DNA from: Idiomarina sp.
Lineage (GTDB): Bacteria > Pseudomonadota > Gammaproteobacteria > Enterobacterales > Alteromonadaceae
DNA: 64,000 nucleotides
Direction: 5' to 3'
Assembly (NCBI GenBank): GCA_020832105.1
Contig: JAFIFH010000008.1
Span: forward strand, 1-64,000
Shown here: positions 1 through 64,000 of the stretch, one piece after another
How positions within the stretch are numbered: position 1 is the stretch's first letter
Layout of the letters: every line of letters starts with the position of its first letter
The notes under the pieces: model-generated
Seen by the model: only the letters and a program-made list of their open reading frames with translations
Database searches by the model: none
Told to the model about the DNA's origin: nothing
Program-made: the position numbers and the translations under genes

Positions 1-152
1 ATGGATTCATAGGTGCGCCGCCCCATCACAATGGGCTTCCCCATAGTGATAGCTTTAAAATGTTTCAACTCAGAGGGTAAATGCCATGGCATGCCATTGT
101 CTTTGCCAATAACGTTATCGGCAGCCATCGCCACCACCAGGCTAATATGCAT
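1..152 (-). CDS. folA: Dihydrofolate reductase, N-terminal fragment
   Basis: This is the first 50 codons of a dihydrofolate reductase that runs off the left edge of the window. DHFR reduces dihydrofolate to tetrahydrofolate with NADPH in the cytoplasm. Reading leftward from the ATG at 152, the protein begins MHISLVVAMAADNVIG and continues with MPWHLP and a VMGRRTYES segment, all hallmark DHFR positions (substrate pocket and NADPH-binding region). The start follows a GAGGGAG ribosome site. It lies downstream of obgE on the same strand, as is common in Alteromonadales, but a terminator separates the two, so it probably has its own promoter. The identity is firm; the rest of the gene is not visible. 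Confidence 0.9.
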   Translation of the reverse strand, partial: MHISLVVAMAADNVIGKDNGMPWHLPSELKHFKAITMGKPIVMGRRTYES

Positions 153-193
153 TGTTGCTCCCTCTTCATGGTTGTCGTGTATGCAGCATGTAT

Positions 194-220
194 AAAAAAG
201 CCGCTACCATGGCAGCGGCT
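194..220 (-). terminator. Rho-independent terminator after obgE
   Basis: A 7-bp perfect stem (199-205 with 214-220) and 8-nt loop are followed on the minus strand by six T residues (199 to 194). It lies 26 bp beyond the obgE stop and before the folA start, so it should end or attenuate obgE transcripts. Confidence 0.8.
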
Positions 221-245
221 CTTTAATGAATACGGTTAAGTATAC

Positions 246-1433
<1,188 letters not shown>

Positions 1434-1494
1434 TTAATATTAAAAACTGTATGCTCAACGAGCTGACATCTAACGGTCAGTCTGCAAAACAAAC

Positions 1495-1520
1495 AAAAAA
1501 CCCCGCGAAAAACGCGGGGT
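1495..1520 (-). terminator. Rho-independent terminator after rpmA
   Basis: Perfect 7-bp GC stem (1501-1507 with 1513-1519), AAAAA loop on the plus strand, and a run of T on the minus strand directly after the stem. It sits just beyond the rpmA stop and should end or attenuate the rplU-rpmA transcript before obgE. Confidence 0.85.
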
Positions 1521-1547
1521 CTTTGTTTCGCTATGTGAGCTTGTTAC

Positions 1548-1805
1548 TTATTCAGCAACGATGCTTACAAATTTGCGATTGTTCGGGCCTTTCACTGCAA
1601 ATGTTACTTTGCCGTCGGCTTTAGCGAACAAGGTGTGGTCACGACCAACACCAACATTGTCCCCAGCATGGAAACGAGTACCGCGCTGACGAACCAGGAT
1701 GTTACCTGCTAATACTGATTCACCACCATAACGCTTCACACCCAGACGTTTAGACTCTGAGTCGCGACCGTTCTTGGTTGAACCACCTGCCTTTTTATGT
1801 GCCAT
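1548..1805 (-). CDS. rpmA: 50S ribosomal protein L27
   Basis: An 85-residue L27, a component of the large ribosomal subunit near the peptidyl transferase centre. It starts [16 protein letters not shown] and contains the conserved RLGVKR and IVRQRGT blocks and the GRDHTLFA segment. Length matches the family. It follows rplU with a 16-bp gap on the same strand, so the two are one operon. The upstream sequence reads AAGGAGT, a strong ribosome binding site. Confidence 0.98.
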
Positions 1806-1821
1806 GTGTCGTTACTCCTTA

Positions 1822-2133
1822 TTATGCGCCAAAACCAGTGATTTTCACTTCAGTGAACCACTGACGGTGGCCCATCTGAGTACGTGAGTGCTTACGACGA
1901 CGGAACTTAACAATGTTCACTTTGTCAGCACGACCATGGTTTACAACCTCAGCTGTAACCTTGCCACCTTTGATAAAAGGGGCACCAATTGTCACGTCAT
2001 CACCATTTGACACCATTAACACGTTGTCAAACTCAACAGTATCGCCGGTTGCAGCTTCTAGCTTTTCCAAGCGAACTACCTGGCCTTCAGCGACACGGTG
2101 TTGTTTACCGCCACTTTGGAAAACCGCGTACAT
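1822..2133 (-). CDS. rplU: 50S ribosomal protein L21
   Basis: Ribosomal protein L21, 103 residues, a 23S rRNA-binding protein of the large subunit. The start is set at the ATG at 2133, giving the canonical [15 protein letters not shown]-terminus; a GGAGAAG ribosome site lies just upstream, and an in-frame extension to 2166 would not match the family. The C-terminal block with [14 protein letters not shown] is the conserved rRNA-binding part. It is first gene of the rplU-rpmA operon and divergent from ispB, the classical proteobacterial arrangement. Confidence 0.97.
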
Positions 2134-2326
2134 AATTCTTCTCCACAGCCCAGTCAGGGCGCTCAAAACTCAATTCAGGGCGCGAATTTTACGCAAAACA
2201 AGCCGTTAACGCAAGGGCAAATTGGCAAAAAAACAAGCTTTTTCAAACTAACCACAGTAACACTGGCGAAATAGCAAAGATCCTGTAAAATCTGCGCCAA
2301 ATCGTGACTTTAGAGACCCTTAGAAG

Positions 2327-3301
2327 ATGATGGATCTTACGGCGATCAAACGCCTGTCTGATGCTGAAATGAATGCAGTCGACAAACTGATTATGCAGCA
2401 ACTGCAATCAGATGTCGCGCTGATTAACCAACTTGGCCTGTACATTATTAGCGCCGGTGGCAAGCGGCTGCGCCCACTGCTAGCGGTGCTCAGCGCTAAA
2501 GCACTGGGCTATCAAGGCCATCATCACCATACCCTTGCGGCAGTGGTCGAATTTATTCACACCTCGACGCTGCTTCACGACGATGTCGTCGATGAGTCCG
2601 ATATGCGCCGTGGCCGTGAAACGGCGAACGCCAAATTTGGCAATGAAGCCAGTGTGCTGGTCGGTGATTTTCTCTATTCCCGTGCATTTCAAATGATGGT
2701 GTCGATGGGGTCGATGCGGGTGATGGATATCCTGGCCGACGCCACCAATGTGATTGCCGAGGGTGAGGTCATGCAGTTAATGAATTGCAATGACCCGGAG
2801 ACCACCGAAGCGCGCTATTTCGCAGTCATTTACAGCAAAACCGCGCGCTTATTTGAAGCCGCGACCCAATTGGGTGCTGTCCTCGCCGATCAACCCACTG
2901 AAGTGGAAGAGGCTTTAGCCGCTTACGGCCGTCACCTTGGAACCGCCTTCCAGTTAGTTGACGACATTCTGGATTATACCGCTGATGTGGATACCATGGG
3001 CAAAGAAGTGGGCGATGATCTGGCGGAAGGCAAGCCGACGCTGCCATTGCTCTACGCCATGTGGCACAGCGATTCAGCCCAAGCTAAGGTGATTCGTGAG
3101 GCCATCGAGAAAGGCGGCCAGCGCGATAAACTTGAGCAAGTGATGCAAACCATGCGCGATACCGGGGCTATCGAGTATGCGCAGAATAAAGCGGTGGAAG
3201 AAACTAAAAAGGCCATTGCTGCGCTCAGCTTGTTGCCAGAGTCTGAGTACAAAAATGCATTAGCTGCGCTTGCCCAGATTGCCGTCAAGCGGGTGGCCTG
3301 A
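2327..3301 (+). CDS. ispB: Octaprenyl diphosphate synthase
   Basis: Trans-polyprenyl diphosphate synthase of 324 residues (E. coli IspB has 323). It condenses isopentenyl diphosphate onto farnesyl diphosphate to build the ubiquinone side chain, probably C40. The first aspartate-rich motif DDVVD is at 85-89 and the second, DDILD, at 212-216; GGKRLRP near 44-50 is the conserved substrate-binding block. Two adjacent ATG codons (2327 and 2330) are possible starts and the ribosome site is weak. It is divergent from rplU across a 190-bp region that must hold both promoters. Side-chain length is inferred from the family, not visible in the sequence. Confidence 0.93.
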   Translation: MMDLTAIKRLSDAEMNAVDKLIMQQLQSDVALINQLGLYIISAGGKRLRPLLAVLSAKALGYQGHHHHTLAAVVEFIHTSTLLHDDVVDESDMRRGRETANAKFGNEASVLVGDFLYSRAFQMMVSMGSMRVMDILADATNVIAEGEVMQLMNCNDPETTEARYFAVIYSKTARLFEAATQLGAVLADQPTEVEEALAAYGRHLGTAFQLVDDILDYTADVDTMGKEVGDDLAEGKPTLPLLYAMWHSDSAQAKVIREAIEKGGQRDKLEQVMQTMRDTGAIEYAQNKAVEETKKAIAALSLLPESEYKNALAALAQIAVKRVA

Positions 3302-3684
3302 TTGGCTTAAATACTTGCAGGCTACATAGCGTTACTTGAGCGTAATACCGTAATTATCAAGCGCCCCTGATATCCGGTAGATACAAACTTTCCTCCTTTC
3401 TGTATAGCCTGCGCTCTTTTTTGCATTAATTAAATTAGGTCTAAATTTTTTAGCCTGTGGTTAACCGGAGTAGTCAAATCAGGCCACTTCATAGGCAAGC
3501 ACCTACTTTAAAAGCACTGGCGGTATAGTAACTACTAACCTGAACAATCCTTTCTATTTTTCTCACATATATTTTTGTAACCAAATATGTCCGCAGTATT
3601 ATTAGCTTCGCATTTAACCATTTGATTGCCACCCAAAACGTACTAATATTGGCCAGATAATTATAACTATGCTCAGGGAAATGC
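3302..3684. other. Intergenic region between ispB and the propeller-GGDEF-EAL gene
   Basis: 383 bp, AT-rich in its right half. I see no convincing gene: a minus-strand frame across 3489-3743 has no ribosome site and overlaps the start of the next gene. There is no clear intrinsic terminator after ispB. The only signal I can support is the sigma70-like promoter at 3622-3649. Confidence 0.5.
3622..3649 (+). promoter_or_regulatory. Candidate sigma70 promoter for the 3685 sensor gene
   Basis: TTGATT (3622-3627) and TAATAT (3644-3649) are separated by 16 bp and lie 35 bp upstream of the ATG at 3685. An AGGG ribosome site precedes the ATG. Found by eye; other AT-rich hexamers nearby could serve instead. 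Confidence 0.4.
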
Positions 3685-6600
3685 ATGCGGTTAATTGCAC
3701 CAGGGATCATTCTGAGCTTGCTGTGTTGTCTGTTTATCTCCATAGCTGATGCGAGCCAGGCAGAGTCAGGTCAAAGCTTAAGAATCGACCAATTTTCCGT
3801 TCATAACGGACTCTCTCAAAACTCTATTACCGGCATGCTTAAAGATGCCGACGGTTTTCTATGGATTGCCACCGGCGCCGGCTTGAATCGTTTTGACGGC
3901 CACCAGTTCCAGTTGGTCAAGGGGCCTGAAGGGGTCTTTGAAAGCAAATACATTTCCATGCTCACACAAACCTCAGATGGCTTGATCTGGGTTGCCATAC
4001 CCAATGCAGGTATCTACAGCTTAACCCCGGGGCACGCCCAGTTTGTCCAACGTGTAGAAGAGGAGTTACATGATGAATGGTGGTTTGCCGAAACCACTAA
4101 TATCTTTTTGCATCAGGGTCAATATTATTTTACTAATGATAACTCACTGCGTCGCCTCGACCCGACCACCAATGAAGTGACCCTCCTATATGAAGTAGAG
4201 CAGGAAAGCGAAAGCTATTACGATATCGTTCGCCATGCGTATCCTGAGCAGGAGTTTATTTTTATTGCCACCTCCGCCGGGCTTGAGGCCTATAACCTGA
4301 ATACCGGGCGGGTCACCGAGATTGACCACCTCGGCGGCGAGCAGGGCAATGTTAACCAGATCAACACCAAGTACCTGTTACCTCATGATGGTGAGCTGTT
4401 GATAGCCACCGTTCAGGGTCTATATGGCATAGATATCGATGACCTGGTACATAGCCTGCGTGAAGGAGTGGAAGCGCCGCACGCAAACACTTACGACCCG
4501 GACCTGAATATCTGGCAGATGGTTCATCAGGACGACCAGGTATTACTCGCCACCCAGACCGGGCTGCATACCATCGCGCCGCAAGCCAGTTCACCCTCGC
4601 TAAAACTGAAGTTTTCTGATTCTGACTTACCGGTTTTCGATAATAGTATTCACCATGTGGGCGTGGATGATGACAATAATATCTGGTTAGGCACCCCTTT
4701 TAATGGCCTCTTCCAATGGCGTCCGGAGACTAAACGCTTTACCACTATAGCCAAGGGCATGGGCGCCTATCCAAAACTTAGCAATAATCAGGTTTGGGCG
4801 ATCGCTCAGGACACTGCAGAAAGGCTATGGGTAGGCACGCAAAATGGTCTTAACCTGATTGATTGGACCCAGCAAACGCATCAGCATGAGATCTTTCTTA
4901 CCACCGAGGACGATTCTGCCTACTACCATGAAGGTGTTGTCTACGATATTTTCCCCGACCCCCATGACGCGGACATTATCTGGCTATATCAGTCAGATTA
5001 TATGTTTGAGTTCAAAGTCAGCACCGGGGTGGCAACACCGCTTGCCGAGCTGGTCGATAACACAGACGACCAAACCTTGTTAGCTGAGGGGTTTTTCTGG
5101 AGCTACCAGCTCATTGATGAGCGGATATGGTTTGCCGACGCTGCGGGTATCTATGCCTTTGATACCCAGTCCAGAACGCTCCACCACTACACCGAATTTA
5201 GTGACAAAGAGTTTGACCTGATGAACCTCTACACATTTATTGGGACGGCACCAGGTCAATCCAACCAACTGTTGCTCGGGCTCGCCAGTGAGGTCTGGCT
5301 GTATGACTTCACCAGCGGTGAGGTGGAACGCCTGTATCGCCATGAGCCGTTCCACCGCTATGCAGACATCTATGTAGAAAGTATGGTGGAGGATGACCAG
5401 GGTAGGCTTTGGTTGAGTATGATGGGGGTAGGTTTACTGGTCTTCGATACCGACAGCCTTGAGCACCTGTTTACCCTTGGCTTAGCAGAAGGTCTGCCAA
5501 CGCGAGACATGTATCAGGGCCGCCTCGACGCGAATGGTTACCTTTGGTTTAGCTCAATGGCCGGGCTATTACGCCTGAATACCACCACTTATCACGTGGA
5601 GCGCTTTACCTACCGCGAAGGCACCAGTAGCAACGAATTCAATTACAACGCCAGCGTTAGTCTCACCGATGGTCGTTTTGCCTATGGTTCAATGCGTGGC
5701 ATTACCCTGTTTGATCCGCTGCATCTTGAACCCACCCAGCGCCAGCTGCGCACGCGCATTTCAGCGATTAATTACATCACCACTGGCGAACGGCTGCCCT
5801 TACCCTTGCAGGATCTAAGTGGCCAGTCTGTGCAATTGCCCCATGACAGCCGTGGTATCCGGGTCGAAGTGTCAACTTCCAGCCTGGATCGGCCCTATGA
5901 AGTACGTTACCACTATCAGCTATCCGGACCTGAATCTCTCAATATCGAATCAAGTCGCGAAACCAGTATTTCGTTTCCACGTCTACGCCCCGGCAACTAC
6001 AACCTGCAAATCACAGCCATTGACCCGCGTACCGGCACACGCGGTTCGCCCGCCGTGGTTGCGATCAAAGTTGATTATCATCCATTACTGTCGCCATTGG
6101 CGCTGCTGATATATGTCTTTTTAATTTTATTACTACTCGCGATACTACTCCGTTATCGTCACCAACAGCATCAGCGCCTGCTGCAAAGTAAACTGCGTGC
6201 AGAACGCAGCGAAGAACGTCTTAGTCTGGCCGTTAGCGCTACTCAAAGCGGGATCTGGGACTGGCACCGACAACACGACCGGGTATTTGATACGCGCTTG
6301 CAAGATGATCTGGGTTACTCCGAGCTGACCGACGACCTCGACATGGCCTTACTAAGGGGCTATGTACACTACCGCGACCTGCCCCAGGTAAATGCACTTT
6401 GGCAGGCCATGTTGAGTGGTGAGCGTGATAATTTCAATTGCACTTATCGAATGCGCCATGCCGATGGCTCCTGGCTGTGGTATCACGACATTGGCCATGT
6501 CACCCGCCGTAATCAGCACGGTGAGCCCGAGCGCGTTACCGGTGTGTTCCAGAATATTACTCTGGCGCGCTCCACAGAAGAAAAAGCGATGTTGTTTGGG

Positions 6601-8277
6601 CAGGCCTTTGAGCAGACTCAGGATTGGGTCTTACTACTTAATTCAGAGCAGTTGCCGATGACCGCTAACCGCGCATTTTGTCAGGCAGCGGGCATTGACG
6701 AGAGCAACCTCACCGATTTCGAATTCACTAATATGACCCAGGAGCGGTTATATTTTTACCGCGATATCTTACTAGACCTGCAACCTGGCGAGCAATGGCG
6801 CGGGGAAGATGTAGTCAGCATGGTGAACCGCGCGTCGGTACCAGTATTGATGAACATCAGCGCAGTGGCAGACCCACTGACGGGTAGTCGAGCCTATGTT
6901 ATCGTGATGACTGACATCAGTGCGCAAAAAGCAGCAGAGCAGCAGTTGCGTAAGTTAGCTAATTACGACGCCTTAACCGGCCTACCAAATCGTGTACTGC
7001 TGAATCAAGAGCTTGATCAACTGCTACAGCAGGCGGTCATTGAGCCAACCAACCAGATCGGCTTAATGTTTATGGATCTCGATCGGTTTAAACAAATCAA
7101 CGATTCACTAGGTCACAGTGTTGGTGACAGCCTGCTGTGTATCATTGCCGAACGAGTGAAAGGCTGCGTGCGCGGTGACGACACCGTAGCCCGGTTAGGT
7201 GGTGACGAATTTATTATCCTGATGCAGGCGCCGAATGAGAGCGCCATTCGCGAAACCGCAGAGCGTGTTCTGCAGGCAGTCAATGAACCTCTGGTCATTG
7301 ATAAAAACCATATCCGGGTGTCTCCCAGTATTGGTATTGCCCTGTATCCACAACATGGCAATAATCGCGACGAGCTTCTTAAGCATGCGGACGTCGCTAT
7401 GTATGAAGCAAAAGACAGCGGCCGCAACCGTTACCGTATGTTCCGCGCAGAGATGGATACCAGAGTGCGCGAGAGACTGAACCTGGAACTGGAGCTTAAA
7501 CAGGCGGTGAGCCGCGGTGATCTGCGCAATGCCTACCAGCCAATTATCAATGCAGCGCACAAAGAGTGCGTGGGGGTCGAGCTACTGTTACGCTGGACGC
7601 TGAATGATAATCATATTAGCCCTGATGTGTTTATTCCCCTGGCTGAAGACCTTGGGCTGATTGTTCACATCACCGAGCAGGCCATGCGCGAAGCGTTGGC
7701 TGATTTGAAGCGGTTACGGGAATACCAGCCAACCATGTACCTTTCGGTGAATCTTTCCGTACGTCACCTTGATTACGATTCACTGCCGGAGCACGTTAGC
7801 GACCTGCTTGAGGAGTTTGACTTACCCGCTTCAGCGCTTCGCTTTGAGCTCACTGAAGGTATCTTAATTGAAGAGACCGTTCGCGCTGGTGCCATCATGC
7901 ACCAGCTGCGTGAGCTAGGCATTCAGTTGATGCTTGATGATTTCGGCACCGGCTATTCATCATTACGTTACCTCAAAGACTTCCCGCTCAGCGTAATTAA
8001 GATAGACCGCGGTTTTACTGCTGATATCGGCTGTGATAAGTCGGATGAGGCGATCATCGAGTCGATCTTGGCCATGGCCACTAACCTGGACAAGGTGTGT
8101 GTTGCTGAAGGCGTAGAAACGGACGCACAGCGCAAGTGGTTATTAACCCGGGGTTGTTTCCTGATGCAGGGTTACCTGTTTTCACCGGCTAAACCAATCA
8201 CAGATTTGTTGGCTTGGTTAGCGAAGTATAATCAGCCTGAGATACATCTGGTCAATAAAAAACGCCGGGGTAATTAA
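3685..8277 (+). CDS. Periplasmic two-component-type propeller sensor with PAS-PAS-GGDEF-EAL output
   Basis: A 1530-residue inner-membrane sensor for cyclic-di-GMP metabolism. A signal peptide (about 1-26) leads into a long periplasmic part of Reg_prop beta-propeller repeats (recurrent G-LW-G/WIAT-GLNRFD motifs) ending in a Y_Y_Y-type domain near 700-790. One membrane helix lies at about 805-828. Inside follow two PAS domains (about 845-960 and 970-1085), GGDEF (about 1090-1255; intact GGDEF at 1172-1176) and EAL (about 1270-1515). An RGDD inhibitory site lies five residues before GGDEF. The EAL motif reads ELL at 1299-1301, with the metal-binding Glu kept; DDFGTGYSS and AEGVE motifs are intact. 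Both cyclase and phosphodiesterase activity are therefore possible. The ligand is unknown; such propellers often sense polysaccharide fragments. The gene stands alone. Confidence 0.9.
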   Translation: MRLIAPGIILSLLCCLFISIADASQAESGQSLRIDQFSVHNGLSQNSITGMLKDADGFLWIATGAGLNRFDGHQFQLVKGPEGVFESKYISMLTQTSDGLIWVAIPNAGIYSLTPGHAQFVQRVEEELHDEWWFAETTNIFLHQGQYYFTNDNSLRRLDPTTNEVTLLYEVEQESESYYDIVRHAYPEQEFIFIATSAGLEAYNLNTGRVTEIDHLGGEQGNVNQINTKYLLPHDGELLIATVQGLYGIDIDDLVHSLREGVEAPHANTYDPDLNIWQMVHQDDQVLLATQTGLHTIAPQASSPSLKLKFSDSDLPVFDNSIHHVGVDDDNNIWLGTPFNGLFQWRPETKRFTTIAKGMGAYPKLSNNQVWAIAQDTAERLWVGTQNGLNLIDWTQQTHQHEIFLTTEDDSAYYHEGVVYDIFPDPHDADIIWLYQSDYMFEFKVSTGVATPLAELVDNTDDQTLLAEGFFWSYQLIDERIWFADAAGIYAFDTQSRTLHHYTEFSDKEFDLMNLYTFIGTAPGQSNQLLLGLASEVWLYDFTSGEVERLYRHEPFHRYADIYVESMVEDDQGRLWLSMMGVGLLVFDTDSLEHLFTLGLAEGLPTRDMYQGRLDANGYLWFSSMAGLLRLNTTTYHVERFTYREGTSSNEFNYNASVSLTDGRFAYGSMRGITLFDPLHLEPTQRQLRTRISAINYITTGERLPLPLQDLSGQSVQLPHDSRGIRVEVSTSSLDRPYEVRYHYQLSGPESLNIESSRETSISFPRLRPGNYNLQITAIDPRTGTRGSPAVVAIKVDYHPLLSPLALLIYVFLILLLLAILLRYRHQQHQRLLQSKLRAERSEERLSLAVSATQSGIWDWHRQHDRVFDTRLQDDLGYSELTDDLDMALLRGYVHYRDLPQVNALWQAMLSGERDNFNCTYRMRHADGSWLWYHDIGHVTRRNQHGEPERVTGVFQNITLARSTEEKAMLFGQAFEQTQDWVLLLNSEQLPMTANRAFCQAAGIDESNLTDFEFTNMTQERLYFYRDILLDLQPGEQWRGEDVVSMVNRASVPVLMNISAVADPLTGSRAYVIVMTDISAQKAAEQQLRKLANYDALTGLPNRVLLNQELDQLLQQAVIEPTNQIGLMFMDLDRFKQINDSLGHSVGDSLLCIIAERVKGCVRGDDTVARLGGDEFIILMQAPNESAIRETAERVLQAVNEPLVIDKNHIRVSPSIGIALYPQHGNNRDELLKHADVAMYEAKDSGRNRYRMFRAEMDTRVRERLNLELELKQAVSRGDLRNAYQPIINAAHKECVGVELLLRWTLNDNHISPDVFIPLAEDLGLIVHITEQAMREALADLKRLREYQPTMYLSVNLSVRHLDYDSLPEHVSDLLEEFDLPASALRFELTEGILIEETVRAGAIMHQLRELGIQLMLDDFGTGYSSLRYLKDFPLSVIKIDRGFTADIGCDKSDEAIIESILAMATNLDKVCVAEGVETDAQRKWLLTRGCFLMQGYLFSPAKPITDLLAWLAKYNQPEIHLVNKKRRGN

Positions 8278-8287
8278 CCCCGGCGTT
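8256..8287 (-). terminator. Intrinsic terminator of mdh, overlapping the 3' end of the sensor gene
   Basis: A perfect 10-bp stem (8261-8270 with 8278-8287) with a 7-nt loop. On the minus strand it is followed by a T-rich tract, so it terminates mdh. The plus-strand stop codon of the sensor gene (8275-8277) lies in the loop, so the hairpin also overlaps the end of that coding sequence. Confidence 0.8.
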
Positions 8288-8329
8288 CTCATATGGATGC
8301 TGCTGTAGGTACACAGCACGCAGGCAAGC

Positions 8330-9265
8330 TTACTGGTTAGCGAACTCAATACCAGTCTGGATATCGCCTCTCAGGCCATCCAGCATGTCAGCTTTAGCCT
8401 TGGCTTCATACTCACTTAACTGACCGTATGGCAGGACTTCAACCACACCGTCTGTTCCCAGGCGCACTGCTTGGGCAAAAAACTGTGCATCAGAACCGTC
8501 GCCTTCTACATATGCATACTCAGTGACCGCTTCACCCTGTAAGGCTTTCGCCAGTGATAAGCAAAAACGTGCCGCTGCCTGACCCATTGAAAGGGTTGCA
8601 GAACCGCCACCTGCCTTTGCTTCGACCACTTCAGTACCCGCGTTTTGAATGCGGTGAGTCAGCTGCGCAATCTCTTCATCAGAGAACGCCACGCCCTCAA
8701 CCTGTGACAGCAATGGCAGGATAGTGGTACCACTGTGGCCACCAATCACTGGAACGTGTACATTTGCAGGGTTCAGGTCTTTCAGTTCGGCAACAAAGGT
8801 TTCAGCACGAATCACGTCAAGCGTGGTCACACCAAACAGTTTGTTCTTGTCGTAAACACCCTTCTGCTTTAACACTTCAGCGGCAATAGCAACGGTCGTG
8901 TTAACCGGGTTAGTGATAATACCGATACATGCTTTCGGGCAGTTATCTGCACAGGCACCTACCAGGTTCTTGATGATGCCGGCATTCATGTTAAACAGAT
9001 CAGAGCGGTCCATGCCTGGCTTGCGTGGCACGCCAGCGGGAATCAACACGATATCCGCACCGTGCAGAGCAGTATCAAGATCGTCCTTGCCATAGCCTTT
9101 CACGTTTACAGCAGTTGGAATGTGGCTTAAGTCTACCGCAACCCCGGGAGTCACTGGTGCGAGATCGAACAGAGCCAAGTCGGTGCCAGCTGGTAGCTGG
9201 GTCTTCAATAATAAAGATAACGCCTGACCAATACCACCCGCGGCGCCTAACACTGCTACTTTCAT
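8330..9265 (-). CDS. mdh: Malate dehydrogenase (NAD)
   Basis: TCA-cycle malate dehydrogenase, 311 residues (E. coli 312), interconverting malate and oxaloacetate. The Rossmann motif GAAGGIGQ is at 7-14, substrate-binding arginines occur in RKPGMDR, TNPVN is present, and the catalytic His lies in IGGHSG near 177. The start is placed at the ATG at 9265 ([10 protein letters not shown]), after a GGAG site; a four-residue extension upstream is not family-like. The gene is divergent from argR, the arrangement seen in Shewanella and relatives. Confidence 0.97.
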
Positions 9266-9411
9266 GATGTACTCCATTTAGCTCATATTTGAGAGGGTAA
9301 AACCTTACTGGATCAGGCGTCAAAAAACAACCACGAGACACGCTTTACTAGGCCTTTGAGGTCTTCTCGGGTACACTTATCGACTAAAGTTTAACGAGGC
9401 GACCGCGCAAC

Positions 9412-9876
9412 ATGACCAGTCCCCAGCAAGACCAGCTAACCGAACAATTTAAGGCGCTCTTGAAAGAAGAACGCTACGGTTCCCAAACCACTATTGTCGA
9501 TGAATTAAAAGCCCAGGGCTTTACCAATATCAGTCAGTCCAAGGTGTCGCGGATGCTGAGTAAATATGGCGCGGTTCGCACCCGCAATGCGAAGCAGGAA
9601 ATGGTCTATTGCCTGCCTGCGGAACTTAGTGTGCCCTCCGCACGAAGCCCGGTGCGCCAGTTGGTGCTGGAAATAGAGCACAATGATGTGATGGTGATCA
9701 TTCGTACGTCACCAGGCGCAGCACAGCTGATCGCGCGCCTGCTGGATTCGGTAGGCCGTAAAGAAGGTGTGCTTGGTACGATTGCTGGTGACGACACCAT
9801 TTTTATTGCGCCCGTTAAAGTGTCGCAAATCGATTTTACCTTGCAAAAGGTCCGCGAGCTTTTCGCCAGGGTCTAA
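9412..9876 (+). CDS. argR: Arginine repressor
   Basis: ArgR, 154 residues, the arginine-dependent repressor of arginine biosynthesis. The N-terminal winged helix includes [13 protein letters not shown], the DNA-reading helix, and the C-terminal oligomerization and arginine-binding domain includes [13 protein letters not shown]. It is divergent from mdh. I looked for ARG boxes in the 146-bp divergent region and found no convincing pair; a CTCA-N4-TGAG inverted repeat at 9282-9293 is the only symmetric element. Its last four bases overlap the end of the converging peroxidase-like gene. Confidence 0.95.
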
Positions 9877-10811
9877 CGCCTTTGCTGATCAACCTGGGTT
9901 TTGTACTCGGCGGTCAGGCTGTGGAACCAATACTCAGGTGGCGCAAAAAAAGCACCGCTCATGGCATTGCTTTGGTAGTCCAGCAGCGGATCGCTAAAAC
10001 CTTCTTCATCTTCTTCCATGCGCTGGCGTAAGAAATCTGTCAGCGCCTCGGCACTTTGACTCCATAGTAAATCCAGGTGACCCTGTTCACGCATACTTGC
10101 ACTGGGCATTTGCTGCCATAACACCCGCGGTTGTGCGGCCTGCTCAGTTTTGTCTGCATGGCTTGGCAAGGGTGTTGTGATTCTCTCACCCCCCATTTTA
10201 CGCCTACCGACAATCTGTTCCTGCTGCTCAACGCTCAGGCTCTGCCAACGTTCCACATCCAGCAAGTAATGCTGGATAAAGAGATGCGCCCCACGATGCC
10301 ATAACGGTTCATCCGGCTCATCGAGCAAGCTTAGCTGTTCACGCTTGCGCCCATGTACGGCCCCCGGTACACAACGAAAACCTAGCAGACTGCGGTTATC
10401 CAAATAATGAAAAAGGTTATGTTCGGCAGCAAGCTCAAGATCATCACCAAACCATTCCATCAGCACCCGTCCGGCGAAAAAGTTCGCATCAGCCCGGTCA
10501 GAGCGAATCACAAAAGCGAGGTCGAAGGGGTGTGCGGTGACGCTATGAATGGTATTGTTAAAGCGTGGAAAAGCGCTCAGCCCGGGAGGCTTTTGAGCAC
10601 AACCCAGGCGCTCCCACCCCCGCGCACTCACTGCGGTGACCACAGTTAATAACGCCTCAGAAAAACGACTATCCAGACTTTTGACTAAGGACGGTATACG
10701 TGCCAGCTTCAGGCGCGCCGACGCGAAGTGACTGTTACGCAACTGACATAGCAAAACCAGCCCATGCAAACTGGACTCTGCGCAAACCCCTGACTGTGGT
10801 CGAGCGACCAT
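9873..10811 (-). CDS. DyP-type peroxidase homologue with altered active site
   Basis: A 312-residue protein with the overall pattern of bacterial dye-decolorizing (heme) peroxidases of the YfeX type: PQSG near the N-terminus, a LLGF block at 142-145, the [17 protein letters not shown] segment, SHADKTE and a C-terminal DPLLDYQ...GAFFAPP block. His218 (SHADKTE) fits the heme-ligating histidine. The signature usually read as GFxDGT is GFRCVPG here (144-150), so the distal catalytic Asp is replaced, apparently by Cys147; the distal Arg position before MP is apparently Trp232. It may bind heme without normal peroxidase chemistry. No frameshift restoring the motif is visible. Start ATG follows AGGGA. 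Confidence 0.7.
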
Positions 10812-10897
10812 GATGCGTCCCTATTTTTTATTATTTTTATAGTATAGAAAGTATTTACTGGTTTGTTGCAATTACTTTGCGTAGCTATGTTCGAGCC

Positions 10898-11800
10898 TTA
10901 CTTCATCCGCTCCTGGGTTTTACGAATTGAACTGCGCAGTGCCACCGTCGCTTTACTATTGGTATAGCGCCCTTTCGTTTCGTGGCGAATGCGATAAACC
11001 GCCGGTATGTCTAGTGGGGTCCCCTGAGTCTTTAACAGCCAGCGGAACACACGATCTTCGTGACATTTTGACCATTTCGGCTCAGCGCGCAGATACGCAG
11101 ACACCCCTGCACAATACCCCATACGCCGGGCGACATCACCGTGGGTAATTTGCAGCGGCCCGGTGGCGCGGGTCACGGCCTTACTGTTAAAAGCATCTTC
11201 GTCAATGCTTACAATGGCAGGTTCCTTGGCTGCTATCAGCATCGGGCTGTCATCGGTCAACAAACTGGTCACCCGCTCTTCCTGTGGGTACACCAATAAT
11301 TGCTGGCAGCCTTGTAACTGTGCATTCAGTCCATCCAGGGCCCCCGCTCCAAAGCATACATCGCAATCGGTAAACCAGACCCAATCCGCCTCACTCGCCA
11401 GCGCTGCCTGGTTACGACCGATAGCCCGGCGAAATAGCTCAGGGGCCGGCAGTTTTTGCCAGTTCCAGGTCACATTCGGCACCTCTTGCTGAGCAAAAAA
11501 ATCCAATAGCGCCGCAGTCGCCTGATCTTCCTCGGCGTAAAATACCGTCATAGTCACGTCGATATCCTGGGGCGGGTGTTGCACCAGCGAGCTCAACTGA
11601 TAAGCCTGCAAGTGCGCATAGCGCCAGCAGTGGCTGACAATCTCCAACGACAATCGGCCACTTTTAGCTTCCACCTGAGCCGGCGGTTGCGGGTAACACC
11701 AGCGTAGCGGTAGTATTTTGCTCACCGCTGAACGAATAAAGAACTGTTGTAGCCCGTGATACCAAGGGTGGGACACACTGAAAGATGGGGAGTCGCTCAT
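10898..11800 (-). CDS. Family 2-like glycosyltransferase, cytoplasmic
   Basis: A 300-residue protein with no membrane segment. Residues around 140-150 read WVWFTDCDVCFG, a typical nucleotide-sugar-binding DxD strand of GT-A enzymes, preceded by a conserved-looking IGRNQAA helix. The C-terminal part has CHEDRVFRWLL, resembling the acidic general-base region (ED) of GT2 enzymes. Donor and acceptor cannot be told. It lies between the peroxidase-like gene (86-bp gap) and an acyltransferase gene on the same strand; the acyltransferase neighbour suggests a cell-surface glycan role, which is inference. Confidence 0.65.
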   Translation of the reverse strand: MSDSPSFSVSHPWYHGLQQFFIRSAVSKILPLRWCYPQPPAQVEAKSGRLSLEIVSHCWRYAHLQAYQLSSLVQHPPQDIDVTMTVFYAEEDQATAALLDFFAQQEVPNVTWNWQKLPAPELFRRAIGRNQAALASEADWVWFTDCDVCFGAGALDGLNAQLQGCQQLLVYPQEERVTSLLTDDSPMLIAAKEPAIVSIDEDAFNSKAVTRATGPLQITHGDVARRMGYCAGVSAYLRAEPKWSKCHEDRVFRWLLKTQGTPLDIPAVYRIRHETKGRYTNSKATVALRSSIRKTQERMK

Positions 11801-11917
11801 CGTATTTTATCTCGTCTTTAGGCGCAGATGTGCGCGCTGACAACGCGCACAGTTTATGGCTTTGTATATTACGCGCCCGCTAAGCCTCGGGCAACGTTGA
11901 ATATATATTCGCTGGCT

Positions 11918-13894
11918 TTAGCTTGCGCTAAACATCTCGCGGAATAATGGCTGCAACAGGGCGCCCCCGCGCTCGTTAAGATGCTGCTCGTCAAAGTAGA
12001 TTGGCAGGCCGTCGCTATCACCCCAACATGTGCCATCACTGCACAGGTAAGGCCGCACGTCGAGGATCTCGACTCCACAGGACTGTGCCTCAGCCTGGGC
12101 CGCAAGTACCGCCGCATGGGCTGACTCATAGTCCTGCAACGATTGTGATACGCGGCTCGCCTGCCCTACAAACAATTGCGTACGTGACATATATTGGGGT
12201 ACGTCCACCGGCATTTCGGGTATCGGCGTCAACCAGTACACCGGTCGGTCCTGGGCTATCTCACATGCGGTTTGCATCATCGCGTTGGTGATGGATTGTT
12301 GATGTGACGCATCATCCACAGGTAAGGGTTGCTCACTGACAAAATACTCTGCGGTACCATCGTCGGTATCGCTATGGACATAGTGGCTTGCCCGATTCAC
12401 GATCAGTAGTGGAACATCTGCAGGCCAGTCATCAGAGCGTTCCAACACACTATCGACAAATTCAGGACACAGAAAGCGATGCCCTGGGCGCTGCGCATGC
12501 TGAATGCCTTCCGCCACCGGGCAGGCGGTCATACTTAAGTCTCTGGCATGCAAAAATTCACTTGGCAAGGCCGCCTCTACGGAACGCACCACAGAGGCCG
12601 CGTGGCTATCACCAAACACCAGCACCCCCAGTTCGTCACCACCATAGCGACACTCTTCGACCATGTCTGAGCGTGAGTGACTGCACTGCTCATGCAAAGG
12701 ATTACGGTTAAAAGCTTCAGCGGCAATGATTTCCACATCGCTATCCAGACGCTCAGCGAACTCCACCTCGCGTACCACCATCACACACACCGCGCAGACC
12801 GCAAAGCCAGTCACCACAGTAGTGAATTTAGTACGCACCGTTTTATGCTTGAAAGCTCGCCGTGTCGGTTCTTCGACCCAGCTATAAGACAGCGCCCCAA
12901 ACAAAATACTAAGCGCAATACCTGTCACCACCCAACCGGTATGCTCAAGCAGATCGGCAAAAAATAGCAGCACCGCCACGGGCCAGTGCCAAAGATAGAT
13001 AGAGTAAGAGCGATCGCCAAGCCATTGCGCCCAACGCCCGGTAATCAGCACGCTCTTTTCATTGTAAGCAAGTAAAACAAGCATAGTGCCAACCACAGGC
13101 AGTAACGCCCATGCACCCGGCCATATAACGGCGTCATCCAGTAACACGAAGGTAATCGCCAGCATCGCCCAGCCTGCCCACTGCATCACCCTGTTGCGCA
13201 GGCCTTGGCATTGTAATCGCTCGCCGAATGTTGAGTTAGCAATAAAGTAAACCAGGCCACCGGCGCACATTTCCCACGCCCGCCCAGGCAATAAATAAAA
13301 CGCAGCTACGGGGTCAGCCAAGCTAATGTAAAAGTTGTAAGCTAAAGACAGTACGAAGAGTCCCAGTACAGTGCCAAACAGCACGCCCAGGCGAGGACTG
13401 AACAGTTTACTCACCGCCATCAGTAGCAGCGGGAAAAGCAGATAAAACTGCCACTCAACCGATAATGACCAGGTGTGCAGCAGCCAGGTTTCATGAGCCT
13501 GTGCAGAGAAGTAACCAGCACTTGCAGCAAAGTCTACATTAGACCAGAAAATCAGCGCATAACGGCCCTGTCCGGCCAGCGCCTGATAGTCAGGCGTAGG
13601 TAACAGGAACCACCCCATCACCAGCAGCACCAGAATAAGCACTATCAGAGCCGGTAAAATTCGCACTGCCCGCGCTAACATGAAGCGACCAAAGCCAAAC
13701 TGACGGTCATGCAAGCCGCTGACAATAATGCCGGTCATGAGGTAACCGGAGATCACAAAGAAGATATCGACACCGGCGAAGCCACCAGCGAAACCAGGTA
13801 CGAGGAAATGGAATAGCACCACCGACAACACGGCCCAGGCGCGCAAGCCGTTGATATCAGAACGGTAAGTCAGTTTTGCGGGAAAGAAAGACAC
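11918..13894 (-). CDS. Acyltransferase-3 / SGNH fusion (OafA/YrhL type)
   Basis: A 658-residue inner-membrane O-acyltransferase of the kind that acetylates O-antigen or other surface polysaccharides. The N-terminal acyltransferase-3 part (about 1-375) begins with YRSDINGLRAWAVLSVVLFH, including the hallmark RxxDxLR-like region and catalytic His, followed by GVDIFFVISGYL and about ten membrane helices. The C-terminal periplasmic SGNH hydrolase-like domain begins near 430 with VFGDSHAAS and has an EQHLN block near the end. The start is GTG (13892-13894) with GGGG just upstream; no in-frame ATG fits. The acetylated substrate is unknown; the neighbouring glycosyltransferase may belong to the same pathway. 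Confidence 0.88.
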   Translation of the reverse strand: MSFFPAKLTYRSDINGLRAWAVLSVVLFHFLVPGFAGGFAGVDIFFVISGYLMTGIIVSGLHDRQFGFGRFMLARAVRILPALIVLILVLLVMGWFLLPTPDYQALAGQGRYALIFWSNVDFAASAGYFSAQAHETWLLHTWSLSVEWQFYLLFPLLLMAVSKLFSPRLGVLFGTVLGLFVLSLAYNFYISLADPVAAFYLLPGRAWEMCAGGLVYFIANSTFGERLQCQGLRNRVMQWAGWAMLAITFVLLDDAVIWPGAWALLPVVGTMLVLLAYNEKSVLITGRWAQWLGDRSYSIYLWHWPVAVLLFFADLLEHTGWVVTGIALSILFGALSYSWVEEPTRRAFKHKTVRTKFTTVVTGFAVCAVCVMVVREVEFAERLDSDVEIIAAEAFNRNPLHEQCSHSRSDMVEECRYGGDELGVLVFGDSHAASVVRSVEAALPSEFLHARDLSMTACPVAEGIQHAQRPGHRFLCPEFVDSVLERSDDWPADVPLLIVNRASHYVHSDTDDGTAEYFVSEQPLPVDDASHQQSITNAMMQTACEIAQDRPVYWLTPIPEMPVDVPQYMSRTQLFVGQASRVSQSLQDYESAHAAVLAAQAEAQSCGVEILDVRPYLCSDGTCWGDSDGLPIYFDEQHLNERGGALLQPLFREMFSAS

Positions 13895-13965
13895 ATACGC
13901 CCCATCGGTGAAGTTAGTGCCAGTATAAATTAGTCTGTTTTTATCTGCGCGTTAAAAGCGTGTAA

Positions 13966-13997
13966 AACAAAAACCCCAGCAATCAAGGCTGGGGTTT
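13966..13997 (-). terminator. Intrinsic terminator of acnB
   Basis: Stem 13971-13980 with 13988-13997 (10 bp), 7-nt loop, followed on the minus strand by TTTTTGTTTT. It lies about 40 bp beyond the acnB stop. The plus-strand side also has a T run, but nothing on that strand needs it. Confidence 0.85.
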
Positions 13998-14038
13998 TTT
14001 TATCGAGCCCCGTAATAGGGCTCCGCTACACACGAAAA

Positions 14039-16627
14039 CTAAGCGACGTTAATCGTTGGGATAATCGTTTGCTTAGCGTTATCTTCCGCAGCCTTGAATT
14101 CAGGCATCTGGTCAAAGTTGAGATACTTGTAGACTTCACCAGCCATCGCATCGATGTTCTGCGCATATTCCATGTACTCTTCACGAGTAGGGATTTTACC
14201 CAGAATAGCACCAACCGCTGACAGTTCAGCAGAGGCCAGGTACACGTTCGCACCATCACCTAAACGGTTCGGGAAGTTACGCGTTGACGTGGACAGCACC
14301 GTCGCGCCCGCTTCAACCCGTGCCTGGTTACCCATACACAGTGAACAGCCTGGCATTTCAGTGCGTACACCGTTGCGGCCGTAAATGTTGTAGTACCCTT
14401 CTTCCATCAGCTGCGCTTCGTCCATTTTGGTCGGTGGCGCGATCCACAGCTGTGTTTTCAACGGCTGGGTATTTTGCTCAAGCAATTTACCAGCGGCACG
14501 GAAGTGACCGATGTTGGTCATACAAGAACCGATGAAGACTTCATCAACCTTGTTGCCAGCAACGTCAGACAATGTTTTCGCATCATCCGGGTCATTCGGG
14601 CAGCACAGGATTGGCTCTTTAATCTCGTTCAGGTCAATTTCAATCACTTCTGAGTACTCAGCGTCGGCATCCGCACTCATCAGTTCAGGGTTCGCCAGCC
14701 ACTCTTCCATCTTGCGTGCACGACGCTCAAGGGTACGCTGGTCGCCATAACCTTCGCTGATCATCCAACGTAACATGGTCACGTTAGAGCGCAGGTACTC
14801 GGCCACTGAGTCTTCTGACATCTTGATCGTACAACCTGCGGCTGAACGCTCAGCAGATGCGTCCGACAATTCAAACGCCTGCTCTACGGTCAGGTTATCC
14901 AGGCCTTCGATTTCAAGGATACGGCCAGAGAATGCGTTTTTCTTACCGCGCTTCTCGACAGTCAACAGACCCTGCTTGATAGCATACAAAGGAATCGCAT
15001 GAACCAGGTCACGTAGGGTCACGCCCGGTTGCATCTCACCTTTGAAACGCACCAGTACAGACTCAGGCATATCCAGTGGCATCACGCCAGTGGCAGCTGC
15101 GAACGCAACCAAACCAGAACCTGCCGGGAATGAAATCCCCAATGGGAAACGGGTATGTGAGTCGCCACCGGTACCTACGGTATCCGGCAACAACATACGG
15201 TTCAACCAGCTGTGGATAATACCGTCACCTGGGCGCAGTGACACACCGCCACGGTTCATAATGAAGTCCGGCAGGGTATGCTGGGTGTCAATATCAACAG
15301 GCTTTGGATAGGCTGCGGTGTGACAGAACGACTGCATCACCAGGTCAGAGTTAAAGCCCAGGCACGCCAGGTCTTTCAGCTCGTCACGGGTCATTGGACC
15401 TGTGGTGTCCTGTGAACCTACGGTGGTCATCTTCGGTTCGCAATAGGTACCTGGGCGAACGCCTTCAATACCACAGGCTTTACCGACCATTTTCTGGGCC
15501 AGGGTATAACCTTTATTGCTGTCACCAGGCTGCTCCGGCGCACGGAACAGGTCAGATGGACCAGAGTTCAGCGTTTCACGCGCTTTGGTGGTCAGGCTGC
15601 GACCAATAATCAGGTTGATCCGGCCACCGGCACGAACTTCATCCAGAATCACTTCAGACGCAAACTTGTACTCTGCAATGATCTCGCCCTGCTCGTTCTC
15701 AATTTTACCGGCATACGGATAGATGTGAATCACATCGCCAGTATTCATTTGATCAACATCAGCTTCAAACACCAGGGTACCGGTGTCTTTCATGGTGTTG
15801 AAGAAAATAGGTGCGACCTTGCTACCGATACAGATACCACCAGTACGCTTGTTCGGCGTACCTGGCATGTCTTCACCGATATTCCACAGCACTGAGTTGG
15901 TTGCAGACTTACGCGACGAGCCAGTACCGACCACGTCACCGACAAATGCAACTGGGTGACCTTTCTCTTTCAGCTCAGCAATTTGTTGCTCAGCGTTGGT
16001 CACGCCTTCACGTGGCATTTTGTACATGGCTTTGGCATGTAGTGGGATATCCGGACGTGACCAGGCATCAGGAGCTGGTGACAAATCGTCAGTGTTAGTC
16101 TCGCCAGGTACTTTAAATACGCTTGCAGTGATTTTTTCATCAAGCTTAGCGCGGCTGGTGAACCATTCCGCTTCAGCCCAGCTCTCAACCACAGCTTTAG
16201 CAACCGCGTTGCCGTTCTTCATCTTCTCTTCAACGTCATGGAAGGCGTCAAACATTAAAATGGTGTGTTTCAGTTCTTCACCGGCCAGCGCTGCTAATTC
16301 GCTGTTATCCAGCAAATCAACCAAAGTCGCAATGTTGTAACCGCCATGCATGTTGCCAAGCAGCTTTACAGCTTGCTCTTTGCTAATCACTGGAGAGTTG
16401 TCTTCGCCTTTCACCAACGCAGCCAGGAAGCCAGCTTTTACATAAGCAGCTTCATCCACGCCTGGTGGTACACGTTCACTGATTAATTCAAACAGAAACG
16501 CTTCTTCACCCGCTGGTGGGTTCTTTAATAATTCGACCAGTTCGGTAACTTGCTCTGGGTTTAACGGCTTTGGTGGGATACCTTCAGCGGCGCGCTCCGC
16601 CACGTGTTCACGATATTGTTGTAACAC
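14039..16627 (-). CDS. acnB: Aconitate hydratase B
   Basis: AcnB, 862 residues, the main TCA-cycle aconitase, converting citrate to isocitrate through a [4Fe-4S] cluster. The N-terminal HEAT-like domain specific to AcnB begins LQQYREHVAERAAEG. The swivel domain (GDVVGTGSSRKSATNSVLW) follows, and the cluster cysteines lie in GSCMTNIGH and PGCSLCMGNQ. Almost every block matches E. coli AcnB. The start codon is GTG, 7 bp after a GAGAGGAAG ribosome site. The gene stands alone and ends at a strong terminator. Confidence 0.97.
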   Translation of the reverse strand: MLQQYREHVAERAAEGIPPKPLNPEQVTELVELLKNPPAGEEAFLFELISERVPPGVDEAAYVKAGFLAALVKGEDNSPVISKEQAVKLLGNMHGGYNIATLVDLLDNSELAALAGEELKHTILMFDAFHDVEEKMKNGNAVAKAVVESWAEAEWFTSRAKLDEKITASVFKVPGETNTDDLSPAPDAWSRPDIPLHAKAMYKMPREGVTNAEQQIAELKEKGHPVAFVGDVVGTGSSRKSATNSVLWNIGEDMPGTPNKRTGGICIGSKVAPIFFNTMKDTGTLVFEADVDQMNTGDVIHIYPYAGKIENEQGEIIAEYKFASEVILDEVRAGGRINLIIGRSLTTKARETLNSGPSDLFRAPEQPGDSNKGYTLAQKMVGKACGIEGVRPGTYCEPKMTTVGSQDTTGPMTRDELKDLACLGFNSDLVMQSFCHTAAYPKPVDIDTQHTLPDFIMNRGGVSLRPGDGIIHSWLNRMLLPDTVGTGGDSHTRFPLGISFPAGSGLVAFAAATGVMPLDMPESVLVRFKGEMQPGVTLRDLVHAIPLYAIKQGLLTVEKRGKKNAFSGRILEIEGLDNLTVEQAFELSDASAERSAAGCTIKMSEDSVAEYLRSNVTMLRWMISEGYGDQRTLERRARKMEEWLANPELMSADADAEYSEVIEIDLNEIKEPILCCPNDPDDAKTLSDVAGNKVDEVFIGSCMTNIGHFRAAGKLLEQNTQPLKTQLWIAPPTKMDEAQLMEEGYYNIYGRNGVRTEMPGCSLCMGNQARVEAGATVLSTSTRNFPNRLGDGANVYLASAELSAVGAILGKIPTREEYMEYAQNIDAMAGEVYKYLNFDQMPEFKAAEDNAKQTIIPTINVA

Positions 16628-16826
16628 TACTGCTTCCTCTCATGTCGGGACCTGCCCCGCCTGGCTCGATTCATACACGAGCCTCGCGCAGCAGTTCATT
16701 GGAAAAACGTGTGCATTATACGGGTTTTTGCGGTTCATTTGAATGTAAGCCGGTGTTTAAAACCGCTATCTTAGGCATTCACTGAGTTTATGGGAGGTAT
16801 TTCCTGGGGCGCTTTATGCCGATAAT

Positions 16827-17204
16827 TTACATCGGCATCGCACTAATGTGACGGTATAAATTAATCGCTCGCTCAGTCATGGTATAGCCTTTAGATGAGG
16901 CGCTGAGGCTTGACCAGTTTGGTGCGCCTTCGGTGCGACTCCATTCGGCGCTATCCTGGCGCGGCGCGGCGATAGTCGTGCTGGTTTGAATGTCGCTACT
17001 GGCAGCTGTGTTGCTAGCACGCTCTGCGCTGTCGGTATGAGCGTCTGCCAGCTCGCGTGCGGCACTCAACGACGCCTGCTCATCTTTAAGCTGCTGCGGA
17101 TCAAAGGGCTTTTTTTGCTTTTCAGACGGTGACCCCGAAGAGGTCTGAGTCTGCATCCCTGCAGGCGGGATGACACTCGGCTGTACTCTGGCTGCTACGT
17201 CCAC
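16827..17204 (-). CDS. Small polar hypothetical protein
   Basis: A 125-residue protein I do not recognise. It is rich in Ala, Ser, Gln and Thr with a PP segment near the N-terminus and a lysine-rich stretch (SEKQKKPFDPQQLKDEQ) in the middle; no signal peptide or membrane segment. The C-terminus (YTMTERAINLYRHI) looks like a short ordered helix. The start is GTG at 17204, preceded by AGGGA at good spacing, which supports a real gene. An 8-bp hairpin (16816-16823 with 16831-16838) overlaps the stop codon but has no T tract. Confidence 0.5.
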   Translation of the reverse strand: MDVAARVQPSVIPPAGMQTQTSSGSPSEKQKKPFDPQQLKDEQASLSAARELADAHTDSAERASNTAASSDIQTSTTIAAPRQDSAEWSRTEGAPNWSSLSASSKGYTMTERAINLYRHISAMPM

Positions 17205-17306
17205 GGATGTCCCTGCTTGATTAATTATTGGTATATATCTCTACGTCACTTTCCTCAGGCATACAAGATACATGCCAGATACCGCATACCCTGTGGCAGC
17301 CCGGGT

Positions 17307-18212
17307 TTAGGGCAACGACCGATGTCGCGCGTCATCAAATTGACGGAAGTAGTCCCATACACACTGGCCTGCCGGACCCAACACCGTACCGGCAAGCTTA
17401 ACTAAACGCACTTCGGCGCGAATACGGTCGAGAAAACCTGCAATATTGAGCTCAACCAGGCGTCCGCTTCTGACATCAGCGGCAACCAGTTGCCGCGGTA
17501 CGATCCCCCAGCCGAGGCCACCACGGACAAAGTTGATCAACGTGTGTACGTCATTCACCCGGGTGCGGGTGGCACCACCAATACGATAAATTTGCTCCGG
17601 GTCAATGCCCATGTCCATCTGTCGCGGCAGTACATAAGGTAAATCGCCCAATGCCTCCCGGGTGAGTTCGCCGTGGGTTGGCAGCAAATCTTTGGCAATC
17701 ACCACACTGAGTTCAAAATCAGCCACAAACAGGCTTTCAAAGTCAGCCCGCTGTTGGAATACCGCGAGCCACGGCGTCAGCGCCAGAGCGACTTGATTGT
17801 CCTGCACCATCTTCAATGCATTGAGTTGTGAATAGCCACTAACTACGCATTCGGTTGCTGCAAACTGCTGCTGTATGTCAAGTAATACCGGGGTTAGCAG
17901 GTCAGGGTTGCAGGTGGTGTCAAAGGCAATGTCCAGCTGAGGCTCACTGTTACTGCGCATCTGCGCCGTCAGCGAGGTCAGCCGGGCGTGTTGCCGTAGC
18001 AGTTCGTAACTATGGCGCATGAATTGCCGACCCTGGGTGGTTAGCTCCAAGCGATAACCATCGCGGGTAAACAGAGTGAAACCTAACTCACCTTCTAACT
18101 TGCTCAGGCTCATACTGAGCGCTGGCGCCGTGCGATGCAGTTTATTTGCTGCGGCCTGCAGGCTGCCACCATCAACAATCGCCTGAAACACCTGAAGCTG
18201 CCATAAAGTCAT
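17307..18212 (-). CDS. LysR-family transcriptional regulator
   Basis: A LysR regulator of about 301 residues. The winged helix-turn-helix is at the N-terminus (TLWQLQVFQAIVDGGSLQAAANKLHRTAP, with SLSKLEGELGFTLFTRDG after it), followed by the periplasmic-binding-protein-like effector domain. The ATG at 18212 (MTLWQLQVF) fits the family; an upstream ATG at 18218 or 18248 is possible, and no start has a strong ribosome site. It is divergent from the adaptor-RND operon at 18321, and LysR proteins usually control the divergent neighbour, so efflux regulation is a fair inference. The inducer is unknown. Confidence 0.85.
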   Translation of the reverse strand: MTLWQLQVFQAIVDGGSLQAAANKLHRTAPALSMSLSKLEGELGFTLFTRDGYRLELTTQGRQFMRHSYELLRQHARLTSLTAQMRSNSEPQLDIAFDTTCNPDLLTPVLLDIQQQFAATECVVSGYSQLNALKMVQDNQVALALTPWLAVFQQRADFESLFVADFELSVVIAKDLLPTHGELTREALGDLPYVLPRQMDMGIDPEQIYRIGGATRTRVNDVHTLINFVRGGLGWGIVPRQLVAADVRSGRLVELNIAGFLDRIRAEVRLVKLAGTVLGPAGQCVWDYFRQFDDARHRSLP

Positions 18213-18235
18213 AAACATATTCTTAATGAGTTTAA

Positions 18236-18252
18236 AATATTTATTCAATATT
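18236..18252. promoter_or_regulatory. AT-rich interrupted repeat, candidate LysR operator
   Basis: AATATT-TATTC-AATATT lies in the 108-bp region between the divergent lysR and efflux genes. Each half is itself palindromic and the whole is symmetric around 5 bp. LysR sites are typically interrupted AT-rich dyads (T-N11-A), so this is a candidate only. Confidence 0.3.
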
Positions 18253-18320
18253 ACTTTAACTTGTCCTCAACTACACTCTGTTTGTTGCTGTTCATCAATT
18301 CATCACTAAGGACATTCCCC

Positions 18321-19439
18321 ATGCCTGCCTGGCGCAATGCAGTTAAGCCAATCTATACGCTCGCCCTGCTGAGCCTGTTGCTCAGTGCATGTACTGAGAA
18401 AACTGCAATGGAAAGCGCTGAACAACCGCCACGCCCAGTGCATTTGCTGGAGGTCAGCGGACACCAGCAGGGTCAGCTCAGACGTTTCCCCGCCATTGTT
18501 GAAGCCACTCAAACTGCAGAACTGGCCTTTCGGGTAGGTGGCGAACTTCAGCAACTCCCCTTGCGCCCGGGGCAAAATGTGACTCAGGGTCAATTAGTGG
18601 CTGCCCTTGACCCTACAGACTTTGAGCTCAGCGTTGAGCAGGCTGCAGCGCAGACGGAACTGGTTCGTGGTCAATTTGCCCGTAGTCAGCGCATGTTAGA
18701 GCAGGCGCTGATCTCCCAGGCCGAATTTGATCAGACCCAGGCCGACCTGCGCGTCGCCGAAGCGAATTTACGTGGTACACAAACCAACCTTGAATACACA
18801 CGCTTAAAAGCACCTTTCAGTGGTGTGATAGCGCATCTGCACGTGGAAAATTACGAAAACATTGCGCCCCAGCAACCAATTATGACCTTGCAGGTAGACG
18901 GCTATATTGATGTCAGTATTCAGGTGCCCGAGCGCTTGTTTGCCAGAGTACGTCGGGATCTAGATTATCAACCAGACGTAATTTTTGACGGTGCGCCCAA
19001 CCAAACGTTTAGTGCCAGTATTCGCGAATGGGATCGCAGTGCTGATGCCGCAACCAACACCTACCGGGTTGTGTTTACGTTGCCTGCGCCTGAACAGGTC
19101 AATATTTTACCGGGAATGACCGCGACCGTACTCATTGATGCAGCACGCATGACAGAGCGGGTCAGCGAAGTCCTTGTGGTGCCCTCAGGGGCGGTATTCG
19201 CACCAGAACACAAGCCTCTACAGCCTGGTTTCGCTTATGTCTGGGTGTATCTACCAGATGCAGAGGACGCAACCCAAGGCCGGGTTACTCTGCGCCAGGT
19301 GCAAATCGCGAATATGACCAATCATGGAGTAGAAATTATTGGCGGCCTTGAAGTCGGCGAGCGTATCGTCCAGGCCGGTGTTCATCACTTACATCAGGAC
19401 CAGAGGGTCAAACCCTGGATACGGGAGCGTGGCCTGTGA
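18321..19439 (+). CDS. RND efflux periplasmic adaptor lipoprotein
   Basis: Membrane fusion protein of 372 residues that links an RND pump to an outer-membrane channel. The ATG at 18321, 8 bp after AAGGA, gives a lipoprotein signal peptide with lipobox LLSAC (lipidated Cys near 24). Beta-barrel and lipoyl segments (ELAFRVGGELQQLPLRPGQNVTQGQLVAALD; KAPFSGVIAHLHVENYENIAP) surround a coiled-coil hairpin rich in Gln and Ala. It overlaps the permease gene by 4 bp (GTGA), so the two are coupled. No outer-membrane channel gene is nearby. Substrate cannot be told. Confidence 0.9.
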   Translation: MPAWRNAVKPIYTLALLSLLLSACTEKTAMESAEQPPRPVHLLEVSGHQQGQLRRFPAIVEATQTAELAFRVGGELQQLPLRPGQNVTQGQLVAALDPTDFELSVEQAAAQTELVRGQFARSQRMLEQALISQAEFDQTQADLRVAEANLRGTQTNLEYTRLKAPFSGVIAHLHVENYENIAPQQPIMTLQVDGYIDVSIQVPERLFARVRRDLDYQPDVIFDGAPNQTFSASIREWDRSADAATNTYRVVFTLPAPEQVNILPGMTATVLIDAARMTERVSEVLVVPSGAVFAPEHKPLQPGFAYVWVYLPDAEDATQGRVTLRQVQIANMTNHGVEIIGGLEVGERIVQAGVHHLHQDQRVKPWIRERGL

Positions 19440-22400
19440 AGCTGGATATTGCTGGCTACTCCATGCGCCGGAAGACCAGTAGCTGGCTAATTCTGCTCAT
19501 TTTATTGATAGGCGGCAGCGTGGCCTTGCAAGGTCTGGGGCGATTAGAAGACCCGGAGTTTACCTTAAAACAAGCGCTGGTGATTACCAGCTATCCTGGT
19601 GCGTCTGCACAGCAAGTGGAAGAGGAAGTCACCCACCGCCTGGAAAGTGCAATTCAGGAGCTGCAATACGTTCGACATATCACCTCTATCTCCAAGCCAG
19701 GCTTGTCACAAATAGCGGTTGAAGTGGAAGACACGTATCGCAGTGACGAGCTCAAGCAGATCTGGGATGAGCTTCGACGCAAAGTCAGTGACAGCCAGCA
19801 TCGCCTGCCACCGGGAGCTGGCCGCTCGCAGGTGATGGATGACTTTGCTGACGTGTATGGTGTGCTGCTGGCCTTTAGCGGAGACGGCTATTCCAATAAG
19901 GCACTGCATGATCACGCGCGCCTGGTGCAGCGTGAATTAGTAACCATTGACGGCGTTGCCAAGGCCAGTATGTCCGGTGTCCAGCAAGAGCAGGTGGTGG
20001 TCGAAATGTCCCGCGCCAGACTGGCAAACCTGGGGATCTCCCCGCAACGAATCTACGACATTCTGGCGACCCAGAACACTGTGTCTAACGCAGGTCGGGT
20101 GCAGCTCGAAAGCGACGCGGTGCGCTTTGCCACCAGTGGTGAATTCACCAGTGTGGCAGATTTAGAAAATTTATTGATCAGCAACCCTGGCGCTCGCCAG
20201 CAACTTTACCTTGGCGACGTCGCCACTATTTACCGCGCGGCCAATCCGATACCAGACCACCTGCTCCGCTTTCAGGGCAATGAATCAGTGTGGCTCGGGG
20301 TGTCTTTCAGTTCAGGCGTCAATGTTGTAGATGTCGGCGAACGGCTCGAAAGCCGCCTCGCAGAGCTCGAATACGCAGCGCCGGCAGGTATGCGTATTGA
20401 TAAAATCTATAACCAGCCTGAGCTGGTAGGCGAATCGGTGAACGGTTTTCTGATTAATCTGGCCCAGGCGGTGCTGATTGTAATGGCTGCGCTGCTGGTT
20501 ACCATGGGCTTGCGATCAGGTTTTATTATTGGTTTCGTTCTGCTCGTTACCGTGCTTGGCACTTTTATCTTTATGGCCATCGGTGGCATTACCCTGCACC
20601 GGGTATCACTCGGCGCGCTGATTATTGCGCTTGGTATGCTGGTGGACAACGCCATTGTAATTACCGAAGGTATTCTAGTGGGCCTTCAGCGCGGGCGGAG
20701 CAAACTTGAGGCCGCCCGCGAAGTAATTGGCCAGAATATGTGGCCACTGCTGGGTGCTACTGTCATTGCGGTGATTGCCTTTGCCCCTATTGGCCTTTCT
20801 GCGGACGCCACCGGTGAGTTTGCCGGTTCGATGTTCTGGGTGCTGCTGATCTCTTTGCTATTGAGCTGGTTTACCGCTCTCACCCTGGTGCCTTTTCTTG
20901 CGGACCGTCTGCTTACATTACCCCCTCATAACCCGGATTCAGATCTAACTGACCAGGGGTCAAAAGCGGGTAAGCAAGTTAATGACCCATACCGTGGAAT
21001 GATTTACGTGATGTACGCCAAGCTGCTAGGGGTCTGCCTGCGCTTTAGAATCGCCACAGTACTTATCATGGGTGTTTTATTAGTGCTTGCGGTGATTGCC
21101 TTTGGTTCGGTTAAACAAAGCTTCTTCCCGGCAGCAAACACGCCACTTTATTATGTTGAGGTTTGGTACCCCCAGGGTTCTGATATTCGCGCCACCGCGG
21201 ACGATATTGCGCGGGCTGAGGACTATCTGGTTGCACATCCGGAGGTGGACTCCGTGGCCACCACCATTGGCCAGGGCGCATTGCGCTTTACCTTGACCTA
21301 TGTAGTGGAAAAGTCCTACGAGAACTTTGCCCAGTTAATTGTGCAGGGGCACTCCATGGATGGCCTGGAGCCACTAATGCGGGACACGGTTGAGTATTTT
21401 GCTGCCGAACACCCACGGGCGCGCATCAAACTGAGACGCATGGAGATTGGGCCCCCTTCTACCGCAAAAATAGAGGCTCGCTTTAGTGGTCCCGACCCTC
21501 AAGTGCTGCGCCAGCTTGCTTATCAAAGCAAAACCATTCTAAACGCTGACCCTGGTGTGGTTAATGTTATGGACGACTGGCGCGAGCGCGCAATGGTACT
21601 GCAGCCGCAGTTCAACGAACTGGTCGCCCGTCGGGTCGGGATTTCTAAATCAGACGTTGATGAGCTGTTGCTGGCCAACTTCAAGGGTAAAGATGTTGGT
21701 GTCTATCGCGATGGTACGGACCTCCTGCCCATCGTGGTGCGTGCTCCGGTTGATGAGCGGGTCGACTTAGACAACTGGCAGGACCTGCAGGTCTATAGCC
21801 CAGTGCTTGACCGCTATATTCCGATGGCCCAGGTAGTCAATGACATGCCGTTGGTGTGGGAAGACAATTTGATTAAACGCCGGGACCGCAAGCGCACGCT
21901 GACGGTGATGGCGGACCCTGATTTACTTGGCGATGAAACCGCGGCAGTGGTGCAACGGCGGGTGCAACCCTTGATTGAAGCTATTGAGCTGCCTGCGGGG
22001 TATCGCCTGGAATGGGGCGGTGAACTTGAGGCATCGAGCAATGCTCAAGCAGCGCTATTTACCTCGTTGCCGCTGGGTTATCTGGTGATGTTCGTGATTA
22101 CCGTACTGCTGTTTAATTCGGCGCGCAAAGCGGCCGTGGTGTGGACGACTGTCCCCCTGTCGATTATCGGGGTGAGCTTTGGTTTGTTAATTACCGGCCA
22201 GCCGTTCAGCTTTATGGCGTTGCTTGGCTTGCTTAGCCTGACCGGTATGCTGATTAAAAATGGGGTGGTGTTGCTGGAGCAAATCAAAGCCGAAGAAGAC
22301 GCTGGCAAGGTTGGTATTACAGCGCTATTCGACGCATCAGTCAGCCGCGTACGCCCGGTGAGCATGGCCGCCGTGACCACCATCCTCGGCATGATCCCGC

Positions 22401-22531
22401 TGCTCTTTGACGAGTTCTTCGCCGCCATGGCCGTCACCATTATGTTCGGCCTTGGCTTCGCCACCCTGCTGACCCTGATCGTCGTGCCGGTTATGTATTC
22501 ACTGGTCATGCGCGTGCGCCAGGTAAACTGA
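19436..22531 (+). CDS. RND efflux permease
   Basis: Proton-driven RND pump of 1031 residues with the usual twelve membrane helices and two large periplasmic loops. It begins with a GTG overlapping the adaptor stop. Helix 4 contains LGMLVDNAIVITEG, which keeps one of the two proton-relay aspartates and has Asn at the neighbouring position, as in many non-AcrB RND pumps. The second half has the matching LTGMLIKNGVVLLEQ helix. Regulated probably by the divergent LysR gene. Drug or metabolite specificity is not readable from the sequence. Confidence 0.92.
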   Translation: MKLDIAGYSMRRKTSSWLILLILLIGGSVALQGLGRLEDPEFTLKQALVITSYPGASAQQVEEEVTHRLESAIQELQYVRHITSISKPGLSQIAVEVEDTYRSDELKQIWDELRRKVSDSQHRLPPGAGRSQVMDDFADVYGVLLAFSGDGYSNKALHDHARLVQRELVTIDGVAKASMSGVQQEQVVVEMSRARLANLGISPQRIYDILATQNTVSNAGRVQLESDAVRFATSGEFTSVADLENLLISNPGARQQLYLGDVATIYRAANPIPDHLLRFQGNESVWLGVSFSSGVNVVDVGERLESRLAELEYAAPAGMRIDKIYNQPELVGESVNGFLINLAQAVLIVMAALLVTMGLRSGFIIGFVLLVTVLGTFIFMAIGGITLHRVSLGALIIALGMLVDNAIVITEGILVGLQRGRSKLEAAREVIGQNMWPLLGATVIAVIAFAPIGLSADATGEFAGSMFWVLLISLLLSWFTALTLVPFLADRLLTLPPHNPDSDLTDQGSKAGKQVNDPYRGMIYVMYAKLLGVCLRFRIATVLIMGVLLVLAVIAFGSVKQSFFPAANTPLYYVEVWYPQGSDIRATADDIARAEDYLVAHPEVDSVATTIGQGALRFTLTYVVEKSYENFAQLIVQGHSMDGLEPLMRDTVEYFAAEHPRARIKLRRMEIGPPSTAKIEARFSGPDPQVLRQLAYQSKTILNADPGVVNVMDDWRERAMVLQPQFNELVARRVGISKSDVDELLLANFKGKDVGVYRDGTDLLPIVVRAPVDERVDLDNWQDLQVYSPVLDRYIPMAQVVNDMPLVWEDNLIKRRDRKRTLTVMADPDLLGDETAAVVQRRVQPLIEAIELPAGYRLEWGGELEASSNAQAALFTSLPLGYLVMFVITVLLFNSARKAAVVWTTVPLSIIGVSFGLLITGQPFSFMALLGLLSLTGMLIKNGVVLLEQIKAEEDAGKVGITALFDASVSRVRPVSMAAVTTILGMIPLLFDEFFAAMAVTIMFGLGFATLLTLIVVPVMYSLVMRVRQVN

Positions 22532-22593
22532 CCTGGCGCTGCGTAACGTCAGACATTCGGGAAATGCCTGGCTCTCGCGGGCCATACGGCGCA

Positions 22594-24405
22594 TTACCAC
22601 ACCCAGTGGCGCATGCGCAGCAGCAGTAGCTCGCTGCGGCTGAGGTCCCTGCGCTCTTCGATGACGTCGCTCAACAACGCTGGCACGTCGGTAATGATGC
22701 CATCGACGCCCATGTCAATAAAGCGGTGCATGTCGCGGCGGGTGTTAACGGTCCAAACATGCAGCTCATAGTCGCCACTGCGCGCCGCGCGGATCTGCCT
22801 TGGTGACACCAGCGCATCTCGTAAACTTAGCGCATCGTAAGACTGTGAACCTAAACTGCCTATCGCTGTGTGAACCAATAAAGCCGTGCGAATATCAGGC
22901 TCCAACTCAAGCACCTGGTTCAGCACCCTTGGCGAGAGCGCCGCAATGATAGTCTCGTCAACAAAGTCCAGACGTTGGAGTTCGGCCACGGTATCCGCTA
23001 CCAAATCAGGCATCGCCGCCGCAGTTTTAACCTCCAGATACAACTGCGCGCGCCCACGAATCAATTCAATACCTTCAGCCAGGGTGGGCACTCGCTCACC
23101 GCTGAACGCCAGTGAAAACCAGCTCCCCGCGTCCAGCGTTGCCAGCTCTGCATAATCAATGTCCCAAATCGCCCGGCGGTCCCCCGCCACACGCAGTAAA
23201 TCCCGATCATGAATCAGCACTAATTGACCGTCGGCGGTCTGTTGCACGTCCAGCTCAATATGCGTTGCCCCCTGCGCTATCGCCTCTTCAATGGCGGCGA
23301 GCGAATTCTCTGGGGCGTCCCAGGACGCCCCGCGATGGGCAATATTGTGCACTTGCTCCTGGGTATCAAAGCTCTGCGCAATAAAGGTCAACTGACCAAT
23401 AGCCAGTAATGCCAGTGCAAGCTCAAACGCCCAGGCTAACGGTGCGGTAACTCTGGGCTCTAGTTCTTTAAATGGGGCTGGCTTATGCCCGCAGCAACGC
23501 AAATAAAGCTTCAACAATAACAAGCTATTCGCGCCAATGGCAAAGAACGACAATGCCACCGCCAGCAACACATAGCTGACAATCAGTAGCCCCATCAGTA
23601 CCACTTGCACCGCTGCGGGGCCTGGCAACCAAGCCATTAACGCCGCACCAAGTAAGTCAAACGTAAGCGTGAATAAAACAGGCAGTGACAAGGTCACCAA
23701 ACCCACCATTAGAATAATCCGTGCCACCCGAAAGCGAGCGCCTTTTACCAACTGCCAACTGCGTGCTAACGCTGCTCGGGGTTTCATACCATCCAGCAAC
23801 ATCGCCGGCAAAGCCATGGACCAACTGGTGTATAGCAAACCGTTGCCAAGTAAAATGGCGATGAATAGCATGCTGGCTAGTGGTAGAAAGTAGAATAGTT
23901 CGGTGGGGTAAGCGTTGACCACGTAGTAAATGTCGTAGCCACCGAGTAGCCATTGGAAGGTCACAATGAGCAGAGCCAGACTTGGCGCTGCCAGCAGTAA
24001 ATGGCAAACCACCTGCATTGCCGCGAGTTTAAATATCTTGCTGAAGCGCTTTAATACCAGCCACAACGCGTTGCTCGCAGTATGGAATTGATCATCTATG
24101 TCGCGCGCCGCGATCAGCATCATCCCTGCAGACTGGAAAAACACCAAAAAGGCAAAGAATGACCCTGACACGATTACCCAGGCAAGGCCTGTGGGGGTGA
24201 GTAAAAACCGCACCAAGTCTTCATTACCCACCATCGTATAGCCACTAAGCTCAACTAAGCCCGCTAGCATCCAGGCGGACAACGGGCTTAACGCTAACAG
24301 TGCGAGCAAAGAGAAATACAGATGGTACGCGAGCATCGGCCGCTTATGGTATTTCATAGCGGCCCACACTTGGGCGGCGATATCGCGGATCAGTAGCATA
24401 GACAA
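22594..24405 (-). CDS. Membrane-anchored glycerophosphodiester phosphodiesterase
   Basis: A 603-residue protein: an N-terminal membrane domain (about 1-340, six or more hydrophobic helices, the GPDPase_memb type) joined to a C-terminal GDPD TIM barrel. The barrel carries NIAHRGASWDAPENS (catalytic His357), IELDVQ and LIHDRDLLR, the metal-binding and catalytic residues. GDPD enzymes hydrolyse glycerophosphodiesters to glycerol-3-phosphate and an alcohol; the barrel's side of the membrane is not certain. It starts 15 bp after the abgT stop, so it probably ends the leftward operon of adaptor, RND permease, abgT and gdpD. It converges on the RND permease to its left. Confidence 0.88.
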   Translation of the reverse strand: MSMLLIRDIAAQVWAAMKYHKRPMLAYHLYFSLLALLALSPLSAWMLAGLVELSGYTMVGNEDLVRFLLTPTGLAWVIVSGSFFAFLVFFQSAGMMLIAARDIDDQFHTASNALWLVLKRFSKIFKLAAMQVVCHLLLAAPSLALLIVTFQWLLGGYDIYYVVNAYPTELFYFLPLASMLFIAILLGNGLLYTSWSMALPAMLLDGMKPRAALARSWQLVKGARFRVARIILMVGLVTLSLPVLFTLTFDLLGAALMAWLPGPAAVQVVLMGLLIVSYVLLAVALSFFAIGANSLLLLKLYLRCCGHKPAPFKELEPRVTAPLAWAFELALALLAIGQLTFIAQSFDTQEQVHNIAHRGASWDAPENSLAAIEEAIAQGATHIELDVQQTADGQLVLIHDRDLLRVAGDRRAIWDIDYAELATLDAGSWFSLAFSGERVPTLAEGIELIRGRAQLYLEVKTAAAMPDLVADTVAELQRLDFVDETIIAALSPRVLNQVLELEPDIRTALLVHTAIGSLGSQSYDALSLRDALVSPRQIRAARSGDYELHVWTVNTRRDMHRFIDMGVDGIITDVPALLSDVIEERRDLSRSELLLLRMRHWVW

Positions 24406-24420
24406 ATGATAACCTAGCCC

Positions 24421-25981
24421 TTAAAAGCCCAACGGAATGCTAAAGCTGAAGAAACCTATCAGCAACAGGATCCAGACCCCGAGGAAGGCCATTGAATATG
24501 GCAGCATCATCGCAATCATGTCACCAAAACTAAGCTCTGGTTTGTATTTGCGCATAAATGCCAGAATGATGCCGGCGTAGCTCATCATTGGCGTAATGAT
24601 GTTCGTTGCCGAGTCCGCAACCCTATAGGCTGCAGCGACCAGATCCGGGGTCATCTGGGGGTTGACCATGTACAGCATCGGAATAAAAATTGGCCCCAGC
24701 AACATCCATTTCGACGTTAAGCCACCCACAAATATATTAATCACGGCGGTGGTCAGCACGAATCCAATAATCAACAGGATCGGGAACTGCTGCAAGCCCA
24801 GTGAACTTAACCCGGTCGCCCCAAGGTAGGTAATATAGGAGCCGAGCCCTGAGTAGCTGAGTACGCCAAGAAAGTTGTAACAGAAGAACGTCAGCACCAG
24901 AATGTAGCCCATGGTGTCCATCTGTTTGACCATCGCCCTGACCACGTCCATCATTGTGGTGAAACGCCCGGCGGCGACCCCAAAGAAGACACCCACCGTT
25001 AAAAAAACAAAGGTGATCATTAAGATCACGTTGTTCAGGAACGGATTAATTTCGGTGCCTTCAGCGGTTTCATAGGGCGCCAGCGGACCAAGCGCCAGCA
25101 ACACCAGTGCACCGAGCGACAGCAGCAAGCCAATCCCCGACCAACGCAGCCCTTTTTGTTCTTCAGGGGTGACGTCAAAGTCAGACAACTGCAGCTCTTC
25201 GGGCACAATATAGCTTTTTTTATCTAAACGCGGCTGGACAACCTTGAGTGTAACGAAGGCACCTACTGCCCCAAGTACAAAGGTCGAAACCAGAATAAAA
25301 TAGTAATTCATGGTCGCCGGTGTTAACGCATCACCCCGTGCATTTACAAAGGGAATGCCCTGAGCTTCGGCAAATACCTGCGCATTAACCCCAATAATCA
25401 CATCGATGGGCGTGGCCGGGTCAGGTTGGCACTAAAGCCCGCAGACACCCCGGCAAATGCCGCAGCCATACCAATCAGCGGGTTCTTGCCAAGGCCGCCG
25501 TAGAGCAAACCTGCCAACGGAATCAGTACCAGATACCCTGCGTCCGTCGCAATGGAGCTCATAATACCGAGGAACACCAGCACTAAGGGCAGCCAGTTCA
25601 TCGGAATAACCCGGGCTATCTTTTTTATGATGGCAGCAAACAGGCCGGAGTTCTCTGCCACCCAAACCCCCCGCAGTACAATTAAAATTACCCCGCGAAC
25701 GCCCCGCCAAAGCCGAGCCAATTGGCAAGCAGTGCATTATCGAACAGCCAGCGGATGTTCTCAGTTGCCAGCATGTTATTTATCGAGTGTACGACGGGCT
25801 CACCGTCGCCCCCATAAGTGGTAAAGGTCAGTCCGCCGAGCAAGGCACTGATCACCAGCGCACCAGCAAGAAAGAAAATGAAGATGATCACCGGGTCAGG
25901 AATGAAGCGACCGGAACGCTCAACAAAGGCAATAAAACCCTTTTCGCGAGCCGCGTCTTGCTTATCAGGTTGTGAAGTCAC
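24421..25981 (-). pseudogene. abgT: AbgT-family transporter interrupted by two frameshifts
   Basis: Three overlapping minus-strand frames together give one complete AbgT-family antiporter (p-aminobenzoyl-glutamate uptake or sulfonamide efflux). The N-terminal part (GTG at 25981) reads to LGFGGAFAG and hits TAA near 25690. The next frame continues VILIVL...VWVAENSGLF to GFSANLT near 25430, and the last resumes ATPIDVIIGVNAQ to the stop at 24421. Each break is repaired by adding one base, in a G run (GCGGGGTAA) and in ACCCGGCC. The reconstructed protein would be about 520 residues, normal for AbgT. Both breaks are single-base losses in homopolymers, so sequencing error is as likely as true decay. 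Neighbouring genes are 15 bp away on each side. Confidence 0.85.
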
Positions 25982-25996
25982 TGCGCTGTACTCTTA

Positions 25997-28900
25997 TTAT
26001 TGGATGATTGTATTTTTTCTAAAGCGGCTCAGCAGCATATAAAACGCAGGAATAATCAGCAAGGTTAAAAATGTTCCCACCAGTAATCCACCAATTACCG
26101 TCACCGCCAATGGCTGCATTAATTCACTGCCTTGTCCAATACCAATAGCCAACGGCAACATGCCAACTACAGTGGTCAGCGTTGTCATCAATACCGGGCG
26201 TAAGCGCGATTGGGCGGCTTCACTTATCGCCCTGTGCATAATTTCTTTTCGGCTGTGATCACCAACATCAGTTCCAATCGCGGTGATTTTTTGCTCGGCG
26301 AATTCAACCAGTAATATCGCGTTATTCACCACAATACCCGCTAAAAAAACCACGCCCAGTAACACCGGAATACTCAAGCCTAACCCGGTGATTCTCAAGG
26401 CAATGACCACGCCGAGCAAAGCCACCGGTAATGAAATCATAATCACCAGCGCGCTAAACAGCCGCTCATACTGCACGATGAGTACCACCAATACGAAAAA
26501 CACTGCCAGCCCAATAGCTAACTGCAACGCTGCAGATGATTCTTCGATAGCTTCCTGCTCGCCAGCAAATACCAGGCTATAACCTTCATCTAGTTCAACG
26601 TCAGTTGCAGCGTCACGCACCGCCCGGCCAACTTCACCTACGCTGGCCGTGCTCTGGTCTACCGTAATATTGGTCCAAACCACGCGAATTTGATTAAAAC
26701 GCTCAATATGCGCAGGCCCGCTGACCTCTTCAAACTGCACCAAGCTGGCAAGAGGGACTCCAGCGCCTGCCTGATTCAATGGCAACTGCAAATACTGCAA
26801 TGTTGCCACCTGACCGGTGATGTCGCGTGGATAACGCAAACGAATATTGTACTCAAAGCCACCCTCGACGTACTGCCCTGCCACCAGCCCTTCAATGCCC
26901 TGATAAAGTTCAGCCGCAATCATTTCACTACTGTAACCAAACTGGCGGGCCCGTTCTTCATCTACTCGCACCATCAACTGCGGCACTTTTTCATCACGCC
27001 CCACTTGCACGTCACTGACTCCAGCTAAGCCCTGAATATGTCGCATAATGCTGTATGCCTGACGCTCTAGCGCATCCAGGTCTTCACCTATCACGCCCAC
27101 AGCGATGTCTGTATCCACCAGACTGGTGCGCAAGCCCTCAATACTCGGGCCACGCACACGCTGCTGCACAAATGGAAGTTGCAACTCGTTCACCTTACGG
27201 CGAAAGTCTGCCACCCATTGGTTTGCGCTGTAACCGCGTCGTGATGACGGCTCGTCAAGCTGCACCACCATGTCAATCATGCCACCACGAATGGACAGTT
27301 GGCCGCCACGGAAATAGCCACCTACGGTCTGGTACTGGTGTGCCACATGCGGCATGTCAGCGACTGTCTGGCGAATCAAAGTGGCCGCCTCATTGGTCGG
27401 TTCGATAGAGGTTCCGGACGGTAAGGTGAAGCGCATGGTCACCCGCCCATCATCCACTGGAGGGAGGAAATCACTGGTCATGCCGCGCAAGCCCAAGCCG
27501 CTTGCAAGCACAAGTAACAGCACAACAATGACCACTAACAGTGGGTGCGCGAGTACCCAGTGTAGAACCCTTGCATAGCCACGGCTGGATGCTAAACGTT
27601 GCCTCCCAGCAGTAAAACGAAGCTTGGCGCATAGTGCTGGCACCACCGTCAACGCCGCGATTAACGCTGCAATAATGGCAATACCAATGGTTAAGATAAA
27701 CTCCCGAAACAGCATCGCCGCAAGCCCACCAATCAGTAAAAATGGCACCACAGCGGCCAGGTTGGTAGTGCTACCTGCGATCACGGCTGACTGCACCTCA
27801 TACGCTCCTTTACCAGCCGCGTCTGCAGCGCCCTCACCGTCCTGCTGATGACGAAAAATGTTCTCGACCATCACAATGGCATTATCAATGAGTAAGCCAA
27901 TGCCCAACGCCATCGCGCCTAAGGTCAGAATATTCAGGGTCATATTGCCGAGTGTCATCACTACTACAGTCGCGGTGATCGCAATTGGAATCACACTGGC
28001 GATCACCATCGCGCGCTTAAAACTACCGAGGAAAAACCAAATCACCAGGGTCGCCAACAGTCCACCGATGAGTGCCGCCGTCGCCACCGAACGAATCGAC
28101 GCGGTAATAAAAAAACTACTGTCACGAATGACCTGATAATCAATATCAGCACTGATAAAACCCGATGCCTGCAGTTGTTCAAGACGTGACTTCAAATCGT
28201 CTATCACCTGCACCGTATTCGCCTGGGGTTGCTTCATGATCGAGACTTGTACTGCGGGCTCATCACCAACAAATGCAAACAAACGCTGCTCTCGATGACT
28301 GTCCTCGATTGTGGCAATGTCTTGCAGGCGAATAAACTGGTCATTCACAGGAATCAACGTCTGTGCCACGTCGTTGGCGTTACGGTAGCGGCTTTGCGTG
28401 CGCCCCATGATGTCGTAATCTGCACCAGTAACATTACCGATGGGTTGGTCGATATTGCGCGCACTCACCAACTGACCTACCTGGGCAAGGCTTAGGCCGT
28501 AACTATGCATGCGTTCAGGGTCGACCTGAATATCAATCTCTCGCTCTTTACCGCCGGCAATTTCAACGGCGCCGACGCCAGCGACGGCGAGTAACTGTGG
28601 CATGAGGCGCTGATCAACCCAGTCACGCAGTTCAATAGCATCTCTTACCGGCGAGGTGAATGCGAGTTCAAAGACAGGGTCCAGCGCCGGGTCCATTTTC
28701 ATTAAACGTGGCGGTTCAATACCAGCAGGCAATTCGGTGCGCGCACGCTCCAACTGACGCGCAGCATCCTGTAAGGCCATATCAATATCGGTACCCACGG
28801 CAAAGTACATCTCTATATAACTTCGCCCCTCGGACGCCCGGCCATGAATCTCACTAAGGTTTTCGGTGGCTGATAAATTCCTTTCCAGTGGCCGCGTCAC

Positions 28901-29116
28901 CTGTTCTTCGATAACTTCAGGGGTGACCCCAGGATAATTGACCACCACCCGGATATGCGGGTAATCGACCTGGGGTAACAAGTCGACCGGCATGCGACCG
29001 GCAAACAGCACGCCTAATACCAAAACGACCGCAGTTAACGCCAGCGTGCTTAATGGGCGTCGAATTGACCAGGCAGATAGGCCATGTTTTGATTTGGATG
29101 AAGATGAATCGGGCAT
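25997..29116 (-). CDS. RND (HAE1-like) efflux permease
   Basis: A second RND permease, 1039 residues. It starts MPDSSSSKSKHG, then SIRRPLSTLALTAVVLVLG as helix 1. The porter domains have the usual pattern (MPVDLLPQVDYP, VNYPGVTPEVIEEQVTRPLE), and helix 4 reads LGIGLLIDNAIVMVEN with a single relay Asp plus Asn. The C-terminal half repeats the fold (LAGIVVNNAILLVEF). It begins 12 bp after the adaptor gene and is followed 15 bp later by abgT. Similar in type but not a close copy of the pump at 19436. Substrate unknown. Confidence 0.92.
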   Translation of the reverse strand: MPDSSSSKSKHGLSAWSIRRPLSTLALTAVVLVLGVLFAGRMPVDLLPQVDYPHIRVVVNYPGVTPEVIEEQVTRPLERNLSATENLSEIHGRASEGRSYIEMYFAVGTDIDMALQDAARQLERARTELPAGIEPPRLMKMDPALDPVFELAFTSPVRDAIELRDWVDQRLMPQLLAVAGVGAVEIAGGKEREIDIQVDPERMHSYGLSLAQVGQLVSARNIDQPIGNVTGADYDIMGRTQSRYRNANDVAQTLIPVNDQFIRLQDIATIEDSHREQRLFAFVGDEPAVQVSIMKQPQANTVQVIDDLKSRLEQLQASGFISADIDYQVIRDSSFFITASIRSVATAALIGGLLATLVIWFFLGSFKRAMVIASVIPIAITATVVVMTLGNMTLNILTLGAMALGIGLLIDNAIVMVENIFRHQQDGEGAADAAGKGAYEVQSAVIAGSTTNLAAVVPFLLIGGLAAMLFREFILTIGIAIIAALIAALTVVPALCAKLRFTAGRQRLASSRGYARVLHWVLAHPLLVVIVVLLLVLASGLGLRGMTSDFLPPVDDGRVTMRFTLPSGTSIEPTNEAATLIRQTVADMPHVAHQYQTVGGYFRGGQLSIRGGMIDMVVQLDEPSSRRGYSANQWVADFRRKVNELQLPFVQQRVRGPSIEGLRTSLVDTDIAVGVIGEDLDALERQAYSIMRHIQGLAGVSDVQVGRDEKVPQLMVRVDEERARQFGYSSEMIAAELYQGIEGLVAGQYVEGGFEYNIRLRYPRDITGQVATLQYLQLPLNQAGAGVPLASLVQFEEVSGPAHIERFNQIRVVWTNITVDQSTASVGEVGRAVRDAATDVELDEGYSLVFAGEQEAIEESSAALQLAIGLAVFFVLVVLIVQYERLFSALVIMISLPVALLGVVIALRITGLGLSIPVLLGVVFLAGIVVNNAILLVEFAEQKITAIGTDVGDHSRKEIMHRAISEAAQSRLRPVLMTTLTTVVGMLPLAIGIGQGSELMQPLAVTVIGGLLVGTFLTLLIIPAFYMLLSRFRKNTIIQ

Positions 29117-29128
29117 ATTTTTGGGTGC

Positions 29129-30190
29129 CTATTGGCTAAAGCCGCGACGACGAAAACGAGCGACAATGTCGATTGCACTGCCGTCCGCTAGCTCGTCAAG
29201 ATTCGCCGCAGCAACCCGCTCGTCGAGTGCTAAACCACTACGGATTTGCGCAAAACCGTCGCGCCTTACACCAACGTCAACTTCGCGCCTCTCAACCCGA
29301 CCGTTATCAATCACAAAGACGAAGTGGCGCTGACCTTCGCTGACAAGGGCGTCTGAGGGCACACTTATGACGTCCTCATACTCACCAGCAAAAAATGTCA
29401 CTCTGGCAAGGTAACCAGGGCGAACTGGGTATTCTTGCTGTTGCTCGACAGCTACTTCAACCCGAAAAAGTCGGGTTTGAACGTCTACAGTGGGGAATAT
29501 TCGGCGAATATGACCAGTGAAATCAATCCCAGGATGGGTATCAAAACGCACCCGCACCTTATCGTCGCGGCGAACCAGAGCCTCATGCATTTCAGACAGT
29601 GCAGGTCGGGCGACGAGTAAATCATGTTGCTGCAGGGTAAAAAGAGGGGTGTTTTCGTCTACCTGATCGCCGGGGTCAATATGACGCTCAGTAATCACAC
29701 CTTCAAACGGTGCGCGAACGTCGCCGTACTCAAGATAGAGTTGCAGGCGCTCGACTTCGCTGCGCGCCTGTCTTGCTTCCCGATCTGCGCGACGCAGCTC
29801 GGCCTCACTGGCGGAGCCTTGAGCATGTAACCGCTCAGTACGTTGCATGACATCGTCGGCTTCTTCCGCAATTGCTTCAGCCCGAAGTAGCTGGGCGGCA
29901 TACTCACGCACGTCTAACTGAGCCAGCGAAGCCCCTTGCTCAACCTGATCGCCCTCTTCAACGGCGACCTCATTGACGAACGCCAGCATGCGACTGCCAA
30001 GATGCGCCTGACGATAGGCCTGCAATTGTGCAGAGACCTGAAACGACTGAGACAAATCGCGAGTTACCACTAATGCTTCGCTAACCGGAATCTTATTTTC
30101 TGTGGTTTCACTTTGGGGCGTGCTTTCGGAACAGGCCACTAACCCGAGCAACAAGCTTGAGGCAAACGCGAAAAGTATAAGTGGCTTCAT
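29129..30190 (-). CDS. RND efflux adaptor lipoprotein
   Basis: Periplasmic adaptor of 353 residues for the RND permease just downstream (12-bp gap). The ATG at 30190 gives a lipoprotein signal with lipobox LVAC (Cys near 20); a 4-residue extension to 30202 is possible and neither start has a strong ribosome site. A biotinyl-lipoyl half (VAVEEGDQVEQGASLAQLDV), a coiled-coil rich in Glu, Ala and Arg (about 80-125), the second lipoyl half (VRAPFEGVITERHIDPGDQVDENTPLF) and a beta-barrel are all recognisable. No TolC-like gene is in the operon. Confidence 0.9.
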   Translation of the reverse strand: MKPLILFAFASSLLLGLVACSESTPQSETTENKIPVSEALVVTRDLSQSFQVSAQLQAYRQAHLGSRMLAFVNEVAVEEGDQVEQGASLAQLDVREYAAQLLRAEAIAEEADDVMQRTERLHAQGSASEAELRRADREARQARSEVERLQLYLEYGDVRAPFEGVITERHIDPGDQVDENTPLFTLQQHDLLVARPALSEMHEALVRRDDKVRVRFDTHPGIDFTGHIRRIFPTVDVQTRLFRVEVAVEQQQEYPVRPGYLARVTFFAGEYEDVISVPSDALVSEGQRHFVFVIDNGRVERREVDVGVRRDGFAQIRSGLALDERVAAANLDELADGSAIDIVARFRRRGFSQ

Positions 30191-30264
30191 AGACAGAACC
30201 ATATAAGTGAATATGCATATAGCGTAACCTATGAAACCACCAACGTCAGCGTCGATACCACCTT

Positions 30265-30750
30265 TTAATGATGATGATCATGTCCGTCACCGGTGACTTC
30301 TGGCAATGACTCGACACCTATGCCGTGGCCATATACCAGTTGCGACCCCTTACTCGCGGTAACAACCACTAGTACCAGTGCGAGGACAAAGAGTGCACCC
30401 GTTGCACGCTGTAGGGACACCTTGCGTCGGTAGGCAGAGGAAAAGAACAAACCTGCCCCGAGCACAAAAACACAAGCAAGCGCTATTCCCCAGTATTTGT
30501 GGTTTGTCATCACCACATGGGACGGGCCATCATGAGCCACCGTATAATAGGCGATTAACCCACTAACAATGGTGGCGATAACCGCCAGCGCACCTACCCC
30601 GACTAACCAGGGCATTCCCTGGACCAGCCCCACTTGCCTGCGTGCTGAAGCACTGAACCATAGCGCCAGTTGCAACACCCCGACCAGGACGATCAAAGTG
30701 ACAGCGAATTTAACGTATATTGGGTGGCTATTTGGGATTATTTCAAACAT
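30265..30750 (-). CDS. Four-helix membrane protein, DUF2231-like
   Basis: A 161-residue inner-membrane protein with four hydrophobic helices. It begins MFEIIPNSHPIYVKFAVTL, similar to the HPxxVHF opening of DUF2231 proteins. Histidines occur in helix-loop positions (TVAHDGPSHVV, TNHKYWG) and the C-terminus ends GDGHDHHH, a possible metal-binding tail. The ATG follows AGAAGGA at 8 bp. It is 75 bp upstream of the adaptor and on the same strand, and a Cys-rich exported protein is encoded just upstream of it, so a metal- or redox-related role is possible but unproven. Confidence 0.6.
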   Translation of the reverse strand: MFEIIPNSHPIYVKFAVTLIVLVGVLQLALWFSASARRQVGLVQGMPWLVGVGALAVIATIVSGLIAYYTVAHDGPSHVVMTNHKYWGIALACVFVLGAGLFFSSAYRRKVSLQRATGALFVLALVLVVVTASKGSQLVYGHGIGVESLPEVTGDGHDHHH

Positions 30751-30902
30751 TGTAATGTCCTTCTAATGCGTTCTCACGGTATTGTCGTTCTACCGTTTGG
30801 CTTTCGCTACTGCACCTGCGTTATAGCGATACAATAGTGAGTAATCAGCTCAATCAAACCATTTGCTGATCCACAGTTTGAGCTGAATTTATTTAAGACG
30901 TG

Positions 30903-31292
30903 CTAGAAGTCAGGGATATCAGGTGGGGGTGTCGGGGTGGGGCCAATATGGTCATACCTGCTCGCCATGAATGCCACCAGCTCAGCCGTGGCAATCATTG
31001 GCACCATTAATGTATTCAATGCAGGAATTGAGCAACCATGACTGTGTGCGATGCAATGACCACAACCCGGTGGGCATTGCTGGTCACAACAGCTTGCTGC
31101 ACAGGCATTCGCTGGCTCACAACAATCATGCGAATCATCAGCAAATAGAGCCTGCTGTACCAACGCCTCGTCCGCCTCTGTCATGAGCTCTAGCTGGGAA
31201 AACTCAGCCTGATCTTCACACGCATGTGCCCCGCCTGAAAACGGCAGTAACAAAACAGCAAGCATCAAGTGGCAAATCAGGTAACGACGCAT
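30903..31292 (-). CDS. Exported cysteine-rich small protein
   Basis: A 129-residue protein with a signal peptide (about 1-24, cleaved after GGAHA). The middle, about residues 55-90, has CC, CAASCC, CPPGCGHC and a histidine-containing HSHGC segment, ten cysteines in some 35 residues. A hydrophobic stretch follows (about 92-112) and the tail is proline-rich (PTPTPPPDIPDF). The pattern suggests metal binding in the periplasm or at the membrane, reminiscent of small proteins linked to copper or heavy-metal efflux, but I do not recognise the family. It lies 152 bp upstream of the DUF2231-like gene on the same strand. Confidence 0.55.
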   Translation of the reverse strand: MRRYLICHLMLAVLLLPFSGGAHACEDQAEFSQLELMTEADEALVQQALFADDSHDCCEPANACAASCCDQQCPPGCGHCIAHSHGCSIPALNTLMVPMIATAELVAFMASRYDHIGPTPTPPPDIPDF

Positions 31293-31473
31293 CGTCTACT
31301 CGGCATGGTTCGGATTCGACCATTCTACACCTATTCACGTTTAACGATCTAGACATCTGTGTAAAGCAAGGACAACATGACAAAGCACATTTTCTTACAT
31401 TTTGCCCGACCCATTTTTTAACCAAGTCAGATACAATGCGTCCGCACATTATGATAAAAAACAGGGAATACTT

Positions 31474-34011
31474 ATGCGAAACACCCGGCTAACCGCCCGT
31501 AAATCAACCCTCGCCAGCCTGATTGCGATGAGCTTGATGCTCTCTCCAGCATGGGCTGAAGAAGAAGAGGCAGCAGAAGAAGCAGAGAAAGGTTATGCAG
31601 ACCTGGTTGCGGAACTTAGCGCACAGGAAGGTATGTTTAACTTTTATCGTAACGACGAGACCGGCGAAACCATGCTCTCGTTACGCGAAGACCAGCTGAA
31701 TACCCCTTTTATTTACCACGCCCAAACCATCGATGGCGTCGTTGAAGCAGGTCACTTTCGTGGGAACTTCCGCCAGACTCGCCTAATCGAATTTCGTCGC
31801 CAGTTTAATCGTATCGAAGTGGTAAGCTGGAACCCGCGCTTTACCTTTGACGAAAACAACCCACTGAGCCGTGCTGCAGAAGCAAACCGCAGTGAAGCGG
31901 TTTTAGCGGTGCTTGACGTTGAAGCCGATGACGACGGCCGCGTGCTGTTAAAGGCCGATCCGCTATTTAAAAGCCAGGCACTGCACAGAGTCGCACCATG
32001 GGCGAACCCTAACCAGTCAGGTCCGCGTTTCTCACTGGGTCAACTAAGTTCGGACCGGTCACGTATTGCTCGTGAGCGCGTTTATGACAACAACGTTGAT
32101 GTGGTTGTAGATTACGTGTTCCAGAACGAGGAGCCTGTGGTATTCGGCTCGTCAGCTATTGCTGACCCACGTTCTATTACTATTAGCCTGCAGCATTCAT
32201 TTATTGATATGCCAGATAACGACTATCAACCTCGCCGGGACGACGCTCGTGTCGGTTATTTCACCCAGGAATTTGATGAAATGACCAACCCTGAATGGGC
32301 GCCTTGGGGTGACGTGATTAACCGTTGGAATCTGGTTAAACAGAACCCGGATGCGGCAGTGTCAGATCCAGTTGAGCCGATTACCTGGTGGATTGAAAAC
32401 ACCACCCCACATGAATGGCGTGACGCGATTCGTCAAGGTGTTGAAGACTGGAATATTGCCTTTGAAGCTGCTGGATTCAGCAATGCGATGGTGGTTAAGG
32501 TTCAGCCTGACGACGCTGACTGGGACGCCGGTGATGTGAACTACAACGTTCTGCGCTGGACCTCATCGCCGCGCCCTCCGTTTGGTGGGTATGGCCCGTC
32601 ACTGGCGAACCCTCTGACTGGTGAACTGATTAGCTCAAACATTATGCTTGAGTATGTGTTCATGTCGAATCGCTGGACCTTAGGCGAGCTTTTCTCGCAA
32701 GGTGCGGAAGCCTCTGAATTCCATAACTTTGACGATGCAACGATGCATTGTAGCCTCGGTCATGAACTGCAGATGGGTCATATGTTTGCCCGTTTAGGTT
32801 CTGACGGCCGCATGTACGATGATTTTGCTGACGACCCTATCCTCACTCAGGGCCTGCGCCACTTAATCATGCATGAAGTCGGTCATACCCTTGGTTTGAA
32901 CCACAATATGAAATCTCATGGTTTGTGGGACAACGAAGAGGTTCACAACGCTGAATTGACTCAGGGTGTGATTGCCGGCTCGGTGATGGATTACAACCCA
33001 GTGAACCTTGCCCCAGTAGGCAAGACTCAGGGTGACTACTACAGCTATAAGCCAGGCCCTTACGATCTATGGGCGATTGAATATGGCTATTCTACCGCGG
33101 TGGATGATGCCGACGCTGAACAAGCACGTTTAGAAGCCATTTTGAGCCGTTCTCACGAGCATGCGCTGGCGTTTGGTAATGATGCCGATGACATGCGTGC
33201 GCCAGGTCGTCATATTGACCCGCGCATCATGACCGGTGCTATGAGTTCAAACCCGGTTGCTTACGCAAAAGACCGTTGGGAATTAGTCAATCACGAGCTG
33301 GGTAACCTGCTCGAGAATGCACGTGCAGACGGTGAGTCGCATCAGCGCGTCTTAACCAGTGCGCGTATGCTGTTTGGTCAGTATGCAGGTCAGGCCAACG
33401 TTGTCAGCCGCTACATTGGTGGTGTCTACGTTGAACGTGCGTTTGTCGGTCAACATGACGATGTGCGCCCTTACACGCCAGTGCCACGCGAGAAACAGCG
33501 CGAAGCGATGCGTGCGTTAACTGACTATGTGTTTGCAGCAGACACCCTGGAAAGCATGCAGCCAGTGCTTGCCTATATGCAGCAGCAACGCCGTGGCTTT
33601 AGTCACTATGGTAACAATGAAGATCCGAAGCCTCATGCGATGATCCTGAACATGCAGCGCAGTGTGTTTGCACACATCCTGCACGAAAACGTATTACAGC
33701 GTTTGTCAGACAGCGCTATGTATGGCAACGAGTATCGTCTAACCGACATGTTCAATGACCTGACCGGCGGTATTTTCAATGGTGGCAACTTAACTACCGT
33801 GAGCCAGAACGTACAGGTTGAATACGTCAATCGCTTAATCGGTATTGCTGGTTTGGACACTGCCTCTAGCTATGACAACCTGAGTCAGGCTGCGGCAGTA
33901 GGTCAACTGCGCAAAATCCGTGATATGAGTGCGCCACGTCGTTCTAGCGATGAAGTGCAAAACCATTACGGTTACCTTCACTTGCTGATCGACCGCGCTT
34001 TTGAAGCTTAA
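31474..34011 (+). CDS. Secreted zinc-dependent metalloprotease (DUF5117/DUF4953 type)
   Basis: An 845-residue exported protein. The ATG at 31474, 7 bp after CAGGGA, gives a signal peptide ending in PAWA, followed by an acidic stretch (EEEEAAEEAEK). Residues 467-477 read HEVGHTLGLNH, a full metzincin-type zinc site HExxHxxGxxH, with a downstream VMDYNPVN that fits the Met-turn. The N-terminal half has the DUF5117 layout (LVAELSAQEGMF...). These periplasmic or outer-surface proteases are common in Idiomarina and relatives and probably help use proteins as carbon source. It stands alone and ends at a bidirectional terminator shared with the TonB receptor gene. Confidence 0.92.
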   Translation: MRNTRLTARKSTLASLIAMSLMLSPAWAEEEEAAEEAEKGYADLVAELSAQEGMFNFYRNDETGETMLSLREDQLNTPFIYHAQTIDGVVEAGHFRGNFRQTRLIEFRRQFNRIEVVSWNPRFTFDENNPLSRAAEANRSEAVLAVLDVEADDDGRVLLKADPLFKSQALHRVAPWANPNQSGPRFSLGQLSSDRSRIARERVYDNNVDVVVDYVFQNEEPVVFGSSAIADPRSITISLQHSFIDMPDNDYQPRRDDARVGYFTQEFDEMTNPEWAPWGDVINRWNLVKQNPDAAVSDPVEPITWWIENTTPHEWRDAIRQGVEDWNIAFEAAGFSNAMVVKVQPDDADWDAGDVNYNVLRWTSSPRPPFGGYGPSLANPLTGELISSNIMLEYVFMSNRWTLGELFSQGAEASEFHNFDDATMHCSLGHELQMGHMFARLGSDGRMYDDFADDPILTQGLRHLIMHEVGHTLGLNHNMKSHGLWDNEEVHNAELTQGVIAGSVMDYNPVNLAPVGKTQGDYYSYKPGPYDLWAIEYGYSTAVDDADAEQARLEAILSRSHEHALAFGNDADDMRAPGRHIDPRIMTGAMSSNPVAYAKDRWELVNHELGNLLENARADGESHQRVLTSARMLFGQYAGQANVVSRYIGGVYVERAFVGQHDDVRPYTPVPREKQREAMRALTDYVFAADTLESMQPVLAYMQQQRRGFSHYGNNEDPKPHAMILNMQRSVFAHILHENVLQRLSDSAMYGNEYRLTDMFNDLTGGIFNGGNLTTVSQNVQVEYVNRLIGIAGLDTASSYDNLSQAAAVGQLRKIRDMSAPRRSSDEVQNHYGYLHLLIDRAFEA

Positions 34012-34046
34012 TATCGGTGACTCACCAACACCTTCGTGTGTTCATT

Positions 34047-34081
34047 AAAAAAGGTCTGCCAGTTTGGCAGACCTTTTTTTT
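34047..34081. terminator. Bidirectional intrinsic terminator
   Basis: An 11-bp perfect stem (34051-34061 with 34065-34075) with 3-nt loop, flanked by an A run on the left and an eight-T run on the right. It sits between the converging metalloprotease and TonB-receptor genes and can serve both. Confidence 0.92.
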
Positions 34082-34094
34082 ATTCGCTTCATTG

Positions 34095-36971
34095 TTAGAA
34101 ACTTAGTGTCACCCGGGCAAACAAATAGCGGCCCAGAGGGTCATGGAACCCCGGTAGAATATTACCTCCACGCGAGTTAATTCCAGCCATCACTGTCGGC
34201 GTTCTGTCCAGGATATTATTTACCCCCGCCTGTAAAGACACTGATGGTAACACCTGAATAGTGCCATTCAGGTCAAAGTAGCTCATTGACCCAAGCCCGC
34301 TGCCGATCACCTGATCAGTTTCGCCGTCGTAGTCAACACCTCCCACATAGCGCCAGCGTAGGCCAAGGTTCCAGTTGGTTGGCGAGTGATAGCTCGCATT
34401 TAATGTATGTCGCCAGTTTGGTTGTGGAAAGCACGTCGAACTGATGATGCCCGAACAGTCATAAGATGCGTCCTCCACACCAGGTAACGTTGTAGTTTCT
34501 TTTTTCAGGTTGTAGGTACCGTTTAGTGAAGTGCGCAGGCGCCCCTCCCAAAGGTCGATACTATGGTTGGCTGAAAAGTCGATACCACGGAAATGTTGCT
34601 CAGCCAGGTTTTCTGAAGTACCTACCACCAACGCATCATTACCCCGCCACAGATCGCCCGCCGGACCTCGCACGATGCGATCGCAAAACAATGGATCGCC
34701 GGTTTGCGCACACTGGTCAATAGTGAGCTCTGGCGAAATGCTACCAATACTTTGCTCCAGCCTGATATCCCACAAGTCGACAGTGAAATTGAAGGCGTCA
34801 AAAGGGTTTGCGACCAGGCCTATGGTATAGGTGTCTGCGATTTCAGGTTGCAGGTCTGGGTTACCACCAAACATACCATTATATTGATTTGCCGGGCTGG
34901 TGGTCGCCTGACCATACTGTTCTTCGCTCAGCCCAGTGCGCAAACATTGCTCCACGGTAAACTGAGGATCAGAACCCGCACAGTTGTCATTGCCTACCCA
35001 TAGCCCCATACTTTGTGAGGCAAACAGCTCCTCGACGTTCGGCGCACGAACCGCGCGATTGTAGCTACCCCGGACCATATAATCCCGGTTCACACTCCAG
35101 TCCAGCCCTACTTTATAGGTAGACTCGCCACCGGTGGTGTTGTAATCGGAATAGCGGTAGCCGAGGTCAAAGACCAGACTCTCAACGCCTGTAAGGTCTT
35201 CCACCACAGGCACACTCAGTTCAGAGAATACCTCTCGCACATTGTAGCCGCCTTGCAGGCTATTGATGGGTCCACCCATACTGGTGAACAATGACTGCTG
35301 ATAAACCTCATCTGCCACCGATTCAAAATCTAATTCTCGATTCTCAAAGCCAAAAACCGCTGAAATATTATAGTACGAGCTGGGCAAGCTGAAGCCTGTC
35401 TCACCAGACACATAGCCATTAATAACCCGCTGTGTGGTACGCCCGGTGAGCGTAGCAACACCACCCAATGCATCAGCCGCTTCACTGGTTACACCATCAT
35501 AGGTAAACACCCTATATGGCACGCAATCTTCTTCACAGGCTTCGGCACCAACGGCACCAAGTACCTGAGCCAAATAGGGAATATAGAAATCGTTAGTGGC
35601 TGTTCGAGTTGACGAGGTAGAACCATACTGAAAGGACACGTCATATTCCCAACGGTCATTCATATCGCCGGCAACCCCAGTCACAACTCGAAAGGAGTTA
35701 TGCTCCAAAGCAATTTGCCGGGGCCCGCCTTCGACGTTGCGCTTACCAATTTCAGCGTAAATGACTTCTTCGCCCGGAAACGCCTCAGCGAATTGACTTC
35801 GTTGTGCGTCGGTGAACTGATCGCTGTTTACATCAAAGGCAAACCCATCAAAGAAAATACCGGATTCAGCACGCTGCCCTGTGGTTCGGTCAGCCATATA
35901 GCTGGTTTCCGCATAAGGCCTGAAGTGACGGTTGACCTCGTAATCAAAGAATGAGCCAAATGTGTAGCGCTCATTAGGGCGCATAAAATGGTTGCGAGGC
36001 GCATAGTTATAAAGGGTCGTCGCATCTTCAGCGAACAGATTATCTGGTGTCAGTCCCCAGTATACCTCGCGGTCATAATCAGGTGCACCAGCGCCGTCCA
36101 GTGGCATAAAGTAAAAGTTTGGGAAGTCCGAGGTTGCTGACCCCCCGCACGCGGTACCTGAATTGTTCAACGTACAGGATGAATAGTCACGCTGGTCCTG
36201 GGTCACTTCTTCGTTTTTACGCCATGTCGCATACACAGAGGCACTACCTCGACCGCCGTCAAATGTGCCTCCGCCGACAAAGTCGACAGTAAAGGTTTCA
36301 CCATCAATGCCACTACCTGTCGGGTACTCAATACCCTGGCGATCCTGGAATTCGCGCATTTGAGAATGGCCATTGCTATGCTGATAACCGGATGCACCAA
36401 AGGATACTTCAACACCTTCGAAGTCATTGCGCATCACAAAATTCACCACACCGGCAACTGCATCCGCACCGTACACACTTGAACCACCACCACTCATCAC
36501 TTCAACCCGCTCAATCAGCGCGACCGGAATTTGATTGACGTCAGGCGCCTGGGACTGGGCACCGCCGGGCTGAAGCCTGCGACCGTTGACCAGCACCAAA
36601 GTACGATTCGGACCCAAGCCGCGCAAGTCAAGATTCGCCACCCCAGTGGCATTGGCGACGAATGCGTTCTCACCAGCCATTTCCAGTTGCGGCAATGTCG
36701 CGAGGATGTCCTCTACACGAGTATATCCGGTGGCCTGTATCTCTTCGGCGCCTAACATGGTCACCGGGCTTGCAGTTTCCATATCAGTGCGCCGAATTCT
36801 TGAACCAGTGACCTGGATCCGCTCTACGTTAGCGTCTACAGCCTGCCCATCGGTTTCCTCCTGACTTTGCTGCGCAAAAGCAGGGGCCGCTAACGAGGCG
36901 GTACTTGCCATTAACGCAAAAGTCACGCAACCATGGAGCTTTGTTTTCCGAAAGTGTATAGATTTCAACAT
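34095..36971 (-). CDS. TonB-dependent outer-membrane receptor
   Basis: A 958-residue TonB-dependent receptor. The ATG at 36971 follows AGGG and gives a signal peptide ending in APAFA. The plug domain has IQVTGSRIRRTDMETASPV, then DLRGLGPNRTLVLVNGRR and SVYGADAVAGVVNFV; the beta-barrel ends with the C-terminal signature RYLFARVTLSF. The LVLVNGRR and IPVALIERVEV blocks are of the type often seen in receptors for larger organic nutrients rather than siderophores, so peptide or glycan uptake is possible. The substrate is not determinable. The upstream region carries repeated ACGTTWACGTT elements. Confidence 0.92.
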   Translation of the reverse strand: MLKSIHFRKTKLHGCVTFALMASTASLAAPAFAQQSQEETDGQAVDANVERIQVTGSRIRRTDMETASPVTMLGAEEIQATGYTRVEDILATLPQLEMAGENAFVANATGVANLDLRGLGPNRTLVLVNGRRLQPGGAQSQAPDVNQIPVALIERVEVMSGGGSSVYGADAVAGVVNFVMRNDFEGVEVSFGASGYQHSNGHSQMREFQDRQGIEYPTGSGIDGETFTVDFVGGGTFDGGRGSASVYATWRKNEEVTQDQRDYSSCTLNNSGTACGGSATSDFPNFYFMPLDGAGAPDYDREVYWGLTPDNLFAEDATTLYNYAPRNHFMRPNERYTFGSFFDYEVNRHFRPYAETSYMADRTTGQRAESGIFFDGFAFDVNSDQFTDAQRSQFAEAFPGEEVIYAEIGKRNVEGGPRQIALEHNSFRVVTGVAGDMNDRWEYDVSFQYGSTSSTRTATNDFYIPYLAQVLGAVGAEACEEDCVPYRVFTYDGVTSEAADALGGVATLTGRTTQRVINGYVSGETGFSLPSSYYNISAVFGFENRELDFESVADEVYQQSLFTSMGGPINSLQGGYNVREVFSELSVPVVEDLTGVESLVFDLGYRYSDYNTTGGESTYKVGLDWSVNRDYMVRGSYNRAVRAPNVEELFASQSMGLWVGNDNCAGSDPQFTVEQCLRTGLSEEQYGQATTSPANQYNGMFGGNPDLQPEIADTYTIGLVANPFDAFNFTVDLWDIRLEQSIGSISPELTIDQCAQTGDPLFCDRIVRGPAGDLWRGNDALVVGTSENLAEQHFRGIDFSANHSIDLWEGRLRTSLNGTYNLKKETTTLPGVEDASYDCSGIISSTCFPQPNWRHTLNASYHSPTNWNLGLRWRYVGGVDYDGETDQVIGSGLGSMSYFDLNGTIQVLPSVSLQAGVNNILDRTPTVMAGINSRGGNILPGFHDPLGRYLFARVTLSF

Positions 36972-37165
36972 ATGCCCTGTCCTCTCGCCCATAAAAAATG
37001 AATTTTTATTTATTTAAATGAATTAAATTTCATTTTTTTAACTATTCATTAACACCGTATATCACTAACAAAAATGAAACAACCCAAGAGTCTCTCAAAT
37101 ATTCGTAAGAATAAGTGTCATTTATTGTCAATATATCAATAGTTTGAACGGCCAGATTTCAGGTT

Positions 37166-37182
37166 ACGTGAACGTTAACGTT
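37166..37182. promoter_or_regulatory. Palindromic candidate operator AACGTTAACGTT
   Basis: The 12-bp AACGTTAACGTT at 37171-37182 is a perfect palindrome, and three ACGT cores (37166, 37172, 37178) occur at 6-bp spacing. It lies about 195 bp upstream of the TonB-receptor start. Possible repressor site; the binding protein is unknown. Confidence 0.4.
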
Positions 37183-37286
37183 ATCTCACACTCACCTGGT
37201 CATAGGTAGAAATGATTAATCAGTAAATAGAAATGAATACTTATGCGTTAAGGGGCGAACAGTGTATCGGCGAAGCCTGATACATT

Positions 37287-37297
37287 ACGTTTACGTT
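37287..37297. promoter_or_regulatory. Second copy of the ACGTTWACGTT element
   Basis: ACGTTTACGTT here matches ACGTTAACGTT at 37172-37182 in ten of eleven bases, with start-to-start distance 115 bp, close to eleven helical turns. Such spacing would suit a looping repressor. Confidence 0.35.
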
Positions 37298-37403
37298 AAG
37301 GTCCTTGAACGCCCGAAAGGGTAAACATCAAAGCAATCTGATGAGATGACGGGGATAAAAAGTTCTAAAAAATAGAAGTATCATGTTGAAGCTTTTTCTT
37401 AGC

Positions 37404-38699
37404 CTAGCTGAACGCCAACCAAATACTCCGCCCTCCCAGCACCAGTGCCACTAAAAACACCAAACCGCCGAGTATATTTTGTCGACGTGAATTGGCAAAG
37501 CGACCAAGCCCAGGGTGGTTAACGGCTAATAGCAAAAAGCCGGTGATGAAAGGCAGTAAGATACCGTTGGCGACCTGTGCAAACACAATTAAGGTGACCG
37601 GTTGAATGCCCAGTGACGAGATGATCATGCCAATCACAATAATCGTCAGCCAGGTGAGTCGAAACGGCCAGCCGCGCATATCAGTGGACCAGCCCAGCAC
37701 GCCAGTTAACGCATAGGCCGACGCTAAAGGGGCGGTGATTGCCGACGATACGCCAGCAGCCAGTAGTCCCCCGGCCATGAGATAAGTCGCACTGGTACCA
37801 AACACCGGTTGTAATGAACGCGCCAGGTCTGCTGCCCCGGTAATAGTGCCAGGTTGATTGAAAAACGCCGCCGCCGCGGTGGAAAGTATCGCCAGAGTGA
37901 CCAGCCCGCCCAATGGAATGGAGGTTCGTATATCTGCACGGGCCTCGCTTAAAGACCGTGTTGTTTGTTGATCCTGTTGCGCCATGCTGAGTTGACTCTG
38001 ATTCCCCTCTAACGTCGAATATGCAGGCCAGCGCCTGGCGGCACTGGCAGCGTGTAAGAACAACGCATAAGGCACCACGGTAGTACCGATCAAAGCCATA
38101 GTGGTCAGTCCTCCACCATCGGGTATCCGCGGGACGAATAAGCCCCGTAGAATTGCCAACATATCAGGCCGGCTCAGCGCAAAGGTTGTTAGAAACGCCA
38201 AAGACATCAGCACCACCAGGCCAATCAGAATCTTCTCAATTCGCTGGTAATAGCCGCCCCACAATACGACAATGGCAATGCCGCCAATGATAAATGACCA
38301 GGGGTTTATGCCCAAGGTCTGGCGGCTGAACTCAACCCAGCGAGCATCCGCCCATAGGCCATCGGCCCCCATCCCCGCTCCCGTCAGGTTACCGCCCTGA
38401 AAGGCACTGTTGCCCACCACCACAGCAGCCACCACCAGCATGATAAACCCGACCTTAAGGAGAGGCTGAGACACCACCTGCCGTAAGCTTTCGCCGAGGC
38501 CTGCGCCAGTAACAACGCCAACCCGAGCGGCCATTTCCTGCAGAATCGTGGTCGCGATAATGGCAAAGAGCAATGCCCACAACAGACCATAGCCAAATTG
38601 AGCGCCGGCCATGGATGCGGTGACCACCGTACCTGGGCCAATAAAGGCAGCTGCCACCAGGGTCGCCGGGCCAAATCGAAAGAGTGGTTTGTGCTGCAT
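37404..38699 (-). CDS. NRAMP-fold transporter with non-canonical metal site
   Basis: A 431-residue inner-membrane protein of the NRAMP (MntH-related) superfamily with about eleven helices. Helix 1 reads AAAFIGPGTVVTASMAGAQFGYG; canonical NRAMP metal transporters have DPGN where this has GPGT (21-24). Helix 6 reads GTTVVPYALFLHAA, with VPY (209-211) where MPH is usual. So the Asp, Asn and Met that hold Mn or Fe are all absent. It may carry another ion or solute. The family is clear from overall pattern; the substrate is not. It stands alone, with a terminator for the upstream M13 gene just before it. Confidence 0.82.
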   Translation of the reverse strand: MQHKPLFRFGPATLVAAAFIGPGTVVTASMAGAQFGYGLLWALLFAIIATTILQEMAARVGVVTGAGLGESLRQVVSQPLLKVGFIMLVVAAVVVGNSAFQGGNLTGAGMGADGLWADARWVEFSRQTLGINPWSFIIGGIAIVVLWGGYYQRIEKILIGLVVLMSLAFLTTFALSRPDMLAILRGLFVPRIPDGGGLTTMALIGTTVVPYALFLHAASAARRWPAYSTLEGNQSQLSMAQQDQQTTRSLSEARADIRTSIPLGGLVTLAILSTAAAAFFNQPGTITGAADLARSLQPVFGTSATYLMAGGLLAAGVSSAITAPLASAYALTGVLGWSTDMRGWPFRLTWLTIIVIGMIISSLGIQPVTLIVFAQVANGILLPFITGFLLLAVNHPGLGRFANSRRQNILGGLVFLVALVLGGRSIWLAFS

Positions 38700-38734
38700 A
38701 ATGGTCGATGCCTTTTATTATTGTTCTCTGAGAT

Positions 38735-38761
38735 CAAAAAAGGGACACAATGTGTCCCTTT
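38735..38761 (-). terminator. Intrinsic terminator of the M13 peptidase gene
   Basis: Arms 38741-38749 and 38751-38759 are perfectly complementary; the few central bases form the loop. The minus strand continues with a T run after the stem. Located 46 bp after the M13 stop. Confidence 0.8.
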
Positions 38762-38806
38762 TTACACCAGGTGTGTGGCGCTTACCACTCCCTGTTTAAG
38801 ATATCC

Positions 38807-40927
38807 CTACCAGATGCGCACGCGCTCTGCCGGTGGAATATACATCTCGTCACCTTCCTGTACATCAAAGGCTTCATAGAAGGCGTCCACATTACGTGGC
38901 GCACCCATCGCGCGATATTTTGGTGGAGCGTGCGGGCCACGGGCAATCTGCTCACGCATGGCATCGTCACGCATCTTCATTTTCCAGATCTGCGCCCAGC
39001 TCAGGAAGAAGCGTTGTTCACCAGTGTAGCCATCAAGAACTGGGGAATCATCACCTTCTAATGATTTCTGATACGCACGAAACGCCGTGGTTAAACCCAC
39101 CAGGTCGCCAATGTTTTCGCCCAACGCCACCTGGCCGTCAATGTTCTGGCCTGGCAAAGGTTCAAACGCGTTGAACTGATCAACCAGCAAACTGGCGCGC
39201 TCTTCGAATTGCTCTCGGTCGCTTTCTGTCCACCAGTTGGCCAGGTTTCCTGAACCATCATAACGCGAACCCTGGTCATCGAAGCCATGGCCGATTTCGT
39301 GACCAATCACCGCGCCAATACCGCCGTAGTTCACTGCATCGTCCGCTTCCATATCAAAGAAAGGCGGCTGCAGAATACCCGCCGGGAATACGATCTCGTT
39401 CGCCGTTGGGCTGTAATACGCATTAACCGTTTGTGGCGTCATACCCCACTCATCCCGATCAACCGGCTCACCAATGCGACCCGTCATATCACGGTAGTTC
39501 CACTCTGACGCTCGTTTGGTGTTACCAACCAAATCGTCAGCAGCAATTTCAAGGTCGCTGTAGTCTTTCCATTTAGTCGGGTAACCAATTTTCGGCGTGA
39601 AGCTGTTCAGCTTGTCCAACGCCTGCTCTTTGGTTTCGTCACTCATCCACTCAAGTTCATTGATTGAATCATCAAAAGCGGCCAACAAATTGTCGATCAG
39701 CTCTTCCATCCGCGCTTTCGCTTCTGGTGGGAAATAACGGGCAACATATTCTTCACCCAATACTTCACCAAGCACACCATTAGTTGCCTGCACCGCACGC
39801 TTCCAGCGTTCCTGCTGCTCAGGTACGCCGCTTAAGGTAGTCTGATAGAAATCAAAGTTAAGGTCAGCAAACTCACTACTCAGGCGTGACGCAAACGTAT
39901 TGACCGTGCGCAGTGACATGTAGTCCTGCCAGGTTTGCAGGTCGGTATCATGGAAGATTTCAGCAAAGCCTTCGAAATAAGATGGCATGCGGACCACCAG
40001 CTCACTGGCGCTATCAAGCTCGGCTTGCGAAGCGAACAGGCCATAGTCAAAGTCACCCAACAGCTCGTCAAGTTCATCTTTGCTCATTTTGTTGTACGTC
40101 GCTTCGGCGTCGCGGCTTTCTGCGCGAGTCCAGTGGTGCTCTGCAAGGCGCTCTTCAAGCGCATAAATACGCTCTGCTGCATCCTCAGCATTGTCATGAC
40201 CCGCAGCAGTTAGAATATCGGCTACGTAGGTCTTATATTTTTCACGAATGTCCGCAAAATCTTCAGAATCACGGAAATAGTAATCACGGTCTGGCAGGCC
40301 AAGGCCGCTCTGGCTCATATATAGTGTGTTGTATTCAGGATTGCGAGCATCAGCCCACACATAGTAGCCAATTGGACCACCAACACCGCGCAACTGAAGC
40401 TGCGCCATCACGGCGGTTAACTGATCATGGCTATCCGCACCAGAGATCATATCGAGCTCTGACTGAATCGGGCTAATACCCAGCTCTTCAATGCGATCAA
40501 CGTCCATGAAGCTGACATAAAAATCACCCAGCTTTTGCTCGTTCGAGCCATGTTCGATGTCTTCTTGTGCCTGCGCGTCTTCAATGATGCCGCGTAAACG
40601 CAGTTCATTTTCTTCAGCCAGGATGCGGAACGCACCATAGCTCGACATATCACTTGGGATTTCAGTATTGTCGTACCAGGCACCGTTCACATAGCGGAAC
40701 AAGTCGTCCTGCGGGCGTGCGGTGCGGTCGAAGTCTTCGAGGAACAAGCCTGAGTGCAATGCTTGCTGATTGGTGTCGGCTTGCTGGCTACTGTTATCTC
40801 GCTGCTCGGTTTGTGGGTCCGGGCGCGGTTGCTCGTCGTCGGTGCCTGGGCTACAGGCAACTAAGCCAAGCGCTAAAGCAACGCTGGTAGCGACCAGCGT
40901 TGTTGATTTTAAGATTCGGGTTTTCAT
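38807..40927 (-). CDS. M13-family (neprilysin/PepO-type) metallopeptidase lipoprotein
   Basis: A 706-residue zinc endopeptidase. The ATG at 40927 gives a lipoprotein signal with lipobox GLVAC, so it is probably anchored in the outer or inner membrane facing the periplasm; GAGGA lies upstream at wide spacing. The catalytic domain contains NAYYSPTANEIVFPAGILQPP, the substrate-binding NAYY motif, then the zinc site GHEIGHGFDDQG with HEIGH at 543-547, ENIGDLVGL (third zinc ligand) and a C-terminal typical of M13 enzymes (VDAFYEAFDVQEGD...RVRIW). It probably trims oligopeptides. Single-gene unit. Confidence 0.94.
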   Translation of the reverse strand: MKTRILKSTTLVATSVALALGLVACSPGTDDEQPRPDPQTEQRDNSSQQADTNQQALHSGLFLEDFDRTARPQDDLFRYVNGAWYDNTEIPSDMSSYGAFRILAEENELRLRGIIEDAQAQEDIEHGSNEQKLGDFYVSFMDVDRIEELGISPIQSELDMISGADSHDQLTAVMAQLQLRGVGGPIGYYVWADARNPEYNTLYMSQSGLGLPDRDYYFRDSEDFADIREKYKTYVADILTAAGHDNAEDAAERIYALEERLAEHHWTRAESRDAEATYNKMSKDELDELLGDFDYGLFASQAELDSASELVVRMPSYFEGFAEIFHDTDLQTWQDYMSLRTVNTFASRLSSEFADLNFDFYQTTLSGVPEQQERWKRAVQATNGVLGEVLGEEYVARYFPPEAKARMEELIDNLLAAFDDSINELEWMSDETKEQALDKLNSFTPKIGYPTKWKDYSDLEIAADDLVGNTKRASEWNYRDMTGRIGEPVDRDEWGMTPQTVNAYYSPTANEIVFPAGILQPPFFDMEADDAVNYGGIGAVIGHEIGHGFDDQGSRYDGSGNLANWWTESDREQFEERASLLVDQFNAFEPLPGQNIDGQVALGENIGDLVGLTTAFRAYQKSLEGDDSPVLDGYTGEQRFFLSWAQIWKMKMRDDAMREQIARGPHAPPKYRAMGAPRNVDAFYEAFDVQEGDEMYIPPAERVRIW

Positions 40928-41028
40928 TGGTTTAGCATTCCTCATGCGGTCACTGAAAAGATTAACAATTGCAGTGTATGCCTAGCGCGAGAGGACTGCA
41001 AAGGCAGGCGCTATTAAATTGTAAGCAA

Positions 41029-41610
41029 TTACAACAAATGACCAAATTTTTTGGTCTTGGTTGCCAAATAATGCTTGTTGTGTGCTGAAGCAGCCACTTG
41101 ATGAGGCACTCGCTCAACCACGTCGATGCCAGCGTCCTGCAGCGACTGCAACTTATCTGGATTGTTAGTCAGTAAACGTATCCGCTTGATATGCATAGCT
41201 TCAAGCATTGAAGCTGCGACATTATAGTCGCGAGCGTCAGGTAGAAAGCCGAGGATCTCGTTGGCTTCTACGGTATCCAGGCCCTTGTCCTGTTCAGCAT
41301 ATGCACGCAGTTTATTGATCAAGCCAATCCCACGCCCTTCCTGGCGCAGGTAGACGATGACGCCGCGGCCTTCGTCTGCAACTTTTTGCATGGCCGCTTC
41401 AAGCTGCGGCCCACAATCACAGCGCTCACTAAACAACGCATCACCGGTCAGACACTCGGAATGAACACGGGTCAGCACGGGTTCGCCATCACTGTAGTCA
41501 CCCATTGCCAGAGCAACATGCTCCTGGCCTGACTCTGTTTCGAAACCGATTAGTTCAAATTCCCCAAACGGGGTCGGGAGTTTGGTTCTCGCCGCAACAT
41601 TTACCTGCAT
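41029..41610 (-). CDS. ribA: GTP cyclohydrolase II
   Basis: RibA, 193 residues, which opens GTP to the pyrimidine precursor of riboflavin. The ATG at 41610 gives MQVNVAARTKLPTPFGEF, co-linear with E. coli MQLKRVAEAKLPTPWGDF; an in-frame GTG at 41619 is an alternative. Zinc cysteines are in HSECLTGDALFSERCDCG; the RQEGRGIG loop and LLTNNPDK block are intact. It stands alone, with no FMN riboswitch visible upstream. Confidence 0.96.
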   Translation of the reverse strand: MQVNVAARTKLPTPFGEFELIGFETESGQEHVALAMGDYSDGEPVLTRVHSECLTGDALFSERCDCGPQLEAAMQKVADEGRGVIVYLRQEGRGIGLINKLRAYAEQDKGLDTVEANEILGFLPDARDYNVAASMLEAMHIKRIRLLTNNPDKLQSLQDAGIDVVERVPHQVAASAHNKHYLATKTKKFGHLL

Positions 41611-41942
41611 GACGCTCACTTCAACCTGCTACTAGGGCTGCCTGACACCAATGAGGTTATAAGACACTGACGCAGAATCATCGTTACGCACGACCCGGCA
41701 GCATTGTGCGCGATGTAGTGATGACTCAAGGACTCATAACTGTAATGGCAGGAGTATACCAAAGTTGTCAAGCACACGCGCACAGATTAAGCCCACCAGT
41801 AAACTCTTTTTTAAGCTTCAGCGTATACACTATCTAATTACCGCCAGTTCATGGTTCGCCATTCAAGGGCTATTTCAAACCCATGGTCAACCAGGCAGCG
41901 CCTGGCTTCTGTGTAAGCCGGACCACAAAGGATCTGTAAGTC
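41611..41942. other. Intergenic region between ribA and the esterase gene
   Basis: 332 bp holding the promoters of the two divergent genes. No open reading frame, riboswitch-like fold or terminator stands out. Confidence 0.5.
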
Positions 41943-42830
41943 ATGTTAAAAATGCAAAGATTTGCCCTTGCCGCCGTAGCGCTTGCGGTTACCGCCTGCT
42001 CTCCCACCAGCGCACTGAATACTGTGGTGCCTTCAGGTAGCTATGAGCAGCATCAGGATATCGCCTATGCCGATGATCCCCGGCAGCAAATGGATATTTA
42101 CCTGCCGACACAGACCCCGCATAAATCAAGAGTAGTTGTCTTCGTATACGGTGGCTCATGGGAGGACGGTGACAAACAAGACTTTGAATTTATTGGCCAG
42201 GCCTTTGCGCGGTTAGGCTACGTCACCGTGATACCTAATTACCGACTTTACCCACAGGTTGAATTTCCTGACTTTGTTGACGATATCGCCCTCGCCCTAG
42301 CCACCTTACCATCGAAACTTGACGCCTATGATATCTGCCCGTCGGGTCGTGACATCATTCTCGCAGGGCATTCAGCGGGCGCCCATACCGCAGCTTTAAT
42401 CGCCACAGACCATCAATACTTGCAGCGTCAGCAAACAAATGGGGGCAGTTCAAACGATATTGAGCTTAGCGCCTTAATTGGCCTGGCTGGGCCCTATGAT
42501 CTGCCACTTGAGCATGAGCGGGTAAAAGACAAGTTCACCAAAGTTGAAGGCGACGAAGCGAACCCCATCGCCCTGGCAACTTCGCAATCACCGCCCACCT
42601 TATTGATTCATGGCGAGTCAGACACAGTCGCCAAACCCGAACATGCCGTGCAATTTGCCGAACGCCTTAGCGAGCTCGGGGTATACGCAGAGCTACACAC
42701 CTATTCACGTCGCCGCCATGTAGATTTAGTTGCCAGCCTGGCCAGTCCGTTGCGTTTCTGGACCCCAGCGTACGACGACATTCAAGCATTCCTCAACGAG
42801 CAAAACTTAAATACTCTGTGTAGCCGCTGA
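41943..42830 (+). CDS. Alpha/beta-hydrolase (carboxylesterase type), lipoprotein
   Basis: A 295-residue predicted lipoprotein: signal peptide with lipobox AVTAC near residue 19. The hydrolase core has VYGGSWEDGD at the oxyanion-hole position (usually HGGG), a GHSAGAH nucleophile elbow (Ser), a late HGESD block (probable Asp) and RRRHVD with the likely catalytic His. This matches the BD-FAE/esterase-lipase group. Substrate unknown; short-chain esters are usual. The start ATG follows AAAGGA at 10 bp; a second ATG three codons later is possible. It converges on a small lipoprotein gene. Confidence 0.85.
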   Translation: MLKMQRFALAAVALAVTACSPTSALNTVVPSGSYEQHQDIAYADDPRQQMDIYLPTQTPHKSRVVVFVYGGSWEDGDKQDFEFIGQAFARLGYVTVIPNYRLYPQVEFPDFVDDIALALATLPSKLDAYDICPSGRDIILAGHSAGAHTAALIATDHQYLQRQQTNGGSSNDIELSALIGLAGPYDLPLEHERVKDKFTKVEGDEANPIALATSQSPPTLLIHGESDTVAKPEHAVQFAERLSELGVYAELHTYSRRRHVDLVASLASPLRFWTPAYDDIQAFLNEQNLNTLCSR

Positions 42831-42835
42831 GCCTA

Positions 42836-42878
42836 CAAAAAAGCCGGCAACCGCATGTTCTGCAGTTCCCGGCTTTTT
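42836..42878. terminator. Bidirectional intrinsic terminator
   Basis: A long hairpin with outer stem AAAGCCGG/CCGGCTTT (about 42839-42876) and an inner imperfect AACcGCA/TGCaGTT stem, flanked by A and T runs. It lies between the converging esterase gene and the small lipoprotein gene. Confidence 0.75.
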
Positions 42879-42893
42879 GCTGTTAAATACTAA

Positions 42894-43265
42894 TTAACAG
42901 TTACGGTCGACGATATCACCCATATCATCAAACATATCGCCAAGCTCGTCGCTCCATTGGTCCATCCGCTCGCGCCAGCTGCGATCACCGCGGTCGCTGT
43001 CCATTTCGTCGGTATGCTCACGCCATTCTTCACGCATCTCTTCATAGCTTGATGCGCAAATGCGGCCGCGCTCACGGGCAGAACGCAACTCAGTGCGAAT
43101 CTCATTGTAAAGCTGCTCTGTGCGTTGGCCAGTCTGCTGACCCGCCTGGTCCATATTTTGCTGCCCAGCTGTACGTTCGTCTCTGTCGCTGCACGCTGTA
43201 GTTAATATGCCAACAGCGATAAGCGTGCCAAGTTTTACTGGTAATCCATGCATAAGTTTTTTCAT
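42894..43265 (-). CDS. Small lipoprotein, charged helical
   Basis: A 123-residue lipoprotein of unknown function. The signal ends in lipobox LTTAC, then the mature part is highly charged: Gln-rich linker, then alternating Arg and Glu/Asp helices (RTELRSARERGR, EEMREEWREH, RMDQWSDELGDMFDDMGD). Two cysteines, one in GRICASS and the C-terminal residue, might form a disulfide. The start at 43265 is 6 bp after GAGAGG; the ATG at 43268 is an alternative. It resembles no family I can name. Confidence 0.6.
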   Translation of the reverse strand: MKKLMHGLPVKLGTLIAVGILTTACSDRDERTAGQQNMDQAGQQTGQRTEQLYNEIRTELRSARERGRICASSYEEMREEWREHTDEMDSDRGDRSWRERMDQWSDELGDMFDDMGDIVDRNC

Positions 43266-43434
43266 CATAAGCCTCTCAAATATTTCCCTAGCTATGACAG
43301 GCACAAATTCAAACCTGCCGTCTGAACAAGCATTCAGATAATGCGTTTAGTCGTATTTAAGAGTGGTACAGACTGTTTTTTTGTCAACGTATATGGGCCG
43401 CGCTAACTCGTTTTTTACGTTAGTTAACACTCTC

Positions 43435-43824
43435 TTAATCAATTACTTCAATTTTCACCCGGGCCACACCCGCACTGATCTCTGCAATGTCGCTGAAGGC
43501 CGAACGTGACAAATCGATAATCCGGCCTTCAATAAAAGGCCCTCGGTCATTTATTCGGACAATGGTCGACTTCCCATTCGCGAGGTTGGTGACTCGCACC
43601 CGAGAATTAAACGGCAGTGTTTTGTGTGCAGCAGTATTTGCGGACTGATTAAAGCGTTCGCCGCTGGCGGTTTTCCGAAACTGATACTTCATCGCGTAGT
43701 AAGACGCAACACCGGTCTCAGTAAAGCCAACTTGCTGCAGGTTAGGCGGAGGCGTTGATGCGCAGGCACTGATTAAAAATGCACACACCAATACGCTGAT
43801 AATGCGAAAAACGTTGGAGCTCAT
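43435..43824 (-). CDS. rlpA: RlpA-like septal ring lytic transglycosylase, short form
   Basis: A 129-residue lipoprotein with lipobox ISAC and a double-psi beta-barrel domain. The diagnostic blocks are GVASYYAMKYQFRKTASGERF, AAHKTLPF, VRVTNLANGKS and RINDRGPF...RIIDLSRSA. In Pseudomonas and E. coli RlpA acts on peptidoglycan lacking stem peptides at the division site; those proteins carry a C-terminal SPOR domain, missing here, so septal targeting is doubtful. Divergent from the M3 peptidase gene. The start ATG at 43824 is preferred to an upstream GTG. Confidence 0.88.
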   Translation of the reverse strand: MSSNVFRIISVLVCAFLISACASTPPPNLQQVGFTETGVASYYAMKYQFRKTASGERFNQSANTAAHKTLPFNSRVRVTNLANGKSTIVRINDRGPFIEGRIIDLSRSAFSDIAEISAGVARVKIEVID

Positions 43825-44132
43825 AAATGGCACTCTAATTGATATGTTTAGTCAAGTTCGCGTCATCCTATCTGAATCGTCAGCCTTTTTTATAATCATT
43901 TATTAAAAAATTACCGTTGTGAGCGCAAAGCAACTCGCAGCAGTCAATCATCGCCAATTTATTATCGTTAGTCGCGCATATGTTATTTAGTTATTGTATT
44001 CACGTATCAAATCGTAGAAAGTCTTGCGAATCCCGACGTTTCAGTCAGCTAAGTCTACATGAGTTATCCGACTGAAGCGCCGCGGATCAAATGACATCCT
44101 TACCCTATTGCACCACCTTCCCAGGAACTACT
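43825..44132. other. Divergent intergenic region between rlpA-like and M3 peptidase genes
   Basis: 308 bp, AT-rich around 43880-43920 and 43970-44010. It must contain both divergent promoters but no single -35/-10 pair or operator stands out. Confidence 0.45.
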
Positions 44133-46310
44133 ATGTATAAAAAAACATTGACTGCGGTCGCGATCAGCGCCGCGCTGGCTATCTCCAGCAGTGCTGCATT
44201 TGCAGCGCAGAGTACCGAATCCAGACCAGCTGCTGGCTATGAAAATGCTCAGGATGACTTCTTGAGTAGTAATCCGTTTGCTCAAGCCTCTGCTCTGCAA
44301 TATGAGGCACCAGACTTTCGTTTAATTGAAGATGCTCATTTCATGCCTGCATTTGAACGCGGTATGGCAGAACACAAAGCGGATATCGACCGTATTATCA
44401 ATAACTCAGCTGCCCCCACCTTTGAAAACACCATTGTTGCTATGGAGCAAAGCGGCGAGCTTTTAACCCGGGTTTCCCGCGTATTCTCTAACCTCAGCGG
44501 CACTGACAGTAATGAAGCGCGCCGCCAGCTGCAACGCGACCTATCGCCAAAACTCTCAGCCCACGCTGACGACATTAACCTGAACCCTGAACTCTTTGCT
44601 CGCATCGAGGCCATCTATGAGCAACGCGATTCGTTGGATTTAGACGCTGAGTCAGCTCGCTTGCTGGACATCTACTATGACCGTTTCGTGCGCGCCGGTG
44701 CGACATTAAATGATGAGCAACGTCAGCAAATCCGTGCCCTGAACGAAGAGCATGCCCGCCTTGGCACGCAGTTTTCACAAAATCAGTTAGCGATTACAAG
44801 AGATATCGCCGTGATTGTCGACAACGAAGAAGCGCTTGCGGGTTTGTCACCAAGCCAGATTAGCCGCATGCAAAGCGCAGCCCAGGACGCAGGGCACGAA
44901 GGCAAATATTTAATTAGTATTACCAATACGACCCGCCAGCCAATCCTGTCGTCGTTAGACAATCGTGAACTGCGCCAGCGTGTCTGGGAGGCCTCTGCTT
45001 ATCGTGGTACCAGTGGCGAGTATGACAACCGCCCACTAGTGTCACGCTTAACCCAAATCCGTGCCGAGCGCGCTGAATTACTTGGCTATAACAACTGGGC
45101 AGAATATCAGCTGCAAAATACCATGGCAGAAACGCCAGAGAACGTATACGACATGCTTAACAGCATGGTACCTGCGGTGGTCGAGAACACTGAGCGTGAA
45201 CAAGCCTATATTGAGGCGATGATTGAGCGTGAAGGCGGCGACTTTGACGTGCAGCCGTGGGACTGGGCTTACTATGCAGAGATGGTTCGTCAGGAACGCT
45301 ATGACCTGAACGAAGACGAAGTGCGCGAGTATTTTGAGTTCAACCGTGTGTTACATGATGGCGTATTTTACACCATGAACCGCCTGTACGGGATTACCTT
45401 TGAGCGCCGTGACGATTTACCAGCGTATCACCCTAACGTTGAAGTATATGAGGTATTCGACCACGACGGCACAAGCATGGCTATTTTCTATGCTGACTAC
45501 TTTGCCCGTGAAGGTAAGCGTGGTGGTGCCTGGATGAGTTCTTTTGTCGGCCAGTCACATTTACTGGAGAAAAAGCCAGTGGTGGTTAATGTCATGAACA
45601 TCGCTAAGGCGCCTGAAGGCGAACCCACCCTGATTTCCTATGACAATGTCACCACCATGTTCCATGAATTAGGTCATGGGATTCACGGCATGTTCTCCAA
45701 CGTGCACTATCCCTCTCTTGCCGGCACGTCAGTGTCACGGGACTTTGTCGAGTTCCCATCGACATTTGAAGAAGACTGGGCCGCTTACCCTGAGGTGTTA
45801 AGCAACTACGCTAAGCACTATGAAACCGGGGAGTCAATTCCTGACGAGTTGCTCGAGAAAATCATGCAGTCACGCAGCTTCAACCAGGGCTTCGACACCC
45901 TCGAGTACATGTCAGCAGCCTTGCTGGATATGGAGTGGCACACTCTGGGTGCAGATGCCGGCGAGCAAGACGTGGAGGCCTTTGAGGCTGCAGCCCTTGA
46001 AAAGCATGGGGTGAACCTGGCGGCAGTACCACCGCGTTATAAGTCGACGTTCTTTAATCATTCCATCGGTGGTGGTTATTCAGCTGGCTATTATGCATAT
46101 ATGTGGAGTGAGATTTTAGCCGCTGACGCATTCGCTTATCTGCAGACTAAAGGTGGATTATCACGGGAAAACGGCGACATCTACCGTCGTAATATTCTCG
46201 AAGTTGGTAACTCTCGCCCGCCAATGGACTCCTACATTGAGTTTCGTGGTCAGGAGCCTACCACCGATGCGTTACTCATTCGCCGTGGCTTAAAGTCGAC
46301 CGTAAACTAG
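44133..46310 (+). CDS. dcp: M3-family peptidyl-dipeptidase (Dcp-like), exported
   Basis: A 725-residue zinc peptidase. The ATG at 44133, 7 bp after CCAGGA, gives a clear signal peptide (about 1-24, cleaved after AAFA), so the enzyme is periplasmic. The zinc site HELGHGIHG is at 511-519, with the second part SVSRDFVEFPSTFEEDWA supplying the Glu ligand, and the C-terminal GGGYSAGYYAYMWSE block is the substrate-binding region. This matches Dcp rather than oligopeptidase A (PrlC). It removes dipeptides from peptide C-termini. It ends at a strong terminator. Confidence 0.92.
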   Translation: MYKKTLTAVAISAALAISSSAAFAAQSTESRPAAGYENAQDDFLSSNPFAQASALQYEAPDFRLIEDAHFMPAFERGMAEHKADIDRIINNSAAPTFENTIVAMEQSGELLTRVSRVFSNLSGTDSNEARRQLQRDLSPKLSAHADDINLNPELFARIEAIYEQRDSLDLDAESARLLDIYYDRFVRAGATLNDEQRQQIRALNEEHARLGTQFSQNQLAITRDIAVIVDNEEALAGLSPSQISRMQSAAQDAGHEGKYLISITNTTRQPILSSLDNRELRQRVWEASAYRGTSGEYDNRPLVSRLTQIRAERAELLGYNNWAEYQLQNTMAETPENVYDMLNSMVPAVVENTEREQAYIEAMIEREGGDFDVQPWDWAYYAEMVRQERYDLNEDEVREYFEFNRVLHDGVFYTMNRLYGITFERRDDLPAYHPNVEVYEVFDHDGTSMAIFYADYFAREGKRGGAWMSSFVGQSHLLEKKPVVVNVMNIAKAPEGEPTLISYDNVTTMFHELGHGIHGMFSNVHYPSLAGTSVSRDFVEFPSTFEEDWAAYPEVLSNYAKHYETGESIPDELLEKIMQSRSFNQGFDTLEYMSAALLDMEWHTLGADAGEQDVEAFEAAALEKHGVNLAAVPPRYKSTFFNHSIGGGYSAGYYAYMWSEILAADAFAYLQTKGGLSRENGDIYRRNILEVGNSRPPMDSYIEFRGQEPTTDALLIRRGLKSTVN

Positions 46311-46330
46311 AGCGTATATCACTTACCTAT

Positions 46331-46357
46331 AGCCCCGCACATGCGGGGCTTTTTTTA
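46331..46357 (+). terminator. Intrinsic terminator of the M3 peptidase gene
   Basis: Stem 46331-46339 with 46342-46350 and a run of seven T residues. The stop codon of the converging tal gene (46355-46357) falls in the T tract. On the minus strand it has no T run, so it serves the plus strand only. Confidence 0.9.
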
Positions 46358-47929
46358 TCTCGATGGCCCGACGTACACCGGCAAATCCTGATTGCGCACA
46401 ACAACCAACCACTGCCGCAACTCACCCTCCAGCGCACGATCTTCAGTCAGCAAAGAGAAGTTTTGTCGTACCACGCCAACGAAGTCAAGCAGCGATGTGC
46501 CCATCGCAATTACGCTACCCTGCGCTCGTTGACGCAATTGCACAGCCTGCCAGGCCGCCAGCATCGAAGCCACCACAACCTGCTCGGTTAACTCCAGTAC
46601 CCGCATCGCATCGCGCGCCGCGATGGTTCCCATACTCACTTTATCCTGATTATGGCACTCAGTTGAGCGTGAAAATACCGATGCCGGCATGGTCAGTTTG
46701 AGCGCCTCCGCAGTCCATGCAGAGCAGCCAATTTGCACGGCTTTAAAGCCATGGTTAATCGCCCCTCGAGCCCCGGTAGCCGCTGACAGATTTGCCGGCA
46801 ATCCATTGTTAGTCTTGACATCCAGCATAAGGGCCATTTGCCGGTCATGTAAATCCGCCAGGTTCGCTACCTGAGTTTTCAAGGTGTCCATGGCCATAGC
46901 AATGTGCCCCCCATAAAAGTGACCGCCATGCAGTACCCGCTCACTTTCAGGGTCGACCAAAGGATTATCGTTGGCGCTATTCAGCTCATTTTCTATGGTT
47001 ACCCGTAAAAATGGCAGGCAATCTTCCAGTACGCCAATAATATGCGGCGCGCAGCGCAACGAATAACGATCCTGTAAGCGGTCAGCATTGCGCTCTGCAG
47101 CTGTGTCCAATAGGTCTTCACGCAACCAGCCTGCCACCCGCTGCTGCCCGGCGTGGGGTTTCATCGCGAACAGCTTTTCATCAAAGTGGTAGGGGTTACC
47201 AGCAACGCCCACACAGGCCATCGCTGTCACCCGGGTGGATAGCTGGCTCAGGTACGCTGCGCGGTGCCATGCCAGGCACGCGATAGCCGTCATCACCGCG
47301 GTCCCATTCATGATCGCCAGTGCCTCTTTTGGGCGTAAGGTATACAGTGGCAAACCAATACTGGCAAAGGCCTGTGTCGCCGGCATGCTCTGACCGTTGA
47401 AGTTAACATCGCGCTCGCCAATCAGTGCCCCCGCCACATAAGACAAAGGCGTCAGGTCACCACTGGCACCCACACTACCCTCCTGTGGAATCAGCGGTAA
47501 AATATCGTAATTCAGCATCGCAGTGAGGTATTCCAACAGCGCAAAACTGACCCCGGAATATCCCTGAGTCAGCGAGTTTAAACGCACCGCGAGAATAGCC
47601 CGGGTCTCCTCCCGGCTAAACATGGCGCCCAGCCCACAGCCATGAAAGCGGGTCAGGTGTACCGGCAGCTCAGCGGCCAGCGCTTTACTGACCGACACAG
47701 TGCAACTGTCGCCATACCCGGTGGTGACGCCATAGACCACGCCGTCATCATCGAGTAAGCGCTCAATCAACGCGCTTCCCGCATTAATGCGCTGCATAAA
47801 ATGTAGGTCGCTAGATAATTCGGCATTAGCTTCGCGCTTTGAGAGTTTGACGATATCTTCAATGGCTAGTGGCCCATCCCCAAATACTACGGTGGCTGTT
47901 TGATGCTTCTCTTGTATTGCGCTATTCAT
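46355..47929 (-). CDS. tal: Tyrosine ammonia-lyase (PYP chromophore biosynthesis)
   Basis: A 524-residue aromatic amino acid ammonia-lyase. It should deaminate tyrosine to p-coumarate, the PYP chromophore precursor. The self-processed MIO triad Ala-Ser-Gly is at 155-157 (GSVGASGDLTPL). VYGVTTGYG at 65-73 carries the catalytic Tyr; SANDNPLVDPE and a GAINHGFKAVQIG block follow. The selectivity pair near 95-96 is Phe-His (RFHGCG), unlike His-Leu of Rhodobacter TAL, so histidine or phenylalanine activity cannot be excluded from sequence alone; gene context argues strongly for tyrosine. It overlaps pcl by 4 bp and is the last gene of the operon. Confidence 0.9.
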   Translation of the reverse strand: MNSAIQEKHQTATVVFGDGPLAIEDIVKLSKREANAELSSDLHFMQRINAGSALIERLLDDDGVVYGVTTGYGDSCTVSVSKALAAELPVHLTRFHGCGLGAMFSREETRAILAVRLNSLTQGYSGVSFALLEYLTAMLNYDILPLIPQEGSVGASGDLTPLSYVAGALIGERDVNFNGQSMPATQAFASIGLPLYTLRPKEALAIMNGTAVMTAIACLAWHRAAYLSQLSTRVTAMACVGVAGNPYHFDEKLFAMKPHAGQQRVAGWLREDLLDTAAERNADRLQDRYSLRCAPHIIGVLEDCLPFLRVTIENELNSANDNPLVDPESERVLHGGHFYGGHIAMAMDTLKTQVANLADLHDRQMALMLDVKTNNGLPANLSAATGARGAINHGFKAVQIGCSAWTAEALKLTMPASVFSRSTECHNQDKVSMGTIAARDAMRVLELTEQVVVASMLAAWQAVQLRQRAQGSVIAMGTSLLDFVGVVRQNFSLLTEDRALEGELRQWLVVVRNQDLPVYVGPSR

Positions 47930-49182
47930 TCGATGTCTGATTCCATGTGTCCCATCTCCCAGTCCACCTCTTTACCCATCGCATTGCGCGGTATCTCTGA
48001 GCACAACGTATAGTGCTGAGGGATCTCAGCGATACTAAGGTGCTCAGCAGCATAAGCTTTCAGGTGTTTAACGAGATGCTGCTGCTCACTTGCCGTCATT
48101 TGCTGGTCCACCACAATCAGTGCCTTCAGCCCGCGACTATTGTCTGTCGCCAATAAACGTACTCTGGCATCGAGTACCTCCGGGTGCTCCGCTAATACCA
48201 TAGCGATACGCTGCGGAAACACATTCTTGCCGTTGACCATAATCGCCCCGTCTTTACGACCGCACGGCCTAAAATTGTGCTCATCGACCCACTCAAGTTG
48301 ATCAGGCACTTCTACGGTGCACGCTTGTATTGTGTCATACAATGTATCGTCACTGTGTTTGCGCCAGCGCGGCAGCAGCTTATAGGGCAGGTACGGCTGT
48401 TCTCGCATGCCGATACCGGAGGTGTCAGTGCTGCCGTAAACCTCTATCACTCGCTCTACTCCTTGTTGTTGCAAGGCAACCAGGGTTTGCTGCGGACAAG
48501 GGCCGGTAGAGCATACAATAGTGACCCGCTTGGGCATCATACCGCCGCGTTTTGCCAGCTCTTGCAAAAAAGACGGGAAAGCAATGACCACGTCTCCGGC
48601 TTTGAGCTGACGCCCTATCACCAATCCGAAACTACGCAACCCCCGCACAACCTCACAGTTGGATGCTTCTGGCAGCAACACCGAAAACAAAAATCCGTAA
48701 ATATGGTGTGCAGGCACCAATGAAACAATGCGTTTGGCAGGGGTAGGTAAGGCCGTCAGGTACTGTTGGAAATGATTCGCTTCAGCTTGCAGGCTTGGGA
48801 ATTGATGTGTAATCGTTTGCGCAGGCCCCGTGGAGCCCGACGTTTGAAAGCGGATGTCGGTACTTGCTAACTGCCGACTTTGCAGCACAATATCGGCCCA
48901 CTCACCCAGGGTGTATCGGCGCAGCAAATAGTCTTCAATACCACTGGATTCAATGCAAAAGTAATTTACCACGCGGGTCGCCAACGCCATCCACTCAAAG
49001 GAGTCAATGAGCACCTCGTCTGGGTGGTTTTGCGCGCGCTCAGCCAGGGTAAGACGTGTCTCGGCACCAAGGGTGAGCCCCTTGAGCTGAGTATGACCTT
49101 GTTGCCGGAGTTGGCTAAGTTCGTCCTGAACTAAAGCGCTGAGTACAGCTACTGCAGCGCTTTTTGATAGACTGCCCTGCAT
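47926..49182 (-). CDS. pcl: p-Coumarate:CoA ligase for PYP chromophore
   Basis: A 418-residue AMP-forming acyl-CoA ligase, shorter than plant 4CL as is usual for PYP-linked enzymes. The adenylation signature TSGSTGP is at 114-120, YGSTDTSG near 249-256, GRKDGAIMVNGKNV at 308-321, and the C-terminal lysine region NAMGKEVD is intact. It would convert p-coumarate to p-coumaroyl-CoA, the donor for PYP Cys69. The ATG at 49182 shares one base with the pyp stop (TGATG), so the genes are translationally coupled; the end overlaps tal by 4 bp (ATGA). Confidence 0.92.
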   Translation of the reverse strand: MQGSLSKSAAVAVLSALVQDELSQLRQQGHTQLKGLTLGAETRLTLAERAQNHPDEVLIDSFEWMALATRVVNYFCIESSGIEDYLLRRYTLGEWADIVLQSRQLASTDIRFQTSGSTGPAQTITHQFPSLQAEANHFQQYLTALPTPAKRIVSLVPAHHIYGFLFSVLLPEASNCEVVRGLRSFGLVIGRQLKAGDVVIAFPSFLQELAKRGGMMPKRVTIVCSTGPCPQQTLVALQQQGVERVIEVYGSTDTSGIGMREQPYLPYKLLPRWRKHSDDTLYDTIQACTVEVPDQLEWVDEHNFRPCGRKDGAIMVNGKNVFPQRIAMVLAEHPEVLDARVRLLATDNSRGLKALIVVDQQMTASEQQHLVKHLKAYAAEHLSIAEIPQHYTLCSEIPRNAMGKEVDWEMGHMESDIE

Positions 49183-49559
49183 CAAAGGCGCTTCACAAAT
49201 ACCCAGAATGCGTCACCTGTCAGTGCTTTTTTCATATGCACTTTCACTTTGGTGGGCTTCATTTCATAGTCGAAGGTGTATTCAAACATGGTATTCAGGT
49301 CGTTGCTTTTAACCCCTTGATCAAACTTGCCCTTGAACTGAGGGCTGTTGGTGCAAGGTGCGACTTCTTTGAAAAAATCCTTACCAATAACTTTGCCTGG
49401 ATCACGCCCAGTGATATCCCCTTCTGCAGCGTTGTACTGCAGTATTTTCCCGCTGGCATCCAGCTTAATAGCGCCAAAAGCAACATCATCCAACTGCGAG
49501 TCACCCATTCGTGCCAGCTTGTTCTCAATATCATCACTACCGAATTGTACGATTTCCAT
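49182..49559 (-). CDS. pyp: Photoactive yellow protein
   Basis: A 125-residue PAS-fold blue-light receptor, nearly the same length and pattern as Halorhodospira halophila PYP. The chromophore Cys69 lies in [10 protein letters not shown], and the hydrogen-bond network residues Tyr42, Glu46, Thr50 and Arg52 are all present ([16 protein letters not shown]). The C-terminal block [20 protein letters not shown] is also conserved. Start ATG has AGGAG at 7 bp. It is first gene of pyp-pcl-tal. The photocycle and partner are not encoded in the sequence; no dedicated transducer gene is obvious nearby. Confidence 0.97.
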
Positions 49560-49628
49560 GTCTTACTCCTGATATGCATTAACAAAAAACAATACTAAGG
49601 AATAAGTGCCTATTTAGATCATAAAAAT

Positions 49629-49677
49629 CGGACATTTATAGCAAATTGTATAGTTTTAAAGGTTAAAATACGGACAT
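49629..49677 (-). promoter_or_regulatory. Candidate pyp promoter with repeated ATGTCCG
   Basis: On the minus strand an extended -10 (TGCTATAAA, 49643-49635) lies about 76 bp before the pyp ATG, without a good -35. The heptamer ATGTCCG occurs at 49677-49671 and again at 49635-49629, 42 bp (four turns) apart and overlapping the -10, as an activator or repressor site might. Confidence 0.35.
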
Positions 49678-49713
49678 AAAAAAGCCCGCACACCGACCAG
49701 GTTGCGGGCTTTC
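49677..49713 (-). terminator. Intrinsic terminator of the curlin-repeat gene
   Basis: Perfect 10-bp stem (49681-49690 with 49703-49712), 12-nt loop, T run on the minus strand (49683-49678). It should separate the curlin gene from the pyp operon downstream. Confidence 0.85.
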
Positions 49714-49736
49714 CACAGTAAAAAAATTGTTACTGC

Positions 49737-50912
49737 TTATTGCTGAATGATAATTGCACTGTTCATGGTTCCGTTCTGAACAACGCTCATGCTGCTGGCG
49801 TCAGACATTTGCGAGGCTTGAATCAGGTTCATGCTACCAACCTGAACCAGTGACGCATAGCCACCATCACCGCCCATTTCAAAAGCACCGCCGCCAATAC
49901 CTGAGATCAGGTTATTATCACCATACTGACCCAAATTAAACGAGTTGTATTGGTTCGAAACCAGCAGGTTGAGGCTGTTTAATTCGCCAAATTGCTCTAT
50001 TTCACCGTAGTAGTTACGACGGTCTGTGAAGCGCACTTCTGCTGTGTTGTCGTCACCCCACTGATGGCTGCCTAAGCCATTCTGTGGACCGCCAACGTGT
50101 ACGCTCAGAGTGTTATTGTTCCCTTGCTGTAAGCTGCCAACATTTGTACCAAAGTGTGCCGGCTGAGTCAGGGTCATGGTGTTGTCCGAGCCAAACTGTT
50201 CTGACCGCACGTAGTTACCGTCACCGCGCAAAGCGATATCAGTCAAGTTGTCATTGCCATCCTGGGCTACAAAAACATCATTATCGGTGGAAATAGCACC
50301 TGAGTTACGTGCATAGATATCGACGTAAATTTCGTTAGATTGACCGCTCTGCGAGGTGTAAATGTATGAGTCATCTGCACCGTTGATATCAAGCTGCGAT
50401 AGGTTGTCGTTTCCACTTTGCAGGGCACCGACATCGTTACCATCGCCATCGACCATCAGTGAAATGCTGTTGTCGTCACCGAACTGGTCACTGATGATGC
50501 CGTTGTAATCACCATAACTTCTGACCACAATATCATTAGCACCGGATTGATACATCTGTGCATAACTGTCGTTACCCTCAAGATAGTAGTCAATAAAGTT
50601 TCCGCCGGTGCCCAGCTGGGTGAGTTCCAGGCTATTACCGTCCCCTTGCTGCCAGGTCAGCGCTTCATTCTGGTAGCCGTCCTGTAAGGCGATTAAAGAG
50701 CTTCCTACACCCGCCTGCGTGGATTCCAGATCATTCTCAACACCAATTTGGCTTGCCGCAATTGAGAGACCTACCCCAATTTGAGTCAACGTAGCCAGGT
50801 TGTCGTCACCGGTTTGCGTTAACACTACAGAGTTCGCCATTGCCGCTGAAGATAACGCCATGGAAATGCCTAAAGCTATCATCGATTTTTTAATTGTTAG
50901 AGTTGCCATCAT
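49737..50912 (-). CDS. Large curlin-repeat (CsgA/CsgB-like) exported protein
   Basis: A 391-residue protein with a signal peptide (about 1-25, cleaved after AAMA). The mature part is about fifteen degenerate curlin repeats of roughly 22-24 residues built on Q-x-G-x-x-N-x5-Q (for example TQTGDDNLATLTQ, LQDGYQNEALTWQ, SEQFGSDNTMTLTQ). It lacks Lys and has very few Arg, and is rich in Asn, Gln, Gly, Asp and Ser, as amyloid curli subunits are. It is much longer than CsgA (about 150). No csgDEFG genes lie in the window. ATG at 50912 follows AAAGGAAG. Confidence 0.85.
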   Translation of the reverse strand: MMATLTIKKSMIALGISMALSSAAMANSVVLTQTGDDNLATLTQIGVGLSIAASQIGVENDLESTQAGVGSSLIALQDGYQNEALTWQQGDGNSLELTQLGTGGNFIDYYLEGNDSYAQMYQSGANDIVVRSYGDYNGIISDQFGDDNSISLMVDGDGNDVGALQSGNDNLSQLDINGADDSYIYTSQSGQSNEIYVDIYARNSGAISTDNDVFVAQDGNDNLTDIALRGDGNYVRSEQFGSDNTMTLTQPAHFGTNVGSLQQGNNNTLSVHVGGPQNGLGSHQWGDDNTAEVRFTDRRNYYGEIEQFGELNSLNLLVSNQYNSFNLGQYGDNNLISGIGGGAFEMGGDGGYASLVQVGSMNLIQASQMSDASSMSVVQNGTMNSAIIIQQ

Positions 50913-51290
50913 TATGTCTTCCTTTGCTGTACCCGGCACCAGCCAGCCAGATAGAGAATTCTTTTAAATTGAGTGATATTCACTTGGTTTCAGCGCGAGT
51001 CTTGGTGCGCTGTGGCTAAGTTTAAGACTAATTCTGGGGCTAACAATCGTATTTTAAGGCTAGAAACAAGTTGGGGTTTGGGGGGATTAATGAGACTAAC
51101 TAATTGAATAGTAGCGTAAAGCGCAGCTTAAGCTACGCGAGCCCCAGAGCTAAGCGCTAAGCCGAATGGATTAGAATGCGGTGTTAATCATCGGCAGGCC
51201 AGCGATTGTGCTGGTTTGTTGATTGGCTGTCGCCGTATTGCTGATAAAGCGATAGTATGGATTAAAGCATTAAGCTGGACGAGAGATATC
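50913..51290. other. Divergent intergenic region between curlin-repeat and Tag-like genes
   Basis: 378 bp. I see no gene. It holds the AGTGA-N3-TCACT inverted repeat (50972-50984), the palindrome AGCTTAAGCT (51125-51134) and a purine-rich run TTGGGGTTTGGGGGGATTAA near 51071. No promoter is unambiguous. Confidence 0.5.
50972..50984. promoter_or_regulatory. Inverted repeat upstream of the curlin-repeat gene
   Basis: AGTGA-TAT-TCACT, perfect 5-bp arms with a 3-bp spacer, about 60 bp before the curlin start. The spacing is too short for a CRP site. It is a candidate operator only. Confidence 0.3.
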
Positions 51291-51962
51291 ATGACATTCG
51301 AACATTTTTATCAGCGCGCCGTTGAGCGCAAAGGCGGCGAGCAAGCGGTGCGTGAACGCCTGCCATATGTAGCGAGTGCTGCAGAACTTGCCGCGCAAAA
51401 GGACGACAGATACCTAGCGGTCATGACCAAGTGTGTGTTTCGTGCCGGCTTCGTGTGGCGAGTGATTGAAAATAAGTGGCCGGGATTTGAAGAGGCGTTT
51501 AGCGGGTTTGTGCCCGCCTATTGGCAACAGGTGCCGCCCGAGAAACTTGAGGCGCTGGCTAAAGACGAGCGCATTGTGCGCAACATGCAGAAAATAGCCA
51601 CAGTACCGCGTAACGCATTTATGATCATGGAAGCCGCAGAACAACACGGGAGTTTCGGCCAGTTTCTTGCTGACTGGCCTGCGGATGATCAGGTCGGGCT
51701 GCTGCTATGGCTGAAGAAACACGGGGCTCGCCTCGGTGGTGCCAGTGCGCAGTACTTTTTACGCTTAGTGGGTTATGACGGCTATATTCTCTCTCCAGAC
51801 GTTATCACCGCATTACAAAACCACAACCTAGTGGACGCCACCCCGGGCACGCAAAAAGCGCTCAAACAGGCACAGAAAGCATTTAACCAGTTTCATCAAG
51901 AGACTGCGTTGCCATACGCACACCTGTCAAAAATTCTCTCGCTAACGGTTGATGCGCGCTAA
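51291..51962 (+). CDS. DNA-3-methyladenine glycosylase I family protein
   Basis: A 223-residue protein with the helical pattern of the Tag/HhH-GPD superfamily (base-excision repair of alkylated adenine). The block TKCVFRAGFVWRVIENKWPGFEEAFSGF and the RIVRNMQKIATVPRNA segment correspond to Tag family blocks. The N-terminal zinc-ligand pattern of E. coli Tag (MERCGW) is not seen, so substrate range may differ. The ATG at 51291 is after GAGAG; an upstream extension to 51216 is unlikely. Divergent from the curlin gene. Confidence 0.75.
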   Translation: MTFEHFYQRAVERKGGEQAVRERLPYVASAAELAAQKDDRYLAVMTKCVFRAGFVWRVIENKWPGFEEAFSGFVPAYWQQVPPEKLEALAKDERIVRNMQKIATVPRNAFMIMEAAEQHGSFGQFLADWPADDQVGLLLWLKKHGARLGGASAQYFLRLVGYDGYILSPDVITALQNHNLVDATPGTQKALKQAQKAFNQFHQETALPYAHLSKILSLTVDAR

Positions 51963-51971
51963 ACACGAATG

Positions 51972-52589
51972 TTAGTACTCACTTACTCCGTGGTCGGGGT
52001 GATATAACCAGCGTTGACCTCCCAGGTTAAAGCGCAGGCCACGGTCCTCCCATCTCAGCGCGTTATAGTTTAGGTGTTGCGGCGACAACTGATCATGCTT
52101 AGGTACTTTGATGAAATAATTTGCATCTTCAACATGTGCGCCCAGCTGAGAAACCGCAGTCACGGACAATAATTGTGCACCAGAAGGCGGTCGGTGACGA
52201 AATACCAAGTGAGTTGACGCTGGATGCCAGCGATCGATGGACAATCCGCCTCCATACTGAAACGCGGCAGGCCTTGGCGCATCATCGCCAATTCGATGAA
52301 TCCAGCCAGCAGTGTGGGCCGAACCGACGGTTGTTACCGCAAGATACTCTCCATTCGGTGACATTTCAGCCCGCACAAAACGGTCATGGGCAGAAAACTC
52401 AGTGGTTAAGTTAACCCTGACGCGATTAGGCAACTGACTTCGAGTTAATAAAACATTCCCTCGGTAATCACGCACCTGATGGTCAATCACTGTCAGCTCC
52501 ATGGTTTCACTGCTGACTCTGTGGCCTTCTGGTGAACAACCGATGAGTAGCAAAAATGCCGTTAGTACAACTAAAATACGACTATTCAT
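51972..52589 (-). CDS. Lipoprotein with beta-propeller-like repeats
   Basis: A 205-residue predicted lipoprotein (lipobox LLIGC). I do not recognise the family. The blocks RAEMSPNGEYLAVTTVGS and DRWHPASTHLVFRHRPPSGAQLLSV look like WD40/PD40-type blades (S-P-N-G and H-P-x-S turns), followed by LRWEDRGLRFNLGG. A few blades would not close a full propeller, so it may be a fragment-like domain. It converges on the Tag-like gene with 10 bp between the stops. Confidence 0.55.
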   Translation of the reverse strand: MNSRILVVLTAFLLLIGCSPEGHRVSSETMELTVIDHQVRDYRGNVLLTRSQLPNRVRVNLTTEFSAHDRFVRAEMSPNGEYLAVTTVGSAHTAGWIHRIGDDAPRPAAFQYGGGLSIDRWHPASTHLVFRHRPPSGAQLLSVTAVSQLGAHVEDANYFIKVPKHDQLSPQHLNYNALRWEDRGLRFNLGGQRWLYHPDHGVSEY

Positions 52590-52753
52590 AGTTCCTCAGC
52601 AAAGGCTTTGGTTAAACAACATAAATTGCACAGAACACCAATAACTCGCCAACAGTGGAAATTGCTATGTCCTGATAGTTGCGATTTATCCTACCTTAAC
52701 TAGCCTTTTCAACAAAGGCTGATATTAACTAATTGTTGTTTTCGGGAGGCAAT

Positions 52754-53422
52754 ATGCGCCCTCACTATATTCCCTGGATAATTTTCTGGGTTCCACTCAT
52801 TGCGGTGAATGGCGCCTACCTGATTGGGTTATGGGAGGGCGTGGCGCACCAATGCAACCCCTATATTGACGGATGTACCACTATCAGCCGGGCGGCAAGG
52901 GAAGGCAACGCTATCTTCTTCTTTCGCGGCCTGATGATGCCCCTGGCGATGTTGATGATTGTGTTCTGGTATCTGCAGAGCATCTGGTTAGGCCAAATGA
53001 GGCAGCGCTCCCAACGTTACATTTTTATCATTGCTGCAATTGGCGCATTATTTCTCATTTTATACGTAGACTTTCTCGGCACCGACGGTGATTTCAATCG
53101 CTTCTTACGCCGATACGGGGTGATTTTCTATTTCGGTCTCACTGTTCTTGCCCAGATGATGAGCATCGCCAGCGTTCATAAATTGGGTGACACGCTAGAT
53201 AAGAAAGTACGCACCTACATGTACGTTCAACTTTCATTTATCGCCATTTGCTGGTTGTTAGCCATGGCAAACCTGATACTTAAAGAGATGGGCCTTGTGT
53301 GGGAACAAGAAATGGAAAATGTTATTGAATGGCACTTTGCCCTGTTCATGTCACTCTACTTCCCATTCGCGGCACTCATGTGGAAACGCACCAATTTCAA
53401 ATGGCATTTCAGCCTAAAATAG
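52754..53422 (+). CDS. Six-helix membrane protein, Frag1/DRAM/Sfk1-like
   Basis: A 222-residue integral membrane protein with six predicted helices. The segment CNPYIDGCTTISRAAREGNAIFFFRG between helices 1 and 2 matches the YISxxxR loop of the Frag1/DRAM/Sfk1 family, where it resembles SISxTGxxxPE. Function in bacteria is unknown. The ATG at 52754 follows GGGAGG, an excellent ribosome site. It converges on nfrA with 5 bp between the stops, so the two share no promoter. Confidence 0.65.
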   Translation: MRPHYIPWIIFWVPLIAVNGAYLIGLWEGVAHQCNPYIDGCTTISRAAREGNAIFFFRGLMMPLAMLMIVFWYLQSIWLGQMRQRSQRYIFIIAAIGALFLILYVDFLGTDGDFNRFLRRYGVIFYFGLTVLAQMMSIASVHKLGDTLDKKVRTYMYVQLSFIAICWLLAMANLILKEMGLVWEQEMENVIEWHFALFMSLYFPFAALMWKRTNFKWHFSLK

Positions 53423-53427
53423 TGCGC

Positions 53428-56400
53428 TTAGAAAAAGACAGCAAAGCGCAATAACAGGGCATCGTCCGAAACACCTGCAATGTCGCTGTCGATGACGTGT
53501 TGCCATTCAAGGCCAAGCTCGCTGAAAGCCCGCCAACCGGCATACCGTGAGTGACCTAACGGCTGCCGCCAGGTCACTCCGAGCCCGAACCGGGTGTCCG
53601 ACAAGCCTTGCTGATCAAAGGTATCGTTTGTCCACTGATACTGAATAAATGGGTAGGCACCAACCTTAAAATAGCTGCGTTGCGCCCCTGCCAGCTGGAA
53701 GGTCGGCTGGTAACGAGCGTACACACTGGAGGTTTGCTCGTCTGGGAAAAACACCCAGTCGAGATACAGGCTGTGATCAACAAATCGCTTGTTCTCAGCC
53801 CAGCCTTTCTGCTCGTTGTAACCCGCCAGCAGGTCAGTGGAACCCCGCACATAGAGCCTTGTCCCCTCTCCGTCAAAAGAGCTTCGTGCAGCGAGACGGA
53901 CAAACGTCAGGTGCGCTGCCATAGGCTGCCACGCGATACCAAGATCGAGGTTGTTACTGTCAAAAAAGAAGCTGTCACCAGCAGAGAGCAGGTTTGCGAA
54001 TACCGTAAGGTTGGTGCGCCGTTCACGGCCATAATCCAGGTCATATTCAAGGGTGGTACTGAGAAAATAATCCGCCTGAAAATCATTGCCGGTCGCCTGT
54101 GACACGCTGGTGCTCTCACCAAGCCAGCCTGCAATGGATGCGCTAAATGGTGAGCTCACCTGACGATAGAAACGCTGGCTATGAGTCAGTATCTCGGTAC
54201 CTTGTTGCCCTTGAGTCAAACCTGTGTCTATCACATCCCGTAATTGCTGCCTGGCGACCCTCTCTCTCCGTGCTTGTGCATTGGTATAAGCGGCCTGCTG
54301 CAAATTATCACCGTTGCGGGTTTCCGGGTAAGCTGCAAAGACCTGATCAAACTTGCGTGCCGCTGAACCATAGCCCCCTAACCTTTCCAAGACGAAGGCT
54401 TGTGCCAGCGGGTAATATGGCTCCTCAGGGTTTTCATCAGCCAAGCGCTCCAACCAACTAAGTTGCTGCTCCAGGTCGCCGTCCATTTCTGCCAGGCGTA
54501 AGCGCAATGGTAATATGGTGCGTACATCATCGCTACGCTCTACCCGCCGCAAAGCTGCTGTAACCGACTCACGGTCATTACGACGTAGGGCGATGTCCAC
54601 TCCAATGCTTATTTCATCTTCAGTTAATGGGTCGTCTAGTGCCTGCCAGTGCGCCCAGGCATCATCGTGCTGACCCAACGCTAATAGGGCTGACAGTTGC
54701 AATGGTTTGTATATACCCCGGTCAACGGCTGATGAAAGATTGTCCAGGTAACTTAGGCTTTTATGGTAGTCGGACGACTCATGGGCCAGCACTGCCCCGC
54801 GCAACCATTCATCATCGCCCCATTCAGCACTATATTGCTCCAGCGCGGTTAGCCGCTCACCCGGCGTACCCAAACAATAACTGTCTAAGTGATAAGCTGC
54901 CCGGCTGGATAACTGTTGGCGAATGCGCAGCGCTGATTCACAGTCCTGGCGCTGCAACAACACCTCACTCACCTGAGTTGCCAGGCGCCGGTCTGGCCAT
55001 TGCTGAGCGGCATCAACCAATACATCACTATGAATATTCATGTGAGCACGCTCAATACCTATGCTGACTCGCTCGCTGATAGCGTCATTCACAAGAAACT
55101 CCCCTCGATCACCCCAGCTCTCTTTCACTGCAATATGCGCTAAGTCCTCATAGCGCTGCTCGCTTAATAAGATAAAGGTGTGGTCATCCAGGGACGCGAG
55201 ATCACTATGTTCACGCCAGTTTCGCGCACTGAGCACAAGGGCCTGCTCTGTTTGGCCATCCTGGTAATACGCCTGGGCAAGGCGGCGTTGCAGCTGAGTA
55301 TCTTTCGCCCCATAGGCTTCAAGAACCCGAATCAGATCGCCCCGCTGATGGTCGTGACGATAGTGATCTACCAACAGATGAACCCGACTACGCTCCGCTT
55401 CTTGAGTACTAAAGGACACTCGCTCAAGAAGCTCAGAATCGCCAATTTGTTGCGCCAACATCAAATAGTGACGTTCCTCACTCCGCTCAGGGTTGCATTG
55501 CTTGAGTCGAGCATTAGCGTATTCAACCTGTTGGTCCTGAATAAGCAGCTCTGCATGCGACAAACAGTCGACCGGCAAGCGCTCTGCCAGACTCAACGCA
55601 AGTGCCACATCGCGATGGTCTACAGCCAATTGATAAAGTACTAACCCCCACGCCTGATTAAGAGACCTTTGGTCATCTATTTTGCTTAGCAGCTCAATGA
55701 GTTCCTCGGTCCGCTCCGCGCCAATCATTCGGTTAACGGTCATATTCAGCGCATTGTCGAACTCATCTTGTAAAGACAATAGCCAATACTCAATCCCGGA
55801 AAACTGTTCACTCAAGGCCAGTGCATGTATGAGCTGACCTCGTTGATACGCATTACACGCCTGCTCGTGACCCGCTGGTCGGCGGCAGATGGGCTCGAGC
55901 ACCGCCACGATCTCATCGGTGCCACCTCGACGAAACAGATACTCCACTACCTGGTCGATAAGTTGGGTAGAGACCTGCTCAGCGCTTATTACTTCAGTTA
56001 CCCTGACTAACTGTGCGTTGTTCAGCGCCCCACCGTGTTCGCTCAGGTAAGCACGCGCAAATGCCGCTTGCATATCTTCATCAAGCTGCTCGAGTTGGTC
56101 AAAGAATTGCCCGGCGCTGAGCCCAGCCAGACGATCCGAACGCCCTAATAAGGCAGCATAGATACGTCTGGCCTGAGGGTCCGTAATGTACGGTTGGAGT
56201 GTTTCAAACGCCCGTTGAGGGGTGTCATTTGCAATTAATAGCTCGACATGGTGCAACACCAGAGGCAAATGGTCCGGCACAATGTTGCGAGCACGCTCCA
56301 CCTCCACCAAGGCTTCTTCCAGCCGCCCGACAGACGCCAGCGCGTAGCTTTTATCTACATATGGAAAAACGCGGAACCATTGAAAATCACTAAGCCCATT

Positions 56401-56544
56401 CGCAATCCCCGCGTTGGGCTCCAGCAATGCAGAGGCTGTGCTCAATGGCGCCGACAGGCCGTCCTCATCCAACTGCGTGTCTGCGTACACCAGGCTACAA
56501 AGCCCGTATAGTGAGATCAGCAATGCGATTTTAGTCAGTTTCAT
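53428..56544 (-). CDS. nfrA: NfrA-like outer-membrane TPR/beta-barrel glycan exporter
   Basis: A 1038-residue protein similar in architecture to E. coli NfrA, the outer-membrane part of the N4-receptor glycan system. A signal peptide (about 1-21, cleaved after VYA) is followed by a long alpha-solenoid of degenerate TPR-like helices (about 40-780). The C-terminal about 230 residues are beta-strand rich (YFLSTTLEYDLDYGRE, WRAFSELGLEW) and end in Phe (LLLRFAVFF), as an outer-membrane barrel would. This is the BcsC/PgaA-like layout. The ATG at 56544 overlaps nfrB by 14 bp; it is the last gene of wecB-nfrB-nfrA. Confidence 0.82.
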   Translation of the reverse strand: MKLTKIALLISLYGLCSLVYADTQLDEDGLSAPLSTASALLEPNAGIANGLSDFQWFRVFPYVDKSYALASVGRLEEALVEVERARNIVPDHLPLVLHHVELLIANDTPQRAFETLQPYITDPQARRIYAALLGRSDRLAGLSAGQFFDQLEQLDEDMQAAFARAYLSEHGGALNNAQLVRVTEVISAEQVSTQLIDQVVEYLFRRGGTDEIVAVLEPICRRPAGHEQACNAYQRGQLIHALALSEQFSGIEYWLLSLQDEFDNALNMTVNRMIGAERTEELIELLSKIDDQRSLNQAWGLVLYQLAVDHRDVALALSLAERLPVDCLSHAELLIQDQQVEYANARLKQCNPERSEERHYLMLAQQIGDSELLERVSFSTQEAERSRVHLLVDHYRHDHQRGDLIRVLEAYGAKDTQLQRRLAQAYYQDGQTEQALVLSARNWREHSDLASLDDHTFILLSEQRYEDLAHIAVKESWGDRGEFLVNDAISERVSIGIERAHMNIHSDVLVDAAQQWPDRRLATQVSEVLLQRQDCESALRIRQQLSSRAAYHLDSYCLGTPGERLTALEQYSAEWGDDEWLRGAVLAHESSDYHKSLSYLDNLSSAVDRGIYKPLQLSALLALGQHDDAWAHWQALDDPLTEDEISIGVDIALRRNDRESVTAALRRVERSDDVRTILPLRLRLAEMDGDLEQQLSWLERLADENPEEPYYPLAQAFVLERLGGYGSAARKFDQVFAAYPETRNGDNLQQAAYTNAQARRERVARQQLRDVIDTGLTQGQQGTEILTHSQRFYRQVSSPFSASIAGWLGESTSVSQATGNDFQADYFLSTTLEYDLDYGRERRTNLTVFANLLSAGDSFFFDSNNLDLGIAWQPMAAHLTFVRLAARSSFDGEGTRLYVRGSTDLLAGYNEQKGWAENKRFVDHSLYLDWVFFPDEQTSSVYARYQPTFQLAGAQRSYFKVGAYPFIQYQWTNDTFDQQGLSDTRFGLGVTWRQPLGHSRYAGWRAFSELGLEWQHVIDSDIAGVSDDALLLRFAVFF

Positions 56545-58702
56545 GCGGCATTCCATCCTTCAGCAGCGCGCCCTGGAACCTCAGTGCTTCGTCTATGGCG
56601 CTTTCAGTGGCAAACCCTTGCTGTATCAGGTAATGGCCAAAACGCTCAGCATGTGGCTCGCTAAAATACGACAAGGTGGCTTGCTTAATCACCGCCGGCT
56701 GCACCAGCCCCCGACTGACCAACGTTTGGCCCAGAGACTCGCGGGACGCGTAGTAAAGATCCCTGCGCTTAACCCAGGCCGATCCAAACTGCGCGGATTT
56801 AGGGAAGTAATTTTCAGGCGGCGCTTGCTTATCGCCAAGGTAGAGATAGCGCAAGCCCAGACTGACAGCTCCGTCCTGCACCAGAATGACATCAATTTTT
56901 AGACCCAGGGTGCGTCGTAAGCTTCCCTTCACCACTGCACTCAGAGGTGTTTCGCTACCAATCGTTAGCCGCTTCGAAGCCTCATCGAAAGCCAGTGGAA
57001 TAATATAATACTTGTACGCCAGGGCTTGGGGTAAACGCTGCACTAATGCCGGGTCCAACTCGCGTAAATCAACATAATCAAAGGGCATTTTATAGTGCGC
57101 CGCAATGGTTTGGCATAACTGCTGTAAAGTCACATGGCCCTGCTGGACCAGGTAAACCCCAAGCCGCGTCCCAAACGGGCGCTTTAGTAAACAGTCTTCA
57201 AGTAACGCCTGGCTGATCAGCCCGTTTTCAACCAGTAGCTGACCTAACAGCGGCTTACGGGGTCCCATCACCAAAGGGAATTCATGGGTGGTTTTATCCC
57301 AGGCAACTTTCCTCGCATCCCCAACCTGGACGACTAATTTGATGGCACGAATCACCGCAAAGAAGTTCACTAGGTTACTCCAGAATATACGCGGAATCGC
57401 AAGCACCCCCTGCACCACCCCATAGTACTGGGTGACGAATATGAAACGTTGCAGGATCCGGTTCAACACCAAAATCAGGTTAGCGACCAGTAAAAAAGCC
57501 ACCAGCCCATCGCCATGAAAAATTGATAAGAACTGGTAGCTGTCAGGAATAACCAACTGATAAATAAGAATCAGTACCAGTTGGATAAACACCACCATGG
57601 TCATAAAACTAAGGATATTGGCAAACAATCCACGCCGATCGCGCCACAGGAAAAAGTTCATCACCCCACTTTTGGTCCATCGGTGGGTGGTAAAACCCTG
57701 AAACACGATGCCCACAATCCAGCGTGACTTTTGCTTCACCGCATCACTGAATTTGGCTGGAAAATGCTCGCGCACACAAATCAATCGACTGGTTTTATCG
57801 CCAGTTAGCATCCGTTTTTCACGTAATGTGGCTTGTTCGTCTTCTACCGAGTAGCGAACAAAAATCTCTTTCATTCCCCATTTTCTCAGCCGAAAACCAA
57901 TATCGTAATCCTCGGTTAGAGATTGAGTGTCAAAAGCAAGACCGTCCCCTTCTGCCATCAACTTTAAAATCGCTCGGCGACTAAACCCCGTCCCCACCCC
58001 GGCACTGGGCACCTGACCGGCTAGGGCCTCCCGCACTGGAATGTCTTTGCCATGCATTTCGGCAAATTCGTCGGCGTAGTGTGATGCTGTCGGGCTAATC
58101 CCTGAGTGAAGGTAGGGATAGACAGGTACCTGAATCAGGTCATTATTCGCCAGTAGGTAATTAAATAATCGCAGCTCCATAGGCGAAATCATATCCTCAG
58201 CATCATGCAGCACATAACCAGAAAATTGGATGTTATTGGCACGTTCAAACTCGATAATCGATGCAAGAATATTGTTCAAACAGTCAGACTTAGACGTCGG
58301 GCCTGGCAGTGCGCATACCACTTTGTGGACATGGTCATACTCAGCACACACAGCGTCCACATCCTCTTGGGTAGCAGTATCATTGGGGTAGGTACCGACA
58401 AATATCTCATAGTTCTCATAGTCAATGTTTTCCGCAGCCGTTTTTGCCATCGGCCCCACCACACCAACTTCATTCCACGCAGGTACCATGATTGCGATAG
58501 GTCGTTGCTTTGCGGCATACAACCTTTTAGAGTCCGCCCTCGGCTGCTTACGATAAATGGTTACCCGGCGGATAAACGTGCGTATCCAGTAATAGATATC
58601 AATGAATAAATCATCCATACCAAACACGAACATCAACACCAGCAAGCCAATGCTGATGTATTTAAGGACGTATAAGTAAACTACAAAAATATCGAGAATC
58701 AT
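56531..58702 (-). CDS. nfrB: NfrB-like processive glycosyltransferase with MshEN-type c-di-GMP modules
   Basis: A 723-residue inner-membrane family-2 glycosyltransferase. One or two N-terminal helices precede a GT2 core: IAIMVPAWNE at 69-78, the DxD-like HDAED at 166-170, TEDYD at 263-267 and KQKSRWIVG (QxxRW) at 323-331. Several helices lie at about 360-455. The C-terminus carries MshEN-type duplications: LLGQLLVENG and TRLGVYLVQQG (485-522) and, after a spacer, SLGQTLVSRG and RFGHYLIQQG (656-696). MshEN domains bind c-di-GMP; in E. coli NfrB that controls synthesis of a ManNAc-containing glycan. It overlaps wecB by 4 bp. Confidence 0.87.
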   Translation of the reverse strand: MILDIFVVYLYVLKYISIGLLVLMFVFGMDDLFIDIYYWIRTFIRRVTIYRKQPRADSKRLYAAKQRPIAIMVPAWNEVGVVGPMAKTAAENIDYENYEIFVGTYPNDTATQEDVDAVCAEYDHVHKVVCALPGPTSKSDCLNNILASIIEFERANNIQFSGYVLHDAEDMISPMELRLFNYLLANNDLIQVPVYPYLHSGISPTASHYADEFAEMHGKDIPVREALAGQVPSAGVGTGFSRRAILKLMAEGDGLAFDTQSLTEDYDIGFRLRKWGMKEIFVRYSVEDEQATLREKRMLTGDKTSRLICVREHFPAKFSDAVKQKSRWIVGIVFQGFTTHRWTKSGVMNFFLWRDRRGLFANILSFMTMVVFIQLVLILIYQLVIPDSYQFLSIFHGDGLVAFLLVANLILVLNRILQRFIFVTQYYGVVQGVLAIPRIFWSNLVNFFAVIRAIKLVVQVGDARKVAWDKTTHEFPLVMGPRKPLLGQLLVENGLISQALLEDCLLKRPFGTRLGVYLVQQGHVTLQQLCQTIAAHYKMPFDYVDLRELDPALVQRLPQALAYKYYIIPLAFDEASKRLTIGSETPLSAVVKGSLRRTLGLKIDVILVQDGAVSLGLRYLYLGDKQAPPENYFPKSAQFGSAWVKRRDLYYASRESLGQTLVSRGLVQPAVIKQATLSYFSEPHAERFGHYLIQQGFATESAIDEALRFQGALLKDGMPHETD

Positions 58703-59772
58703 GAGCGCATGTCACTTGTAGTTGAATATAGATCCGCGACAATGCGCTGGGCAGCGTATCCATCACCATATAAGTGATTGGGTGAGGATGGCGCTTGCTC
58801 GAGATATTCGCAAACCCTCAGGTAGATAGCTTGCTCATCATCAGGCGCGGCCAGCACTGACATTTGTGCGTCGATGGATTCCATTCGCTCTGTATAATGG
58901 CGCACAACAACAGTTCTAACGCCAAAAGAAGGTGCTTCTTCCTGGATGCCGCCGGAATCTGTGATCACGCAACGGGCATTTTTAATCGCTAATTGCAGTT
59001 CCCGGTAACTCAGGGGCTGGTTCAGCTTAACGTTGCTGAGGTTAGCGAGTTGGCTTTGAATCTGCTGTTGTAGATCAGGGTTTGCATGCATGACGAAGTT
59101 AAAGGTGAGCTCTGGCTTATCACCAGCCAGGCGCTTAATCGCGGCACATATGGTTTGCATATGCGGCCAGTTCTCACGTCGGTGACAGGTTACCAGCACC
59201 TCTGCCGCGCCTTGCTCGCCGACATCACTGCCAACCAGAATACGTTGTGCGTCGACCACTGTATTACCGGTGACGAGGATCTGATGTTCCGCCACGCCCT
59301 CAAGCAACAGGTTGTTACGTGCGCTCTTCAATGGCGCATAGTGACGAGTAGTCAACTGGCTGACGAGTTTACGGTTGGCTTCTTCAGGGAATGGGCTGTT
59401 AAGGTTGCAGCTACGTAGCCCAGCCTCGACATGAGCTATCACTGGTACCCGGGCATAAAACGCAGCAAGGGCTCCTGCAAGGGTTGTACTGGTATCACCG
59501 TGAACTAATACAATGTGCGGGTTGCACTGGTGAATAGCCGCTGACAGAGAGTCAGTTAGACCTGCAAGTAATCCCCCGAGTGATGTGGAGACAGGTCTTT
59601 GTAGAATAATCTCGGGGTGAATCCCAAACTCAGCGAACGCAGAGTCTGCGATAGAGGTGTGCTGGCCACTATGCGCCCAAACAACTGCAAAATTTGCTCT
59701 CAAAGCCAGATAGACAGGGGCCAGCTTAATAATTTCAGGTCGAGTCCCTGAAACCAGCATGCAGTGTTGCAT
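58699..59772 (-). CDS. wecB: UDP-GlcNAc 2-epimerase (non-hydrolysing), Nfr-operon copy
   Basis: A 357-residue epimerase converting UDP-GlcNAc to UDP-ManNAc, the donor needed for the Nfr glycan. It has SGTRPEIIK at 8-16, VHGDTSTT, HVEAGLRS, TCHRRENW and DSGGIQEEAPSFG, all diagnostic. Two C-terminal blocks differ from E. coli WecB: RHYTERMES where RDTTERPEA is usual, and MHANP for HPNP, so some kinetics may be altered. It is the first gene of the operon, with AAGGA 7 bp before the ATG. No enterobacterial common antigen genes surround it, supporting a dedicated role. Confidence 0.9.
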   Translation of the reverse strand: MQHCMLVSGTRPEIIKLAPVYLALRANFAVVWAHSGQHTSIADSAFAEFGIHPEIILQRPVSTSLGGLLAGLTDSLSAAIHQCNPHIVLVHGDTSTTLAGALAAFYARVPVIAHVEAGLRSCNLNSPFPEEANRKLVSQLTTRHYAPLKSARNNLLLEGVAEHQILVTGNTVVDAQRILVGSDVGEQGAAEVLVTCHRRENWPHMQTICAAIKRLAGDKPELTFNFVMHANPDLQQQIQSQLANLSNVKLNQPLSYRELQLAIKNARCVITDSGGIQEEAPSFGVRTVVVRHYTERMESIDAQMSVLAAPDDEQAIYLRVCEYLEQAPSSPNHLYGDGYAAQRIVADLYSTTSDMRS

Positions 59773-59899
59773 GGGCGTTCCTTAATAATTATTATTAAGT
59801 GAACTTTAGTCTCACCGACTTCTAAAGCAATAAAACCCTCGCCCATTTCTAGTTCTAAACAAATAAACAGCGCTTTGTCCTAGGACGTTTTTCTAGTAA

Positions 59900-60760
59900 C
59901 TAACCAACCGCCAGGCGACCGCGTTTGATTTGATACATATGGCTGTCGGCGTGGCTGAGTAATGTATCAGCGTCTTCTCCATCAGCCGGGTAGCAGGCCA
60001 CACCAACGCTACATGAGGGCATGCTGACGCCCTCAAATTCTTTGCCTAACGGCGCTGCGATAACGGTGGCTATCACCTCTACGACGGTGGCTATCCCATT
60101 ATGATCACGGATATCGGTGAGTAGAATCGTGAATTCATCGCCGCCCATCCGAGCAACCGTGTCGGTTTCCCGAATACAGCCCTCTAATCTCCGCGCCACC
60201 TCACATAGTATTCGATCGCCCATGGCATGGCCGTGTAGGTCATTAATCAGTTTAAAGTCGTTCAAGTCCAAAAACAGCAACGCTAATTGAGTCCGATTAC
60301 GATGCGCCGAGTGCAGTGCTGATTCAAGGTTTGTCTTAAATAGTGCTCGATTGCTCAGGCCGGTCAGAGGATCATGATGGGCCATATAACGCAGTTCGTC
60401 TTCAGCTTGGTGTAGCGCAGTAACATTGCGTGCTACGCCTATTCGCACACCTTCTTCTTCATACCAGCGCGCAGCCCATAAGATATATACAACTTTACCG
60501 TCTTTATGAATATACCGATTGCGAAAATCCAGGTGCGGCTGACCATTCATAACACGAACAATCGATGCCCGGGTGGCAGCCAGATCTTCGGCATGCATAT
60601 AGTTGGTGATCGGGGTGCCAATCAGCTCACTGGACTTATAGCCCAACAACGTCTCGCAAGCATCACTGACAAACACGATCTGGTTATCACGGTCGACAAC
60701 AAAGACCGTGTCTAACATCAGGTGGACAAGTTTTGGATAAAGCGCTTCTAAATCAATCAT
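59900..60760 (-). CDS. PAS-GGDEF diguanylate cyclase
   Basis: A 286-residue soluble protein: PAS domain at about 5-118 (VFVVDRDNQIVFVSDACETLLGY) joined to a GGDEF domain (about 122-284). GGDEF is intact at 206-210 with an RETD inhibitory site at 197-200. It should make c-di-GMP. No membrane helix is present. It lies 127 bp upstream of wecB in the same direction, so it may be in or near the Nfr operon and supply the c-di-GMP sensed by NfrB. The PAS ligand is not identifiable. No strong ribosome site precedes the ATG. Confidence 0.9.
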   Translation of the reverse strand: MIDLEALYPKLVHLMLDTVFVVDRDNQIVFVSDACETLLGYKSSELIGTPITNYMHAEDLAATRASIVRVMNGQPHLDFRNRYIHKDGKVVYILWAARWYEEEGVRIGVARNVTALHQAEDELRYMAHHDPLTGLSNRALFKTNLESALHSAHRNRTQLALLFLDLNDFKLINDLHGHAMGDRILCEVARRLEGCIRETDTVARMGGDEFTILLTDIRDHNGIATVVEVIATVIAAPLGKEFEGVSMPSCSVGVACYPADGEDADTLLSHADSHMYQIKRGRLAVG

Positions 60761-61015
60761 AGTAAACGGTTAACGACCACAGCAATCAGCTGCAATGGCT
60801 AACAACACGTAGCGGGGAGGACGCACATTTTTCATCCTAAAAAATCCTTATAGGGAGAAACTCCAAAAGGTCATTAATTAACCATGAGCTGCAATGCTTG
60901 TAAACTATTTCCCAAAAACGAGTCAAAAATTAACTCGAAAGATTCTGAGCCATTTAAAAATCAGCAATTTTCTTCATGGCTTTTCGGCCATTATTGTTTA
61001 AAAGACTTCAACCAA

Positions 61016-61456
61016 TTATCCGTCATTCCAGTATTTTTGCATTTCAATGAAGGTGAAGGAGGCGGACCATGTAATTAGGACAAACCCAACCAGACTCTGT
61101 GTACCATAGAGAAAGCGCACATGCCCTAAGGGGATCATGTCCCCGTAGCCTAATGTGGTGTAGGTCACCGCAGACATGAATATATAATCGAGGAAGGTCA
61201 TGGTCTCATATCCCGTCACCGTTCCAACATGACTCACTTCAACCAGCCACCAGGCAGTAATACCAAACATCCAGATAGCGAACACATGAACCACGAGCAA
61301 ACCGAATATCAGTAGCAGCATACGCCGCCGGTGAGAAAGTTCGGACTTGGCACCTACACAACTAAAAAAAGTGAATGATTCATAATGCAGCATCACAGCA
61401 GTGATAACCGTGATCAAAGTGGCAAAAAAAGCGATTAGATGTTCTTGCTCAAGCAT
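61016..61456 (-). CDS. Two-pore-helix potassium-type ion channel
   Basis: A 146-residue membrane protein with three hydrophobic helices. TTLGYGDMIPLG near residues 97-108 is the K-channel selectivity filter (TxGYGD), preceded by a pore helix (DYIFMSAVTY) and followed by the inner helix. There is no RCK domain or voltage sensor. Ion_trans_2 family; potassium selectivity is likely. The ATG at 61456 follows GAGAG. Confidence 0.85.
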   Translation of the reverse strand: MLEQEHLIAFFATLITVITAVMLHYESFTFFSCVGAKSELSHRRRMLLLIFGLLVVHVFAIWMFGITAWWLVEVSHVGTVTGYETMTFLDYIFMSAVTYTTLGYGDMIPLGHVRFLYGTQSLVGFVLITWSASFTFIEMQKYWNDG

Positions 61457-61578
61457 TGTTATCTCTCAAAAAACTTTGTGCCCGTTGCAACACCTACGGA
61501 AAACGGACTTTCGTTCAGGGTATATTCTTCCTTCATTTGATTCTCTCCCAGTGAAACCAGGTTGCAAGAGCAATACGC

Positions 61579-62496
61579 TCATCGCTTGCTCGAGTATACA
61601 CAAAGCGCGGTCACAGTCACCAGAATCAGTGCCATACCAAAGACTTGCATACCTGCCAGGCTCTCATCCAAAAACAAAATACCGAACACTGAAGCGGTAA
61701 CCGGCTCAACCATCGCTACAATAGACGCTAAAGCCGGTGCGGTGTAATTCAAACCGAGCACGTAAAAAATAAACGACAGTCCGGCACCAAGCACACCTAA
61801 CAGGAGGAAAAGTGGCAAACGAGCGGCAGTCAACACATCTACGAATTCGGCTAAGTCGCTGGCCAGGAACATGATCGCAGTAAGTACCGCAAAAGCGATG
61901 GTCAGAATTGACTGTGGACTACCGTGCGGTGCTGCGTATTTAAAGCCGAAAATAAACAGTGCGTAACACACTCCTGACAACAGCCCTGCCCCGGCCGCAG
62001 CCAGTGTAACCTGGCCCGCATCCAGGTCATATACGCCGGTCAACAAAACCACCCCAAGCATCACTAACCCAATAGCGACACATTTTATGACGGTGATTTG
62101 CTCAAGCTTAAAAATAAACGAGACTATATAGACAAATATGGGCGCGCAGTACATCAAGGTTGCGGCAACGGCGACACTGCCCTCAGCAATGCTGACAAAA
62201 TAGAAGGTAAAGTTCCCGGCCACGCCGACACCTGCGACTATCGACCAAAACCATAGCTTGCGGCTTCCAAACCCGCTTCGTTGAGGTCGCAAGGCAAGCC
62301 ATACCCCCACGAACAACAACCCAATACCTCCGCGATATAGTGACACCACCAGCGGGCTCCAGTCGTCACCCGTAAGAATGCCGCCAATACCACCTGCAAC
62401 ACCCCAGCAAAAAGCGGCCAGAGCGACAAGAGAGGTGCTCCAATGCCTGGCTGATAAATTGGGTTTCTTAGGATGAATTGAATGCCAGAGCATCAT
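61579..62496 (-). CDS. EamA/DMT-family transporter
   Basis: A 305-residue inner-membrane protein with ten helices and the internal EamA repeat (two copies of about 140 residues). Helix 1 begins LVALAAFCWGVAGGIGGIL; the second half ends FGILFLDESLAGMQVFGMALILVTV, the classic EamA closing block. Probably exports small metabolites such as amino acids; the substrate cannot be read. AGGGG precedes the ATG by 6 bp. Single gene. Confidence 0.9.
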   Translation of the reverse strand: MMLWHSIHPKKPNLSARHWSTSLVALAAFCWGVAGGIGGILTGDDWSPLVVSLYRGGIGLLFVGVWLALRPQRSGFGSRKLWFWSIVAGVGVAGNFTFYFVSIAEGSVAVAATLMYCAPIFVYIVSFIFKLEQITVIKCVAIGLVMLGVVLLTGVYDLDAGQVTLAAAGAGLLSGVCYALFIFGFKYAAPHGSPQSILTIAFAVLTAIMFLASDLAEFVDVLTAARLPLFLLLGVLGAGLSFIFYVLGLNYTAPALASIVAMVEPVTASVFGILFLDESLAGMQVFGMALILVTVTALCVYSSKR

Positions 62497-62653
62497 GCTA
62501 ATCCCCTCGTTTTATCGTCCTTCGCGTATAAGGGAATAAAGCATAGCAACCGCAGGTTCGCCATGACGTGTGCCTACTTTTACACTCCTTAACCATGCTT
62601 ACTGAAGTCTAATCTCGGCTTACGTCAGGGATGCCGGGGTTGGGTAGAAAGCT

Positions 62654-63343
62654 TTAGGCTACCACACCGAACAGCGAACCAACCCCAGCGGTCAAAGCCA
62701 TCGCCAGACCGCCCCAAAAAGTGACTCGGAAGGCAGCTTTTAATACCGGGGCATCGCCGGCTTTGGCGGCAATGGAACCTAGTAGAGAGAGAAATAGTAA
62801 TGAACTGGCTGGGACCGCCCACATGAGTAGGGAAGCAGGCACCAGCCAGACAACCACCAGCGGAAGTGCCGCGCCCACGGTAAATGTGCTTGCCGATAAG
62901 AAAGCTGAGCCCAATGGGCGCGGCGTGGAGACAGCTGAAATACCCAGTTCATCGCGCGCGTGAGCTCCCAATGCGTCATGGCGCATCAACTGTGTGGCTA
63001 CTTGAGACGCGAGCGCTGGGTCTAAGCCTCGTTTTACATAAATTGCAGCCAACTCTAATTGCTCTTGCAACGGCGCTTCGGCCAGCTCGCGACTTTCCTT
63101 GGCTAAATCAGCCTGTTCTGTGTCAGCTTGCGAACTCACCGACACATACTCACCCGCAGCCATCGACATCGCGCCAGCGACAAGCCCTGCCCCACCTGCA
63201 ATTAACACCGCAGTGGAGTCGGCACCAGCGGCCGCTACCCCTAAAATCAAGCTAGCGGTTGACACAATGCCATCGTTTGCCCCAAGCACTGCTGCTCGCA
63301 GTAAGCCAATGCGATTAGTTTTATGGATCTCTATGTGTCTCAT
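62654..63343 (-). CDS. VIT1/CCC1-family divalent metal transporter
   Basis: A 229-residue membrane protein. The ATG at 63343 (after AGGA at 8 bp) gives MRHIEIHKTNRIGLLRAAVLGANDGIVSTASLILG, the VIT1 signature. GAMSMAAGEYVSVSSQADTEQADL is the second conserved block, and three helices close the C-terminus. The family moves iron or manganese across membranes, from cytoplasm to outside or into vesicles. The next gene upstream, on the same strand, is a DUF1294 protein, 22 bp away, so they are probably one transcript. Confidence 0.92.
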   Translation of the reverse strand: MRHIEIHKTNRIGLLRAAVLGANDGIVSTASLILGVAAAGADSTAVLIAGGAGLVAGAMSMAAGEYVSVSSQADTEQADLAKESRELAEAPLQEQLELAAIYVKRGLDPALASQVATQLMRHDALGAHARDELGISAVSTPRPLGSAFLSASTFTVGAALPLVVVWLVPASLLMWAVPASSLLFLSLLGSIAAKAGDAPVLKAAFRVTFWGGLAMALTAGVGSLFGVVA

Positions 63344-63365
63344 ATGACATTCCTGCGCTATTGAG

Positions 63366-63740
63366 TTACATGACGCCCGCAATCAACCCTCTAAAGGTGT
63401 ATCCCGCGCTTGATGCCAACAGCCAAAAGAACACGGCAAAGTTAAGTATTATCATTAGCCAGAGTATCAAGCGGAAGGGTTGCTTACGTGTTTTATGGCG
63501 TAATTTGTGTTGCGCAATCAGCGCCCCAGGCCAGCCTCCAAGCAATGACAGCACATGTAAGGTACTTTCGGGGGTTCTGCGAGCGCCTTTGCGGGTTGAT
63601 GCCGACTTGTCCAAAGCGTATGAAATAAAGGTGATTACGCTGGCGACGACGTACACACCCAGCACTAGCCACGGTACCTTGCCCGCAAGCACTGCGGTAC
63701 TCACAATCAACAAAAATAGCGCTGGGATAATCACTAACAT
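63366..63740 (-). CDS. DUF1294 membrane protein
   Basis: A 124-residue protein of the DUF1294 family, often found alone or fused to cold-shock domains. The ATG at 63740 follows AAGG and gives a helical N-terminus (MLVIIPALFLLIVS); the diagnostic blocks are YALDKSASTRKGARRTPESTLH, LLGGWPGALIAQHKLRHKTRKQPFR and a last helix. A longer frame to 63845 has no supporting ribosome site. Function unknown. It precedes the VIT1-like gene by 22 bp. Confidence 0.85.
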   Translation of the reverse strand: MLVIIPALFLLIVSTAVLAGKVPWLVLGVYVVASVITFISYALDKSASTRKGARRTPESTLHVLSLLGGWPGALIAQHKLRHKTRKQPFRLILWLMIILNFAVFFWLLASSAGYTFRGLIAGVM

Positions 63741-63850
63741 AGGGGCCTTATAAGCTTGAACGCATTGGTACAAGGAGTATGCCAGGTACTGTCGCCAGTG
63801 ACAGCTCCCATGATGGGTGCTCGTCCATGGTTCGATGTCTACCACAGCTA

Positions 63851-64000
63851 TCAGCCGTGTAATTTACGAGACCTGATAAAGTTGGACACGACATAGTAAA
63901 CGGCGAACCCGACACAGCCGAGCATGAGTGCACCGAAGGGGATGAAAATCACGTCAAGAGCGGCTGTAGACGAGCTTCGTGCAGGAGTGAACAGCGAATG
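63851..64000 (-). CDS. Possible C-terminal fragment of a membrane protein at the window edge
   Basis: An open frame of 49 codons enters from the right edge and stops at TGA 63851-63853. It reads HSLFTPARSSSTAALD, then a hydrophobic helix (VIFIPFGALMLGCVGFAVYY) and a basic tail (SNFIRSRKLHG). A membrane-helix-plus-basic-tail pattern looks real, but no family is recognisable from so short a piece. Confidence 0.35.
   Translation of the reverse strand, partial: HSLFTPARSSSTAALDVIFIPFGALMLGCVGFAVYYVVSNFIRSRKLHG

Follow-up and report, generated by a model that had tools for sequence, protein, structure and literature searches.

Does a signal-making gene that lies beside an operon predicted to respond to the signal form a unit with that operon? 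This question is raised by a locus of Idiomarina sp. (contig JAFIFH010000008.1), where a diguanylate cyclase gene precedes genes resembling the Nfr glycan system of E. coli. The coordinates below refer to the window, which is the whole stretch of 64,000 nucleotides that was analysed. We consider it likely that wecB, nfrB and nfrA are one operon of the Nfr type and that the cyclase has been inherited independently of nfr in this genus.

The operon and its predicted products

The four open reading frames of the original prediction are all present on the minus strand. Three of these form a tight head-to-tail array: wecB (58699..59772, 357 aa), for a UDP-GlcNAc 2-epimerase; nfrB (56531..58702, 723 aa), for an inner-membrane GT2 synthase with a C-terminal MshEN region that is predicted to bind c-di-GMP; and nfrA (53428..56544, 1038 aa), for an outer-membrane TPR/beta-barrel exporter. 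The fourth encodes a PAS-GGDEF diguanylate cyclase by Pfam matches (59900..60760, 286 aa) and lies 127 bp upstream of wecB. The claimed overlaps are also found, 4 bp between wecB and nfrB and 14 bp between nfrB and nfrA, the latter when nfrA (ORF 53428-56556) starts at the inner ATG at 56544. In E. coli nfrB is likewise ahead of nfrA with a 14-bp overlap.

The identification as Nfr, in parallel with E. coli, was supported by family scores and by the alignment to an E. coli NfrB, with which NfrB shares 48% identity. NfrB matches the NCBIfam equivalog NF008411 with 959.6 bits over residues 6-712, below the cut-off of 1170, and two Pfam GT2 models with 115.1 and 112.5 bits. The MshEN-type modules claimed for this synthase are recognized by Pfam MshEN (25.9 bits, cut-off 23.1) and by the NCBIfam c-di-GMP motif (57.6 bits, cut-off 38). 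The GT2 active-site residues D, TED and QxxRW are kept (D167, T263-E264-D265 and Q324..W328, compared with D169, TED and QxxRW in E. coli), and L486 and G487 in the MshEN region align with E. coli L490 and G491. Excerpts of PMC8669469 describe E. coli NfrB mutants at D169, D267, W330, L490, G491 and L537; five of these six positions are identical here (D167, D265, W328, L486 and G487) and L537 corresponds to I533. Because NfrB keeps five of the six mutation-tested positions, our best reading of these sequences is a c-di-GMP-activated ManNAc-glycan synthase/exporter. The structure model of NfrB is weak, with a mean pLDDT of 63.5.

NfrA is more divergent, with 20-27% identity to its relatives. 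The NfrA_C model (PF13283) matches with 29.2 bits (cut-off 25) after a helical-repeat region, TPR_14 scores 19.3 bits, under its cut-off of 23.5, and the NCBIfam phage receptor equivalog NF007302 scores 79.1 bits, far under its cut-off of 1223. The structure model (mean pLDDT 75.1, pTM 0.37) has helical repeats at 53-779 and then, from 801 to 1037, 12 strands. The 50 PDB matches listed for this model are helical-repeat proteins, with no polysaccharide exporter among them and no TM-score by query length above 0.18, and a phmmer search of the PDB sequences gave no match. WecB matches the non-hydrolysing UDP-GlcNAc 2-epimerase model TIGR00236 with 297.1 bits (cut-off 210.15), its best solved relative has an E-value of 3e-63 and 1f6d one of 9e-60. 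It keeps the lysine of the GTRPExIK motif, a residue that the E. coli enzyme requires for activity, as the K15A mutant shows (excerpts of PMC8669472).

From the conservation of these residues and from experiments in E. coli we infer the following steps. WecB would convert UDP-GlcNAc to UDP-ManNAc, the membrane synthase NfrB would polymerise UDP-ManNAc when c-di-GMP binds to its C-terminal MshEN region (about residues 480-723), and the polymer would reach the cell surface through the outer membrane via NfrA. The E. coli NfrB-NfrA-YbcH system, which makes the NGR glycan, the phage N4 receptor, under the influence of c-di-GMP (bound by NfrB with a Kd near 1 uM; excerpts of PMC8669469), likewise combines a GT2-MshEN synthase with a TPR/barrel exporter, and its requirement for an epimerase (WecB/NfrC; excerpts of PMC8669469 and PMC8669472) is expected here also. 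The upstream cyclase may feed NfrB like any active cyclase and may share its transcript, without being a conserved partner of nfr.

Nfr loci in other bacteria and the origin of wecB

In order to compare the locus with others we used the best 80 of 109 confirmed NfrB matches, from a search that favours close matches; some of the loci are cut by contig ends, and one (L156) has only ~1.8 kb ahead of nfrB. Among these best 80, wecB is directly upstream of nfrB in 69, and in 65 of the 69 the two genes overlap by 4 bp, as here. The arrangement of wecB-nfrB with a neighbouring GGDEF gene is largely in print already for other bacteria: according to PMC8669469, wecB is linked to nfrB in most pseudomonads, and nfr to a GGDEF gene. 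The Pseudomonas wecB-nfrB-nfrA-ybcH clusters resemble the window in the position of wecB, its 4-bp overlap and the nearby GGDEF gene, but their cyclase is downstream of nfr rather than upstream, its architecture differs in the one locus that was checked (L005), and they carry ybcH. The E. coli operon, as given in the same excerpts, is nfrB-nfrA-ybcH without a cyclase, whereas here wecB is inside the operon, ybcH is missing and a cyclase adjoins.

The nearest NfrB among the loci listed is that of Idiomarina aquatica (L003), with 56% identity and a sister position in the tree (100/100). That locus has a ybcH-like gene, its wecB is on the opposite strand at a distance of ~3.7 kb and no GGDEF gene was found within 6 kb, while the window lacks ybcH, its wecB abuts nfrB and its cyclase gene is 127 bp upstream. 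Of the 96 loci counted, 94 have a YbcH-like frame; the window belongs to the two that lack it. A DUF4434 gene was sought after nfrA and none was found, nor did a DUF4434 search of the window's own genome, a 92.8%-complete assembly, give a match. In the excerpts of PMC8669469, ybcH is described as nonessential in E. coli.

The original prediction further held that this wecB is dedicated to Nfr. Its place in the operon stands, and its dedication is plausible, with a second wecB elsewhere in the genome. This second copy is directly followed by a UDP-ManNAc dehydrogenase gene of the wecC type (NF008286, 696.2 bits, cut-off 459) in a separate glycan cluster, and therefore has another evident use. 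According to a published converse, wecB is linked to nfr in genomes that have no other copy; this cannot explain the linkage here, because the second wecB is present.

In an epimerase tree the window wecB has a long end branch (2.89) and groups with nfr-linked wecB genes from another family of the order (G341 and G181, support 100/89), apart from Pseudomonas. We dropped the claim that nfr-linked wecB genes have separate origins, since a single origin of all of them is not rejected (p-AU 0.11, or 0.156 without L172); a placement among the wecB genes of its genus is not rejected either (p-AU 0.088). The tree holds 61 of 116 extracted sequences: 17 Pseudomonas-type loci were chosen, 16 of which gave a row, and the tree omits three duplicates and the remaining loci from L004 to L082. 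The extraction dropped matches aligned over fewer than 300 residues and frames outside 320-460 aa.

A foreign base composition of the operon was also considered and rejected. Compared with 51.3% G+C for the window, nfrA (53.2%), nfrB (48.9%) and wecB (51.6%) give no compositional sign of recent transfer. A clean empty site was sought in the two sister genomes with relatives of both flanking genes (G010 and G011), but these relatives (of 52733-53422 and 61016-61456) are on different contigs in both, therefore no simple before/after comparison can be made.

The neighbouring diguanylate cyclase

The cyclase scores 158.2 bits with Pfam GGDEF and 52.5 bits with PAS_3. Its translation has an intact GGDEF motif and an RETD motif of the I-site type. 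As predicted, this gene is immediately upstream of the operon. It could be a true local partner, co-transcribed with wecB-nfrB-nfrA and passing c-di-GMP straight to NfrB in a DgcJ-like manner, although we think this improbable. The two are on the same strand, and the 127-bp gap (59773..59899) has an AAGGA, ribosome-binding-like, ahead of the wecB start. Co-transcription with wecB is possible because a consensus scan lists no minus-strand terminator-like site in the gap. The gap does contain one promoter-like site, from a scan of 53300-61100 whose 7 sites are not above chance (8.5 expected). A terminator-like hairpin (60919..60937, minus strand) separates the cyclase gene from the ion-channel gene on its upstream side, by a consensus scan that found 10 such sites in the region compared with 7.2 expected. 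No RNA families reach the gathering threshold in 51000-64000. Further support for a local partner comes from the other loci among the best 80 of 109, as 64 of these 79 have a same-strand GGDEF gene within 6 kb downstream (76 of the 79 are labelled Pseudomonas), and from E. coli, where local control by DgcJ has been shown (excerpts of PMC8669469).

The sister genomes argue against this partnership. Of 16 same-genus genomes, 5 have an orthologue of the cyclase, with 66-71% identity, while nfrB was found in none of the 16 searched, a distribution unlike that of a cyclase that is conserved with nfr and missing from genomes without it. On their downstream side these orthologues have as neighbour yaeQ or the gene of a PLD-like protein or of a Na/Ca exchanger. 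Three of the 5 genomes have ribA 1.6-7.5 kb from the cyclase, arranged and oriented as in the window, in which the nfr genes intervene and the distance is 18.3 kb. A tblastn search with the window's GGDEF domain at 1e-5, which may miss distant GGDEF genes, detected none within 6 kb of nfrB, either in I. aquatica or at 14 of the 15 further loci from this order. In the one Pseudomonas locus checked, the linked downstream protein has a GGEEF motif, lacks a PAS match and, by reading, contains hydrophobic stretches. The 3.03 Mb genome has 36 GGDEF matches, including partial ones, so that a GGDEF neighbour on either side would be expected by chance in ~2-3% of operons, assuming one gene per kb. The suggestion of a genetic unit that both makes and uses the signal is thus not upheld by these comparisons; the signal-making gene probably lies beside the operon independently of nfr, although a coupling is possible. 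A newly assembled, self-contained cyclase-wecB-nfrB-nfrA cassette on one transcript, in which nfr landed downstream of a resident cyclase, ybcH was dropped and synthesis and export of the polymer do without this periplasmic protein, is similarly doubtful.

A photoactive yellow protein (PYP) cluster is found nearby (46355-49559; TIGR02373, 201.8 bits, cut-off 143.05). Light control of the cyclase via PYP was attractive because PYP is reported to reduce biofilm formation in Idiomarina loihiensis, for which a mechanism through GGDEF was proposed (excerpts of PMC12826048). We rejected this idea: among 16 sister genomes PYP occurs in 4, the cyclase in 5 and both in none, so that the two are together only in the window's own genome.

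The glycan and its significance

A glycan that is not a ManNAc polymer, through a changed synthase specificity and with WecB serving another product, is very unlikely: NfrB and NfrA are under their equivalog cut-offs, and therefore the polymer could differ, the WecB branch is long and ybcH is absent, but WecB is well over its family cut-off with the motif lysine in place, and the overlap of wecB with nfrB implies linked use.

A ManNAc-glycan operon of the Nfr type beside an independent cyclase would extend this system, a phage receptor in E. coli, to a genus in which none of 16 other genomes carries nfrB, and would add a natural case of Nfr without ybcH. This illustrates that gene adjacency alone can mislead on local c-di-GMP signalling, as it is the sister genomes that make the cyclase independent of the operon.

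Gene organization and protein identities

The nfr operon lies on the minus strand, and reading the open frames places the four genes where the original prediction had them: nfrA (53428-56544), nfrB (56531-58702), wecB (58699-59772) and a PAS-GGDEF gene for a predicted diguanylate cyclase (59900-60760). The claimed overlaps are likewise borne out, with 4 bp shared by wecB and nfrB, and 14 bp by nfrB and nfrA if nfrA starts at 56544. The latter matches E. coli, where the overlap is 14 bp too, a value also given in the excerpted text of PMC8669469.

WecB passes its curated cut-off (297.1 bits versus 210.15), as does the NfrA_C domain of NfrA (29.2 bits, cut-off 25). Two scores stay below their cut-offs: 959.6 bits for NfrB (NfrB model, cut-off 1170) and 79.1 bits for NfrA (NfrA equivalog model, cut-off 1223). 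The predicted NfrA model has helical repeats followed by 12 strands, at moderate confidence. In alignment NfrB is 48% identical to E. coli NfrB, for which the excerpted PMC8669469 describes mutants at six positions. Five of these are the same: the transferase keeps D167, D265 and W328, and the MshEN region keeps L486 and G487. The sole change is L537 of E. coli, which is I533 here. Residues 480-618 match solved MshEN domains, and one such domain is described for NfrB in the excerpts of PMC8669469 and PMC8669472 (both 2021). A further pair of 24-residue MshEN-type motifs near the C-terminus (positions 656 and 687), scored by a motif pattern without a control, occurs at residues 656-710; all 11 NfrB proteins in the alignment have it, that of E. 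coli among them.

Distribution of nfrB and its wecB

NfrB is rare in the order and the genus: of 394 genomes from the order 15 have it, the window's own included (E 1e-100), and of the 16 other genomes of the genus none (E 1e-40). No paper treating NfrB and Idiomarina together was found among the open-licence papers searched. We surveyed the best 80 of 109 NfrB loci from named genomes, 76 of them labelled Pseudomonas. There wecB lies directly upstream of nfrB on the same strand in 69 loci, 65 with the 4-bp overlap, and is missing from that place in 11; it is directly upstream in two of the 15 other nfrB loci of the order (L118-L120, L147-L158). Organisms with nfrB that lack a wecB from another pathway are reported to carry wecB directly beside nfrB (PMC8669469, mBio 2021), and nfrA, nfrB and wecB are clustered in Achromobacter, according to excerpts of PMC8669472 (mBio 2021).

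The genome has a second wecB on another contig. A gene for a UDP-ManNAc dehydrogenase (NF008286, 696.2 bits, cut-off 459) comes after it, and the pair stands among glycan genes, the latter named by reading; the wecB of the nfr operon is therefore plausibly the operon's own copy.

The neighbouring cyclase

The original prediction suggested that production and use of c-di-GMP may be encoded together. The cyclase does adjoin wecB upstream, at 127 bp, but its link to the nfr operon is unproven. Orthologues (66-71% identity) occur in five of the 16 sister genomes and nfrB in none. The remaining matches in the genus are 33-44% identical, and the 44% one spans the GGDEF domain only. A consensus scan of the minus strand listed no terminator-like site in the 127-bp gap. 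The gap has one promoter-like site, but the promoter scan gave no more sites than chance would. A terminator-like hairpin, by consensus match only, lies upstream of the cyclase (60937-60919).

In the five sister genomes the cyclase is followed by yaeQ (two), a PLD-like protein gene (two) or a Na/Ca exchanger gene and then the PLD-like one (one). In three of the five the cyclase keeps the window's order and orientation relative to ribA and an M13 peptidase gene, with 1.6-7.5 kb between cyclase and ribA; in the window ribA (41029-41619) is 18.3 kb away, with the nfr genes and others between. The NfrB of I. aquatica is the sister of the window's in the tree (100/100). Within 6 kb of that nfrB no GGDEF gene was found, and the best-scoring match to the cyclase, elsewhere in that genome, is 39% identical. 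By this comparison an nfr operon seems to have arrived next to a resident cyclase. The reverse order, a cyclase coming beside a resident nfr operon, may also apply, and functional coupling of the two is possible.

A GGDEF neighbour is itself not very surprising, because the 3.03-Mb genome has 36 GGDEF matches. Most pseudomonads have a GGDEF gene associated with the nfr operon (PMC8669469, section 11). Among the best 80 of 109 loci, minus I. aquatica, 65 of 79 have such a gene within 6 kb, some loci ending at contig ends: 64 are downstream on the same strand, one is downstream on the opposite strand and none is upstream. One of the 15 other loci of the order has one in that range, about 5 kb downstream. 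The genome's best GGDEF match is also in the window, at 6958-7431, inside a very long protein frame (3685-8277).

In two sister genomes yaeQ directly follows the cyclase; in a third it stands beside a photoactive yellow protein (PYP) gene (loci L112, L113 and L162), and this varied placement indicates a neighbourhood reshuffled within the genus. The window has its own PYP gene, accompanied by aromatic amino acid lyase and AMP-binding enzyme genes (46355-49559). Its product scores 201.8 bits to TIGR02373, where the cut-off is 143.05; PYP occurs in four of the 16 sister genomes. The gene for a curlin-repeat protein, an amyloid-type surface protein (49737-50939, 79.9 bits), is separated from the PYP gene by 177 bp and from nfrA by 2.5 kb.

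Absence of ybcH

A YbcH-like (DUF4434) frame occurs anywhere in the available stretch in 94 of 96 loci counted, by a profile that draws on E. coli and four of the surveyed loci and is biased towards these. The two loci lacking it are the window and L064, a surveyed locus that ends at its contig end. The whole assembly (92.8% complete) gave no match to Pfam DUF4434. In E. coli, phage infection reportedly does not need ybcH, and deleting the gene suppressed the motility effect only partly.

The window holds a well-formed Nfr-type operon of ordinary design, in a genus that rarely has one. The chief new detail of this operon is the absence of ybcH.
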